In this document: in pieces, positions 1 to 64,000 of the stretch | Layout of the letters: the number at the start of each line of letters is the position of its first letter | Numbering within the stretch: position 1 is the stretch's first letter | Origin: Leucocoprinus leucothites | Taxonomy: Eukaryota > Basidiomycota > Agaricomycetes > Agaricales > Agaricaceae | Direction: 5' to 3' | Assembly: GCA_013368445.1 (NCBI GenBank) | Contig: JAACJO010000009.1 | Coordinates: forward strand, 1,674,001 to 1,738,000 | Length of the DNA stretch: 64,000 nucleotides | Notes under the pieces: generated by a model | Seen by the model: the letters and a program-made list of their open reading frames with translations, nothing else | Told to the model about the DNA's origin: nothing | Databases searched by the model: none | Made by a program: the position numbers and the translations under genes

Positions 1-234
1 CAGGGGACATCTAGGAGGTCCTAGAAACCAGAGAAATCACCCAGGGAGCTTACAACTCACACAGGAATCTGTGGACAACTGTAAATGACTGAGAGTCAAG
101 AAAGCGTCCACAGGAGAGTTGAACATCCAGTCAGGTGATCTACAACTAACTAAGCAACCTCTGCATCAACTCTAAGTTCACACATCAACAAATCAATCAC
201 AAATACTTGTAGACTGTCCAGAGCACATCTGACA
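1..234 (-). mobile_element. Copia LTR, cut by the window edge
   Basis: This matches the LTR at 43671-43921 in the same orientation and the reverse complement of the LTR at 2083-2333. It ends in CTGACA at 234. The missing part lies before the window. Whether it is a solo LTR or the 5' LTR of a minus-strand element cannot be told from here. Confidence 0.8.
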
Positions 235-863
235 ATACCATGAGTACAAGCAGTATTGTAAGTAAGAGTTGTAGACATATTAAGAGAACAATACCGAAAG
301 TTGGGATTCTGAATATACTGTCAAGATTTGCGAAATACTGGTGCTTACTAAGCATGCAAAAGTTACAGAGAAGTCAGCCATTGGCTTCAGTGTATGTGCT
401 GTGCCTTTCTGATATCACATTGACCAATTTGGTCTACAAGAAAGATGACAGGCAGTGCGAATTAAAATTTAACACTGAAGGAATAATTGGACAGAGAGTA
501 AGAGTGGAATCTTAGTTGATATTCAGAATAGGTAATACATGAGCTAGTAGCAACATATTTAAGATAATGTGAAATTGGACAAATAACACATAAATATCAC
601 AAAGCTCACAATGCAATAATAAACAAATAAACAGATAAACAAAAAGTAAATAGACAACGACAGACATGACATGATGGAGAACAACAAACATAAATGGAAT
701 GGCGGAAATGAATATGAGTGCAAATGAAAAGAGGATAGAATAATGAGTGGAAACAGGCTACGAAATATTTATAGAAATAGTAGATAATGAAAATTGTGGG
801 AATTGGAAGTTGAAAGAATAGTTGGAGATCAAATTGGAGAGGTCACAATTGCAGATTGTGACA
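235..863 (-). repeat. Dispersed repeat R, copy 1
   Basis: From about 315 to 863 the sequence is the reverse complement of 60021 to about 60580, with scattered substitutions and small indels. Read on the minus strand both copies begin TGTCA, so this may be an LTR of an unrecognised element, but I could not find its other end or a target duplication. It is AT-rich with runs of CAAATAAACA. The short ORF at 240-515 is not supported by any recognisable motif. Confidence 0.6.
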
Positions 864-1318
864 CAAGGGCTGTGAAGCTGAGGAGCTCTTTCTGACCTAC
901 ACAAATGCTTCCCATGGTAGTTGTAAGCAAACTGGTCACTCTACAGGTGGATATGTGACTCTGGTGTGTGGTGGAGCTGTGGGATGGTCCTCCAAGCATT
1001 AGCCCTTTGTTACTCTCTCTTCTACAGAGGCTGAGTATGTGGCTGCAGTTGAGGCTGGCAAGGAGATCATGTGGATGAGGAACATTCTGATTGAGTTTGG
1101 CTATTCCCCTTCCTATGCTTCCACTCTCCTGATTGACAACAAGTCTGGGATTGATGTTTCCAAGAATCCTGAGCATCATGGTCACACGAAACACCTGGAT
1201 CTGTGGTTCTACTGGCTCCAGGATGCTGTACAGTCCACTTTCATTGCTCCAGAGTACATCTCCACCAGCCAGAATGTGGCAGACTTGTTTACTAAGGCTG
1301 TTCAGCCCAAGATGGTGG

Positions 1319-1980
1319 TGTTATGTATATTGATTATATCTAGCATTTGTTCCATCTATAATACGAAGTCGATATTAGCTTTACTTAAGTAATATCGCAA
1401 TTATATTTCTTCTTATTTGTTCTTATATTCTCTCATTTGTTTTGACTCATTTACTTTGTCTGGTTACGACTCATTATGACTTGTTTGGTTTTGTTTATAT
1501 TTTGATGACATGTGATTGTTAAATATAGCTGCGCTATATTTGGACTTACCTTGTGATCGATCAGATGATCAAAGAAGAACTTCTTTAGAAGAACTTCTAA
1601 AGCTTCTTTGACAGATCACGTCTTATATAGTTTAATTAGCGTTAAGGAAGCTGTACGCTTCTCTTCTTTCGTTAGAAGCCCTTAGCCCTAGTTAATAATA
1701 GATACCGACTTGTATTGTATATAAGTCGTCGACACCTACCAAGGAGAAACATCATTTCTACTTGGTTAGGTGGAGACTCAATATGAGCCTTTATCTATAC
1801 AAAGTCGAATTGAACTTAAGCCCTAAGATCTCAATTACTAAAGTCTTAACTCTATAATCACCGTATTATAACTCTGACTTAGTAAACGACTTTGTCGCTT
1901 ACCGAGAAGGAGTCCCCTTTGATAAGATCAACTCGATACTTATCGCACCAGCTTAGGACCGGGCCGGCGTCACTATAACA
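1319..1980 (+). mobile_element. Solo LTR (662 bp) with 5-bp target duplication
   Basis: The segment starts TGTTATGTAT and ends ACTATAACA, giving TGTTA/TAACA inverted ends. It is flanked by GGTGG at 1314-1318 and GGTGG at 1981-1985. Removing it and one duplication restores the Copia reading frame through AVQPKMVEF. A second copy in the opposite orientation is at 56252-56915. No internal region of this family is in the window, so superfamily is not assigned. Confidence 0.92.
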
Positions 1981-2069
1981 GGTGGAGTTTGCAGTTCTCA
2001 TGCTAGGATTGACTTGCTAGAGAGTATAGGTGTTGATTTTGGTGTTTCCGACAACTTGTGGACTTGTCA

Positions 2070-2082
2070 GATCAAGGGGGTG
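2070..2082 (+). promoter_or_regulatory. Copia polypurine tract
   Basis: GATCAAGGGGGTG lies immediately before the 3' LTR start at 2083. This is the position and composition expected of the plus-strand primer of a Copia element. Confidence 0.7.
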
Positions 2083-2333
2083 TGTCAGATGTGCTCTAGA
2101 CAGTCTACAAGTATTTGTGATTGATTTGTTGATGTGTGAACATAGAGTTGATGCAGAGGTTGCTTAGTCAGTTGTAGATCACCTGACTGCATGTTCAACT
2201 CTCCTGTGGATGCTTTCTTGACTCTCAGTCATTTACAGTTGTCCACAGATTCCTGGGTGAGTTGTGAGCTCCCTGGGTGATTTCTCTGGTTTCTAGGACC
2301 TCCTACACATCCCCTGTGTGTCACCTTCTAACA
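2083..2333 (+). mobile_element. Copia 3' LTR (251 bp)
   Basis: It runs from TGTCAGATGTG to CTTCTAACA. The same LTR family occurs at 1-234, 27380-27526 (truncated), 33993-34294 (solo) and 43671-43921, with a relative at 42250-42517. The flank GGTGA at 2334-2338 belongs to the LINE ORF1 it landed in. The uninterrupted sequence can be seen near 45508. Confidence 0.88.
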
Positions 2334-2957
2334 GGTGAAGATGGAGGGAATAGCAGACTTGATGACAGTGATGTCAGAGTCTGAGGGCATGGCGGAGGTG
2401 TACAGCATGATGGTGCTGTACACCTTGGTGATATTCTCAATGTGCAAAGAAGACTTGGCACTTGAGAGGGCATTGTTGAGAAGGCATATGGCCTTGTGGT
2501 GGAGATAAGTGATCTCACTGGTATCTCCAGTGAAATCAAGGAACAATTGGTGGCAGGTGGGCCCAGCAGTGGTCATGTGCAGCTTCTTGGCAGAGCTGGC
2601 AGTGGCGGTGGGGGCCTGATGCATCGCAGCGATGTGATCAGGGTTGAGGGAGGGGTTTGCTTGTGCCAGCTTGATGAGCAACACAGGCAGTACTAAAGTG
2701 CCAGAATGAGCAGCTTCTGCAAATGAGCACTGACAAGGCACTGGAGCAGAAGCAGGGATGGGTGCCTTTGTGGGTGCTCGAGGGGGGCCACTAGCACATG
2801 CCTTAGGGGGCACTCGCTTGGGCAGTATGCGCAGATGGGCTAGGGTGGACTGCAGTGCCTTAGGCATTTGTTTGGGCATCTTGGGGGAGCCCATGTCAAT
2901 GTCATGTGGTTCTGCTTTGTCAGCGGATCCATGGGTCACCTCATGGATGATGCACAT
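2334..2957 (-). pseudogene. ORF1 fragment of ORF1-only LINE family D
   Basis: The minus-strand frame contains HGSADKAEPHDIDMGSPK, a proline-rich linker, and QLFLDFTGDTSEITYLHHKA followed by SSLHIENITKVYSTI. It is collinear with the longer copy at 45390-46115. The C-terminal part is cut at 2334 by the Copia element, and the N-terminal side is cut at about 2958 by a LINE A poly(A) tail. Family D ORF1 resembles the central domain and knuckle region of LINE A ORF1. An ORF1-type nucleic-acid-binding role is inferred from that. Confidence 0.75.
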
Positions 2958-2960
2958 GTC

Positions 2961-3653
2961 TTTTTTTAAAAATAAAAAAAATCAATGAATTTATATAGCA
3001 GTGCTCGATTGCAGTCCGCTTTCAACTAAATATTACAAACAAATGGTACACTATAGCAAGCTGGGGTACACGAAGCAGTCAAAGACCACTTAAGACAAAG
3101 ACTATACATGATTAGTCCAGTAAAATAGGAAAGGCTTGAGAGAGACTATAGAACAGGGTGTTATACACAGAGATCAGACTCAAAGGAAAAGAAATGAGAT
3201 GAGATGAAAGAATATAGTTCACCTTCATTTGGTTTGGCAGGCACAGGAGTTTGAGGCGGCAGTGAACATGTGTCTTGATTTATGAAGGTAAAAGCAGCCA
3301 GGTTCTTTTTTAAGAACTTGATGAGAAACTCATACCGAGGGAAGGCACATTGCACCCATTGAGTGCAGAAGGGATAGAGGGAACAATAGCACAGAATATG
3401 ATTTCATGTTTCAAGGCAATATCCACAGCAACAGGATTTGGGCTCGAGGGGGAAGAACCTCTCATGATAAGCTCCAATTGGAGCGTGATTGAGAATGGCA
3501 TGGGTCATGCACGCACATAGTGATGGCGACTCGTTAGCTAGTGGAAGCCAGATACCCCCTTTGATGTAGGTGGGGATAAGGAACTTGCAATTCTTTTTAG
3601 AAAGAAGGAAACCACTGCCGTGGTACTTCTTCTTCCAGAATGTGGACTCCTAG
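2961..3653 (-). mobile_element. LINE A fragment A0 (3' end of ORF2 and tail)
   Basis: On the minus strand it carries the last part of LINE A ORF2 (WKKKYHGSGF, later QCAFPRYEFLIKFLKKN and ending ESDLCV with the stop at 3161), then a ~200-bp 3' UTR and an A-rich tail at 2961-2985. The 3' UTR has the family tail ending TATATAAATTCATTGATT. It is 5'-truncated at 3653, exactly where A1 begins on the opposite strand. Confidence 0.85.
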
Positions 3654-3732
3654 CATCCTCCTTTCCCTCTAACCACCATCATCAATTTCTTTGATGGTGT
3701 TTTATACTACATTGACTACAAATTCTATTAAC

Positions 3733-6469
3733 ATGACTATACCATTGCATTGGGTAGACCTTAAGAGTACCCCACCACTGTCTTTGGACCCTATGAACAT
3801 TGCTGACACTGAAACACATGTCTCAACCAGCAAGCACAACCACTCAAAATCGCCTGCGCTTTCTATCAAATCAACTAGGCACTCTGTATACAATGATGCC
3901 AAGTCTGCTGCCTCATCCAGAGCTGGCTGAGATGAGGAGGAGAATGGTGAGAGTGATTCTGACTCATCTGATGTCTCGACTCCCTCCTCCCCCATAACCA
4001 TTCCTGTTGCACTATCGTGTGCAGCATTGCACTCATCCCTTAGAACTCCCCCTCCCCCTTTGTCACATGTCAAGCAAGCCCGTGCTCATGATACTCACCA
4101 AGGTCTGGACACTACTCCCAAAGCCATCTCAAGAACAGCATCTATGAGCACATACAACAGTTTTAAATCACCTATTCCCTTCCACCCTTTTGGTGAGGGG
4201 TTCCTAGGTGAGTTAAATAAACCTGATCCTTTGAACTTGAACTCTTGTGGGGATGCATGGAGTGACCAAGAGGATGAGATACTCAGTAATGGGGTACCTA
4301 ACATCCATCTTTTTAGACCCCCACCCACCTCAAGGCTGCCTCATGCGATCCATGGATCTGCTGAGTCAGCAAAAGCTGTGCCATCTGGCACTCTAGCTAC
4401 TTTTTTTGCCAGTTCATCTAATACTAATGACGTCACACCTGACATCACACATGATGTTACTGGTGATGTCACTGCACAGCCACAGGAATCCAGGCCTGCA
4501 CAGCCACATCTTCCAGATCTCAAGGATCCATCAAACACAGCCACTAAAGAAACTGTTTTTGTCAGTGAAGCTGCCTTCAAAGCACTTGAGGTGCTTAGAT
4601 ATGTTACCAACTTCTTCAAACACTGTGCCACTCTGGGATTACAGCCCAGAAAGAAAGACCTGAGGTTTCCCCAAATGGGAGAGCCAATTTATTGTTTACT
4701 TACAACTATGTTTGAATCAGGCTGGGATCACTTGCCTATTAACAGCGAAAATGGTCTCATGATTATTGAAGCACTGAGACAATACCTCAGCCCCCCCTCT
4801 GATATCCCCATGATGGACTCTTCTCCCCATCCAAAGGGTAAGGGTAAGAGAAAGAAGGCATGTAAACCCTCTCTGTCTTTCATTCCCATCCCCCTATTCC
4901 TGCCCAGCATTGTTGTTGGGCAAACTGACTCCACAGCATGCATCGACAATGATTCCATGAATGTCAACAAAGCCCCTCCCGCTGAGGAATGATGTTTCAT
5001 CTTCTGGTAAGACACATGACTTTATGTCTGTGTCAGGCCCCCAAAAGGCAAAGAATGATGTTACATCTTCCAAGCCTGCTGGTCCTATTCACATCTCCCA
5101 GGCTCCCCCTCTATCCTCCAATCATGTGACTCCAAGGAATAGGAATGGAAATTTCGAGCATTCAGTTGGACAACACCCTTCTTCTGATGGCCAGGCTTAG
5201 CCATCTAAACCTAACTCTAAGGGCACCTCTAAAATGCCACCCCCTATTCCCCTGTCTGACTGTAAGGCATCCACCAAACCTCTTACAGAACACTTCAACA
5301 AGAAGAACATGTTGTTTGCTGATACCACCTGATGGAGTGTCCAGCCAACAGCTTCCTCTTTCACCTCTCCCAATATCAACAGGGTCAAGATGTGAGAAAT
5401 GATACTTGCCTTCCCCAAACTCTCCTATGACAAAGTCCTTGCCATGTACAAGGTAGGTTTTGGTAGTGCTCAACCTCAAGCATCCGAACCTTTGACATCA
5501 AGTGCTCAACACGCTAAACCAAAAATGATGATGCACAGCCCTACCCATTGTCAAGTCCTTATCCCCTTCAAGGGAAATATTATTGCTGACTGCATCAAAG
5601 ACTTTAATAAGGCAGCTGAATTTTGCAACTGCAGCCTTACTGCCACCCAATCCAAACTTCATGTTGAGTCTGTGTGTGAGTCATACAATGGAATATCCAT
5701 CACCACTTTGGGCATCACCACTCCTACTGACCTTGACACCATTAAATCCTGGCTGAAAAAAGCCTGGCAACTTGGAGACACCATCCCTATTGAGCCCCAT
5801 CTCCCACAATCCAAATCATTCCTTAAGATCATCAGTGTTCCATACTGGGTATCCAATTCTTCCAACCCTCTCTCTCCCACTTTCATTGAGCAGGCCCTTG
5901 GCCAATTCCCTCTCTTCAAAAATGTCATTCTTGCTGCTCACCCTTGTGTCATGAAAGCCTCCCCCAAGTCAGACACAGCTGTCATATGGTTCAACATCTG
6001 GGATTCCCAAAATAGTACTAAGGCCAAGACATTGGTCAATTGCACCATCAACATTGGTTGACATGTCAGCACCATCTGTGCCACCAGTATGCATTCCAGT
6101 GTTATGCAATGTACGAACTGCTGGCAGTGGGGTCATCCCACTCATACATGCCATGCCCTTGGTGCTCACTGTCAAATATGTGGTAGCCCTCATCATGTTG
6201 AGAATCACTGTTCTATGGCTTGGTGCTGCAAAGCCAACCCCAAATCCAACCCTCCTTGTGATGCTACCCCTGATGGTATCCCATGCCCTCACCTTGAGAA
6301 CTTCAAATGTCTCAACTGCAAAGGTGATCACCATGCTAACAACACTAAATGTCCATTCTGGAGAAACAGGTTCAACTGCACCTGGCACTCTAACAAAGCT
6401 ACCAAGTCATGCACTGCACATGCTGTCCATGCTAACACCAATTGCTCCAGTGGTGGAGTTGCCATTTAA
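3733..6469 (+). pseudogene. LINE A1 ORF1 (nucleic-acid-binding, CCHC knuckles)
   Basis: The chosen ATG (MTIPLHWVDLKS) aligns with the first methionine after the ~80-nt leader in A2 and A4. The protein has a low-complexity Ser/Pro/Asp N-terminal half, a central block (NFFKHCATLGL, GEPIYCLLTTMFESGWD), a KGKGKRKKA basic stretch, then a globular region ending VIWFNIWDSQNSTKAK. The C-terminal cysteine array includes CTNCWQWGHPTHTC, CQICGSPHHVENHC and CLNCKGDHHANNTKC. Stops and frame changes lie near 3930, 4990, 5200, 5330, 5395 and 6061. The family role is to bind element RNA and form the ribonucleoprotein. Confidence 0.88.
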
Positions 6470-6471
6470 TT

Positions 6472-9400
6472 ATGCCTGGTAAGAACAATGTCATTTCCTC
6501 TATTCATATCTATTTGCAAAACATGGGGCACTCTTATGCCCTTGTTGACACTATTCTTGAGTCCAAGAAGCTGGACTTCAACATTATATTTCTACAGGAA
6601 CCTCCATAGAATCATATTCACAAGGTACCTTCCATGACTAACCCTGAAGGGGATGATGTCATAGGTGCCCCTATCCATCCCGAGTGGCTGTGTATGGTTC
6701 ACCCTACCAAGCCCAATGACCCCCGTCCCTGTACTTTGACTTAGGTTCACAGACATCTGCTTCATATGAGACCCATCCTTTGACAGGAGTGGGTCAATCA
6801 CCATGATATCCAAATTCTGGGTTTATTTAACCAGGGTGATTATATTCACTTTCTCAATATATACTCTGACTTGTCATCATTGGTGATAAATTTTCTTTCA
6901 TCTAACTTCATTGACATCCCTAATATTGTGTACATGGGAGGTGACTTCAACTGTTGTTCTCCAGAGTAGGATCCCTTGGCCTCCTTTCTCCCTTGCTCCA
7001 ATATAACTCTAACAGAGTTAGCGGATTGTTTCAATCTCACAAGGTCCTCACTGACTGTTTTTTCCCCAACCCATTTTTCTTCTATAGAAGAGCATGACAA
7101 TTCTGTTATTGATATCATCTTTTGTGCTAATGATTCCACTCCCCATGTAATTGATGTGAATTCGAGACTACCATTGGATCATGCTCCTTTACTCATTGAC
7201 CTTCTGATTTGTCCGGATTTTATTAATTGTAAGAAATGAGTACTGCCAAAGGATAGTGATGAAGAGACCACCTTTATTTCTCAGGTCTCAGAGCATCTAG
7301 CAGCTATTGACTGCTCAAACATCTATTCCACCTCTTGTTTGGACTCTATCTCAGACTCCATTTCTCATATATTCACTGACTCTTGGAACACTAACTCTAA
7401 AATTGTATGGATTACTAACAGGTTGAAAGAATGGTGGACCCCCCACTGCTCTGCGACTTTGCTTACATACAGGAGAACCAAGGATTGAGAGGACTGGCAA
7501 GTGTTCAGAGCAGCTACTCATGCTGTTAAATGCTCTTTCTTTGATAGGTGCATTCATGAAATAGTGTTGACCAACAAACGACCCTGGGATCTTATGGAAT
7601 GGGTCAAGCAGCAAAAACTCCCTGCCATTGAGGGTATTTGATATCAAGGACACCCTTGTAATGACCTTCCGGACTTGTGGAATGCACTACATTTGTCATA
7701 CAACTCTGCATCAGGCTGACTGGTAAGCCCTCATATTTTGAATGAAATGAAATCTTTTCCCCCCCCATTCCTGGACAGACTTCTCCATTCTAGAACTTAC
7801 CGAATCCCTCTCATCTTGTGCTAACTCCTCAGCACCTGGACCTGATCATATTTCCTGGAAACATCTAAAGTCTATTGTCACCCATAACGATTGCTGCAAG
7901 AACATTATACTCATTGCCAATGCATGCATATGTCTCTCTCACTGGCCAAGTCACTTCAAAGACTCGGTCTCTATCATCATTCCCAAGCCAAATAAACCGG
8001 CCTATGATACCCCTAAAGTGTTTCATCCCATTGTCCTACTAAACACTTTAGGTAAACTAATTGAAAAGATGATCACATGCCACATGCAATTTGAAGCAGT
8101 CTCTTCAGGAGCCCTCCATCCAAATCAAATGGGTGGGGTAATCCAATGCTCCACTGAGGACACAGATGTTTTCCTCACTCACATTATTTGGGCTGGATGG
8201 GCCAAAGGTATGATCACTAGTGTTTGCACTTTTGACATCACTGTTAAGTGCGCAAATGCTATGGGTAGGAACTGACATCTAGGACTGGATGGCAGAGATA
8301 GGACAGAGGTAAGACAGCAGCCAGTCATCGAACACAGAAGCAGGTCATGGCCTCAACTTATGTGTTGTGCTGACTACTGACACTTGACCCAGATTTCAGA
8401 CAAGGGAAGAGAGCAGAGTAGAAACCAGCATATTGCTAAGTTGATTATCAGACTGAAGAATCCAAGTACAAAGTTGTGCTACTTATATACGATGTGGAAT
8501 ATAGGATCGGATAAGGAAAACAAGCAAAGTAGTAAATGGAGAAATAATCAAAGTGGAGTCCACAAATTTTACAAGGCTAGAAGATAGAAAATTTACTATT
8601 AAACGGTTGTCAGAAAATTTTGACAAGGCAGTATGAATTAATAAAATGGAAGATGTCAGAATAAGTCCAAAGGTGAAAGACTGATAAAAACCAAAGTAAC
8701 CGATATGTGAGAACAGATAAGAGTTCATGAAAATAATACCAAGTTCAAACCATCAGCCATTCTTGAGGACTGGCTCATGACAATCACCCAATTCTTCCCT
8801 TCCCTAAATCACAATATTCTTACTGACATCCTGCGACACCAGGGGTTTGCCCCAGAACTTGTAAAATTTTTCTCTCACTACCTGATAGGTCAATCTACCC
8901 AATTCATGTGGAACACCTTTATGTCTGATGCCCATGACACAGATGTTGGCATGGGGCAAGGTTTGGCTCTCTCACCCATCCTCTCAGCACTTTATTTGGC
9001 ACCTCTCATGTTCATGTTTGACCAATGTGCTCGTCTACAATCCATCCCCTCTTCCCTTTTATCCTTTGTTGATGATGGGCTTTGTATATCTCAAGTGAAG
9101 AACTATACTGACACCATTTCTTCCCTCAAATCAGCATACTCCATTATTAAGTCCATATGCACTGACCTTGGATTAGTTGTTGAACATGACAAATCTGAGG
9201 TTTTCCACTTCTCTCATTGTCACAACAATTCTAATCCCCCACTTGACCTATCTGATGTTGGTGGCCCCCTCCTTCATCTGAAATACTTTTGGCGATACCT
9301 AGGTTTCTATTTTGATCACCAACTCTCATTTCAAGAACACATTTGATATTACTCCACCAAAGCATTATCCATGGTGAAAGCTATGGGTATGCTAGGTAAC

Positions 9401-10959
9401 TCAACCCGAGGTCTCCTCCCTCTTCAAAAATGACTTCTATATAGGTCATGTGTCGTCCCTGTGGCAACATATGGCTTTCAACTATGGTACTTTGAGGGCA
9501 CTCATAACAAGGCACTTCTCAAGTCCCTCTCAACTATGCAGAGGCACACAGCTCTTTGGATCACCAGTGCTTTTCGCACTTCTCCATCTGGTGGCACTGA
9601 AAGTATTGCTGGACTTATTCCCATCCACCTTCATCTTTGTAAATTAGCTATTCGCTCTTCATATTGAGTTTCCACTTTACCTTCGAACCATGCATTATGC
9701 TTGCTTCTATCTGATCATTTCTCTCTTAACTCTTCCCCCCATCCCCAATTGCTTTGCTTTCTCACTCTGGCCAAAAAAGTCAAAGTCAAAGGCCCTATCA
9801 TTGATGTAGATAGTTCTCTTTCTCATCTCTCTGACTCCTTCTCTCCATTCACCCCTGAATCCAAGCCTGGGTCTTGTCTCATGGACATCTTCCCTGATTC
9901 CATTCACTTTCATCCTTGTAACTGCTTGGACAAACACAAAATGCACAAACATGTATTGTCTCTTGACTCTGTTTTTTCCTCTTCTTCCTCTGACTGTACT
10001 TGTATATCAGTTGTTACTGACACTTCTGTTCCACTTGTAGGTTCCCTTCAGGTGGTTTTGGCAGCACATTTATATTGTGGCAGACAACAAGTGTCCCATG
10101 CAAAACAGGCAAGCAGCTGGGCATCTTCTACAGATGCCAAACTCTATTCCATTCACATTGGCATCGCCATCTCCAATGCGACAAGATCATTCTCATCACC
10201 GATTGTCTCCCAGCAGCTAAGCTGGCAGTCAACCCTTCCATTCACTTGAGTCAGTCGCACTCTATCCAAGTTTGCTGGCTCCTATCCAACTGGCTTGCAG
10301 CCAAACTATCCCACTCCATCAACTTTTGGGACATTCCATCTAAGTGGTGTTGGAAGCCCCATCTTAAAGTCCATAATGATGTCACCTCCACACACATCCA
10401 TGCCCCTCCCAGCACAGGCACCACCCTCGACTTCTTGTGATGCAAAGCCACCAATGACTGCCAGAAATCATGGGAGTCTACATTTTGGAAGAAATACCGT
10501 GGCAATGGTTTCCTTCTTTCAAAGAAAAATCACAAGTTCCTTATCCCCACATATGTTAAGGGAGGCACTTGGCTTCCTCTAGCCAACAAGTCACCATCTT
10601 TATGCACATGCATGACTTGTGCTATCCTCAGCCACACTCCTATTGGAGCTTATTGCAAGAAGTTCTTCCCCCTTGAGCCTAAATCCTGTTGTTGTGGCCA
10701 TCACCTGGAAACAAGACATCACATTTTGTGTAATTGCCCACTTTATCCCATCTGTACCCAGTGGGTGCAATGTGCTTTCCCTCGATATGAGTTCCTTGTT
10801 GAGTTTTTGAAAAAGAACCCAGCTACCTTTGCCTTTACCAACCATGACATGTGTCCACTGCTACTTCAAGCCCCTATGCCTGCCAAACCAAATGAAGGTG
10901 AACTATACTCTTTCATCTCATCTCTTTTCTTTTCTCTTGATTCCAATATCTGTGTATAA
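6472..10959 (+). pseudogene. LINE A1 ORF2 (endonuclease, RT, RNase H)
   Basis: The ATG lies 2 nt after the ORF1 TAA. Recognisable in order are an APE-type endonuclease (YMGGDFNCC, SVIDIIF, LDHAPLLI), a reverse transcriptase (FHPIVLLNTLGKLIEKM, GLALSPILSALY, catalytic SFVDDGL), an RNase H (SVVTDTSVPLVG, SSTDAKLYSI) and a C-terminal zinc-like CCCGHHLETRHHILC. Several stops are TGA where sister copies have CGA, for example at 9344 and 9431. A solo LTR at 8242-8782 splits the RT between FDIT and QFFPSL. Confidence 0.9.
8242..8782 (-). mobile_element. Solo LTR of Gypsy element G1 (541 bp)
   Basis: It starts TGTTAAGTGC and ends CATGACA. ATCAC flanks it at 8237-8241 and again at 8783-8787. Excision of the LTR plus one duplication restores the RT frame FDITQFFPSL seen in A2. 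It matches the G1 LTRs at 12244-12800 and at 34469-34785 with 41734-41923, in the same orientation. Confidence 0.93.
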
Positions 10960-11161
10960 CACCTTGCTCTATAGTCTCTTTTGAGTCTTTTCTATCTTAC
11001 TGGACTAATCGTATATAGTCTTTGTCTTAAGTGGTCTCGACTGCTTCATGTACCCTGGCTTGCTGTAGCATACCATCTGGTTGTATTATTTAGTTGAAAG
11101 CAGACTGCAATTGAGCACTGCTATATAAATTCATTGATTTAAATAAAATAAAATAAAAAAA

Positions 11162-11264
11162 GAGTGGGAACAAGTGTGGAGAGTTCTGTGCCAGGAGAGA
11201 GCAGAGTCTTCACAGAATTGCAGTCAGACATGCTGAATCTCAACTTCAGAAAATAAAAATAAAA
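11162..11264. other. Short unassigned spacer
   Basis: About 100 bp between the A1 tail and the next LINE fragment. It ends in an A-rich stretch (AAAATAAAAATAAAAAAAGG) that could be the tail of a very short 5'-truncated insertion. No coding similarity is evident. Confidence 0.3.
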
Positions 11265-11927
11265 AAAGGTGGTCCAGCCGCAGCTGGCCCACTGCTCACC
11301 CATGGAAATGCATGCACTCCCATACCCACTTATCTCGAATTTGTAGATGGCACTGGCAAGATAGCTAGCACACACCTTGGTGTAGTCCTCATCGAGGAGA
11401 GAATTGTCAGGGAGTTCATGTATGAAGCACGAGAACTTCTTGAGGCTATTAAAAGCCCACTTGGCCATGGCATCATCTCCAGGCATGGTCCTGGTGGAGG
11501 ACAATGGGGTGGATGGTGCAATCAGGGGAGGAGTGGGAACTGGGTAGTATATGGTACCACCAGCGATGAGAGGGGCCTTGGGACCAAAGGTCACCAGAGG
11601 CTGAGTAGTAGGCACCAGTGATGGAACATCAGCAGGCACCAAGGGGAGGGGTGAGAGCAACTGAAAGTCAGCCTTTATAGCAGCCTTGAAATCTGCCATT
11701 GTGCAGACCAGCTGGGTGGAGGTGGAGGGCCTGGGGGCCTCTTTGATTGTATCAAGCTCATCATTGCTAGATGCAATGTCAGAGTTGAGGTCCATGTTCG
11801 TGATTTCGTGAGCAACAGCTTTAGATTTGTGCCTACCCATGTTAGCTAGAGTAGAATCGGTGTATACTAGATGTCTAATTGCACACCAACAAATAGATAG
11901 TGGTGGTAAGAGGTCAAGGAGGGATGG
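11265..11927 (-). pseudogene. ORF1-only LINE family D, 5' end and ORF1 N-terminus
   Basis: The minus strand reads from a 5' end with CTTACCACCAC (11905-11927) through a ~87-nt leader to an ATG at 11840 (MGRHKSKAVAHEITN). It continues ASSNDELDTIKEAPRPSTS, a long proline-rich linker, and GSACISMGEQWASCGWTTF before losing similarity at about 11265. The paralogue at 53762-54361 matches throughout. Family D is described under the longer copies. The element sits inside repeat E, whose sequence begins again at 11928. Confidence 0.78.
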
Positions 11928-12243
11928 CTGCTGGGACCAGGTGTCATGTCCCTCATATCGGTGTCTATGTTGCCCTGGGGGTTGGCAAAGAGAGCACAGA
12001 GTGCCTTGGTGACTGTTCTCTGGTCATCAGGATCCTCAGGGTCAGCTGGGAGGTTGCCCCACTTAGGCTGAGAGAAGACTTTGGCCAGGGTAATAAACCT
12101 GGCAGCCATGTCTTGAAGGGAAGGAGTAGTCAATGGGGAGGAGAGGTTCCAGCCCAGCCAGTTGGTAGTATCAGCAAAAGAGGTGGTGATTGCTCCAGCA
12201 TTGTCATTGACTGACAAACTGTCATCCAAATGAAGGGACGACA
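11928..12243 (-). repeat. Repeat E, left part (host of the G1 insertion)
   Basis: The minus-strand frame gives LSVNDNAGAITTSFADTTNWLGWNLSSP in pieces, then SQPKWGNLPADPEDPDDQRTV. The copy at 55620-56251 encodes the same residues. It breaks at 12243 with the 5-bp flank CGACA and resumes beyond 41923. I do not recognise the protein. It could be part of an element or of a multicopy host gene. Confidence 0.6.
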
Positions 12244-12800
12244 TGTTAAGCATGCAAACACTACAGGTAGGAACTGACATCTAGGACTGGATGACAGAGT
12301 TGGGACAGAGGTAAGACAGAAGCTGATCATTGAATGTGGAAGCGGGTCATGGCCTCAACTTATGTGTTGTGCCAACTACTGACACTTGACCCAGATTTCA
12401 GACAAGATAAGAGAGCAAAGGATGAACAGAGAGCAGAGGAAAGTAGTGTATCGCTAAGTTGATTATCAGACTGAGGAACCCAAGTACAAAGTCATACTAC
12501 TTATATATGATGCAGAATATAGGATCAGATAAGGAAAACAAGCAAAGTAGTAAATGGAGAAATAATCAAAGTGGAGTCTGCAAATTTTACAAGGCTAGAA
12601 GATATAAAATTTACTATTAAACAGTTGTCAGAAAATTTTGACAAGGTGGTATGAATTAATAAAATGGAAGATGTCAGAATAAGTCCAAAGGTGAAAGACC
12701 AATAAAAACCAAAATAACCAATATGCAAAAGCGGATAGGAGTTCAAGAAAATAATACCAAATTCAAACTGTCAGCCATTCTTGGGGATCGGCTTGTGACA
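12244..12800 (-). mobile_element. G1 3' LTR
   Basis: On the plus strand it runs from TGTTAAGCATGC to GGCTTGTGACA, giving TG...CA ends. The internal side is marked by the polypurine tract at 12801-12818. Its sequence is collinear with the solo LTR at 8242-8782. Confidence 0.88.
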
Positions 12801-12818
12801 GTATTCCCCCCTTAGGGC
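12801..12818 (-). promoter_or_regulatory. G1 polypurine tract
   Basis: The minus strand reads CCTAAGGGGGGAATAC directly before the TGTCA start of the 3' LTR. This fixes the element's orientation as minus. A near-copy (CTAAAGGGGGGAATA) lies inside pol near 26815 and might act as a second plus-strand primer, though it also codes in frame. Confidence 0.72.
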
Positions 12819-12937
12819 TGAGCCCTCGAAGCCACATAACTTGATTGTGGGAACCAATTCAAACTTCATATAAATTCTGCCCTGAGGAAAAAATTAAGCT
12901 TTCACACAACTTACTCCTCTAATACTACCATGGTACC

Positions 12938-14184
12938 TACTTCCACCACCCAAGGTTCCAACCCAATATCTGACACTGACCTTGAGGAGGAACTTCACAA
13001 GATGGAGGAAGAGGACACTCATCAAGCAGCCAAGGAGGAGGATCGCAAACAGAGGGAGGCTGAGGAAGCCACAAAAAAGAAATGAGCAGAGGAAGAGCGG
13101 CAGCTGAGGAAGGAAGAGTTGAGGAAGAAAATGGTTGAGAAGAAGCATCAAGAGGCAGAAGAGACAGAGAAAAAGAGGAAAGAGGCCAAAGACGCTGCAT
13201 GGCTGCAAAGGGAGAAGGAGGAGGCTGAACTCGCAGAGCGGATTTGGTTAGAGGCCGAAAAGAAGGAAAAGGAAAGATAGGAGAAAGAGAAGGGGAAAGG
13301 GAAGAGAACAGTGATGGAGGTGGAAGTGGAGATAGTGGAGAGTCTGGCAAAGAAGAAGAAAATGACAGAGAATGTGAAGGCAGGAAACAGGGTTCGAAAA
13401 CCTCATGTGAAACCAACGAGCAGGCCAGCTGAGACGGCCAGGCTAATTCAATGGAGTGCAGCCACTGGCCCCTCCAAGTACCAACTCACAGAGTTGGATG
13501 ATCAAGATGACGACCCACTGTGGATGCCTGGCTCTGGTTTGGCCAGGGATGGAAGAGACAAAACTGCTGCCCTATGAAAATGCGGAAACTACGACACCAA
13601 GAGAGGAAAGATAAAGATGGGCAGAGATAACAAGTATGGGCAGTGCTTGTGTTTGGGCAAGAACTGTACTGAGCAAAGCGACACATGAGTGACTCCCAAT
13701 GTCTGGACTCGGCTGAGCAACTGACAACATCCACAGGGGCAAGTACATATGCGAGCCATGCCATACTTCAAAGCAGAAGTATGCAGTTCCAACAGAGGCT
13801 GACAAACAGCCTCATGAGCAAATGTATGAGCTCATCGTTGAGCAGAGGAGGACCTGTGCTGTTCAATTGGCCATTCTCAAGGAGCTGAAGGGGATCCAGG
13901 CCGAGTTGGGAACTCAGCACTTGGCAATGGTGTTGAGTATCCAGTCCCAGACAAAGGTTGTGGATGGGTTGGCCAAGGACTTTGAAGAGTTCTATGACCA
14001 GCTTGTGCTTGATGACAAGGTGATGGATGATGAGGTGCATGAGAAGGCATAGGCAGAGTTGGATGCCAGGTTGGCCACTAAGAAGAAGACTGTGCTGGAG
14101 ATGTTGGATGCTGGGTCTGGGAATGAGGGAGAGGATGGAGAGGAGGAGAATGAGGGAGAGAAGGAGGATGAGAGTGGTAGTAAG
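12938..14184 (+). pseudogene. Antisense accessory ORF: coiled-coil plus cysteine protein
   Basis: This plus-strand frame starts MVPTSTTQGSNPISD and continues as a highly charged Glu/Lys/Arg/Ala coiled coil (residues about 20-150). A linker follows (SKYQLTELDDQDDDPLWMPG), then a cysteine region (CGNYDTKRGK, CLCLGKNC and YICEPCHTSKQKYA in a shifted frame), a helical stretch (MYELIVEQRRTCAVQLAILK) and an acidic Gly/Glu tail ending SGSK-stop. It is broken by TGA near 13084, TAG near 13279, TGA near 13576 and a frameshift near 13700. It lies between the chromodomain and the 3' LTR of G1, on the opposite strand. Coiled-coil/cysteine proteins of this look are common in basidiomycetes. Function unknown. 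It could also be a captured host gene. Confidence 0.6.
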
Positions 14185-14644
14185 TACTGTTGATGACCCT
14201 GAACCCGGCCGGATAAGGGTTTGGCAGTATGTACATGTCATGTAGAGTATGCATTGGCCTTGAAACCAATGCAGCCTGATAGCGAAGCTTCCCAAATATA
14301 ATTGTGTAGAAGAAGAAGAAAATCTGAGGCTATACACAAGCTGTACAAATATTTAAAGGTAGGGTACTTGAAATCATGGCTTATCTGGGTACCTGGCCAG
14401 GGCGTGGGAGCCGGCCATCAAGTCGCACCAAATACACAATAATAGGCTCCTATTGGTTCATCTTTCGTCAAATAATCCACATCCACCACCCAATCGAGTG
14501 AGTATTACATATTTCTACATTCTTGGTATGCTCTACTTGGTTTAAACAGCTCTCCTTGGGTTCCTACGATGGCTAGTACTGATTTCTTTGGCAGATTCTT
14601 CATTTACAACACCTAAAATTATATGTCTATCAACTGTCCAGGAA

Positions 14645-15411
14645 TCAAGGCTCGTAGCACTCACCTGGTGTCTCTGGGTCCAAAAATGACAACGAGAATG
14701 AGAGCTCACTACTAGGAGTTGAAGGATGGGAGTCAGGCAGCAGTATGTTCAAACCTTCCATAAAGGCGTCATGATCTTGAGCTGACTTCTTTTTTGTAGC
14801 TTTCCTCCCCTTCTTTCCCTGCTTCTTCATTGCCTTCAATGCCCACTCCACCTCTCGTGCTGCAGCCTTAGCAGCCTTCTCTACCCTTTTAGCCTCTGCC
14901 TTGCGCTACTGCTCCTCCTGATGCTCTCGCCTCTTCCTATCCTGCTCAGCTTTCTTCTTCTCCTTTACCACCTCCTGCTTATGTTGGATGATCATCTGCC
15001 TCCGAATCTTGAAGTGTTGCCCAGCCTCCTTCATTACATCCTTCCATTTGGTCATGAACTCCATCTTGGCAAGCTCATCCATGGTTTCTTCACTTGTCAT
15101 GTGGCGGGCCTCTGAACTGCTGTAAGTTTTCTTTTTCTTACTCTTATCTTTGTGAAATGCAACCATGCGAAGCCGCTCATTTTCGTGTTCCATTAGCTTC
15201 TGGATTGCATATGCCTTTTCAAGCTCGATGTATGACCGTTCCAATAAAAGGCGAAGATGATCATTTTGGCTATGAAGATCATTACGAGAGGCTTTTGGGC
15301 CTAGGGGAGGAGGCATTCCGGAAATGGCAAACTGGGGGATTGGTTCAGGGGGTATGGCAGAACATGCCTGTGCACCTGATGCACTCGAGAGAGGATCCTT
15401 GCTAGCCACTG

Positions 15412-15447
<36 letters not shown>

Positions 15448-16839
15448 CTGTAATTATCTTACTGGTAGTGGCGTCAAAGTCAGCAGAGATAATTTCTGTA
15501 TTATCCATTGGCTCGAGAACTGAGGGTAAGGTCGGTGGAATTGGCATGGCTGCCTGAGTTGAGGTAAGTTTGGATGGCTCAAATGCTGAGAGAGGAATTG
15601 CGGATGGATTAAGTGGATAAATTCCTACCTTCGAAAATGCAGAAATAATTGTAGAAGGCTTAAAAGCCTTTCCGCGGGCAGTTGAGTAATGCTCGAGAAA
15701 GTTGGTTTTTGTGATGGGGATGCCATTTTGAGTACACTGGTTGACTTCAGTCTTCCACATTTGTGCAAGGGGACTAAAGACACCAACATCACATGGCTGG
15801 AGTGCATGAGTTGTATGTGAGGGGAGGCAGATCACAATAATTGATGCCTGCATCGCAACCTTACAGAATTTGTAGGTACAATGAAAATTATGGCCATCAA
15901 AAATCAACAAACAATAACAATTAGAGGTATTCTGCTTTCAAGACATGGGCTCAAAGTCATGCTCAAGCCAGAGTGTACCAAGCTCCTTGTCAGTCCAGCC
16001 ATTTGGCGAAACAGAGATGCTACAAAGTGGGATTAGTGATCCATTTGGCTGATCGGAGATAAGCCTGAATGGTACCTTGCCCTACATGGGTTATTACATC
16101 CCCACTCAAGGTTTCGACGCGAGCCCTGAAAGATGACAGAAGGGGGAAGAGCACTCCCATCTGCACAGATTGCCTCAATGATCATGACCATCTCTCTGTT
16201 CCCATTTTCTACCTGTTGTACAGTCTTTTGATTTCAATCAACAATTGCAGCCACACTGCAACCAACACCAAGCTGAACACCTTTCTCATCAGCATTATAG
16301 ATGTTCTCGTGAGGGATATCATATTCCAAGATGATCGTCTTGAGAACATCAAAGAAGTCAGCAACAATAGTGGGATTGAGTGAGCGAGCATGGCACTCTT
16401 CTAGAGTAGTTGTCCACTTGACTTTGAGGTCCGGATGCCTCTCCACAAACTTCCGAGCCCAGTTCTTGCCAACTTCCTTCCCACAAATATCATGAGCATA
16501 ATCTGCCAACATTTCTCCAGTAACTGGCAAGCCCCTCCACCCCATAGCCATCACCCATTCCACAACCACATTCTCTTGTGCAAGAGTCAACCGACACTCA
16601 TGCTCATGTGCTTCTTTTCGAGTTTGGACTCCATTAAGATGAGCAGTCAGGGTGGATCATGGGACATTGAAATCACGGGCAGCAGCACGAATTTTGTATT
16701 CCCGAGTCCCATCAGGAAGCAAAGGTGAGTTATTGATTGCTTGAATTGCCAGTTGAATACATTCCTCAGGACTGAGGATGTTATCCACATCTGGATTAGC
16801 AGGGCAAGTTGAGTTCTCTGTAGTGTTCATAGTGGGCAT
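14645..16839 (-). pseudogene. pogo-family transposase (CENP-B HTH, DDE_1)
   Basis: From MPTMNTTENS (16839) the minus strand encodes a psq-like helix-turn-helix (ECIQLAIQAINN ... REYKIRAAARDFNVP) and a CENP-B-type HTH (LTLAQENVVVEWVMAMGWRG ... NWARKFVERHPDL). The DDE_1 catalytic core follows with NADEKG, LIFDGHNFH and LQPCDVGVFSPLAQMWK, then a long Lys/Arg/Glu C-terminal helix. These catalytic positions (D, D, D) are those of pogo enzymes, which cut and paste at TA. Stops and frame changes, notably near 16655, 16230 and 15910-16130, inactivate it. A trinucleotide run encodes a poly-Thr stretch near 15413-15447. Confidence 0.88.
15413..15447 (+). repeat. (TAG)n / (GTA)n trinucleotide repeat
   Basis: About eleven and a half perfect TAG/GTA units lie inside the transposase. 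On the coding (minus) strand the run reads ACT and encodes poly-threonine. Confidence 0.9.
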
Positions 16840-17519
16840 GGTGACTGTGGGGTCAAAAACTGTCCGTGTCGAATCCTCTAACTATTATCTGATCATTTGC
16901 AGGGAGTATGACATGCCAGGAAGGGTTTTTCTAGCAGACTTTTGATAGAACAATGCCATAAATGGTATCTAATGGTGGGTCAATCTAGTCACCGAAAAAA
17001 AAAGATAAAAATACAAGCATGACAGAATCAGAAGCTCGAAGATCCAATCTATTGACATATATAAAAATCAGGAGGAGGCACCCACTGGAGACTCATGTAT
17101 TGAGGTTTGAACCATGCATCAACTGACTGATTTTCGACACTTACTGCATAACATGAAGACACTTCTTTGTATTGATCTCATGTGGAAGTGGGTCAATAGA
17201 CTTTTCATAATAACATCATCATACCTGGGAGAAAAACTAGTGCTTCTTTGAGGGGTATTGATTTAGAGGAAAATGAGCAAATTGCACATTATTTTGCTCA
17301 AATGCTTACCAAATTCGGAATACAAGCTTTTTTTGGCATTTGATGGACAGTTTTCTGATAGAAGATAACTTTCATTTCACTGGAAATCTTGACAAAACAA
17401 TGCCAACTTGAGTCTATAATAGTACAAAGTCACTAATTGCACTACAACAGCCTCCTCCTTGAGATATTGAGGAAGTGGCTAGGTTCCCAGGGTGGCCCGG
17501 TTCAGGGTCATCAACAGTA

Positions 17520-17819
17520 GGTCATTTCCTCTGGTCCTTCCACTTGGCTCATGTGCTCGTCATGATTTCTGTCTATTTATTGCATCATGTATATCTCATA
17601 CTTTTTTGGGACTTCTTTGAAATTTGCATGGTATTTTTCTTGGGACAAGGTGTAAGGAGAAATCCAAAGTAAGAAAAAGGATGAGAGGGAGATGAGGCTA
17701 TTGGGTGTAAGTGAAAACAAAACAGTAAGTAAGAAAGTATGAAAAATTGTCTAAGTCCAAAAGAATGAGTGAGCCGATATCATGAAATAGGTAAAGAAAA
17801 TACATAGCTGAGATAAAGT
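17520..17819. other. G1 3' non-coding region between pogo and chromodomain
   Basis: About 300 bp with no supported ORF. Read on the plus strand it would be the sequence just after the stop of the antisense ORF, and on the minus strand just after the pol stop. It therefore appears to separate two convergent transcription units in G1. Confidence 0.45.
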
Positions 17820-18969
17820 CTAGGATAAAGGAAGTGGGCCAGGCTTGTCAGGATAAGCAGAATGGAAATCAAAAAGAAGTTCAGCTGCATGTGTAAGTTC
17901 GGTAGCAGGTAACCACAAAGATTCTTCATCAGTATCTTCATATCCCAACCAGATGACCTTGTAAAGAAGTTTGCATGTGTGACATTGATCAATCTTTGAG
18001 TCTACAATGTGGGCGATCTCATACTCTGGCTCACTGTCAATGACAATGGGAGCAGGAGCTGGTTCTGCGCAGTTAGAAAATGGATTGGGTGTGGTCGGCT
18101 CAAGCATTGGAATATGGAAGACAGGATGAACAGCACACATGGAATCTGCAAGGCGAAGGGGGAATGAGTGAGAGCCAGGTTGAGCGATAATTTTGTATGG
18201 ACTGAGATATTTTTCGGAAAGCTTTTTGGATAGATGGGTAGTGCAGAAGAATTTAGCTTTCACAAAAACTTTCTGGCTGACTTTGAACTCCGGGGCTGGT
18301 AACTGATGTGCATCAGCGGATCATTGGTAGTGTTCTTGAGCAGTGGCTATCTCAGCCTTGAGAGTCGTATGTAATTTGTTGAGGTCAACTGCAAAGTCAT
18401 GTGCATGAGCCGATGTGATATTGCATTCAGGATGGACTGTAATGTTTGGGTGATAACCCTTGTTGGCGAAGAAGGGTGAAATTCTGGTGGTAGCACTGGG
18501 CACGTTGTTGTATGCGAATTCTGCAAGTGGGAGGAGGTCGGACCAGTTGTTCTGCTGATAGTTGCAGTAAATGCAAAGGTACTGCTCTAGCATTTGGTTA
18601 GTTCGTTCCATCTGTCCATCACCTTTAGGATGATAACCAGATGTGAAGTGAAGGCACATGTCCAGAGCCGTACTGAGGGAATGGAAGAAGTGTGAGACAA
18701 ACTCTGAACCATGATCAGAAGTGACATGAGAAGGAACACCATGCTTAGAGAATATGTGAATGACAAATAACTGTGCCAGTTCTGCTGAAGTGATAGTGTT
18801 GTGGGTTGGAATGAATACAGCCTGTTTGGAGAGTCGGTCAATGATAACGAGGATGGTGTCAAAGCCAGAGGAGGAAGGGAGTTTCTCCATGAAGTCCATT
18901 GAAATTGAATTCCAAGGGTGTTCAGGAATGGGGAGTTGCTTGAGGTTACTATATGGCTTATGGTGCTGA
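17820..18969 (-). pseudogene. G1 pol C-terminus: integrase catalytic core and chromodomain
   Basis: The integrase core shows WNSISMDFMEKLP, then DRLSKQAVFIPTH, VTSDHGSEFVSHFF and GYHPKGDGQMERTNQMLE, that is the D, D and E of a retroviral-type integrase. A TGA near 18325 precedes a GPY/F-like region (KYLSPYKIIAQPGSHSF, VHPVFHIPMLEP). The end is a chromodomain (YEIAHIVDSKIDQC ... YKVIWLGYEDTDEESLWLPATEL). In chromoviruses this domain directs integration to particular chromatin. The frame continues upstream at 26375 after removal of LINE A2, through CMRSKSQHHKPYSNL. Confidence 0.9.
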
Positions 18970-19049
18970 CATCCTCCTTTCCCTCTTACCACCATCATCG
19001 ATTTCTTTGACAGTGCCTACATACATATTGGTTATGAATACTATCAAAA

Positions 19050-21788
19050 TGACTACACCATCGCATTGGGCAGACCTTAAGGGTACCCCACCACTGTCTT
19101 TGGACCCCATGAATATCACTGACACTGAAACACATGTCTCAATCAACAAGCACGACTGATCTGCATCACCTGCACTCTCTATCAAATCCACCAGGCATTC
19201 TGTCCCTGATGATGCCAAGTCTGCTGCCTTGTCCAGAGCTGGTTCTGATAAAGAGGAAAGTGGTGTGAGTGACTTGGATTCATCTGATGACTCGACCCCC
19301 TCCTCCCCTATCACTGTCCCTACTGCACTTCCATGTGCAGTGTCACACTCATCTCTTAGAACTCCCCCTCCACCATTGTCACATGCTAAGTGAGCTTGTG
19401 CTTGTGAAGCTTGTTGACTGGATACCACACCCAAAGCCATCTCAAGAATGGCATCAATGAGCACATATGATGGCTTCAAATCACCTATTCCCTTCTGGTG
19501 AGGGATTCATAGGTGAGTTAAATCCTCCAGATCCTCTCAATCTGAACTCTTGCAGGGACACGTGGAGCGACCAAGAGGATGGGATTCTCAGAAATGGGGA
19601 ACCTACCACTCAGTTCTTTGGACCCCCACCCACCTCAAGGCTGCCTCATGCGATCCATAGATCAGCTGAGTCAGCAAATGCTGTGCCAACTGGCACTCTG
19701 GCTATCTTTTTTGCTGGATCTTCTGATACTAATGATGTCACACCTGATGTCACACCTGATGTCACTGGTGACATCACTGCACAGCCACAGAAGTCTAGGC
19801 CTGCACAGCCATGTCTCCCGGATCTCAAGGATCCATCAAACACATCCACCGAAGAAACTGTTATCATTGGTGAAGCTGCCTTCAAAGTGCTTGAGGCGCT
19901 TAAATATGTCACAAACTTCTTCAAACACTGTGCTGCACTGGGCTTATGGCCCGGTGAAAAAGACCCAAGGGTTCTCCAAATGGGGGAGCCAATTTATTGT
20001 TTACTCACCACTATGTTTGAGTCAGGCTGGGACCACTTACCCATTAACAGCAAAAGTAGACTCATGATTGTCAAGGCGTTGAGGCACTATTTCAGCCCTC
20101 CGTCTGACATCCCCATGACAGATTCCTCTCCCCCCCCAAAGGGTAAGGAAAAGGGGAAGAAGGTATGCAAACCTTCCCCATCTCTCATCCCAACCCCCCT
20201 ATTCCTGTCTGGCATTGTCGTTGGGCAAACTAATCCCACAGCTCGTATTGATGATGACCACATGAACATCAACCAAGCCCCTCCCATTGAGGGCACCCTC
20301 CCTCTCCCCCAGAATGACATTTTGTCTTCTGGTAAGGCATGTAATGTTTCGTCTGTGTCAGGCTCTAAGGCAAAGAATGACATTATGTCTTCTAAGCTTT
20401 CCAGTCCTATTTGTGTCTCCCAGGCCCCTCCTCCACCTTCCAATCATGTGACTCCAAGGAATGGGAATGGAAACTTTGAGTGTTCAGTTGGGCACCCTTC
20501 TTTTGATGGCCAGGCTCAGCTATCAAAACCTAACCCTAAGGGTGCCTCTGACATGCCACCCCCCATTCCCCCTCCTGACTGTAAGGCATCCACCAAACCC
20601 CTTACAGAACACTTCAGCAAGAAGAATGTGTCATTCGCTGATGCCACCCAACAGGGTGTCCAGTCAGCGGCTTCTTCCTCTAACTCCTCCAACATTGACG
20701 GGGTTAAGATGCAAGAAATGATACTCGCCTTCCCTGAACTTTCATATGACAAAGTCCTTGCTATGTACAAGGCAGGTTTTGGAAGCGCCCAACCCCAGGT
20801 GCCCGAACCATCAACCACAAGCACTCCATGCGCCAAACCCAAAATGACAACACATGGGCCCACTTGTCGCTAAGTCCTTATCCCTTTCGAGGGAAACATC
20901 TTCCCTGACTGAATTAAAGACTTCAATAAGGCAGCCAAATTTTGTAACTGTGGCCTTACTGCTTCTCAATCCAAACTCTGGGTCGAATCGGTCCATGGAT
21001 TATACAACGGTATTTCCATTGCCACCTCGGGTGTCACCACTCCCACTGAACTCGATACAATCAAGTCCTGGCTGAAAAAAGCCTGGCAACTTGGAGACAC
21101 CATCCCCATTGAGCCCCATCTTCCACAATCAAAATATTTCCTCAAAATTGTCGGTGTCCCTTATTGGGTAGCCAATTCCTCCAACCCCCTCTCCCCCACC
21201 TTCATTGAGCAAGCCCTCAGCCAATCATCACTATTCGAGAATGTTATCCTTGCTGCCCACCCTCGCGTCAGGAAAGCCTCCCCTAAATCAGACACAGCTG
21301 TTGTATGGTTCAACATTTGGGACTCCCAGAATGGTACTAAGGCCAAGATGTTGGTTAATTGCACTATCAACTTTGGCCGACACATCAGAACTATCTGTGC
21401 CACCAGTATGCATCCTGGTGTTGCACAGTGCAGGAATTGCTGGTGGTGGGGCCACCCCACTCATGCATGTTGTGCTCTTGGTGCTCGCTGTCAAATCTGT
21501 GGTGGCCCTCATCGCATTGAGAACCACCAATCCATGGCCTGGTGCTGCAAGGCTAATCCTAAATCCAATCCCCCTTGTGATGCCACTCCTGATGGCATCC
21601 CATGTCCTCATCTGGAGAACTTCAAGTGCCTTAATTGTAAAGGCGATTATCATGCTAATGACACAAAGTGTCCATTTTGGAGAAATAGGTTCAACTGGAC
21701 CTGGCACTCTAACAAAGCCACTGAGTCATGCACTGCACATGCTGTCTGCACCAATTCCAATCGCTCTGGTAGCAGAGTTGCAGTCTAA
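19050..21788 (+). pseudogene. LINE A2 ORF1
   Basis: It starts at MTTPSHWADLKG, 80 nt from the element's 5' end. The central block is well kept from the HLFPSGEGFIGELNPPD region (19467) to 20873. The C-terminal knuckles are CRNCWWWGHPTHAC, CQICGGPHRIENHQ (last His/Cys lost) and CLNCKGDYHANDTKC. Stops occur near 19158, 19393 and 20871, and a small deletion near 19490 shifts the frame. It ends TAA at 21786-21788. Confidence 0.87.
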
Positions 21789-21790
21789 AT

Positions 21791-24700
21791 ATATCTGGTA
21801 AGAACAATACTACTTCTTCTGTTCATATCTATTCGCAAAACATGGGACGTTCTTATGCCCTGGTTGACACTATCCTTGAATCCAAGAAGCTGGACTTCGA
21901 CATAATTTTTCTACAGGAACCCCTGTGGAATCATATCTACAAGGCACCCTCTACAACTAACCCTGAAGGGAATGATATCATAGGTGCCCCTATTCACCCC
22001 AAGTGGCTGTGTATGGTCCGCCCTGCCAAGCCTAATGACCCCCAATCCCATACTCTGACCTATGTTCACAGATGTCTACTTTGTATAAGACCCATCCTTC
22101 AACAAGAGTGGATTAACCATTGTGATATACAAATCTTGGGACTATTTAACTGGGGTAATTATATCCATTTTCTCAACATATATTCTGACTTGTCTTCCTC
22201 GGCGATTAACTTTCTTTCAACAAATTTCATTGACATCCCTAATATTGTATATATGGGAGGCAACTTTAATTGTCGTTCTCTAGAGTGGGATCCCTCAGTC
22301 TCCCATATCCCTCATTCCGCCACAACTCTAACAGAGTTAGTGGACTGTTTCAATCTCACAAGGTCACTACCGACCACTTTCTCCCCAACCCATTTTTCTC
22401 CTATCAAAAATCATGACAATTCGGTTATTGACCTCATATTTTGTGCTAACTATTCCACTCCCCATATCATTGATGCAAATTCGAGACTGCCTTCGGATCA
22501 CACACTGTTGATCATTGACCTCCCGATCCACCCAGATTATATTAATTACAAAAAATGTGTATTGCCAAAAGATAGCGATGAAGAGGCTGCTTTCACTTCT
22601 CAGGTCTCAGAGCATCTAGTGGCCCTTGACTGTTTGAACATTTGCTCCACTTCATGTTTGGACAATATTTCTGCTTCATTGTCTCACATATTATCTGATT
22701 CATGGATCACAAACTCTAAAGTTGTATGGATTACTAACCAGTTGAAAGAATGGTGGAACCCCCACTGCTCTGAGACTTTACTCATTTACAGAAGAACAAA
22801 AGATCAGAAAGACTGGCAAACATTCAGGGTGGCTACTTGAGCTGCCAAACACTCTTTCTTTGATGAGCGCATTCACGAAATAGCATCAAACAACAAATGA
22901 CCCTGGGACCTCATGGAATGGGTCAAACAATGGAAACTCCCTGCTATCGAGGGCATTCGATTTCAAGGATGACCTTGCAATGATCTCCCAGACTTATGGA
23001 ATGCACTTCATTTGTCATATAATTCTGCTTCTGGAAGACCAGTAAGCCCACAGATCTTGGATGAAATGAAATCCCTCCCTCCCCGTTCTTGGGAGAACTT
23101 CTCTGTGCTCGAACTCACTGAATCCCTTTCATCTTGTGCTAACTCATCAGCACCTGGCCCTGATCACATCTCTTGGAAACATCTTAAATCTATCTAGGGA
23201 CTGTCATGGATGGTTACCGGATTTAGGACTTGTTTTCTCACGAATGCTGCTAGGACTTGGATTTACCATTAACAAGATACTTTTCACATGGGAAGGATAG
23301 ATGAGACCCTAAGCTAGATGATAAAGCAAAATCCAATGCAAGGAAGCCAAAAATATAATGAGAAACAGAGACAAAGTTGAACGGATGAGATTTGGATGTA
23401 TCCATCCAGATGGAAAGCCATCCGTTTTTTTGTTTTGAGTCCTGGCTCAAAACTTTCCACTCAATCAACACGAACACTACATTTTCTGTAAGCCTAGGAT
23501 CCTGTCTACTATTTCCAGGTTGAAAATTCCCGGCTGTGGCTAAATCTAACCCTCAGCAGCGCTTGTGAGAAACTGAGTTCCCAAATCCGGTAGTCATCCA
23601 TGATAGTCCCTAAATCTATCGTTGCCCACAACGATTGCCTCAAAAACATCTTACTCATTGCCAATGCATGTGTACGTCTTTCTCACTGGCTAAGTCACTT
23701 CAAAGACTCGGTCTCTATCATCATCCCCAAGCCAAATAAACCAGCCTATGATACTCCAAAAGTGTTTCGCCCTATTGTTCTACTAAACACTTTAGGCAAA
23801 CTTATTGAGAAGATAATCGCTCGCCGTATGCAATTTGAGGCAGTCTCCTCTGGCACTCTTCACCCTAACCAGATGGGAGGGGTTATCCAATGTTCTACTG
23901 AGGATGCAGGTGTCTTCCTTACCCATATTATTCGTACCAGATGGGCCAAAGGTATGATCACTAGTGTTTGTGCCTTTGATATCACCCAATTTTTCCCCTC
24001 CCTCAACCACAAAATCCTTACTGATATCTTACAATGCCAGGGGTTTGCCCCAGAACTTGTGAATTTCTTTTCTCACTACCTTATAGGTCGATCCACCCAA
24101 TTCATGTGGAACACTTTCTTATCTGATGCCCATGACGTGGATGTTGGCATGGGGCAAGGTTCAGCTTTATCCCCCATACTATCTGTGCTCTATTTGGTGC
24201 CCCTCATGTTCATGTTTGACCAATGCACTCATTTACAATCCATTCCCTCTTCCCTTCTATCCTTTGTCAATGATGGGCTTTGTATATCTCAAGCAAAGAA
24301 TTACACTAACACTACTTCTTCCCTTAAAGCAGCCTATTCCATCATTAACTCCATTTGTACTGATCTTGGACTTGTCATTGAACATGCCAAATCTGAGGTT
24401 TTCCACTTTTCCCAATGTCACAACAATTTTAATCCTCCACTTGACCTTTCTGATGTTGGTGGCCCTATCCTTCACCCTAAACACTTCTGGCAGTACCTCA
24501 GCTTTTATTTCAATCATTGACTCTCATTCCAAGAGCATGTCCGATATTACTCTACCAAAGCATTATCCACAGTGAAAGCTATGGGTATGCTAGGTAATTC
24601 CACCCAAGGCCTTCTCCCCCTCCAGAAACGACTTCTCTATAGATCATGCATTGTCCCAGTGGCAACATATGGCTTCCAATTGTGGTACTTTGAAGGCACT

Positions 24701-26152
24701 CACAACAAGGCACTTCTTAAGTCCTTATCTTCTATGCAGAGACATGCAGCTCTTTGGATCACAGGCACTTTCCGTACTTCTCCTTCTGGTGGCACCAAAA
24801 GTATTGCTGGACTCATCCCAATCCACCTTCATCTTAGTAAATTAGCTATTTGTTCATCATACCAAGTTTCTACTTTACCTTCTAATCATGCATTATGTTC
24901 CCTTTTATCTGATCATTTCTCTCTTAATTCCTCTCCCCATCCCCAATCACTTCGCTTTCTCACTCCAGCCAATAAAGCTAAAATCAAAGGCCCTCTTTTT
25001 GATGTAGATAGTTCTCTCTCTCTTCTTTCCGATTCTTTCTCTCCCTTTGCTCTCGAATCCAAGCCTGGTTCTCGTCTCATGGACATCTTTTCTGATTCCA
25101 TCCACTTCCATCCTTGTAATCGCTTGGACAAACACAAGATGTATAAACATGTATTGTCTCTTGATTCAGTCTTCTCCTCTTTGTCCTCCGATCATAATTG
25201 TATTTCAGTTGTTACTGATGCCTCTGTCCCACTTGTAGGTTCCCTTCAGGCAGTTTCGGCAGCACACTTATATCGCAGTGGATGACAAGTGTCCCATGCA
25301 AAACAGGCAAGTGGCTGGGCATCTTCTACTGATGCTGAACTTTATTCTATTCGCATTGGTATTGCAAAAGCCATCTCCCTCCAATGTGATCACATCATCC
25401 TTATCACTGACTGTCTTCCAGCAGCCAAGCTGGTGGTCAACCCCTCTATCCACTCAAGCCAGTCACACTCTATCCAAGTTTGTTGACTCTTATCAGACTG
25501 GCTTGCTGCCAAACCATCTCAGTCCATCGATTTTTGGGACATCCCATCCAAGTGGCATTGGAAACCCCATCTCAAAGTTCACAATGATGTCACTTCCACA
25601 TGTATTCATGCCCCCCCCATATGGGTACCACCCTCAACTTCTTGTGACACAAAGTCACCAATGACTGCCAGAAATCCTGGGAGTCTATATTCTGGAAGAA
25701 GAAGTACCATGCCAATGGTTTCCTCCTTTCAAAAAAGAATCGCAAGTTCCTCGTCCCCACTTACATCAAAGGGGGCACCTGGCTTCCTCTAGCTAATGGG
25801 TCGACATCACTATGTGCATGCATGACTCATGCCATTCTCAACCATGCTCCAATTGGAGCTTATTGTGAGAGGTTTTTCCCCCTTGAACCCAAATCCTGTC
25901 ATTGTAGCCATCATATGGAAATACAACATCATATCCTATGCTACTGCCCTTTACATCCCATCTGCACTCAATGGGTGCAATGCGCCTTCCCTCAGTACGA
26001 GTTCCTGAAAAGGAACCCGGCTGCTTTTGCCTTCACCAATCACGACACATGTCCACTGCCGCCTCAAGCTTCTGTGCCTGCCAAACTAAATGAAGGTGAA
26101 CTATACTCTCTCATTTCCTCTCTTTTCTTTTTTTTTTGAGTCCAATCTCTGT
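21791..26152 (+). pseudogene. LINE A2 ORF2 (endonuclease, RT, RNase H)
   Basis: The start codon has decayed to ATA (ATATCTGGTAAG, where A3 and A4 have ATG). The endonuclease shows SQNMGRSYALVD, FLQEPLWNH, YMGGNFNCR (the catalytic GGDFN Asp is Asn here) and SVIDLIF. The RT shows KVFRPIVLLNTLGKLIEK, GQGSALSPILSVLY and FVNDG (the second catalytic Asp pair is changed from FVDD). The RNase H shows SVVTDASVPLVG and ASSTDAELYSIRIGIAKA. Stops lie at 22838, 22898, 22971, 24518 and 25487. It is split by a MITE at 23195-23612. A T-run near 26130 shifts the last residues. Confidence 0.88.
23195..23612. mobile_element. hAT-like MITE (418 bp, 8-bp target duplication)
   Basis: AATCTATC flanks both sides (23187-23194 and 23613-23620). 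The ends are TAGGGACTGTCATGGATG and, read inward from the right, TAGGGACTATCATGGATG. The imperfect inverted repeat extends about 60 bp. There is no coding capacity. The 8-bp duplication and TAGGG ends fit the hAT superfamily. No autonomous partner is present in the window. Confidence 0.88.
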
Positions 26153-26374
26153 GTATAACACCTCGTTCTATAGTCTCTCTCTTGAGCCTTCTCTATTTTG
26201 CTGGACTAATTGTGTATAGTCTATGTCTTAAGCAGTTGGAGACTGCTTCGTGTACCCCAGCTTGCTGTAGTGTACCATCTGTTTGTACTATTTAGTTGAA
26301 AGCAGACTGTGATCGAGCACTGCTATATAAATTCATTGATTAAAAAAAAAAAAAAAAAAAGCTTATGGTGCTGA

Positions 26375-27379
26375 GACTTGGATCGCATACAGGTAACGCA
26401 GGATTTACAGAAAGCCTTGACCTGAGATCAGATGTCAGGCCAGGTGTACTCACACTGGATGAGTTCAAGGGTCTTATTCTGACCAAAATGGCCAGAAAGG
26501 ACGTGATCATGTTTGTATTGTAGAACTCTGAGTCAAAGGTTGTTGACATCGGGTATGTAGATCCTGTTGTTGAGCCGAAGGAAGCCAGTGGAATTGACCA
26601 ACCAGCAGCCTTTGGGATGAGTGGTATGAGCAGATGCGATCGGGTCTAAAGGAAGTGAGGCAAGGATATCAGAGTGAAGTTTCTTGAGATCTAGTATGGT
26701 GGCAGTGCAAAGGGAAGGAGTGGAAAAATAAGTAGCTCGAACTGAAGCAGATAACTGTTCATGTGAAAATACTGGACAGAAATTGTGAAGATTGACCAAA
26801 GTGTAGCCATTATTCCCCCCTTTAGGGTAGACATCCCATCGTCTAGTGAGAGCATCAGGCTTGGTTCTGAGTCAGCTGGGTTGGAAATGGATAATGAGGT
26901 TGAACTGTGATATGAACTCAGACCAACAAGCCTGTCAATGAGTTAGGATCTTTGTAGTGCAGAAGTATTCCAGGTTCTTGTGATTGGTAACAACATCAAT
27001 AGGAAGTGAGGCTCCTTCAAGGTAATGCTGCCAGGTGCAGAAAGCCTCGAAGATAGCAAGGAGCTCTTTGTCATGAGTGTCATAGTTTAACTCGGCCATG
27101 TTGAAGGTGCAGGAGTGGAACACAATCAGATGAACTTTGTTGTCATCCATGACAATGGACAGGATGGCAGCAAGTGCATAATTGGAAGCATGAGTCTCAA
27201 TGATGATCTGGGCATCGGGTATCCAGTGAGTGAGTATAGGAGCAGTGGTGAACACTTCTTTGAAAGAGTTAAAGGCTTCACGACACCATTCATCGAAGTT
27301 CCACTTAGATACTTTTCAGGTGAGGCATGTAAGCGGGACAACAATATTGGAATAGTTGTAAATGAAGCATCGATAGAAA
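26375..27379 (-). pseudogene. G1 pol middle: RT/RNase H junction, RNase H, integrase zinc finger
   Basis: From 27379 downward the minus strand reads FYRCFIYNYSNIVVPL, the linker after a Gypsy RT, then FNSFKEVFTTAPILTHWIPD. The RNase H domain follows (IIIETHASNYALAAILS, LNYDTHDKELLAIFEAFCTWQHYLEGA, VVTNHKNLEYF). The first catalytic Asp is His here. It ends with an HHCC-type integrase finger (CVTCMRSKS) that joins the integrase core at 18969. The RT itself is missing, lost at the junction with the Copia LTR. Confidence 0.85.
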
Positions 27380-27526
27380 TGTTAGAAGGTGATGCACAGG
27401 GGACATGCAGGAGGTCCTAGAAACCAGAGAAATCACCCAGGGAGCTCACAACTCACGCAGGAATCTGTGGACAACTGTAAATGACTAAATTAACAAGATA
27501 GAGACTTGTACTCACCTGTGTTGAAT
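27380..27526 (-). mobile_element. Truncated Copia LTR at a deletion junction
   Basis: It starts TGTTAGAAGGTGATG and follows the Copia LTR to CTGTAAATGACT, then includes AAATTAACAAGATAGAGACT, a segment shared with the long LTR form at 33993-34294. It stops abruptly at 27526. Gag sequence lies on one side and post-RT sequence on the other, so a deletion after the Copia insertion removed the rest of the LTR together with G1 protease and RT. Confidence 0.75.
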
Positions 27527-27797
27527 TTCAGCATAGGATGTTGGGTACTGGATGTGGATGGAGCAGGGGTGTTGGATTTGGTAGTTGGGGCCTGTGACTG
27601 AGTTGTTGTTGCTGTTACTATTGTTGCCTTGATTGTTGTTGTTGTTGTTGCCAGGTTGAGATCAGCTGCTTGACAGATTCGGGTTGGAGGGATTGGAGGT
27701 AGAGGGCTTGTTGGGCTGCTTCCAACTCAGAGAATCAGCAGCATCCTTTTCTGCAGTGCAGGCATGAACACATTCACAGTCATGCTCCCATTGCCTT
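27527..27797 (-). pseudogene. G1 gag C-terminal fragment (Asn/Gln-rich)
   Basis: The minus-strand frame reads CTAEKDAADSLSWKQPNKPS, SNPSNPNLSSS, a stop, then a run rich in Asn and Gln encoded by GTT-type repeats on the plus strand, and ends near NYQIQHPCSIHIQYP. The composition fits the variable C-terminal part of a chromovirus Gag. No zinc knuckle is visible in this piece. Confidence 0.5.
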
Positions 27798-28527
27798 TGG
27801 CGATCCCTTACAGCAGGAGGAGGTAGTGCAGTGATTCTCAGACTGATGTGGCCCACTGCATTGTGAGCACCTGAGTGCATGGTTGTGACAGGTGGTGGTA
27901 GTGTGGCCCCAATGCCAGCATTGTTGACACTGGGGGGTCCTAGGGTGAGTGCACGCAGCCTTGATCATAGTCTGCACACCATCGAAGTTGAGGTATTTGC
28001 CGACCAGGCACTTAGCATTGGTGCCAGACTGAGAATCCCAAAGGTCAACCTAAACAGTGGTGGTGTTGGCTTTAGTGGAGTTGTGCATGATGTGCATGGA
28101 GGAGACGTCGGTGAAAATCTCCTTGAAGGGAGACAAATGCATATGGTCAGAGACATGTTGTGGGGTGGTGTGAATACCACTCATATAGTAAGGGATGTCC
28201 AGGATCTTGAGGTAAGATCTGGACCTGAGGCGTTTAGTCTTCAGCTCGAACAGGGCTGTGAAGGCTGAAGAGAGGGAGGATTCAATCACCAGTGCATCAG
28301 CATCAGTGGCAATGGAGTTGGTGTACAATGAGATGGTGTTGTATGCCCGGGCAATATTCTCAACATGAAGTGAGCTCTTTGTGTGAGTGAGGGAGTCATT
28401 GAGAAGGCGCATGGCCTTGTGATGAAGGTAGGTGATATCACCAGCATCACCAGTGAAGTCAAGCATGCACTGCATGTGCTGTCCACACCAATTCCAATTG
28501 CTCTGGTGGTGGAGTTGCAGTTTAAAT

Positions 28528-31500
28528 ATGTCTGGTAAGAACAATCAGATTTCCTCTGTTCATATCTATTCGCAAAACATGGGACGATCTTACTCCCTGG
28601 TTGACACTCTCCTTGAATCCAAACAGCTGGATTTCGACATGATTTTTATACAGGAACCCCCTTGGAACTACATACATAAAGCACCCTCTACGACTAACCC
28701 TGAAGGGGATGATGTCATAGGGGCACCTACTCACCCAGAGTGGCTGTGTATGGTTCACCCTACTAAGCCTAATGACCCCCGACCCCATACTCTGACCTAT
28801 GTCCACAGGTGTCTACTTCACATGAGACCCATCCTTCGACAGGAATGGGTTAACCATCGGGACATACAAATCTTGGGATTATTTAACCAGGGTAACTATA
28901 TCCACTTACTTTACATATACTCTGACTTGTCATCATCAGCAATTAACTTTCTGTTGATGAACTCCATCAACATTCCTAATATTGTATATATGGGAGGTGA
29001 TTTCAATTGTCGCTCTCCAGAATGGGATCCCTCAACTACTCATGTGCCTCTATCTGTGTTAACTCTAATGGAGTTAGTAGACTGTTACAATCTCAATAGG
29101 TCAACACTGACTGTATTTTCTCCAACCCATTTCTCTCCTATTGAAAGTCATGATAATTCAGTTATTGATCTCATTTTCTGTGCCAATAATTCTATCTCCC
29201 ATGTCATTGACGCCAATTCGAGACTTCCTTCGGATCATGCACCATTGATTATGGATCTTCCAATTCATCCAGATTATATTAATTATAAAAAATGCGTACT
29301 GCCAAAAGATAGCAATGAAGAGACAGCTTTTATTTCTCAAGTCTCTGAGCATCTAGCGGCTCTTGATTGTTCAAACATTCATTCCACTTCTTGTCTGAAC
29401 AATATCTCCAACTCTATTTCTCGAATCTTTTCTGAATCTTGGAATATTAATTCTAAAACTGTATGGATTACTAACCGGTCGAAGGAATGGTGGTCCCCCC
29501 ACTGTTCTGAGACTCTTCTTACTTACAAAAGAACAAAGGATTGAAAAGACTGGTGGGCATTCAGAGCAGCCACTCAAGCTGCCAAACACTCTTTCTTTGA
29601 TGCACTCATTCACGAAATCACATCGACCAACAAGTGACCCTGGGATCTTATGGAATGGGTCAAACAATGCAAACTCCCTGCCATTGAGGGTATTTGCTAT
29701 CAAGGACGAACCTGTAATGATCTGCCGGATCTATGGAATGCACTCCATTCATTGTACAATTCAGCATCTGGTCAACTGGTAAGCCCCAACATTCTGAATG
29801 AGATGAAATCCCTCCCCCCCACTCTTGGGCTAACTTCTCCGCCCTTGAACTCACAGAATCCCTCTCTTCATGTGCTAATTCTTCAGCACCCAGACCTGAT
29901 CATGTCTCCTGGAAACATTTGAAGTCAATCATTGCCCACAATGAATGCCTCAAAAACATACTACTCATTGCTAATGTGTGCGTACATCTCTCTCATTGGC
30001 CGAGTCACTTCAAGGACTCGGTCTCTATCATCATTCCCAAGCTGAATAAACCGGCCTATGATGCACCGAAAGTGTTTTGTCCCATTGTCCTACTAAACAC
30101 TCTAGGGAAATTAATCGAGAAGATGATCGCGCGACGCATGCAGTATGAAGTGGTATCTCTAGAAGTTCTTCACCCCAATCAAATGGGTGGAGTAATCCAA
30201 TGTTCCACTGAAGATGCAGGAGTATTCCTTACCCACATTATTCAGGCTGGATGGGCCAAAGGTATGATCACTAGTGTCTGTGCTTTCAACATCACCTAAT
30301 TCTTCCCCTCCCTGAACCATGAGATTCTTACTAACATCCTACGATGCCAGGGGTTTGCCCCAGAACTCGTAAACTTCTTTTCACATTACCTTATAGGTCA
30401 ATCCACTCAATTCATGTGGAACACGTTCCTATCTGATGCCCATGACACAGATGTTGGTGTAGGGCAAGGCTCTGCTTTATCCCCCATACTACCCACGCTC
30501 TATTTAGCGCCCCTCATGTTCATGTTTGATCAATGTGCTCGCTTACAGTCTATTCCCTCTTCCTTGTTATCCTTTGTTGATGATGGGCTTTGTATATCTC
30601 AAGTGAAGAACTACACTGACACTATTTCTTCCCTCAAATTAGCCTATTCCATCATTAATTCCATCTGCATTGATCTTGGACTTGTCGTCGAACATGACAA
30701 ATCTGAGGTCTTTCACTTCTCCCAACATCATAACAATTCTAATCCTCCCCTTGACCTATCCGACGTCAGTGGCCCTCTCCTGCATCCTAAATGTGTCTGG
30801 CAGTACCTCAGTTTTTACTTTGACTGCCGACTCTCATTTCAAGAACATGTCCGATATTATTCTACCAAAGCATTGTCCAGGGTGAAAGCTATGGGTATGC
30901 TAGGAATTCTACCCAAGGCCTCCTTCCTCTCCAGAAACACCTTCTCTATAGGTCATGCATAGTCCCTGTGGCAACGTATGGCTTCTGTTTGTGGTACTTT
31001 GAAGGCACTTGTAATAAGGTGCTCCTCAAATCCTTATCATCTATGCAGAGGCATGTGGCTCTTTGGATCACAGGCACCTTCCGCACTTCCCCTTCAGGTG
31101 GCGCCGAAAGTATTGCTGGACTTATCCCAATTCACCTCCATCTTCATGAATTAGCTATTTGTTCATCATACTGAGTTTCTACTCTACCCTCTAATCATGC
31201 GTTACATTCCCTCTTATCTGATTGTTTCTCTCTTAATGCTCCCCCTCATCCCCAATCGCTTCGCCTTCTTACTCTGGCCAAAAAAGCTAAAGTCAAAGGC
31301 CCTCTTGTTGATGTAGATAGTTCTCTTTCTCATCTTTCTGACTCCTTTTCTCCATTCGCTCCTGAATCAAAGCCTGGGTCTTGTCTCATGGACATCTTTT
31401 CTGATTCTATTCACTTTCATCCTTGTAATCACTTGGATAAACACGAGATGTATAAACATGTATCGACTCTTGACTCTGTTTTCTCCTCTTCCTCTTCCGA

Positions 31501-32478
31501 TCATAATTGTATTTCAGTTGTCACTGATGCTTCTGTTCCACTTGTAGGTTCCCTTCAGGTGGTTTCGGCAGCACATATATATCGTGGCAGAAAACAAGTG
31601 TCCCATGCAAAACAGGCAAGCAGTCAGGTATCATCTACTGACACTGAGCTCTATTCCATTCGCATTGGCATCGCCAAGGCTATTTCCCTCCAGTGCGATC
31701 ACATCATCCTCATCACTGACTGTCTTCCAGCAGCCAAGCTGGTGGTCAATCCCTCTATCCACTCGAGTCAATCACACTCCATCCAGGTCTGCCAACTTCT
31801 ATCCAATTGGCTTGCGGCCAAACCTTCTCGCTCTATCAACTTCTGGGATATCCCTTCCAAATGGCGCTGGAAGCCCCACCTCAAAGTCCACAAGGACGTT
31901 ACCACCACATGCATACACACCCCTCCTCATTCAGGCACTACTCTTGACTTCTTGCAACGCAAAGCCACCAATGACTGCCAGAAATCCTGGGAGTCCACAT
32001 TCTGGAAGAAGAAGTACCGTGGCAGTGGTTTTCTTCTGTCCAAAAATAATCGCAAGTTCCTTATCCCCACTTACATCAAAGGGGGCACCTGGCTTCCCTT
32101 AGCCAATGAGTCGCCATCACTATGCACACACATGACTCATGCCATCCTCAATCATGCTCCTATTGGAGCTTATCACGAGAGGTTCTTCCCCCTCGAGCCT
32201 AAGTCCTGTCACTGTGGCCATTGTCTGGAAACATGACATCATATCCTGTGTTACTGCCCCCTCTATCCCTTCCGCACTCAATGGGTGCAATGTGCTTTCC
32301 CTCAGTATGAGTTCCTCGTCGAGTTCTTGAAAAAGAACCTGGCCGCTTTTGCCTTCACCAACCATGACACACGTCCACCACCACCTCAAGCTCCTGTGCC
32401 CACTGAACCAAATGAAGGTGAACTATATTCTTTCATTTCATCTCTTTTCTTTTCCTTTGAGTCCGATCTCTATGTATG
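28528..32478 (+). pseudogene. LINE A3 ORF2, the least damaged endonuclease block
   Basis: It starts ATGTCTGGTAAG, 2 nt after the ORF1 stop. The first 339 codons are open and hold SQNMGRSYSLVD, FIQEPPWNY, YMGGDFNCRSPEW, SVIDLIF and LPSDHAPLIMDL, so all hallmark APE endonuclease residues remain. The RT keeps GQGSALSPILPTLY and SFVDDGLCIS. The RNase H keeps SVVTDASVPLVG and DTELYSIRIGIAKA. Stops lie at 29542, 29636, 30297, 31172 and 32234, and there is a frameshift near 29820 and another near 30905. It ends ESDLYV-stop. Confidence 0.9.
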
Positions 32479-32485
32479 ACACCTT

Positions 32486-33222
32486 TTTATTTTTATTTTT
32501 ATTTTTTATTCAAGTGTGACCCTGGAGGGGTTGCCAATTTATAATGCGGTGCGCGATAGCAGTCCACGCCCAACTATCTACTACAGGGAACCAATCCCGC
32601 TACCGACTACACAAGAGCAAACAACTGGGAATACATAATAGTCCTGTCCGAGACAATACACAAATCGACAACAGAAGGGGGCTAGGCATGTAACAAAATA
32701 CAAAGAAGTGAGACATTTACCGATATCACTGCATCTGACGGCAGGCCTTGTGGTTGGTGAGAGCCCATCCGGCGACTGGCAATGGATGGGGGATGATGCA
32801 TTGACACTAGGGAGCTCCCCCTAGGCCCGGGGCCAACCAGCAGAACCAGAATGACTTTGCAGCCAATTCTGATCAAACTGGTGGTGCCAGAACGCACACT
32901 TGTGGTCAGTAGCAGCATGTTCCTTGCCGCAATTGACACACTTGATATGGGGACAGGTTCCCCGGCAGGTGTGGGCTGGATGGGAGGGTTGGCCTTCGGC
33001 GATCCCTTACAGCAGGAGGAAGTGGTGCGGTGATTCTCGGACTGATGTGGCCCACCGCATTGTGAGCACCTGAGCACATGGTTGCGACAGGTGGTGGTAG
33101 TGTGGCCCCAACGCCAGCATTGTTGACACTGGGGGGTCCTGGGGTGAGCACACGCAGCCCTGATCATGGACTATACGCTGTCGAAGTTGAGGTATTTGCC
33201 GACCAGGCGCTTGGCATTAGCG
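32486..33222 (-). mobile_element. ORF1-only LINE family B, 3' part inserted in A3
   Basis: The 16-bp duplication CTATGTATGACACCTT flanks it at 32470-32485 and 33223-33238. The minus strand encodes the end of ORF1 (IRAACAHPRTP, CQQCWRWGHTTTTC, CSQCGGPHQSENHR) and then, with no ORF2, a ~300-bp 3' UTR and a TTTTTATTTTTATT (AATAAAAA-type) tail at 32486-32514. The 3' UTR carries GTGGACTGCTATCGCGCACC and ATTATAAATTGG, a diverged form of the LINE A 3' tail. The full 3' end directly after ORF1 shows that this family is naturally ORF1-only rather than internally deleted here. Confidence 0.85.
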
Positions 33223-33734
33223 CTATGTATGACACCTTGTTTAATAGTCTCTATCGAGTCTTTTCTATGTTGCTGGACTAATTGTGTATAGTCTCTGTCT
33301 TAAGTGGTCTTTGACTGCTTCGTGTACCCCAGCTTGCTGTAGTGTACCATCTGTTTGTAATATTTAGTTGAAAGTAGACTGCGATCGAGCACTGCTATAT
33401 AAATTCATTGATTAAAAAAAAAAAAAAAAAAAACCAGTGAAGTCAAGGAAGAGTTGGTGCCAGGTGGGGCCTGACATGGTCATGCAGGGCTTCTTTGCAG
33501 AAGGTGTGTCAGCGAGAGCAGCCTGATGCATCACAGCAAAGCAGTCAGGCTTGAGGGTGGGGTGGGACTAGGCAAGCTTGATAAGCACTGCCACAGATGC
33601 TGGGGTGTGGGCAACCTCAGCAAACAACTTCTTAGCTGCCGAGGGTGGGATGGGCGCTCACCAGGCTTGGCCATCAGACCTACTCTTAAGAGTGGGGGGC
33701 ACTTGAATGGGCACTTTGCCACTAGTGTGGGCCA

Positions 33735-34440
33735 TTATAAACAGGTTTATTGTCTTCATTGTCACCATCATGGCCCATAGATTGATTATCGGCATAGTCT
33801 GGACTATCAGAGTCACCTGGTTCTGAGGGGTCAGATGGTTCTCTGTCAGATGGCAGACTGCCAGGTGGGGCAGGAGTTCTGGGAGGACAGATATTTCGAA
33901 AACAATAAGGAGGCAGTGGAGGAGAACTAGCAGATTGAGGAGTTTCTGGGAGATTGGGATTAAGACAATGTGAATGGCAAGCATGGATACTGTGTTAGAA
34001 GGTGATGCACAGGGGACGTGTGGGAGGTCCTAGAAACCAGAGAAATCACCCAGGGAGCTCACAACTCACACAGGAATCTGTGGACAACTGTAAATGACTA
34101 AATTAACAAGATAGAGACTTGTACTCACCTGTGGACAACTGTAAATGACTGAGAGTCAAGAAAGCGTCCACAGGAGAGTTGAATATGCAGTCAGGTGATC
34201 TACAACTGACTAAGCAACCTCTGCATCAACTCTAACTTCACACATCAACAAATCAATCACAAATACTTGTAGACTGTCCAGAGCACATCTGACATACTGA
34301 TACAAGGACTATCATCAGTAAGACAAGAAAAGCTTGGGACAGGTGGAGGAGTGTGAGAGCATTTCCGCTCTAGTTGCACAACAGTGGAGGTCTTGCCCTT
34401 GATAGTGTGGGTGTTGACCATGATGACAGAAGTGAGAGTG
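33735..34440 (-). pseudogene. G1 gag N-terminal region, split by a Copia solo LTR
   Basis: The start MVNTHTIKGKTSTVVQLERK (34440) runs to LTDDSPCIS. After removing the LTR at 33993-34294 and one TACTG it continues IHACHSHCLNPNLPETPQ, a proline-rich stretch and an acidic stretch (SDREPSDPSEPGDSDSPDY, GHDGDNEDNKPVYNG). A family B LINE fragment follows at 33734. The first 28 bp upstream to the LTR (34441-34468) hold the leader. Its ATTATCAGA resembles part of an initiator-Met primer site but is degenerate. Confidence 0.65.
33993..34294 (-). mobile_element. Copia solo LTR, long form (302 bp), target duplication TACTG
   Basis: It starts TGTTAGAAGGTGATG and ends CATCTGACA, with TACTG at 33988-33992 and 34295-34299. 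It is 51 bp longer than the other full LTRs because GGACAACTGTAAATGACT occurs twice, separated by a segment containing TAACAAGATAGAGACTTGT. Confidence 0.92.
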
Positions 34441-34468
34441 CAACAGTAGAATCTGAGTCTGATAATAC

Positions 34469-34785
34469 TGTTAAGCATGCAAACACTATGGGTAGGAACT
34501 GATGTCTAGGACTGGATGACAGAGTTGGGACAGAGGTAAGATAGAAGCCAATTATCGAACATGGAAGTGGGTTGTGGCCTCAACTTATGTGTTGTGCTGA
34601 CTACTGACACTTGACCCGGATTTCAGACAAGATAAGAGAGCAGAGGATAAACAGAGAGCAGAGGAAAGTAGCATATCACTAAGTTGATTATCAGACTGAG
34701 GAACCCAAGTACAAAGTCGTACTACTTATATATGATGCAGAATATAGGATCAGATAAGGAAAACAAGCAAAGTAGTAAATGGAGA
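34469..34785 (-). mobile_element. G1 5' LTR, inner part
   Basis: It starts TGTTAAGCATGCAAACACTA next to the gag leader and matches 12244-12558 in order. It stops at GGAGA where LINE A4 begins. The other part is at 41734-41923. Confidence 0.88.
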
Positions 34786-34866
34786 CATATCCTTCTTTCC
34801 CTCTTACCACCATCATCGATTTCTTTGACAGTGTCTACATACATATTGACTACAAATACTACTGTT

Positions 34867-37617
34867 ATGACTGCACCATCGCATTGGGCGGACCTCAAAG
34901 GTACCCCACTGCTGTCTTTGGACCCTATGAACATCGCCGACACCGAAACACATGTCTCAACCTATAAGCACAACTGCTCTGCTTCACCCATGCTCTCTAT
35001 CAAATCGACTAGGCATTCTGTCCATGATGACGCCAAGTCTGCTGCCCTGTCCAGAGCTGGCTCTGATGAAGAGGAAAGTAGTGTGAGTGATTCAGATATG
35101 TCTGACAGCTCGACCCCCTCCTCCCCTATCATTGCCCCTACTGTACTTTCATGTGCAGTGTCACACTCATCTCTTAGAACTCCTCCTCCACTGTCGTTGC
35201 ATGCTAAACAAGCTCATGCTTGTGAAGCTCATCGACTGGATATCACACCCAAAGCCATCTCAAGAATGGCGTCAATGAGTGTGTATGATGGCTTCAAATT
35301 GCCAATTCCCTTCCGTCCTTTTGGGGAGGGATTCATAGGTGAGTTAAATCCTCCTGATTCTCTCAACTTGAACTCTTGTGGGGACGTGTGGAGTGACCAA
35401 GAGGATGGGATTCTCAGAAATGGGGAACCTACCACTCAGTTCTTTGGACCCCCACTCACCTCAAGGCTGCCTCATGCGATCCATGGATCCGCTGAGTCAG
35501 CAAATACTGTGCCATCTGGCACTCCAGCTACTTTCTTTGCCAGATCCTCTGATACTAATGATGTCACACCTGACATCACACATAATGTCACTAGTGATGT
35601 CACTGCACAGCTGCAGGGGTCTAGACCTGCACAGCCACACCTCCCGGATCTCAAGGATCCATCAAACACAGCCACCAAAGAAACTGTTATTGTTGGTGGA
35701 GCTGCTTTCAAAGCGCTTGAGGTGCTTAAATATGTTACTAACTTCTTTAAACATCACGCCACTCTGGGATTACACCCCGGAGAGAAAGACCCAAGGGTTC
35801 CCCAAATGGGGGAGCCCATATACTGTTTACTCACAACTATGTTCGAATCAGGCTGGGACCGTTTGCCCATTAATGGTGAAAATGGCCTCATGATCATCAA
35901 AGCATTGAAGCAATATTTCAGCCCTTCCTCTGACACTCCCATGACAGACTCTTCCCCCCCTCCAAAGGGCAAGGGCAAGGGTAAGAAGGCACATAAACCT
36001 TCTCCATCTCTCATCCCCACCCCCCTATTCCCACCTGGCATAGTTGTTGGGCAAACTAACCCTACAGCTTGTATTAATGATGACAACATGAACATCAATC
36101 AAGCCCCTCTGAATGAGGGCATCCTCTTTCCCCCCCAGAAGGATGTTTTGTCTTCTGGTAAAGCATGTGACATTCCGTCCATGCCAGGCTCCCATAAGGC
36201 GAAGAATAATGTTTCGTCTTCTAAACCTGCTGGTCCTATCTGCATATCACAGGCTTCCCCTCCACCTTCCAATCACATGACTCCTAGGAATGGGAATGGA
36301 AACTTTGAGCACTCAGTTGGACGCCCTTCCTCTGATGGCCAGGCTCAGTCATTGAAACCTAACCTGAAGGGCACCTCTGAGATGCTGCCCCCCATTCCCC
36401 CTCCTGACTGTAAGGCATCCACCAAACCCCTTACAGAACATTTTAACAACAAGAATGTGTCTTTTGCCGATGCTGCCCGACAGGGTGCCCAGCCTTTGAC
36501 TTCCTCTTCACCCTCTTCCTCTGTCAATGGGGTCAAGATGTGGGAAATGATCCTCGCCTTCCCTGAACTCTCCTACAACAAGGTCCTTGCCATGTACAAG
36601 GTGGGTTTTGGTGGCACCCAGTCTCAGGTGCCTGAACATGCGACCCCTAGCGCTCAGCATGCTAAACCTAAAATGATGACCCATGGTCCAACTCATTGTC
36701 AAGTCCTTATTCCCTTTGAGGGAAACATCATCGCTGATCACATTAAGGATTTCAATAAAGCAACGGAATTCTGTAACCGTGGTCTCACTGCCGCCCAATC
36801 CAAACTTCGTGTTGAGTCCATCTGCAAATTGTACAATGGAATTTCCATCGCCACCTTGGGTGTTGCTACTCCCAATGACCTCGATATCATCAAGTCCTGG
36901 CTGAAAAAAGCCTGGCAATTAGGAGACGCCATCCCCATTGAGCCCTGTCTTCCACAATCAAAATCCTTTCTCAAAATTGTCAGTGTCCCTTATTGGGCAG
37001 CCAATTCTTCAAATCCCCTATCCCCTGCCTTCGTTGAGCAAGCCCTTGGCCAATCATCACTCTTTGAAAATATCATACTTGCTACCTGCCCTTGCGTCAT
37101 GAAAGCTTCCCCAAAATCAGACACAGCTGTTGTATGGTTTGACATCTGGGATTCTCAGAATGGTACCAAAGCCAAAACATTGGTCAACTGCACTATCAAT
37201 TTTGGCCGACATATCAGCACTATCCGTGCCACCAGTATGCACCCTGGTGTTGCACAGTGCAGGAACAGCTGGCAGTGGGGTCATCCTACTCATGCGTGTC
37301 ATGCCCTTGGTGCTCGCTGTCAAATCTATGGTGGCCCACACCATGTTGAGAACCACTGCTCCATGGCTTGGTGCTGTAAGGCCAATCCTAAATCAAACCC
37401 TCCTTGTGATGCCACTCCTGATGGCATACCATGCCCCCATCTTGAGAACTTCAAATGCCTTAACTGTAAAGGCGATCACCATGCTAATGACACTAAATGT
37501 CCATTTTGGAGAAACAGGTTCGACTGAACTTGGCACTCTAACAAAGCTGCCGAGTCACGCACTGCACGTGCCATCTGCGCCAATACCAATCACTCCAGTG
37601 GTGGAGTTGCAGCTTAA
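34867..37617 (+). pseudogene. LINE A4 ORF1, best preserved copy
   Basis: From MTAPSHWADLKG the frame is open for 887 codons up to a single TGA at 37525-37527 where A2 has TGG. Reading through it adds 29 residues to TAA at 37615. Features: acidic SDEEESSVSDSDMSDSS (residues about 60-80), ITPKAISRMASM, the NFFKHHATLGLHPGEKDPR / PIYCLLTTMFESGWDRLPIN block, a basic KGKGKGKKAHK stretch, the globular domain with EMILAFPELSYNKVLAMYK and PIEPCLPQSKSFLKIVSVPYW, and the knuckles CRNSWQWGHPTHAC (second Cys is Ser), YGGPHHVENHC and CLNCKGDHHANDTKC. An in-frame ATG in LTR sequence at 34684 would add 61 residues but lies outside the LINE. Confidence 0.92.
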
Positions 37618-37619
37618 AT

Positions 37620-40600
37620 ATGTCTGGTAAGAATAATTCCATTTCTTCAGTCCATATTTATTCACAAAATGTGGGACACTCTTATGCCCTGGTTGACACC
37701 ATCCTCGAGTCTAAGAAGCTGGACTTCAACATCCTTTTTCTACAGGAACCCCTGTGGAATCACATCCACAAAGCACCCTCTATGACTAACCCTGAAGGGG
37801 ATGATGTCCTAGGTACTCCTATTCACCCCGAGTGGCTGTGTATGGTTTGCCCTACCAAGTCTAACGACCCCAGACCCCATACTCTGACTTACATTCACAG
37901 ACGACTACTTTGCATGAGACCTATTCTTAGACAAGAGTGGGTTAATTACTGAGATATTCAAGTCTTAGGACTATTTAATTGGGGTAATTATATTCATCTC
38001 CTCAACATCTACTCTGACTCATCATCTTTGGCAATAAATTTTCTCTTGACAAACTTCATTGACATCCCTAATATCGTGTTTATGGGAGGTGATTTCAACT
38101 ATTGTTCTCCAGAATGGGACCCCTCAGCTACCCATACCCCTTAATCTGCGATAACTCTAACGGAGTTAGTGGATTGCTTCAATCTTACTAGGTCAATACC
38201 AACCATTTCCTCTCCAACCCATTTTTCTCCTATCGAAAATCATGACAATTCAGATATTGACCTCATTTTTTGTGTGAACATTTCCACCCTTCATGTCATT
38301 GATGTAAATTCGAGATTGCCTTTGGATCACACACCTTTGCTCATTGACCTCCCGATCTGCCCAGACTATATTAATTATAAAAAAAGTGTATTGCCTAAAG
38401 ATAGCAATGAAGAGACCGCTTTCATTTCTCAGGTCTCAGAGCATCTAGTGGCCCTCGATTGTTTGAACATTCATTCTACCTCCTGTTTGGACAATATTTC
38501 TGACTCCATCTCTTGTATTTTCTCTGAATCATGGAATACGAACTCTAAAACCATATGGATTACTAATCAGTCAAAGGAATGGTGGTCCCCCCATTGTTCT
38601 GAGACTTTACTCATTTACAGAAGAACAAAAGACCAAAAGGACTGGCAAGCATTCAGGGCAGCTACTTGAGCTGCCAAATGCTCTTTCTTTGATTCATGAA
38701 ATTGCATCAACCAACAAACGACTCTGGGATCTCATGGAATGGGTCAAACAACGCAAACTCCCCGCCATTGAGGGCATTCATTATCAAGGATGTCCTTGTA
38801 ATGACCTCCCATATCTATGGAACACTCTTCATTCATCATATAATTCAGCCTCCGGAAGACCAGTAAGCCCTAGCATTTTAAATGAAATGAAATCCCTCCC
38901 CCCCCATTCTTGGGTGAACTTCTCTGTGCTTGAACTCACTGAATCCCTCTCATCCTGTACTAACTCATCAGTGCCTGGTCCAGATCACATGTCTTGGAAA
39001 CACCTCAAATCTATCATCACCTATAACAATTGCCTCAAAAATATGTTACTCATTGCTAATGCGTGTGTACATCTCTCTCATTGGCCGAGTCACTTCAAAG
39101 ACTCGGTCTCCATAATCATTCCCAAGCTGAATAAACTGGCCTATGATTCCCCAAAAGTGTTTTGCCCCATTGTTCTACTAAACACTTTAGGAAAACTAAT
39201 CGAGAAGATGATTGCACAATGCATGCAGTTCAAAGCAGTGTCTCTAGAAATCCTCCACCCAAACCAGATGGGTGGAGTCATCCAATGCTCTACCAAAGAC
39301 ACAGGTATCTTCCTCACTCACATCATTTGGGCTGGATGGGCCAAAGGTATGATCACCAGTATTTGCACCTTTGATATTGCCCAGTTCTTTCCCTCTCTAA
39401 ATCACATCATACTCACCAATATCCTGCGATACCAAGGATTTTCCCCTGAACTTGTAAACTTTTTCTCCCACTACCTCATAGGTCGATCAACTCAATTCAT
39501 GTGGAATACTTTCTTATCTGATGCTTATGACGCAGATGTTGGCATAGGGCAAGGATCTGCTCTGTCTCCTATACTCTGGGCATTATACTTAGTGCCTCTC
39601 ATGTTCATGTTCGATCAATGTGCTTGACTACAATCCATTCCCTCTTCCCTTCTATCCTTTGTTGATGATGGGCTTTGTATATCTCAAGTGAAGAACTATG
39701 CTGACACTATTTCTTCCCTCAAACTAGCCTATCCCATCATTAACTCCATCTGTACTGATCTCGGGTTAGTTGTTGAACATGACAAATCTGAGGTCTTCCA
39801 CTTCTCTCAACGTCACAATGACTCAAACCCCCCTCTTGACTTATCCAACATTGGCGGTCCCCTCCTTCATCCAAAATGCTTCTGGCATTACTTAGGCTTC
39901 TACTTTGATTATTGTCTTTCATTCCAAGAACATGTTCAATACTATTCCACCAAAGCATTATCCACAGTGAAAGCTATGGATATGCTAGGTAACTTCACTG
40001 GAGGCCTCCTACCTCTCCAGAAACGTCTCCTTTACAGGTCATGTGTTGTCCCAGTGGCAACATATGGCTTCCGTCTATGGTACTTTGAAGGTGCTCATAA
40101 CAAATCACTTCTCAAATCCTTATCATCTATGCAGAGACATGCAGCTCTTTGGATCACAGGTGCTTTCTGCACTTCTCCTTCTGGTGGCACTGAAAGTATT
40201 GCTGGACTTGTCCCAATCCACCTCCATCTTCGTAAATTAGCTATTCATTCATCATACCAAGTTTCTACTTTACCTTCTAATCATGCATTATGTTCCCTTT
40301 TATCTGATCATTTCTCTCTTAATTCCTCCCCCCATCCCCAATCGCTTCGTCTTCTCACTCTGGCAAACAAAGCTAAAATCAAAGGCCCTCTTATTGATGT
40401 AGACAATTCTCTTTCTCATCTTTCCAATTCCTTTTCTCCATTTGCTCCTGAATCCAAACCTGGTTCTCATCTCATGGACATTTTTCCTGACTCCATCCAC
40501 TTCCACCCTTGCAATTGCTTGGATAAACACAAAATGTATAAACATGTATCATCTTTTGACTCGATCTTTTCCTCCTCTTCTTCTGATTGTAATTGTATTT

Positions 40601-41567
40601 CAGTTGTTACTGATGCCTCTATCCCTCTTGTAGGTTCCCTTCAGGCAGTTTTGGCAGTACACTTATATTGCAGCAGACAACAAGTGTCCCATACAAAACA
40701 GGCAAGCAGCCAGGCATCCTCCACAGATGCTGAACTCTACTCCATTCGTATTGGCATTGCCAAGGCCATTTCCCTCCAATGCGACCACATCATTCTCATC
40801 ACCAACTGTCTCCCAGCAGCTAAGTTGGCAGTTGATCCATCCATCCACTTGAGTCAGTCACACTCTATCCACATCTGTCAGCTACTATCACAATGGCTCA
40901 CAGCCAAACCATCCTGCTCCATCGACTTCTGGGACGTCCCATCCAAGTGGCATTGGAAGCCTCATCTCAAAGTCCATAATGATGTCACTACCACATGCAT
41001 CCATGCCCCTCCTCATATGGGTGCCACCCTTGACTTCTTGCAACATAAAACCACCAATGACTGCCAGAAATCTTGGGAGTCTACATTCTGGAAGAAGAAG
41101 TACTGTGGTAATGGTTTCCTTCTTTCAAAAAAGAACTGCAAATTCCTCATCCCCACTTATGTCAAAGGGGGCACATGGCTTCCCCTAGCCAATGAGTTGC
41201 CATCACTATGTGCACACATAACTCGTGCCATCCTCAACCATGCTCCAATTGGAGCTTATTGTGAGAGATTCTTCCCCCTCAAACCCAAATCCTGTCATTG
41301 CGGACATCATTTGGAATCACGGCATCATATTCTGTGCTATTGGCCTTTATATCCCATCCACACTCAATGGGTGCAATATGCCTTCCCTCAGTACAAGTTC
41401 CTCGTCAAGTTCTTGAAAAAGAATCTGGCCACATTTTCCTTCACCAATCATGACACACGTCCACTGCTGCCTCAAGCTCCTGTGCCCACCAAACCAAATG
41501 AAGGTGAACTATATTCTTTCATCTCTTCTCTTCCTTTTTCTTTTGAGTCCGATCTCTGTGTATGACA
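37620..41567 (+). pseudogene. LINE A4 ORF2, RNase H half intact
   Basis: ATG lies 2 nt after the ORF1 stop (TAAATATG). The endonuclease (SQNVGHSYALVD, FMGGDFNYC, LDHTPLLIDL) is broken at 37950 and 38143. RT shows VFCPIVLLNTLGKLIEKM, GQGSALSPILWALY and SFVDDGLCIS, with a TGA at 39625. From about 39640 to 41567 the frame is open, including SVVTDASIPLVG, ASSTDAELYSIRIGIAKA, SKWHWKPHLKVHND and the terminal zinc-like CHCGHHLESRHHILC. It ends ESDLCV-stop, the family terminus. Confidence 0.9.
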
Positions 41568-41733
41568 CCTCATTCCATAGTCTTTCTTTCGAGTCTTCTC
41601 TATTTTACTGGACTAATCATGTATAGTCTATGTCTTAAGCAGTCTTTGACCACTTCATGTACCCCAGCTTGCTGTAGTGTACTGTCTGTTTGTACTATTT
41701 AGTTGAAAGCAGACTGCAATCAAGTACTGCTAT

Positions 41734-41923
41734 TTACTATTAAACAGTTGTCAGAAAATTTTGACAAGGCAGTATGAATTAATGAAATGGAAGATGTCAG
41801 AATAAGTCCAAAGGCAAAAGACCAATAAAAACTGAAATAACCGATATGCAAAAGCAGATAGGAGTTCAAGAAAATAATACCAAATTCAAACTGTCAGCCA
41901 TTCTTGGGGATTGGCTCATGACA
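41734..41923 (-). mobile_element. G1 5' LTR, outer part
   Basis: It continues the LTR from TTACTATTAAACAGTTGTCAG to the terminal CATGACA at 41923. The following CAACA is the second copy of the G1 target duplication. Confidence 0.88.
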
Positions 41924-42698
41924 CAACAGCCCGAAGGCTGCAAAAGAGTTCTCTCAACTGCCTTGCAACAGCATGGAGACATCAGAGACAGGTGGAGGTG
42001 GTCAAGAGCCTGTGGGGGTTGGAGAAAGCGTCCATTGATGCGATACCAAGCAAGAGCCTCTGAGGCTGGGTGGGGAGGCCAAGTGCAATGAGGGATGACT
42101 GCCGGGGGCAGCAGAGGCAGCCCTTGACCTGCATTGGCCAGTGGGGGTGGGTAGGAGGTCCAGGGGAGCCTGGGGAGTGCCCAATAGAGGATCAGGGGAG
42201 AAGAGGGACAAGTAGCCCCCCCTTCTGTCAGTGTTGGTGGGGGATCCATTGTTAGAGATGCTCCAAACAGTCCTTAGATGATGTGATTAGATATAGAGTT
42301 GATGATGTAGACAGACTTGATTAGTTAGTGGTCATGTGATGTATGTTGATCTTGCCTGTGGACACAGTGTTGACTCTCAGTCATTTACCAGTGTCCACAG
42401 GTGAGTATCTAGTTTCTATGTTGACTCTCAGTCATTTACCAGTGTCCACAGACACTCTGGTCCCATTCCTGAACTGCTAGGACTGATATTCAGTCAACCA
42501 CTGCCTGGATTCTAACATCTGTAGGTGATCCCACTGATTTGGCCCCATCATGGCCTTGGGCGCAACATGGGGACATTGTATACTGGATTACAAACTAATC
42601 GGACTAGTAAATGCTGTTCAAGGACATTGAGGACAGTGATCAGAAGCATGGGAAGAAAACTTCCAGTTGGTGGTATGAGATCAAGAAGCAATGACCTA
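41924..42698 (-). repeat. Repeat E, right part, with a Copia-like LTR inside
   Basis: It resumes at GCCCGAAGGCTGCAAAAGAG, which matches GCCCAAAGGGCACAAAAGAG at 55862 and completes the empty site with 12243. It runs to 42249, is interrupted by an LTR, and resumes from 42518 (GGTGATCCCACTGATTTGG) to about 42698, parallel to 56168-56251 and 56916-56986. Translation is poor. No recognised domain. Confidence 0.6.
42250..42517. mobile_element. Diverged Copia-type LTR (268 bp) with internal duplication
   Basis: It starts TGTTAGAGATGCTCCAAACA and ends GATTCTAACA. It is related to the Copia LTR through TCTCAGTCATTTAC and CCAGTGTCCACAG. The ~30-bp unit beginning GTTGACTCTCAGTCATTTAC occurs twice (about 42369 and 42420). 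The flanks TCCAT and TCTGT are not an obvious duplication. Confidence 0.7.
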
Positions 42699-42970
42699 AC
42701 CCTAGCTTGAGGAGGGCCACTAGCGTGCACTTTAGGAGGTGCTTGCTTGGGCAGTAAGGTGGAGCAGGCTGGGGCAGGCTGATGATCCAGGGGCAGTTGT
42801 TTGGGTGCTTCAGGGTCACCCATGCTGATGTCACATGGACCTGCTTTGTCAGCAGATCCATGGGACAACTCATGGTTGCCATGTGGTTGATTAGGGCCAG
42901 TCAAAAAGCCCCCAGAGCAAAGGAAGGAGTCAACCATAGGCCACCCCAGCTTCTGCAGTACCAAAGTGAG
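42699..42970 (-). pseudogene. ORF1-only LINE fragment fused to Copia gag
   Basis: The minus strand carries SHGSADKAGPCDISMGDPE and KQAPPKVHASGPPQA, the linker motif of the B/D families, within an open frame of 138 codons that also covers non-LINE residues upstream (GWPMVDSFLCSGGFLTGPNQ). The junctions with Copia gag (near 42900-42970) and repeat E (42698) could not be placed exactly. Confidence 0.5.
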
Positions 42971-43266
42971 CTAGGTGTTCTCCCAGCCCCTCCTCCTGAA
43001 TTCCCATAGGCTCCCGATGAGGTAGAGAGTGAATGAGCATTTGGCCATGTTGGTCATGACAGTGGCAGGATCAAGGTTCAACATCCATTTGCCAAATCGA
43101 TGAAGACCTTCATAGGTGGCCACAGCCTCCTCCTCCAAGTCAGGTCCAACAGAAGAGGGAGCAGAGGGGCCAGCCCAGGGGCCTGGAGCCATGCCTGCAT
43201 CTCACCTGCCCAGGTAGAGTAGTTGGTAGCATTGAGCTTGGCAAAGTTGGGGCTAGAGGAAGACAT
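42971..43266 (-). pseudogene. Copia gag N-terminus
   Basis: MSSSSPNFAKLNATNYSTWA then GEMQAWLQAPGL is the typical start of a Ty1/Copia Gag. A one-base shift near 43190 moves the frame to DLEEEAVATYEGLHRFGKWM, then CSFTLYLIGSLWEFRRRG. It follows the 5' LTR and a ~390-nt leader (43267-43658), so this is the 5' end of a minus-strand Copia element truncated soon after the Gag start. Confidence 0.82.
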
Positions 43267-43658
43267 CTGGGCAGACTAGGAAGCTGAAATGCAGTGTAGG
43301 GCGATGAGAAAAGGGTTGGTGGTTGTGTAACAAGGGGTATATGTGGCAAGCGGTGGGATCGACAGACTGGCGAAGTTCGGAGTGGAATGGAGTGATGGTT
43401 GGCATAGGAGGAGCAGAGGAATATTAGGATTAGGATAGAGTGATTAGGAATGAAAGTGGGATAGTGGAACGAGAAATGGTCGGAACACGGCGAAACTTGG
43501 TGAAGTTGCGGAGACACATGAGATCGACGGGTGTACGCGGAGGCGACCGGAGCGACGCGAAAACGAAGGAGAAAACACGAAAACGGCGGATAGGAGAAGG
43601 GGAAGACAGTTGGGGAAGAAATGGAGCAAAAGTCGTTGTCTGAGGCTTCTAGAGGCTG

Positions 43659-43670
43659 AGGCCCATAACC
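43659..43670 (-). other. Copia primer binding site (half initiator-tRNA type)
   Basis: On the minus strand GGTTATGGGCCT follows the LTR's terminal AACA directly. It is complementary to the anticodon-loop region of initiator tRNA-Met, as in Drosophila copia-type elements that prime from a cleaved tRNA half. The match is short and read by eye. Confidence 0.55.
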
Positions 43671-43921
43671 TGTTAGAAGATGATGCACAGGGGACATGCA
43701 GGAGGTCCTAGAAACCAGAGAAATCGCCCAGGGAACTCACAACTCATACAGGAATCTGTGGATAACTGTAAATGACTGAGAGTCAAGAAAGCATCCACAG
43801 GAGAGTTGAACATGCAGTCAGGTGATCTACAACTGACTAAGCAACCTCTGCATCAACTCTAAGTTCACACATCAACAAATCAATCACAAATACTTGTAGA
43901 CTGTCCAGAGCACATCTGACA
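43671..43921 (-). mobile_element. Copia 5' LTR (251 bp)
   Basis: The plus-strand text runs TGTTAGAAGATGATG to CATCTGACA and matches 2083-2333 in reverse complement over its whole length. It is paired with the primer site and Gag start to its left, so it is the 5' LTR of a minus-strand element. The 3' half is gone. Confidence 0.9.
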
Positions 43922-44076
43922 TATATATGAGTCCTGACTAATCATGTATAGTCTTTGTCTTAAGTGGTCTTCGACTGCTTCGTATACCCCAGCTTGCTGT
44001 AGCATACCATCTGTTTGTAATATTTAGTTGAAAGCAGACTGTGATTGAGCACTGCTATATAAATTCATTGATTTTA
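43922..44076 (+). mobile_element. LINE A 3' UTR fragment
   Basis: From GACTAATCATGTATAGTC to TATATAAATTCATTGATT it matches the last ~150 bp of A1-A4. No coding sequence remains. Confidence 0.8.
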
Positions 44077-44096
44077 AATATATATATATATATATA
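44077..44096. repeat. (TA)n microsatellite
   Basis: About nine TA units follow the LINE A tail, where a poly(A) would be expected. The run joins directly to the 3' end of a minus-strand family B LINE. Confidence 0.85.
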
Positions 44097-44548
44097 AGTC
44101 CTGTCCAAGACAATACACGAATCAACAGCAGAAGGGGGCTAGGCATGTGACAAAATACAAAGAGATGAGACATATACTGATATCACTGCATCTGAAAGCA
44201 GCAGGCCTTGGGGTTCATAGGGGCCCACCCAGTGACCAGTGATGGATGGGGGACAATGTGTTGACACTAGGGAGCTTCCCCTAGGCCTGGGGCCAACCAG
44301 CAGGACCAGAATGACTTTGCAGCCAATCCCAATCAAACCGGTGGTGCCAGAATGCACATTTGCAGTCAGTGGCAGTGTGTTCCTTGCTGCAATTGATGCA
44401 CTTGATATGGGGACAGGGTTCCCTGGCAGATGTGGGCTGAATGGGGGGGTTGGCCTTTGGCAACCCCTTACAGCAGGAGGTGGTGGTGCAGTGATTCTCA
44501 GACTGATGTGGCCCACCACATTGTGAGCACCTGAGCATGCAGTTACAA
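44097..44548 (-). pseudogene. ORF1-only LINE family B, knuckle region and 3' UTR
   Basis: The minus strand reads LRCSQCGGPHQSENHCTTTS, then NPPIQPT, CPHIKCINCSKEHTATDCKC and FWHHRFDWDWLQSH to a stop at 44281, followed by 3' UTR. This is the best frame for the second and third zinc knuckles of family B. It is cut at 44548 by the tail of a family D element. Confidence 0.8.
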
Positions 44549-46115
44549 CTTTTTTTATTTTTTATTTTTTATTTTTTATTTTTTATTTTTTATTTTTAAA
44601 ATCAATGGTTTATTACGTGGTGCCTGGTCACAGTCCGCACTCACCAGCATAATACAGGGCCTAAGTACCACTATCTAAACCACATACTACAAAGACAAGA
44701 ATAGATAAGGTCCTGTCCAAATATAGTACACTACTCGATGGCAAAGAGACATGGCATAATAACAAAGAAATGAATGAAACTACAGTCCAACTTGCAGACC
44801 TCTAACAGTAAGCTTACATGTGCATGTGGCCCTAGCAATGTGCTGATGGGGTTGGAAGATGCATTGAAGCAGGTACACAACCTACTACCGGGGCCTCCTA
44901 TTGTCCTTCTTGTGACAGCCAAGCCAATCACGGTCAAACCAGTGGCGCCAGAATAGGCACTTTTGATCATCAGCTGTATGGTCACCCTTGCAGTTGATAC
45001 ATGAGATGTGGGGACAAGGCTCCCCAGCAGGTGTGGGCAGGATGGAGGGGTTTGCCTTTGGACTCCCCTTACAGCATGATGATGTAGAGTGATGATCTCA
45101 TTATGGTGAGGACCACCACACTGGGAACACCTGAGTGTGCAGTTGCAGCAGGTGGGGGTAGAGTGACCAAAGCGCCAGCAGTGCTGGCACTGAGGGACAC
45201 TGGGGTGAGCATGGGCGGGCTTGATGACAGCCTGCATACTGTTGAAGTCAAGGTACTTGTTGAGGAGCTTCTTGGTGCTGGCTCCTGACTGAGAGTCCCA
45301 AACCAAATGGTTGCGGTGTCAGCCTTGGGGGAGTTGTGCATGATGTGCATGGATGAGATGTCAGCAAAAGTGTCCTTGAACAGAGACAATCACATATGAT
45401 TGGTAATCTGAACTGGTGTAATATGAATGCCATTCACATAGAAGGGGACATCAAGGATCTTAAGATAGGACCTTGACCTGGGGTGGCACGTCTTCAGCTC
45501 AAATGGGGCGGTGAAGATGGAGGGGATAGCAGACTCAACGACAGTGATGTCAGAGTCCGAGGGTACAGCAGAGGTGTACAGTGCAATAGTGCTGCACACC
45601 TTGGTGATATTCTCAATGCACAAGGAAGACTTGGCATATGGGAGGGCATCATTGAGAAGGCACATGGCCTTGTGGTGAAGATAGGTGATCTCACTGGTGT
45701 CCCCAGTGAAATCAAGGAACAATTGGCAGTGGGTGGGCCTGGCAGTGGTCATGTGTGGCTTCTTGGCAGAGCCAGCAGTGGCAGTGGTGGCCTGATGCAT
45801 TGCGGCGACACAATCAGGGTCAAGGGAGGGGTTTGCCTGTGCCAGCTTGATGAGTGACACAGGCAGCACCAAAGCGCTGGAACAGGTGGCTTCTGCAAAC
45901 AAGTGCTGACAAGGTACTGGAGCAGAAGTGGGGATGGGCGCCTTTGTGGGCACTCGAGGGGGGCCACTAGCATGCGCCTTAGGGGATGCTTGCTTGGGCA
46001 GTACAGAGGGGCAGGCCAGGGCAGGCTGCAGTACCTTGGGCATTTGCTTGGGTGCCTTGGGGGAGCCCATGTCAATGTCACATGGTTCTGCTTTGTCAGT
46101 GGATCCATGGGTTGC
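44549..46115 (-). mobile_element. ORF1-only LINE family D, 3' two thirds with tail
   Basis: The tail is an array of TTTTTTA units (44549-44617, AAAAATA-type on the element strand). The 3' UTR is short, with GCGGACTGTGACCAGGCACC and CATTGATTTT echoing the LINE A tail. The ORF has a stop at 44731 and no ORF2. It reads upstream through CQHCWRFGHSTPTC and CSQCGGPHHNE, then a frame change near 45300, to FLDFTGDTSEITYLHHKA and HGSTDKAEPCDIDMGSPK. It is cut at 46115 by a plus-strand family B element. Confidence 0.85.
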
Positions 46116-47766
46116 CATCCCTCCTTGTCCTCTTACCACCACCATCAAAAGTTGGTGTTTGTTCTGAGGCATCCTTACATCATCTATCTACAGTAATATG
46201 GGTAGGCACAAGTCTAAAGCTACTGCCAACCAGTTTGCCATGTTTGAATCCAAGTCCGCCATCTCTGACGATGAGCTCAACATCGCTGAGATGGCTGAAG
46301 ATGACTACTTCAACCCCTACGACAACCCACTCAACATGTGTGGGTTCTTTGGCCCCCCCCAGGCTGATGTTTCATCGCCTGGTCCCTCCCAGCTGACAGC
46401 TGACATTCTGTCGCCATTGGTTGCTCCCCCAGTGGCTGACATTTTGTTGCCACTCAAGCCCTTCACAGCTGGTGGAACCACCTTCTACCCTGTTGATGCT
46501 CCCCCTGCTGTGCCCAAGTCAGTGACCTCCTCCAAGGGAAAGAAGAAGGAGCTCACCCCAAAGCGCACCCTCAACAACCTCATATCCTTCCTTAAGTGGT
46601 TGGATACCATTGAAGACCCCACCAATATCATGGTTCAAGACACGCAGTCCATGGTTACCTGTTTAGCCAAGGCCTTGCACACCATAGCCAGTGAGCTGAA
46701 GATGAGCAGCATGCTGATCACCTCTAACTCTCTCAATGCCACTGGCTGGGAGATGTTTGGAGATTTTCTGGGGGACTTCGGTCATAGATTCTCGACCGAG
46801 GCCTCCCCTAAAGTGATGCGTGTCATCCACAAGGCAACCCACAGATCTGCTGACTCAGCGGGTCCATGTGACATCAACATGGGTTCCCCCAAGGTGCCCA
46901 CTTTACCACCCCCAGATCGTCGGCCCGCCCTGGCCCGTCCCTCCTTACTGCCCAAGCCGGCGCCTGTAAAGGTCCACACTAGTGGCAAAGCGCCCATTCA
47001 AGCACCCCCCGCTCCTAAGGTTAGGTCTGATGGCCAAGCCTGGCGAGCGCCCATCCCACCCTCAGCAGCTAAGAAGTTGTTTGCTGAGATTGCCCATACC
47101 CTGGCATCTGTGGCAGCACTTATCAAGCTAGCCCAGTCCCACCCCACCCTTGAGCCTGACTGTGTTGCTGCAATGCATCAGGCCACCCTTGCTGATGCAC
47201 CTTCTGCAAAGAAGCCCCACATGACCACATCGGGCCCCACCCAATGCCAACTCTTCCTCGATTTCACTGGCAATGCTGGTGATATCACCTACCTCTACCA
47301 CAAGGCCATGCGCCTTCTGAATGACTCCCTTACTTACGTGAAGAGTTCGCTTTGCGTTGAGAACATTGCCTGGGCATATGACACTATCTTGTTGTATACC
47401 AACTCTGTCACCACTGATGCAGATGCACTGGTGATCGAATCCTCCCTCTCTTCAGCCTTTACAGCCCCGTTCAAGCTGAAGACCAAACGCCCCAGGTCCA
47501 GGTCTTACCTCAAGATCCTGGAGGTCCCTTACTACATGAGTGGTATTCACACTACCCCACAACATGTCTCCAACTGTATGTGCTTGTCTCCCTTCAAGGA
47601 GATATTCCCTGATGTCTCCTCTGTGCACATCATGCACAACTCCACCAAAGCCAACACCACCACCATTTGGGTCGACCTTTGGGATTCTCAGTCTGGCGCT
47701 AATGCTAAGTGCCTGGTCAGCAAATATCTCAACTTTGACAGTGTGCAGTCTATGATCAAGGCTGCA
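46116..47766 (+). mobile_element. ORF1-only LINE family B, 5' end to near knuckles
   Basis: It starts with CATCCCTCCTTGTCCTCTTA and an 82-nt leader, then an ORF1 that is open to the truncation point. It is cut at 47766, where truncated Gypsy G2 pol sequence begins, so the knuckles and 3' end are missing. It supplies the intact 5' two thirds of the family. Confidence 0.88.
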
Positions 47767-47772
47767 TCATAA
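46198..47772 (+). CDS. Family B ORF1 protein (open, C-terminally truncated)
   Basis: MGRHKSKATANQFAMFESKS opens a frame of 524 codons with no stop. Order: charged N-terminus (ISDDELNIAEMAEDDYFNPY), Pro/Val-rich linker to about residue 110, helical block (TLNNLISFLKWLDTIEDPTN ... SELKMSSMLITSNSLN), the motif SADSAGPCDINMGSPK, another Pro-rich linker, and a globular domain (QLFLDFTGNAGDITYLYHKA, SYLKILEVPYYMSGIH, TIWVDLWDSQSG). Its end MIKAA is where other copies enter CCHC knuckles; the final codons and stop are G2 sequence. The WDSQ motif matches LINE A ORF1 (IWDSQNGTKAK). Inferred role: RNA binding in an ORF1-only retroelement. Confidence 0.8.
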   Translation: MGRHKSKATANQFAMFESKSAISDDELNIAEMAEDDYFNPYDNPLNMCGFFGPPQADVSSPGPSQLTADILSPLVAPPVADILLPLKPFTAGGTTFYPVDAPPAVPKSVTSSKGKKKELTPKRTLNNLISFLKWLDTIEDPTNIMVQDTQSMVTCLAKALHTIASELKMSSMLITSNSLNATGWEMFGDFLGDFGHRFSTEASPKVMRVIHKATHRSADSAGPCDINMGSPKVPTLPPPDRRPALARPSLLPKPAPVKVHTSGKAPIQAPPAPKVRSDGQAWRAPIPPSAAKKLFAEIAHTLASVAALIKLAQSHPTLEPDCVAAMHQATLADAPSAKKPHMTTSGPTQCQLFLDFTGNAGDITYLYHKAMRLLNDSLTYVKSSLCVENIAWAYDTILLYTNSVTTDADALVIESSLSSAFTAPFKLKTKRPRSRSYLKILEVPYYMSGIHTTPQHVSNCMCLSPFKEIFPDVSSVHIMHNSTKANTTTIWVDLWDSQSGANAKCLVSKYLNFDSVQSMIKAAS

Positions 47773-49083
47773 GTAAGTCATATAGCAGGGTAGCTAGTAA
47801 GGCAAAGCCAGGTACATGATATCTACACCTGACTGCCGTTCCTAAAAACCCTCGTACATTGGTGAAGTCCTCACATGGTCCCCATCTAGTGATGATGCCT
47901 ATTGCATCCATAGTCAGTAACTGTCCTTCATATGATCAATCAAACCCTACTATGGTGATTTTATCAGTGCAGATGGTAGTCTTAGGTCCTGGAAAGGTAC
48001 TACCAGCATATTTCATCCTTTGAAGTATGTGATTTACCATATTTATATGTTCCCATACAAAATGACGAATACTGGGATTCAGCTTACACATTTCGTAGCT
48101 ACCATCAGGTCATTCATACCTGGTGGCAGGTCCTCTAATTGGTACATCATCTATATAAGGCATAGTATACTCAGGTGTTTCTTCTTTTAAAATCTCTGTC
48201 ACATCATCATGAAAAATTGGTACAGAGTTGGTCCAACCAATAGGTAGTGTTACTAACCTCAATGCCCCAAAAGGAGTCTGGAAGGTGGTCAAATCCCAGG
48301 ATTTTTCCACTAGTACTTGTTCGTCATAACCCACATACAAGTCTAGTATGCCATTACAGGCTCTTCCTGCAAAGTGCATGGCAAGCTCTTCAGTTGCTGG
48401 AGGTAACCCAGAATGTGCAATAGTGACTTTATTGAGAGGTTTGAGACTGTGTACTAGTCTTAAGCTCTTTCCATCTTTCTTTATGATGGTAAACTAGTGA
48501 GATCTATAAGAGGAATTTGAAGGCTCATAGACTCCAGCTGCGATCTTTTTTTAATAATCTTACACACCTTATCATAAATAGCTGGTGGAATGGGTCGATT
48601 TTTCTCTACCCAAAGTGTATGGGCTACCGTTGGAATTTCTACTGCCGGAAAGAATTCTTCCTTGAATCTCCCTCTTTCTGTGTCATCCCAAGCAAATGCC
48701 TCATTTTGTAAACTAATTAGATGATGCATAAGTTTTCGTTCTTCAGGCCATAGGAAATCCCCTGAGTGACCAGCATCCAACACTTCCATTCTTTCTTGGG
48801 TATATCTTCCCTTGGGAACGAATGTAGGTGGGTAGCTAGGTAGCTCAGGCATTCCGGCCAAAGGATCACCAGTAATATTCCTAATGATTCTGTATTCTTG
48901 TGGGAGTTCTCCTAGGACTGGTCTCACCTTTAATGCTACAGGTTTATATTTCTTTCCTGCAAACACTTGTAATGGGTCAGCTGTTTTGACCTCCTCGACT
49001 GTGGTTACTTGGTGTTGATGGGCTAGTGGGGTAGCTACCTGAGATAGGTAATTCTGGAATAATCCCTTTTCTTCAGTAGACAT
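47767..49083 (-). pseudogene. G2 reverse transcriptase region
   Basis: From 49083 the frame gives the pre-RT segment (YKPVALKVRPVLGELPQEYR, FVPKGRYTQERMEVLD, FPAVEIPTVAHTLWVEKNRP). RT follows with DLYVGYDEQVLVEKSWDLTT, TPFGALRLVTLPIGWTNSVP, FHDDVTEIL and YIDDVPI, the catalytic YIDD box. The thumb/linker continues KMKYAGSTFPGPKT and RWGPCEDFTNVRGFLGTA. Stops near 48496 and 47938 and a break near 48110 disable it. Confidence 0.85.
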
Positions 49084-49523
49084 CCCCGGTCACTCCTCTA
49101 ATCCTTTCTGAAGATAGAGTAGTCTTATCTCATCCTCTGTAAATTCTCCTGCAGTCGCCAAGGTTTCGGTAACCACTGGTGCCTGTCCTGGTATCTTATC
49201 TATAATTAAAACCACCTCTCCTTGTTCTTCTTTCAATTCCTTGAGGTTGTTTAAAAATTTTTGCTTGCTACTTGTGCCTTCTTTAGCATCCTAGGGCAAG
49301 CTCCTCGTACTCGGGTAGGTACTACTGCTCTATTCCTGCTAGTTGGGTCTGTCAATATTAAGGTTTGTCCTCCGTCCTTAGTATTCTGGACTTGACTTTG
49401 GGTAAGGGTGTCAAAAGGTCTTCCCAATCACACTCCATAAGGTGGGTCAGGTAGCACATGTACTTGTAGAAAGATTATAATTCCCCCTAAATGGAAAGGC
49501 ATGTCTTTAGCTAGTCTGCAAGT

Positions 49524-49817
49524 TCACTTCATATGGCCACTAGCACTTTGCATTAAGATGGTAATGTCCGGGTCCCAGGTTAACTGAGCCTCCATAGCTA
49601 CCTCGCAACTCATAGAAATTATCTGGGAGCTGCTGTCCAGCAATGCTTCTTCATTACAAACGTCGTTTATAGTCGCTGTAATACAGCAAAGTACTTCCAA
49701 TTCCCTAGACATGAACACTTGGTTATTTCTATCCTCTTTAGGTAATGTCTCTAAGTACTGTGTGATCGGGTCCTGTACTACCCAAGCTTCAGTCAGGCCT
49801 CCCAGAACTCCTTGCAA
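49524..49817 (-). pseudogene. G2 aspartic protease (retropepsin) fragment
   Basis: The motif EALLDSSSQIISMS is a retropepsin active-site block (usually DSGSQI, here DSSSQI). It is preceded by YLETLPKEDRNNQVFMSREL and followed by ITILMQSASGHMK-stop. Downstream in the same direction are LGRPFDTL-like residues after further frame changes (49084-49523). It would cleave the polyprotein in a live element. Confidence 0.7.
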
Positions 49818-49880
49818 TTCTCATTTTACAAGTCGCCCTTCCTCTAAAGTATGTAAGTGTACCTGTACAACATCTTTTTG

Positions 49881-52180
49881 TCATGAGATTTCCTCTTCAT
49901 CTTCAGATGCTGGGATGTCTTGTAGCTGGGTAGCTACCCTTTTCTTTGAAATTAATTCCTTGTATGCATTCCATAACTTAGGTGATAGCGCCATTATTTC
50001 TTCAATGGATACTCCTGTCAAAGCTTTAAGAAGTTTGTTAAGGACATCATTGACATCCACTTCTCTCTCAATGGGTGCTTCATGTTTATAGTTAGGAGGT
50101 GCTTTTTCTTTTAACTTTTCCTTCTCCTTTTGTAAATGTCTTAAAGGAATGGGTGGCACTTCTACTACCGGTTTCATAGGGGGTACCTTCTTATATGGTA
50201 ATTCCACTTTCTTATTATTTTTATTTTTAGGTGGCAGTTCCTCTTCACTTTCATCCGAGGTGTCAGTATCTGAACGGTTCTCCAGTTCCCTCTTCTTTGA
50301 AGGGGTGACTTTCCCTTTTGAGCAGGACGCCTTCATAGAACTATTCAGAAACCCTGTTGGGAAGTGGAGTTGTTATTAATGGCCATGTTATTAAGTTGAG
50401 CCTGTAACAACGCAATTTGATCTTTTAAATTGTTCAGCAGATCCGCTGCCTTTTCAGGTGCTGGGGGTGCCAGTTGCGACGTAGTGACCTTGCTATTAGT
50501 CTGACACATGTTCACAAGTTGTTTGTACACCTCCAGCAGATTCTTAGTTTCTTCTAATTCTTTTTCCTTATCACTCATCATGCCCATCTGTGTCTCTATG
50601 ACTTTGTCTCGGTTATCCCAGACCCCACACATGAAGTTGGAATAAGGAGTCTTCTTCCGGATTTCATCCAAAAGCAGAATATCCTCTTCTGCTTCAATGT
50701 GTAAATTGGCAATCCGGCTCCAGTGGAAAGTATCCACTTTAGCCTTGATCAATCTGGGTCCGCTGGGAATGCTAACCCCGTCAGGGAAGCATAGGTACTG
50801 GTTATCCCTATCCCATTTGATCCATCCATTGGCTAAGTCTTTTTCCTTATCTGGACAGGCTCTTAGATAGTGGTCATTGCCTCCACAGTATTTGCACTGA
50901 TTACCATTAGGCTGAGACTGAGATTGGGCAGTCCTAGAATAGCTCGATTGGTTACTTGTCTTAGAAACTTGTTGAGTGAATTCTTTTATTAAGGACTTTA
51001 TATTATCATGTTGTATCTGGATACTATCTTTTATGTTAGCTACCTCGCCGTTTAGTGCTTTGAGTTTATCTTCGACCTTTCGATTCAAAGATACTTCTTT
51101 GTGCTTCAGGAATAGCAACATAGCTACATCCAATTGTAGGATAACCCTTTCCGAAATTTGAGATCTTAACAGAGTTTTCCCTGATACTAGTGTGACTGCT
51201 TCTTTAATTACTTCTTGGTAATCATATGGATCTTCGTCATGAAGCTCTTTCTGCTCGGTGACCGTTCTTGTTCTCCCTTGGAGACTTAGTTTATTGTTCA
51301 GTGCTCGTTGGAAATCTGGGTCCAATGCACTAGTGAACATTTCTACTAACTCTCAATTGGATACTAGAGGTGGTGCCTTGAGACACTTGGTGGCTTCAGT
51401 GATAAAGTGTCGCTTGAAAGCTAACAGGCGACCTTCATCATCCATTGTAGTCCCTTTATATTCTTGGCAAATTGCTCTGAGCCTTTTGACGGATCCTTGC
51501 TCATAGGAAACCATTTTCAGATATTCCTCATGGATTTTAGCCTTAAAGGCTTCATAGTCGTCCCCAGCTATAGAGGCAAATCCTAACCACTCTTCTCGGT
51601 GCTCAGGACTTGGCAAATATGTTATCAGCCAGTCAATCTTCTCTTTAGGGTCCATAATTTTGCAGAACAATAAGAGTCATTCAACATGCCAAATATATTG
51701 CCTAAGTGAATTTCCTTTTCCGTCCCATGCAGGAGCCTTGTTAGAGAGCATCTGGGGCATATTCAGAGTATTCACCATATTTGAAGGTATCATAGAGTTC
51801 GAAATAGAGGATTGTTCTTTCTGAGTAGTAAACTCAGGTGGCGGCAAATGCAATAATATTTCCTGTTTGGAAGTATCAGCAGGTAAAGCAAGTAATTCTT
51901 TCTCAATCAACAAAGCTTCGTCCTCGTCATTGGTCCACTGGCCAGGTAGCTTTTTAGCTAAACGGGCAGTCGATGCAGAAGATCCTGGCTTTTCTGTTCG
52001 CTTGACTCTAGAAACATGCTTTGGGGGCGTATAAGGTTTCACAAGCCCTGCCTTGGCAGAAGTCTTGGTTGTTCTTTTATGGGTAGAAGTCATTCCTTTG
52101 TTAAGGGAGCTACTTCATAAGGTGGCTTTTTGTCTTAAGCCTTTTGGTGTTGAAGACTTCGGAGGAGGTCCCCAAGACAT
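49881..52180 (-). pseudogene. G2 gag and charged spacer
   Basis: I choose the ATG at 52180 (MSWGPPPKSS), whose frame joins the block starting at 52093 after one TGA at codon 22. The capsid-like part follows (FCKIMDPKEKIDWLITYLPS, EEWLGFASIAGDDYEAFKAK, MFTSALDPDFQRALNNKLSL). A CCHC knuckle is CKYCGGNDHYLRAC near 50880. After a stop at 50345 comes a Lys/Glu-rich segment (NRSDTDTSDESEEELPPKNK ... SKKRVATQLQDIPASEDEEE) leading to the protease. There are stops near 52115, 51674, 51350 and 50340. Confidence 0.85.
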
Positions 52181-52242
52181 TTTGTAAAATAATAAAAGAA
52201 AACAACAATAAAAAGAAAATCCTCAACAAATCTGAAACTTCC

Positions 52243-52260
52243 CTCATGGTGGGCTCCAGA
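52243..52260 (-). other. G2 putative primer binding site
   Basis: Next to the LTR end (CTCTACA) the minus strand reads TCTGGAGCCCACCATGAG. The TGG two bases in is the usual match to a tRNA 3' CCA. The tRNA species cannot be named from this alone. Confidence 0.5.
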
Positions 52261-53601
52261 TGTAGAGGCTCTTTGACATATGGATATAATGTCAAGTGGA
52301 GTACTAGCAAGGTAGCTAGAATGTAACCTCTAATGAATTCAAGGGGAAGTATGAGAAATTGATGAGGATTTATGTAATTACTGCTGAATAATGCAAAATG
52401 TGTGATGAAACTAAATGCTGTTTTATTTACTTTGGGAAATTCTCAAACACTGTACTAGGATCCTGACTAAGTGCACAGTTTGCAATACTTAGTTGACTTC
52501 TATAGCTAAGATCTTTTGTCCTAAAGCTGTCTCTGTCTCCCTCTAAGGTCAACTGGACCTTGTCTATAATCACCCACTCAGTCACACACTGGTACTGGTG
52601 CAGTCTATATGCTTTAACTACAAGCCCTCTTAGCTTGGTAGCTACTTCATTGTGACACTAGGTTGAACTCGAGACGTCTTAGGATATTTCTTAGATTAAC
52701 TAGTAGAAGTCTTTCCTGTTAGAGTTCTCTTAGAAGGTTGATCACTTATTCACTTGACAAATGCTTAGTTTGTGGTCTGCACACCCTATAGCACAACAGA
52801 GGCGTAGGATTCCTTGCCTATCTACATGCTGTCGGGCCCTTTTTATATTATTTGAGAGATACAAAAATAGACGAAATATTCTAGAAAGAAATAGGTATGA
52901 CTCGAAATTGACTAATAGAAATTGACTGAATTGTCCTGGATTTGACTGGGTATACTTTTATGATGCGATGCCAACCGGTAGGTTCGTTCGATTGCTAGGT
53001 TGTTGTATGGGTAGCGGAGTAGCTACCACATGAGTTTCTTTCATTAATCCTTTTTTAATCATGGGTAAGCATTTCGGCTGTGATATTTTCTTTAACCAAG
53101 GACCCCTGACACATCAATGTGACCATTGGTTTGCTTGGCCAGTACAGTTGGATGACTGAGCAGTGTGGAAATGGCATAGCTAAGCAGCGGGGTAGCTAGG
53201 TTCCTGTCTTGTACATGTGGAAAACACGGATCGTTGTCTGTTAACCAGTCTGTTGGTTCTTCTGATCCAGTTCTAGACCTTGGTCCTTATTTTTAGATTG
53301 TTCGGATCATTCTTGGCGCAGAGGTTTCCCTCAAGTCCTAAAGCGGTAATTCAGTGATGCAGTGTCCTGAAGTTGAGGGTTCAAATCCCCAGAATGGTTC
53401 ACAACAGTGGACAGCTGTACTAGATTACCAGTCTCACCTGTCATATTGGTTGACCATATTACTTCTTAGTAAGTAGCTTTGTAGCTACACCACTAACACA
53501 CTATAGGGTCTTAGGCATAGCATTATTCTTTTATAATACTAAGTGTGAAATCGCGAAAATATTAGTATTTCCTATTTATTTTCGGTTTTCACGTCACAAC
53601 A
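52261..53601 (-). mobile_element. G2 5' LTR (about 1.34 kb)
   Basis: On the minus strand it begins TGTTGTGACGTG (53601) and ends CCTCTACA (52261), next to the primer site and gag. There is no second copy in the window to confirm the ends. It is AT-rich, and several TAGCTA hexamers lie in it. A tRNA-like block lies at 53307-53397 on the opposite strand. Confidence 0.65.
53307..53397 (+). other. tRNA-like (pol III promoter-like) block inside the G2 LTR
   Basis: It has an A-box-like TGGCGCAGAGG (53314-53324) and a B-box-like GGTTCAAATCC (53378-53388). The flanks TCATTCT (53307-53313) and AGAATGG (53391-53397) can pair over 7 bp as an acceptor stem with one G-U. The D and anticodon arms do not fold well, so this is at most a decayed tRNA or a tRNA-derived segment. 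Confidence 0.3.
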
Positions 53602-54449
53602 GGGGGACAGGCTGTGGTGCCTTGGGCATTTGCTTGGGTACCTTGGGGGAGCCCATGTCAATGTCACATGGTTCTGCTTTGTCAGCAGATCCATGGGTCA
53701 CCTCGTGGACAATGTGCATGTCTTTAGGGGAGGCTTCCAGCTCATTGAACCAAGTGAAGCCCTACATGAAGGAGCAAAAGGTGGTCCAGCCACAGCTGGC
53801 CCACTGCTCACCCATGGAAATGCATGCACTCCCATGCCCACTCATCTCAAATTCATAGAGAGCACTAGCAAGATAGCTAGCATACACCTTGGCGTAGTCC
53901 TTGTCAAGGAGGGAATTATTAGGGAGTTCTTGCATGAAGTGCAAGAACTTTTTGAGGCCATTGAAAGCCCACTTGGCTGCAGCATCATCTCCAGGCATGG
54001 TCCCAGCAGAGGACAACAGAGTAGATGGCACAATTGGGGGAGGAGTGGAAACTGGGTAGTACATGGTACCACTAGCAACAAGTGGGGCCTTGGGACCTAA
54101 GGTCACCAGAGGCTGAGTAGTAGGCACCAGTGATGGAACGTCAGTGGCCACCAAGGGAAGGGGTGAGGGCGACTGAACATCAGCCCTCATGGAGGTGGCC
54201 AGAGCCTTGAAATCCACCATTGTGTGGACCAGCTGGGTGGAGGTGGAGGGCCTGGGGGCCTCTTTGATTGTATCAAGCTTGTCATCACTGGATGCGATGT
54301 CAGAGTCAAGGTCCATGTTTGCAATCTTGTGACTAATAGCTTTAGACTTTTGCCTACCCATGTTTTACTAGTGTAGACAATGTAGTATTGTACTCAAACT
54401 AAGACACCAACTCAAGAGATGGTGGTGGTAAGAGGACAAGAAGGAATGG
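53602..54449 (-). pseudogene. ORF1-only LINE family D, 5' end and N-terminal ORF1
   Basis: The 5' end (CCATTCCTTCTTGTCCTCTT) at 54449 precedes an ATG at 54361 (MGRQKSKAISHKIANMDLDS). The 199-codon frame includes IKEAPRPSTSTQLVHTMVDF and ASALYEFEMSGHGSACISMG. After a stop at 53762 it reads GFTWFNELEASPKDMHIVHE and THGSADKAEPCDIDMGSPK. It is cut at 53602 by the G2 5' LTR and is nested inside the family B copy to its right. Confidence 0.82.
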
Positions 54450-55619
54450 ATATCACCAGCATCGCCAGTGAAGTCAAGGAAGAGTTGGCATCAGGTGGGG
54501 CCTGATGTAGTCATGCAAGGCTTCTTTGCAGAAGGCACATCAGTGAGGGTGGCCTGATGCATCACAGCAATGTGATCAGGCTCGAGGGTGGGATGGGACT
54601 GGGCAAGCTTAATAAGTGCTGCTGCAGACACTGGGGTGTGGGCAACCTCGGCAAATGACTTCTTAGCCACTGAGGGTGGGATGGGCACTCGCCAGGCTTG
54701 GCCATCAGACCTAACCCTAGGAGCAGGGGGTGCTTGAGTGGGCACCTTGCCACTAGTGCAGACCTTTGCAGGCACTGGCTTGGGTGGTAGGGAGGGATGG
54801 GCTGGGGCAGGCCAACAATCTGGGGGCGGTAAAGTGGGTGCCTTGGGGGAACCCATTTTGATGTCACATAGACCTGCTGAGTCAGCAGATACATGGGTTG
54901 CCTCATGGACGATGTGTGTTGCTTTAGGGGAGGCTCCGGCCAAGAATCTCTGACCAAGGCCCACCAAACAATCAGCAAATGTCTCCCAGCCCTTGGCATT
55001 GAGAGAGTTCGAGGTGATCAGTGTGCTGCTCATCTTCAGCTCACTGGTGACAGCATGTGAGGCCTTGGCTAAACAAGTAACCATGGCCTGTGTGTCTTGG
55101 TTCATGATTTTAGTGGTGTAATTGATGGTGTCCAACCAAGTGAGGAAAGACTGGAGGTTGGTGAGGGCATGCTTCAGGGTGAGCTCCTTCTTCTTTCCCT
55201 TGGAGGAGGTCACTGATCCAGGCATGGCAGGGGGAGTGTCAACAGGGTAGAAGGTGGTTCCACCAGCTGTGAAGGGTTTAAGTGGCAACAAGATGTCAGC
55301 CACTGGGGGAGCAACCGATAGCAATGGAACATCAGCAGTCAGTTGGGAGGGGCCAGGTGATGAGATGTCAGCCTGGGGGGAGCTGAAGAACCTGTGCACA
55401 TTGAGTGGGTTGTTGTAGGGGTCAAGGTGGTCCTCTTTGGCCATCTTGGTGATGTTGAGCTCGTCATCAGAGATAGCAGACTTAGATTCAACTACTACAA
55501 ACTGGTTTGCAGTGTTTCTAGACTTGTGCCTACCCATAGTAATGTAGATAGACGATGTAGAATTGCCTCAGAACAAACACCAACTTTCAATGGTGGTGGT
55601 AAGAGGACAAGAAGGGATG
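54450..55619 (-). pseudogene. ORF1-only LINE family B, 5' end and ORF1 N-terminal two thirds
   Basis: The 5' end is at about 55619 and the ATG at 55537 (MGRHKSRNTANQFVVVESKS), an 82-nt leader as in the plus-strand copy. The 348-codon frame is open to TSGPT, then a stop (CAA-type Gln site), and continues QLFLDFTGDAGDI to the breakpoint at 54450 where family D inserted. Compared with 46198-47772 it is collinear with many substitutions. Confidence 0.85.
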
Positions 55620-56986
55620 TTGAGCAACAACTGTTCTTTGGTTGTTGGGATGCTCAGGGTCAGCCAACAGGTTACCCCACTTAGGCTGAGAGAAACCTGT
55701 GCCAGGTCCAGAAACTTGGATGCCAGGGTCTTGAAGGGAGGGAGTAGTTGATGGGGAGGAGAGGTTCCAGCCCAGCCAGTTGGTGGTGTTGGTGAAAGAG
55801 GTGCTGATCACTCCAGCATTGTTGTTGACTGACAAACTGACATCCAGATGAAGGGAGGACAGCCCAAAGGGCACAAAAGAGCTCTCCTGGCTGCCTTGGG
55901 ACAGCACAGAGATGTCAGAGACAGGTGGGGGTGGTTGAGAGCCTATAGGGGTTAGTGAGAGCATCTGTTGATATGAAACTGAGTGGGAGCCTCTGAGGCT
56001 GGGCAAGGAGGCTGAGTGTGATGAGGGGCAACTGCCAGGGACAGCAGAGGCAGCTCTTGACCTGCATTGGCCAGTAGGGATGTGTAGGGGGGCCTAGGGA
56101 GTGCCTGAGAGGGGATCAGGGGAGAAGAGGGATGAGTAGCCCCCTCCTCCTGCCAGTGTTGGTGAGGCATCTGCAGGTGATCCCAGCAATCGGGCCCCAT
56201 TGTGGCCTTGGGCGTGATATGGGGGCATGCTATACCAGATTATGGACTAATTGTTATAGTGACGCCGGCCCGGTCCTAAGCTGGCACGATAAGTATTGAG
56301 TTGATCTTATCAAAGGGGACTCCTTCTCGGTAAGCGACAAAGTCGTTTACTAAGTCAGAGTTATAATATGGCAATTATAGAGTTAAGACTTTAGTAATTG
56401 AAATCTTTAGAGCTTAAGTTCAATCTGACTTTGTATAGATAAAGGCTCGTATTGAGTCTCCACCTAACCAAGTAGAAACGATGTTTCTCCTTGGTAGATG
56501 TCAACAACTTATATACGATACAAGTCTGTATCTATTATTAACTAGGGCTAAGGGCTTCTAATGAAAGAAGAGAAGCATACAGCTTCCTTAACGCTAATTA
56601 AACTATATAAGACGCGATCTGTCAAAGAAGCTTTAGAAGTTCTTCTAAAGAAGTTCTTCTTTGATCATCTGATCGATCACAAGGTAAGTCCAAATATAGT
56701 GCAGCTATATTTAACAATCACATGTCATCAAAATACAAACAAAACCAAACAAGTCATAATGAGTTGTAACTAGACAAAGTAAATGAGTCAAAACAAACAA
56801 GAAAATACAAGAACAAATAAGAGGAAAACATAATTGCGATATTACTTAAGTAAAGCTAATATCGACTTCATATTGTAGATGGAACAAATGCTAGATATAA
56901 TCAATATACATAACACTAATCAGACCAGTGGATGCTATTCAACAACATTGAGGACAGTGATCAAGAGCATGGAAAGAAAGCTTCCA
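55620..56986 (-). repeat. Repeat E, second copy, with a solo LTR
   Basis: The minus strand reads SLRGSHSVSYQQMLSLTPIG, PPVSDISVLSQGSQESSFV, SSLHLDVSLSVNNNAGVIST and SQPKWGNLLADPEHPNNQRT before a family B LINE interrupts it at 55619. It continues to the right past a solo LTR (56252-56915) to 56986, where a mariner element begins. It is the uninterrupted counterpart that shows how repeat E reads across the G1 insertion. Confidence 0.65.
56252..56915 (-). mobile_element. Solo LTR (664 bp), target duplication CTAAT
   Basis: The plus-strand text starts TGTTATAGTGACGCC and ends ATACATAACA. CTAAT lies at 56247-56251 and 56916-56920. It is the reverse complement of the LTR at 1319-1980. Confidence 0.93.
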
Positions 56987-57196
56987 CAGTGGCTCAAAAA
57001 ACTGTCCCAATGTTTTCGCATTTTGGACATATTTGCTAATACCAGGGCAGATATATGGCCTAGCATCCTGAAAATATTCACACAGGTACCTTGACATATT
57101 GGGCGCATATATTCCCATGATCACATGACCTTGTCCATCAATGAATTAATAATGAATTATCGAAAATATCTACTCATTGGGACAGTTTTTTGACCC
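56987..57196 (+). repeat. Mariner left arm, itself with inverted ends
   Basis: The outer TCAAAAAACTGTCCCAATG is repeated in inverse at the inner edge (CATTGGGACAGTTTTTTGA, 57174-57192). Each arm therefore has its own short inverted repeats. Confidence 0.88.
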
Positions 57197-57333
57197 CCTG
57201 TCAGCCTCCCAGTATCTACCTTGTAACATGCCAGGGGAGCATCAGGGCAGGCGTGGGAGTAATAAACAAGATCATGTGACCTTGGTTGACATGTTGAGAT
57301 GGCTACAACTGTCTTTCTTCCTGCCACTACATC

Positions 57334-58353
57334 ATGAAAGCTATCTCCTCTACCCAATACTCCCAAGTCACTTCTCTTCTCAAAGATGGCTATTCCTTGC
57401 ACCAGATTGAACATAAAACTGGTCTAGGAAAGTCTACTGTTGGGAGGATCAAGAAAGAAGTTGATGGGGACAAGGAAAACAACAAGGGAGGACGTCCTTC
57501 CAAGCTTTCTCCTCGTGATAAAAAAGCAATAATTCACCAAATAACCTCTGGAAAGCTAGACAATGCTGTCCAGGCTACAACTTTCATTAACTCTACTCTG
57601 TCTGACCCTGTCACACCCCAAACTGTCAGAAATACCCTTCAGGATAATGGATTTCGCTCTGTAACCAAGATCAAACGACCTCTACTCAAAAAGCGACATC
57701 GTGAGGAACGCCTTGACTTTGCACATGAACATAGGAATTGGACAGTGGAGGACTGGAAGAGGGTGTTGTGGACAGATGAAACAAAGATCAACAGGATTGG
57801 GTCAGATGGAAAGGTGTATACCTGGAAGGAGAGGGGGGAACCACTGTCAGATAGGACCACTCTCCCTACTGTCAAACATGGAGGAGGTGGTAACATGATG
57901 GTGTGGGGGTGTATGGGGTGGAATGGGGTAGGAAAGCTGATAGAGGTTCAAGGGAATATGGATGCAGTGCAATACTGCGAGATTTTGGACAATGGGGTGG
58001 TGGAAAGCTTTGAAAAGTTGGAGATGGAGGAGGAGGAGAGGATATTCCAGCAGGATAATGACCCAAAACACACCTCAAAACTGGGACAACAATGGTTTGT
58101 GGACAACAACATTCAAGTTCTACCATGGCCTGCACAATCCCCTGACCTAAATCCCATTGAACACCTCTGGACCTACCTGAAGGACCAGCTGAAGGCATAT
58201 GAAAGACCACCCAAGGGAGTATTTGAATTGTGGGAGAGGCTAGTAGAGGAGTGGAATAAGATTCCAGCAGAAAGGTGCCAAAGGCTGATAGAAAGCATGC
58301 CCAGAAGGATTGAGGCAGTTATCAGGGCAAGAGGAGGTCATACAAAGTATTGA
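57334..58353 (+). CDS. Tc1/mariner transposase, intact (339 aa)
   Basis: An N-terminal paired helix-turn-helix (residues about 5-115) includes TGLGKSTVGRIKKEV, a GGRPSKLS hook and TPQTVRNTLQDNGF. The DDE domain has D148 (LWTDETKIN), D241 (QQDNDPKHTS) and E276 (SPDLNPIEHLW). The 34-residue D-E spacing is DD34E, the Tc1 type. Length is normal for the family and there are no stops or frameshifts. It ends IRARGGHTKY-stop. The protein would bind the inverted repeats and move the element into TA sites. It is the only complete element-encoded enzyme in the window. Confidence 0.95.
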   Translation: MKAISSTQYSQVTSLLKDGYSLHQIEHKTGLGKSTVGRIKKEVDGDKENNKGGRPSKLSPRDKKAIIHQITSGKLDNAVQATTFINSTLSDPVTPQTVRNTLQDNGFRSVTKIKRPLLKKRHREERLDFAHEHRNWTVEDWKRVLWTDETKINRIGSDGKVYTWKERGEPLSDRTTLPTVKHGGGGNMMVWGCMGWNGVGKLIEVQGNMDAVQYCEILDNGVVESFEKLEMEEEERIFQQDNDPKHTSKLGQQWFVDNNIQVLPWPAQSPDLNPIEHLWTYLKDQLKAYERPPKGVFELWERLVEEWNKIPAERCQRLIESMPRRIEAVIRARGGHTKY

Positions 58354-58369
58354 GTAGGTAGATAACAGA

Positions 58370-58579
58370 GGGTCAAAAAACTGTCCCAATGAGTAGATAT
58401 TTTCGATAATTCATTATTAATTCATTGATGGACAAGGTCATGTGATCATGGGAATATATGCGCCCAATATGTCAAGGTACCTGTGTGAATATTTTCAGGA
58501 TGCTAGGCCATATATCTGCCCTGGTATTAGCAAATATGTCCAAAATGCGAAAACATTGGGACAGTTTTTTGAGCCACTG
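58370..58579 (-). repeat. Mariner right arm
   Basis: Inverted copy of 56987-57196, starting GGGTCAAAAAACTGTCCCAA on the inner side and ending TTTTTTGAGCCACTG at the outer end. Confidence 0.9.
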
Positions 58580-58581
58580 TA

Positions 58582-58840
58582 GGTATAAATACAAGTCCAA
58601 AGTCTGCTCAGTACTAACAACATCTTCACACAGTGGTACATAGTCTGAGATGAAAGACATACTATACAAATTGAATTGTTCTGACTTGCCTGCAGATAGA
58701 AAATACACAGAGTGGATCTCAGGGCCCACTACACACAGCACAGGGGTGGACAATGCAACCTGCAGGAAAGAGAATCCTACAGACATGACCAAGTGGCATT
58801 GCAACAATGGAAATAAAGCTAAAGCTGGTCCAACTGGTGT
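58582..58840. other. Unassigned segment
   Basis: An 80-codon plus-strand frame (58650-58892) and a longer minus-strand frame are present, but neither shows a domain I recognise. It is not a continuation of repeat E, so the right flank of the mariner insertion is unexplained. Confidence 0.3.
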
Positions 58841-58990
58841 CACCAGAATAGGCATTTGTGGTTGTCAGCTGCATGTGACTTGGTGCAGTTGATGTACTTG
58901 ATATGGGGACAGGGATCCCTGGGAGTGGTGGGTGGAATAGGGGGATTTGCCTTTGGACTCCCCTTACAACAGCTCAGGTGGGGATCCCTT
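58841..58990 (-). pseudogene. ORF1-only LINE knuckle fragment
   Basis: The minus strand reads LSCCKGSPKANPPIPPTTPR then CPHIKYINCTKSHAADNHKC, matching the second half of the family B/D cysteine array. It is truncated on both sides. Confidence 0.7.
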
Positions 58991-59078
58991 CCTTTTTTAA
59001 AAAAAAGAAAAATCAATAAATTTATATAGCAGTGCTTGATCACAGTCCACTTTCAACTAAATAATACAAGTAGATGGT
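58991..59078 (-). mobile_element. LINE A 3' tail fragment
   Basis: The A-rich tail is followed, on the minus strand, by the family's terminal sequence (ATATAAATTTATTGATTT, GGACTGTGATCAAGCACTGC). Only about 70 bp of 3' UTR remains. Confidence 0.75.
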
Positions 59079-60020
59079 GTTATGGCCCAAACAGCATTAG
59101 CCATGAAATTGTTAATTTCAATGATATAGTCAATATATTGGGCGACTGTATAGATATTAAGGAACCCTACTGTAAGACCCTAGTGTAATACACACATTCC
59201 CAAAAGAACAGTACATTAACAACCATTAATGATCAAGAGTAACAAGAGGCTATGGGATGATGTTGAGACTTAGCAAACACAGTTGGGATGTGTACCCTAT
59301 GACCCTTTGTGATCTTAGCCTGTAACCTAGGTATTGATCTGGTTGAAGTCTTTCTCAAAAGAACAATGACAGACTAACTAATTAGAAATCAAAGGCTTAG
59401 CCTTCTGATCTGGATAGCCACTTGTGCACATTCACAGAAGTCCTATCATTCCAACATCACTACAACAGAAGTATACCCTTTCACAAAAGATGGAGAAATT
59501 CTGCATGGGTACTGAATAACCCACTTGATTATAAAACCAGATTAGTTGGAAACTAACAGGATGTGTCAGCACTTGACTACTGACTAGTAGACATTGTTAC
59601 AGTCAGGAACAAGCTTTTGTGGAATAAGACAACAATCAGCAGTGATAGAGATCTCATGATATCAGAGGAGCCAGAGTAAGCACACCTTTGCAAAAGGATG
59701 CATCAGCACTTAGACCCCAAAGGAAACCCAGAGATACTCCTATTGGACAACCTTTCAATAAATCTCCTTTTATTATCAACAATGTGTATGTGTCATCCAT
59801 GTAATTACTCCTTTAGTACTTTCATGAAACCAATGTAAACCTTTCTTGAGCATATAGTCCAGCAAGGAATCTCACCTACTAAGGCTACACTTAGAGACTG
59901 TCCCACATGACATATCTGAGTGAGTAGTAAAAAGTGTATTGAGCATCCTTCAGTCATAAACCATTAAAGAATTGGAAAACACCTTTCGAGAAAGAACATC
60001 ACTGCAAGATTCATATAAGT
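59079..60020. other. Unassigned AT-rich stretch
   Basis: About 940 bp without a supported ORF. It starts TGTTATGGCCC right after the LINE tail, so an LTR start is possible, but no matching CA end, target duplication or second copy was found. Confidence 0.4.
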
Positions 60021-60735
60021 TGTCATGATCTGCAATCACAACCTCTCCGATTTGATCTCCGACTATTCTTTCAACTTCCAATTCCTGCGATTTTCATTAT
60101 ATACTATTTCTATAAATATTTCACAGCCTGTTTCCGCTCATTATTCTATCCTCTTTTCATTTGTGCTCATATTTGTTTCTGCCATTCCATTTATGTTTGT
60201 CATTCTCCATCGTGTTGCGTCTGTCATTGTCTATTTACTTTTCATTTATCTGTTTATTTGTTTATTATTGCATTGTGAGCTTTGCGATATTTATATGTTA
60301 TTTGTCCAATTTTGCGTTATCTTAAATATGTTGCTACTAGCTCATGTATTACCCATTCTGAATATCAATCAAGATTCCACTCTAAATTCTCTGTCTGTTA
60401 TTCCTTCAGTGTTGAATTCTAATTCACACTGTCTGTCATCTTCCTTATAGACCAAATCGGTTGACGTGATATTGGAAGGGTGCAGCACATATGCTGAAGC
60501 CAATGACTGACCTCTCCATAATTTTCACATGCTTAGTAAGCGCTGGTATTTCGCAATTCTTGACATAAGTTCAGAGTGTGAAGAAGTCTAGAAAAGACTT
60601 ATAAGCTGTATATTGCATCTAGTATCCAGGAGTGGTGCTAGTCAGTGTCAGTTGTATTGTGATAGTGCCAAGTGTTAGCAAAAGTGACAATTCGTGAATA
60701 CTGGTCTATTACACTTCTGCATTCTAAGGGACTTG
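60021..60735 (+). repeat. Dispersed repeat R, copy 2
   Basis: It starts TGTCATGATCTGCAATC and aligns in inverse to 863 down to about 315. The copy is cut at 60735 by a mariner insertion. The 141-codon frame at 60025-60450 is hydrophobic but is not kept in copy 1, so it is probably not a gene. Confidence 0.6.
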
Positions 60736-62064
60736 TACTCATGATTGGAAAAAGTATTGATTATTACATAATATTTCGCATTTTTTCGATCTGCACAAAA
60801 AATTAGATTCCACTGTATACACTCAACCATCCACATGTACAAGAAAAAAAAAAGGGAGACTATCAACAACATCTAATTGTATTTTATGCATCAATCAGTA
60901 CTGTGTATGCCCCCCTCTTGCTTTCAGAACAGCCTGAACACAGTTTTCCATTGTGTGAATATATTTATTAATTGTCTTGACTGATAGCTTATCCCAGGCT
61001 TGGTGTACTGCTGCCTTGAGGGTGTTAAGTGATGTTGGGGGATGTGGTGAATGTTGGATAATTTCCTTGTGCTTGTGCCAAACACCCTCAATAGGATTGA
61101 GGTCAGGGGAAGATGCAGGGTGGGGAAAGCATGGGATCTGATTCTTCAAAAACCAAGATAGGGTTGCCCTGCTCATGTGTGATGATGCATTATCTTGTTG
61201 AAACAGGGCTTGACCATGCTCCTGGGCTACTTCATTATAGAAGTCCTTCAGGATTGGCTCCAGAACCTGCTCACAATAGCAGGCTGAAGCCATTCCACCC
61301 TCTTTTCCCCCAGGATAATCCAACACAACCAAAGGTCCCTTCTTTCCATCAACAACACAACCCCAAACCATTACACATATAGAAGACTGCTTGAACTGGG
61401 GTACTACACAGTCATCATGAAGGACTTCATCTGGCTGCCATGTGACAAAGACATGGCCAGCTTTGTCCCCCATATATATATAGCACTCATCTGAAAAAAT
61501 GATGCTTGAGAAGTGATGCTGTTTCCACTTCCTAAACAGCTGAGCCCACATGAGACAAAGTTGGCAGTACTTCTGGGTCAGGAATGGGACCTTCTTAGCA
61601 ACCCAGCAATGGTATCCTCTCCATGCAAGAGCCTTCCACACCAAATCCCCACTGATAGGTAGATTAAGACTGTTTTCAATCTCAGAGAATGGTTTCTGGC
61701 AGTTTTTTGTGGCCTCCCTCACAATTTGTCATTCCATATGCTCCATTAAGATCTTGGGTTGGCCTGAGCAGGGTTTATTTGATGTCAATCCAGTCTCCAG
61801 GTATTTATGGATAATCCTTCTGGCAGTTGGATAGTTGATGTGCTCTATGCATGCTGCTTCGGCAATATTTTCTGTTGTTTTGTAGGCTCCAACAAGCCTA
61901 TTTCTTTGGGAGTATCATACTCCCTATGAGAGGTCTGATGAGGTGGCATTTGAAGAAGTAATAATGTATTGTTCATGAGGAATGGCCATTTTTGTGATGT
62001 GTTCCTTGACATCATGGGAGTGTGTTGCTTACATAATGTTCAATACTTTTTCCAATCATGAGTA
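60736..62064 (-). mobile_element. Second Tc1/mariner element (decayed)
   Basis: The 23-bp perfect inverted repeats CTCATGATTGGAAAAAGTAT (plus TGA) lie at 60738-60760 and 62040-62062, with TA at 60736-60737 and 62063-62064. The transposase pseudogene fills 60898 to about 61910. It is unrelated in its ends to the element at 56987-58579. Confidence 0.92.
60895..61920 (-). pseudogene. Tc1/mariner transposase with one early stop
   Basis: The 275-codon open part starts MREATKNCQK (61722) and includes D78 (FSDECYIYM), D177 (FQQDNASSHMS) and E212 (SPDLNPIEGVW), a DD34E triad. Upstream in frame lies the DNA-binding part (NRLVGAYKTTENIAEAACIE, TARRIIHKYLETGLTSNKPC, KILMEHME-stop-QIVREATK). The single TGA near 61735 lies in the N-terminal domain, probably from CGA. 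It ends VLKARGGHTQY. Apart from the stop the coding region looks complete. Confidence 0.9.
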
Positions 62065-62420
62065 GTTGTGCAGCATTGCATAACAGGGATTGTCGAGTAC
62101 CTTTCACAAACTGGTCATTCTATTACAAACTGGTCCACAGACAACTCCCATTATCTATCATTATCAATCTTTGTGCTTTGGCGAAACATCCTTCTTTATT
62201 GATTAACCTCCCACAAACTTGCATTGAGTTTAGGAGTGTTGGTTGTTATTGTTATTAATATTATCTATCATTCACTATCTGACTACATTCCCTTTATTAT
62301 TTTTTCATTTACATTTCTGCCTCTTCATCTGGAGCCTACTGTGAGGGGAGTTTCAGTATTGAAGGTATTTCAAAATTTTTGCACCTTTTAATTTCACTTC
62401 AAACTGTTTTATAAAACCTT
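62065..62420. other. Unassigned stretch between mariner and LINE A5
   Basis: AT-rich, no supported ORF. It should be the continuation of the sequence that received the mariner insertion, but I could not align it with repeat R copy 1. Confidence 0.3.
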
Positions 62421-64000
62421 TACATCAGTGAAAAGGACTCTTGATGATATCATTGCCAAGAATGCAGAATCATCAGAAATTGATAACCAGAGTTGTCAGA
62501 CACACACTTTGCAAAGAGCAGGTGTCACAGAACCAGTAGATAACCCAGAAAGGCTGCTTTTGAGAAGAGGAAAGAATAGACAAGTGACTATGTCACCTGT
62601 AACCCCACTTCCAAATGCAGTTGAATATTCTATCTACCAAATGCACTTAAATATGCAACTAACTTTTTTAAGCATTGCAATGGTCTGGGCATTCAGCCTG
62701 GACAAAAGGACCCTAGGTTTTCCCAAATGGGGGAGCTGATCTTTTGCTTACTAACAGCTATGTTTGAATCAGGCTGGGACTGCATGCCTATCAATAGTGA
62801 AAGTGGTCTCATGATTACTGAAATGGTGAGGGAATACTTTAGCCCTCAGGCTGATATCCCCATAACAGATTCTTCCCCCCCTCCAAAGGGTAAGGGCAAG
62901 GGAAAGAAGGTACATAAACTCTCTCTGTCTAATATCCCTATCCCTCTATTCCCACCCAGCATTGTTGTTGGGCAAACTTATTCTACAGCTTGCATTGACA
63001 ATGATATCATGAACGTCAACCAAGCCCCTCCCACTGAGGGCATCCTTCCTCCCCCCCAGAATGATGTCTCATCTTCTGATAAGGCATATGATGTCTCATC
63101 TATGCCAGGCTCCTGAAAGGCAAAGAATGACATCATCTTTTCTAAGTCTACCAATCCTATCTGTGTCTCCAAGGCCTCCCCTCCACCTTCCAATCATGTG
63201 ACTCCAAGGAATGGGAATGGTAACTTTGAGTGTTCAGTTGGGTGTCCTTCCTCTGATGGCCAGGCTCAGCCATCAAAACCTAACCCCAAGGGTGCCTCTG
63301 ATATGCCACCCCCCATTCCCCCTCCTGACCATAAGGCATCCACCAAATCTCTTATGGAACATTTCACCAAGAAGAACATGTTGTTTGCTGATGCTACCCA
63401 ATGGGGTGTCTAGCCATCAACTTCCTCCTCCCCCTCTCCTACCATTGACAGGGTTAAGATGTGGGAAATGATCCTCACCTTTCCTGAACTCTCTTATGAC
63501 AAAGTCCTTGCCATATACAAGGCAGGTTTTAGTAGTACCCAATCTCAAGCACCCAAACCTTCAACATCAAGTGCTCAATGTGCTAAACCCAAAATGACCA
63601 CCCATGGCCCTACCTGTTGTCAAGTCCTTATCCCTTTCAAGGGAAACATCATCACAGACTGTATTAAAGACTTCAACAAAGTGGCCAAATTCTGCAATCA
63701 CAGCCTTACTGCTGCCCATTCCAAACTCCATGTTGAGTCCATCCGTGAATCATACAATGGCATATCTATCACCACATCAGGCATTGCTACCCCTAACAAC
63801 CTTAACACCATTAGATCCTGGCTGAAGAAAGCTTGGCAATTGGGAGATGCTATCCCTATTGAGCCTCATCTTCCCCAATCCAAATCCTTCCTCAAAATTG
63901 TCAGCATCCCATACTGGGTAGCCAATTCATCCAACCCTCTCTCCCCTACATTCGTTGAGCAGGCCCTGGGCCAGTCCCCTCTCTTTGAAAATGTCATACT
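62421..64000 (+). mobile_element. LINE A copy A5 (ORF1 part), runs off the window
   Basis: From about 62640 it is clearly LINE A ORF1 (LKYATNFFKHCNGLGIQPGQ). The first ~220 bp (62421-62640, MKRTLDDIIAKNAESSEIDN) are not like other copies and have no family 5' end, so the copy is 5'-truncated or rearranged. Confidence 0.8.
62640..64000 (+). pseudogene. LINE A5 ORF1, partial
   Basis: Blocks seen: GELIFCLLTAMFESGWDCMP, a KGKGKGKKVHK basic stretch, NQAPPTEGILPPPQNDVSSS, TPRNGNGNFECSVG, EMILTFPELSYDKVLAIYKA and PIEPHLPQSKSFLKIVSIPY. Stops at 63114 and 63411 and a phase change near 62725 break it. The window ends before the cysteine knuckles. Confidence 0.85.

Follow-up and report, generated by a model that had tools for sequence, protein, structure and literature searches.

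ORF1-only non-LTR elements of the basidiomycete Leucocoprinus leucothites that probably depend on the enzymes of another LINE

Mammalian HAL1 elements have target duplications and an A-rich tail, and their ORF1 is of the L1 clade and without CCHC knuckles. SINEs have a Pol III promoter and are not known to contain a LINE ORF. HAL1 (half-L1) is a non-autonomous mammalian LINE encoding ORF1p only, and arose from L1 several times independently (PMC5753468). HeT-A of Drosophila, found with TART and TAHRE, has a Gag-type ORF only and no pol, TART Pol being the proposed trans helper; it joins chromosome ends as head-to-tail arrays (PMC4467039). In fungi, the EKA/Avrk1 (Kryze-like) sequences of the powdery mildew Blumeria are high-copy LINE ORF1 sequences; a downstream RT-RH domain was reported for one of 34 Avrk1-like full-length fragments, and the authors see these sequences as truncated LINE ORF1s co-opted as effectors (PMC4641428). 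In SINE/LINE pairs, the helper LINE is of the stringent type and its 3' end recurs in the non-autonomous RNA (PMC3747384). No fungal ORF1-only LINE family other than Blumeria EKA was found in a search of mostly open-access literature.

The window, a stretch of 64,000 nucleotides from L. leucothites contig JAACJO010000009.1, contains copies of two such families, B and D, among copies of an autonomous family, LINE A. The features are given below with the basis of each assignment in parenthesis.

2335..2963, minus strand: B fragment (sequence comparison)
11265..11928, minus strand: B 5' part (sequence comparison)
18970..26360, plus strand: decayed LINE A copy with ORF1 and ORF2 (endonuclease, reverse transcriptase), of the proposed helper family (read; string search)
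27791..28463, minus strand: D/F-type ORF1 fragment (sequence comparison)
28464..33432, plus strand: 5'-truncated LINE A, host of the D insertion at 32486-33222 (sequence)
32470..32485 (left) and 33223..33238 (right), no strand: perfect 16-bp target-site duplication CTATGTATGACACCTT (exact string search)
32486..33222, minus strand: 5'-truncated D copy with ORF1 C-terminus including knuckles, 3' UTR and A-rich tail (read directly; blastn)
33434..33736, minus strand: D central fragment (sequence comparison)
34789..41736, plus strand: decayed LINE A copy, 3' end cut off (sequence)
44086..44544, minus strand: D 3' fragment adjoining the B tail (sequence comparison)
44549..46115, minus strand: B copy with C-terminal half of ORF1 (broken frame), 3' UTR and A-rich tail, no ORF2 (blastn, 83% to full-length B)
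46116..46197, plus strand: D 5' leader (first 26-29 nt common to LINE A in better-kept copies)
46198..47766, plus strand: D ORF1, about 520 aa open, ending before the knuckles and 3' UTR (ORF list)
53605..54449, minus strand: B 5' part with leader and N-terminal ORF1 (sequence comparison)
54449..55619, minus strand: D 5' part with leader, N-terminal and central ORF1 (sequence comparison)

A preliminary description of the window had placed the tail straight after ORF1 at 32486-33222 and 44549-46115 and had noted a 16-bp duplication at one copy. Both copies were read as contiguous and without ORF2, and the perfect repeat surrounds the former. That copy was assigned to D, since it matches positions 1583-2304 of full-length D at 88.6% by blastn and B at just 73% over part of its length. 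In the B copy, ORF1, 3' UTR and tail are contiguous and the N-terminal half is missing. Head-to-head with it lies a D copy at 46116-47766 (plus strand), which corresponds to D positions 2-1653 at 82.8% and lacks the 3' part; the leader at 46116-46197 belongs to this D copy and not to the B copy. A bidirectional unit formed by such a B and D pair was considered and dropped, because partners and distances vary and nesting explains the cases read. The LINE A copy at 18970-26360 is flanked by a 14-bp duplication, GCTTATGGTGCTGA, at 18956-18969 and 26361-26374 (exact string search).

Full-length B and D copies are non-LTR elements about 2.3 kb long with ORF1 only; they consist of a leader of about 80 nt, a single ORF of 621-635 aa, a 3' UTR and an A-rich tail. 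Their relatives, families F and E, bring the number of ORF1-only families to four. The preliminary description had noted an ORF1 with a LINE A-related centre and knuckles. The protein has a predicted RRM-like core, which matches RRM structures, and predicted cysteine/histidine knuckles; its homologues include the ORF1 proteins of LINE A and other fungal LINEs. Searches of D and B ORF1 against Pfam and NCBIfam revealed no family above cut-off. Both ORF1s are 634-635 aa long, at a synonymous distance of about 1. An intact ORF is retained in nine of 20 full-length D copies, and 31 of the best 150 scored B/D/F-type ORF1 ends lie in a stop-free open frame of at least 620 aa. Omega in D ORF1 had a median of 0.34 (range 0.18-0.47; 36 non-independent pairs) against neutral simulation medians of 0.56-0.65 and 1st percentiles of 0.40-0.50, with the top observed value (0.47) overlapping the neutral null; with CpG codons masked, it was 0.26 against 0.55-0.59 in neutral simulation. 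This shows that D ORF1 is under purifying selection.

Genome-wide analysis of ORF1 ends revealed no same-strand endonuclease in the interval 294-522 bp downstream of any of 150 B/D/F-type ends (the best 150 of 805 candidates, every one at least 76% identical to the query), whereas an endonuclease occurred at this spacing in 51 of 60 LINE A ends, which, as the best-scored 60 of 150 rows, are well-kept ends. The endonuclease list for this test comprised at least 195 places, taken from the best-scored candidates. Genome searches scored the best candidates, so that a rare ORF2-bearing relative could escape them; family E is more distant, ranks below the 150 ends and stands outside the count, and its copies were read singly (L055). 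Autonomous LINEs have an ORF2 with endonuclease and reverse transcriptase, and no such ORF2 was found with B, D or F among the scored ends. The ORF1 end was contiguous with the 3' UTR in 39 of 40 main rows for D (best 40 of 450 candidates) and in 32 of 40 for B (best 40 of 552 candidates), counts biased towards ORF1-only copies since both queries include the 3' UTR; the spacing test of the 150 ends is free of this bias. The absence of ORF2 from B and D, as claimed in the preliminary description, was thus borne out, and the search it had proposed for B or D copies with an ORF2 of their own found none among the best-scored candidates.

Three apparent exceptions were rejected. The one B/D/F end with an endonuclease within 1200 bp was, on reading, a nested D with a B fragment and an inverted copy of another family, LINE Q. 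Equal spacing at C13:1160372/1164363 and C32:2027/6018 had prompted the idea of a full LINE composed of a D-like ORF1 and a Q ORF2. On reading, the C13 case is a D copy with a Tc1/mariner element in its 3' UTR adjoining a separate Q fragment; the C32 case, read just around its endonuclease (L047), was judged a duplicate of it because the spacing is the same. The annotated endonuclease P0002 (D9756_004290), sole match of the D ORF1 search (best 7995 candidates by shared words), combines a Q endonuclease fragment with a nested D and gives no evidence of an ORF2-bearing D.

Target-site duplications were detected by script in 13 of 21 full-length D copies, with scores above the 99th percentile for 420 pairings of mismatched flanks, and not in the other eight; two further duplications were seen by eye in copies L004 and L007. 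Duplications are 11-19 bp long, and A-rich tails and 5' truncations were also observed. In copy L065 the ORF of 628 aa is intact and the 15-bp duplication is perfect. LINE places sit mostly in internal blocks of large contigs. The duplications and A-rich tails agree with the earlier claim of real retrotransposition without ORF2, and retrotransposition of B and D in ORF1-only form is supported.

It is hardly credible that these are ordinary LINEs seen as fragments, with ORF2 lost copy by copy through deletion or nesting. The window is indeed rich in nested and truncated copies, its own B and D copies being incomplete, but this reading is refuted by 20 full-length D copies with closely similar ends, the UTR immediately after the ORF and, in most, flanking duplications; in D copy L051 a DNA transposon interrupts the UTR. 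Retrocopies would look alike in having one ORF, an A-rich tail and duplications, so that B and D might be processed copies of the ORF1 message of some LINE, its ORF2 being spliced out or elsewhere, made by a poly(A)-driven reverse transcriptase and without a life cycle of their own. However, no ORF2-bearing source occurs among the best 150 ORF1 ends. The families have diverged, are alike at the 5' and 3' termini and retain an intact ORF1 under selection, which argues for serial transposition of the copies themselves and makes a retrocopy origin very improbable.

Comparison of termini revealed that the ORF1-only ends resemble LINE A over the first 26-29 nt and the last 40-59 nt, beyond all 1000 shuffles per pair. 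The 5' scores of D, B and F copies against LINE A were 34-38, with none of 1000 shuffles as high, in agreement with the LINE A-like leader noted earlier. At the 3' end, scores against A copy L037, Q copy L022 and the window's own decayed A copy (33369) were, respectively, 68, 34 and 51 for D_L007, 45, 34 and 30 for D_L005, 43, 27 and 31 for D_L065, 40, 35 and 35 for E_L041, and 38, 17 and 34 for B_L060; no match to L037 was equalled in 1000 shuffles. A decayed E copy was not significantly similar to the A 3' end (206 of 1000 shuffles as high), whereas the better-kept hairpin end L041 was (0 of 1000). The preliminary description held that the 3' UTRs keep the LINE A pattern GGACTG...GCAC...TTGATT. 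The similarity is significant, but the pattern is not private to A: LINE Q is a second LINE with its core, and hence the 3' pattern alone cannot name the helper.

The D 3' ends differ among themselves: L004 and L007 have the A-like form (TTCATTGATT), and most of the others read have hairpin variants; no hairpin occurs among the LINE A ends read. In the 3' stem, 91% of cells are paired and the covariation score exceeds all 500 shuffles. The stem is nevertheless not taken as proof, because the number of pairs changed on both sides was at least as high in 497 of 500 shuffles and the relatedness of the rows inflates the test. When folded as single sequences, the A, B and A-type D ends did no better than their shuffles (respectively 56, 35 and 31 out of 200 were as good), whereas the two hairpin forms did (2 and 1 of 200). 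The two classes of D 3' end would be compatible with a switch of helper or with adaptation to one.

In the ORF1 tree, B, D, E and F form a single clade. A clade of the ORF1-only families with A was rejected (AU test p 5.07e-5; the tree also holds long branches), and hence these families are not deletion derivatives or half-copies of LINE A. They group instead with Q and Tricholomella P0033 (97/95), and weakly with Q alone (92/80); the place of Q is unsure because its branch is very long (1.52). A single clade without any ORF2-bearing member found suggests, by parsimony, that ORF2 was absent before the families split. We tentatively consider, at a little under even chances, that an old ORF1-only lineage gave rise by itself to four or more families without ever regaining ORF2, and that it follows a helper from another ORF1 clade, whose 5' and 3' ends it keeps or copies.

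LINE A is most likely the helper. It is preferred over Q because most comparisons give it the better 3' match and because an intact ORF2 was seen in no other LINE; the 5' end that it shares with the ORF1-only families also speaks for it. A stop-free ORF2 of 1329 aa is present in four A copies (best 62 scored), all on contig C28, where intact B, D and F copies are also located. A helper other than A is unlikely, whether LINE Q or a LINE since lost from whose ORF1 the B/D/E/F clade arose, and would leave the ORF1-only life style unchanged. It would accord with the 3' core in Q, with the ORF1 grouping, with a hairpin tail class seen at none of the A ends read, and with the decayed window A copy being surpassed by Q_L022 for D_L005 and equalled for E_L041. 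Yet the better-kept A copy L037 outscores Q_L022 and Q_L034 for all five 3' ends, no intact Q ORF2 was seen, the genome search found no Q match on C28, and the long Q branch weakens the grouping. Two further places were noted: an old LINE at L061 (C27), which the D and A proteins do not match by tblastn, and an old A copy at L062 (C6:57800).

Overall, our analysis suggests that B, D, F and E are probably obligate non-autonomous LINEs that supply ORF1p in cis and use endonuclease and reverse transcriptase in trans, most likely from LINE A. Transcription of the element would probably start at the shared 5' end, CATCCCTCC, giving an RNA of about 2.3 kb predicted to encode ORF1p as its single protein. 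Since ORF1 is under selection, ORF1p may coat its own RNA in cis. The enzymes of an autonomous LINE recognising the shared 3' end would then carry out target-primed reverse transcription, which would account for the tails, truncations and target duplications observed. ORF2 would have been absent before the family split, the lineage having kept ORF1 functional since.

Likening the elements to HAL1, as the preliminary description did, is fair for the working mode: ORF1 is encoded without ORF2, and B and D retrotransposed as a unit with duplications and an A-rich tail. It fails for derivation from the helper LINE, since the four families are one ORF1 clade that does not group with the proposed helper. 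Unlike HAL1, they also fall in a different LINE group and kingdom and have a shared 3'-end sequence rather than poly(A) alone, and B/D ORF1 has the RRM-like core and knuckles. B, D and F are like HeT-A in having a gag-type ORF only, but B and D insert internally with duplications, and no TAHRE-like relative (the same ORF1 with pol) was found among the best-scored candidates. Unlike EKA/Avrk1, B and D have a full-length ORF1, complete ends and duplications, no ORF2-bearing relative among those candidates, and no suggested effector role. As in SINE/LINE pairs, the B, D and E 3' end is shared with the proposed helper LINE; unlike SINEs, B and D keep an ORF1, under purifying selection in D.

SINEs are the best-known LINE parasites and carry no LINE protein, while HAL1 and HeT-A keep an RNA-binding protein and drop the enzyme. 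The lineage would be a further case of an ORF1-keeping LINE parasite, now in fungi, and lets one ask why such parasites retain their own protein. With intact ORF1-only copies alongside intact copies of the proposed helper within one genome of 47 Mb, it offers a natural test of the need for ORF1p in cis, of the reverse transcriptase's reading of the RNA 3' end and of how long a parasite persists without its own polymerase.

Analysis of genome matches revealed that, among the best-scored candidates, queries spanning the ORF1 end and the 3' UTR matched without a break in 39 of the 40 main rows for family D and in 32 of 40 for family B. Such queries are biased towards ORF1-only copies, hence an unbiased test was run with an ORF1 stretch alone, the 110-aa C-terminal stretch of D ORF1; the best 150 of 805 candidates were scored (76-99% identity), with at least 195 endonuclease places among the matches listed as reference. 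An endonuclease was found 294-522 bp downstream of 51 of 60 LINE A ORF1 ends (best 60 of 150 rows), against none of the 150 B, D and F ends. This check upholds the preliminary description, which had B and D without ORF2, for the best-scored candidates, to which the genome searches are confined, so that the ORF2 counts are not full censuses. One B/D/F end with an endonuclease at 940 bp proved on reading of the locus to be nested elements and not an ORF2-bearing copy. Family E is too distant to fall among the 150 ends; in the one E copy read (locus L055), ORF1 passes into the 3' end without ORF2. The sole protein-database match to D ORF1 among the best candidates scored, the gene model D9756_004290, is an annotation artefact in which a fragment of the endonuclease of the second LINE, Q, is fused to a nested D element. 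This L. leucothites protein is 100% identical to the present 47.0 Mb assembly along its initial 130 residues, which assigns the assembly to that species of the Agaricaceae.

Loci fetched from the D-query genome matches (68 listed) contained 20 full-length D copies, and L065 on contig C28, intact and with a perfect 15-bp duplication, is the 21st. The D element (about 2.3 kb) begins with CATCCCTCCTTG(T/A)CCTCTTACCACCACCATC, has its start codon about 80 nt in and a single ORF of 634-635 aa (628 aa in L065), followed by about 340 nt of 3' UTR and then by the A-rich tail. A full-length B copy on C28 (L060) has the same layout with an ORF of 634 aa. Families F (L063; 621 aa ORF) and E (known from pieces in L055 and L035) are further relatives of B and D. 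Residues 130-205 (approximately) of D ORF1 occur in two dissimilar versions, one in L015, L016, L020, L021 and L023 and the other in L002, L003, L005 and L007, while the rest of ORF1 is similar, as if the segment had been exchanged by recombination.

By script, 13 of the 21 D copies have flanking duplications that exceed the 99th percentile of 420 mismatched pairings; in L004 and L007, which the script overlooked, duplications were visible on reading, and none is claimed for the remaining six. The 16-bp target duplication described earlier for one ORF1-only copy is perfect and flanks the D copy at 32486-33222; LINE A in the window has a perfect 14-bp duplication (18956-18969 and 26361-26374). 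On contig C3 one D is apparently inserted into another, with a query overlap of 17 bp. In L023 a second D 5' end immediately follows the right-hand duplication after the tail of the first D; this flank is two D copies sharing one target site.

Omega among the nine intact D ORFs had a median of 0.34 (range 0.18-0.47; 36 non-independent pairs), and 0.26 (0.10-0.44) with CpG codons masked. Neutral simulation using the observed transition bias gave medians of 0.56-0.65 (1st percentile 0.40-0.50), so a null omega of 1 is misleading here; with CpG codons masked the values were 0.55-0.59 (0.34-0.40). Stop-free simulated copies numbered 17/240, 20/240 and 24/240 in three settings, compared with an intact ORF in 9 of the 20 full-length D copies. 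B and D ORF1 share 53-58% identity at a synonymous distance of about 1, both being intact. With median omega below neutral and both ORFs intact, ORF1 is maintained throughout the ORF1-only phase.

In the ORF1 tree (n = 45), the 10 rows of families B, D, E and F form one clade (100/99) and the five rows of LINE A a separate one (100/99); without long branches the support for the ORF1-only clade is 100/100. Constraining the ORF1-only families together with A was rejected (p 5.07e-5, in a tree including some long branches), which indicates that the lineage did not arise by deletion from the LINE A resident in this genome. The most parsimonious reading is a single loss of ORF2 that preceded the divergence of the families. 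The ORF1-only clade lies near Q with weak support (92/80), the Q branch being long. Relatives of LINE A ORF1 occur in the protein database in L. birnbaumii, Tricholomella and metagenome proteins.

Over their first 26-29 nt, the D, B and F copies compared resemble LINE A (scores 34-38), and 0 of 1000 shuffles scored as high. Scores of the 3' ends are shown below.

Scores of five 3' ends, in the order D_L007 (A-type), D_L005, D_L065, E_L041, B_L060
Well-kept A copy L037: 68, 45, 43, 40, 38 (0/1000 shuffles each)
Decayed A copy, window 33369: 51, 30, 31, 35, 34
Q copy L022: 34, 34, 27, 35, 17
Q copy L034: 29, 29, 22, 30, 22

Against the decayed A copy, Q_L022 scores higher for one D end and ties for E. 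Q itself matches the A 3' core (score 38, 0/1000 shuffles), so the motif is a property of a wider LINE group; the LINE A-like 3' pattern reported for B and D is thus real but not private to A. LINE A 3' ends read by script are TATAAATTCATTGATT or a point variant, except in the cut-off copy at window 41736. The B end is AATAAATCATTGATT; D copies L004 and L007 have an A-like end, and most other D copies read have GGCGACCCCTCCGGGGTCGCACTTGATT, whose C/T-tolerant pattern has 71 genome matches, none of them on C28, and none in the reversed control. TTTGGACCCC...GGGGTCCACTGATT is present in E and in some D copies; the differences between the two hairpins are compensating swaps. A T run precedes the A run in the tails of A, B and D/E. 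A stop-free 1329 aa ORF2 was found in four of 62 scored A copies, all on C28, a contig that also carries intact copies of B, D and F and on which Q has no match among the genome matches listed. LINE A is, we infer, the best candidate for the helper, since it matches the 3' ends better in most comparisons, has the 5' end in common with these elements and includes the stop-free ORF2 copies.

The listed A, Q, B and D places form a single block per large contig, and these blocks look like candidate regional centromeres built of LINEs.

LINE blocks among the places listed
C1, 2.55-2.73 Mb
C2, 1.73-1.90 Mb
C4, 1.07-1.31 Mb
C5, 2.02-2.15 Mb
C9, 1.53-1.74 Mb (contains the window)
C10, 1.34-1.52 Mb
C13, 1.16-1.26 Mb

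Contig C28 (471 kb; L060, L063, L065) is LINE-dense, with at least 67 listed LINE places and intact A beside B, D and F. CpG observed/expected is 0.66-0.97 in the three C28 pieces that were read, compared with 0.25 for the window; a C13 locus (L016, L035) reaches 0.91-0.92, thus C28 is not unique in CpG richness. Most of six window element stretches (28464-32485, 34789-41736, 44549-46115, 46116-47766, 48500-52100, 57334-58353) show CpG depletion (0.15-0.41) with TpG/CpA excess, the pattern that methylation or a RIP-like process would leave.

Other elements in the window
48481-52093, minus strand: frames resembling LTR retrotransposon remnants, adjoining a D copy
57334-58353, plus strand: Tc1/mariner-like transposase, open 339 aa frame (by eye)
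60895-61551, minus strand: Tc1/mariner-like transposase (by eye)

The LTR retrotransposon-like frames may have removed the 3' half of the adjoining D copy. A relative of the Tc1/mariner-like elements interrupts a D 3' UTR in L051, and relatives are also present in L034.

Among known systems, ORF1p is described as the sole product of HAL1, which has several origins from L1 (PMC5753468); HeT-A is described as being without pol, and TART Pol is thought to serve it (PMC4467039). In Blumeria, an RT-RH domain is reported behind one of 34 full-length Avrk1-like ORF1 fragments (PMC4641428), and SINEs are described as having 3' tails in common with helper LINEs (PMC3747384). The proposed fungal counterpart of HAL1 holds for the probable way of working but not as membership, since the present elements, unlike HAL1, do not descend from their proposed helper (the rejected grouping with A) and, unlike HeT-A, are not telomeric. 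The present elements would operate like HAL1 and HeT-A, yet belong to neither.
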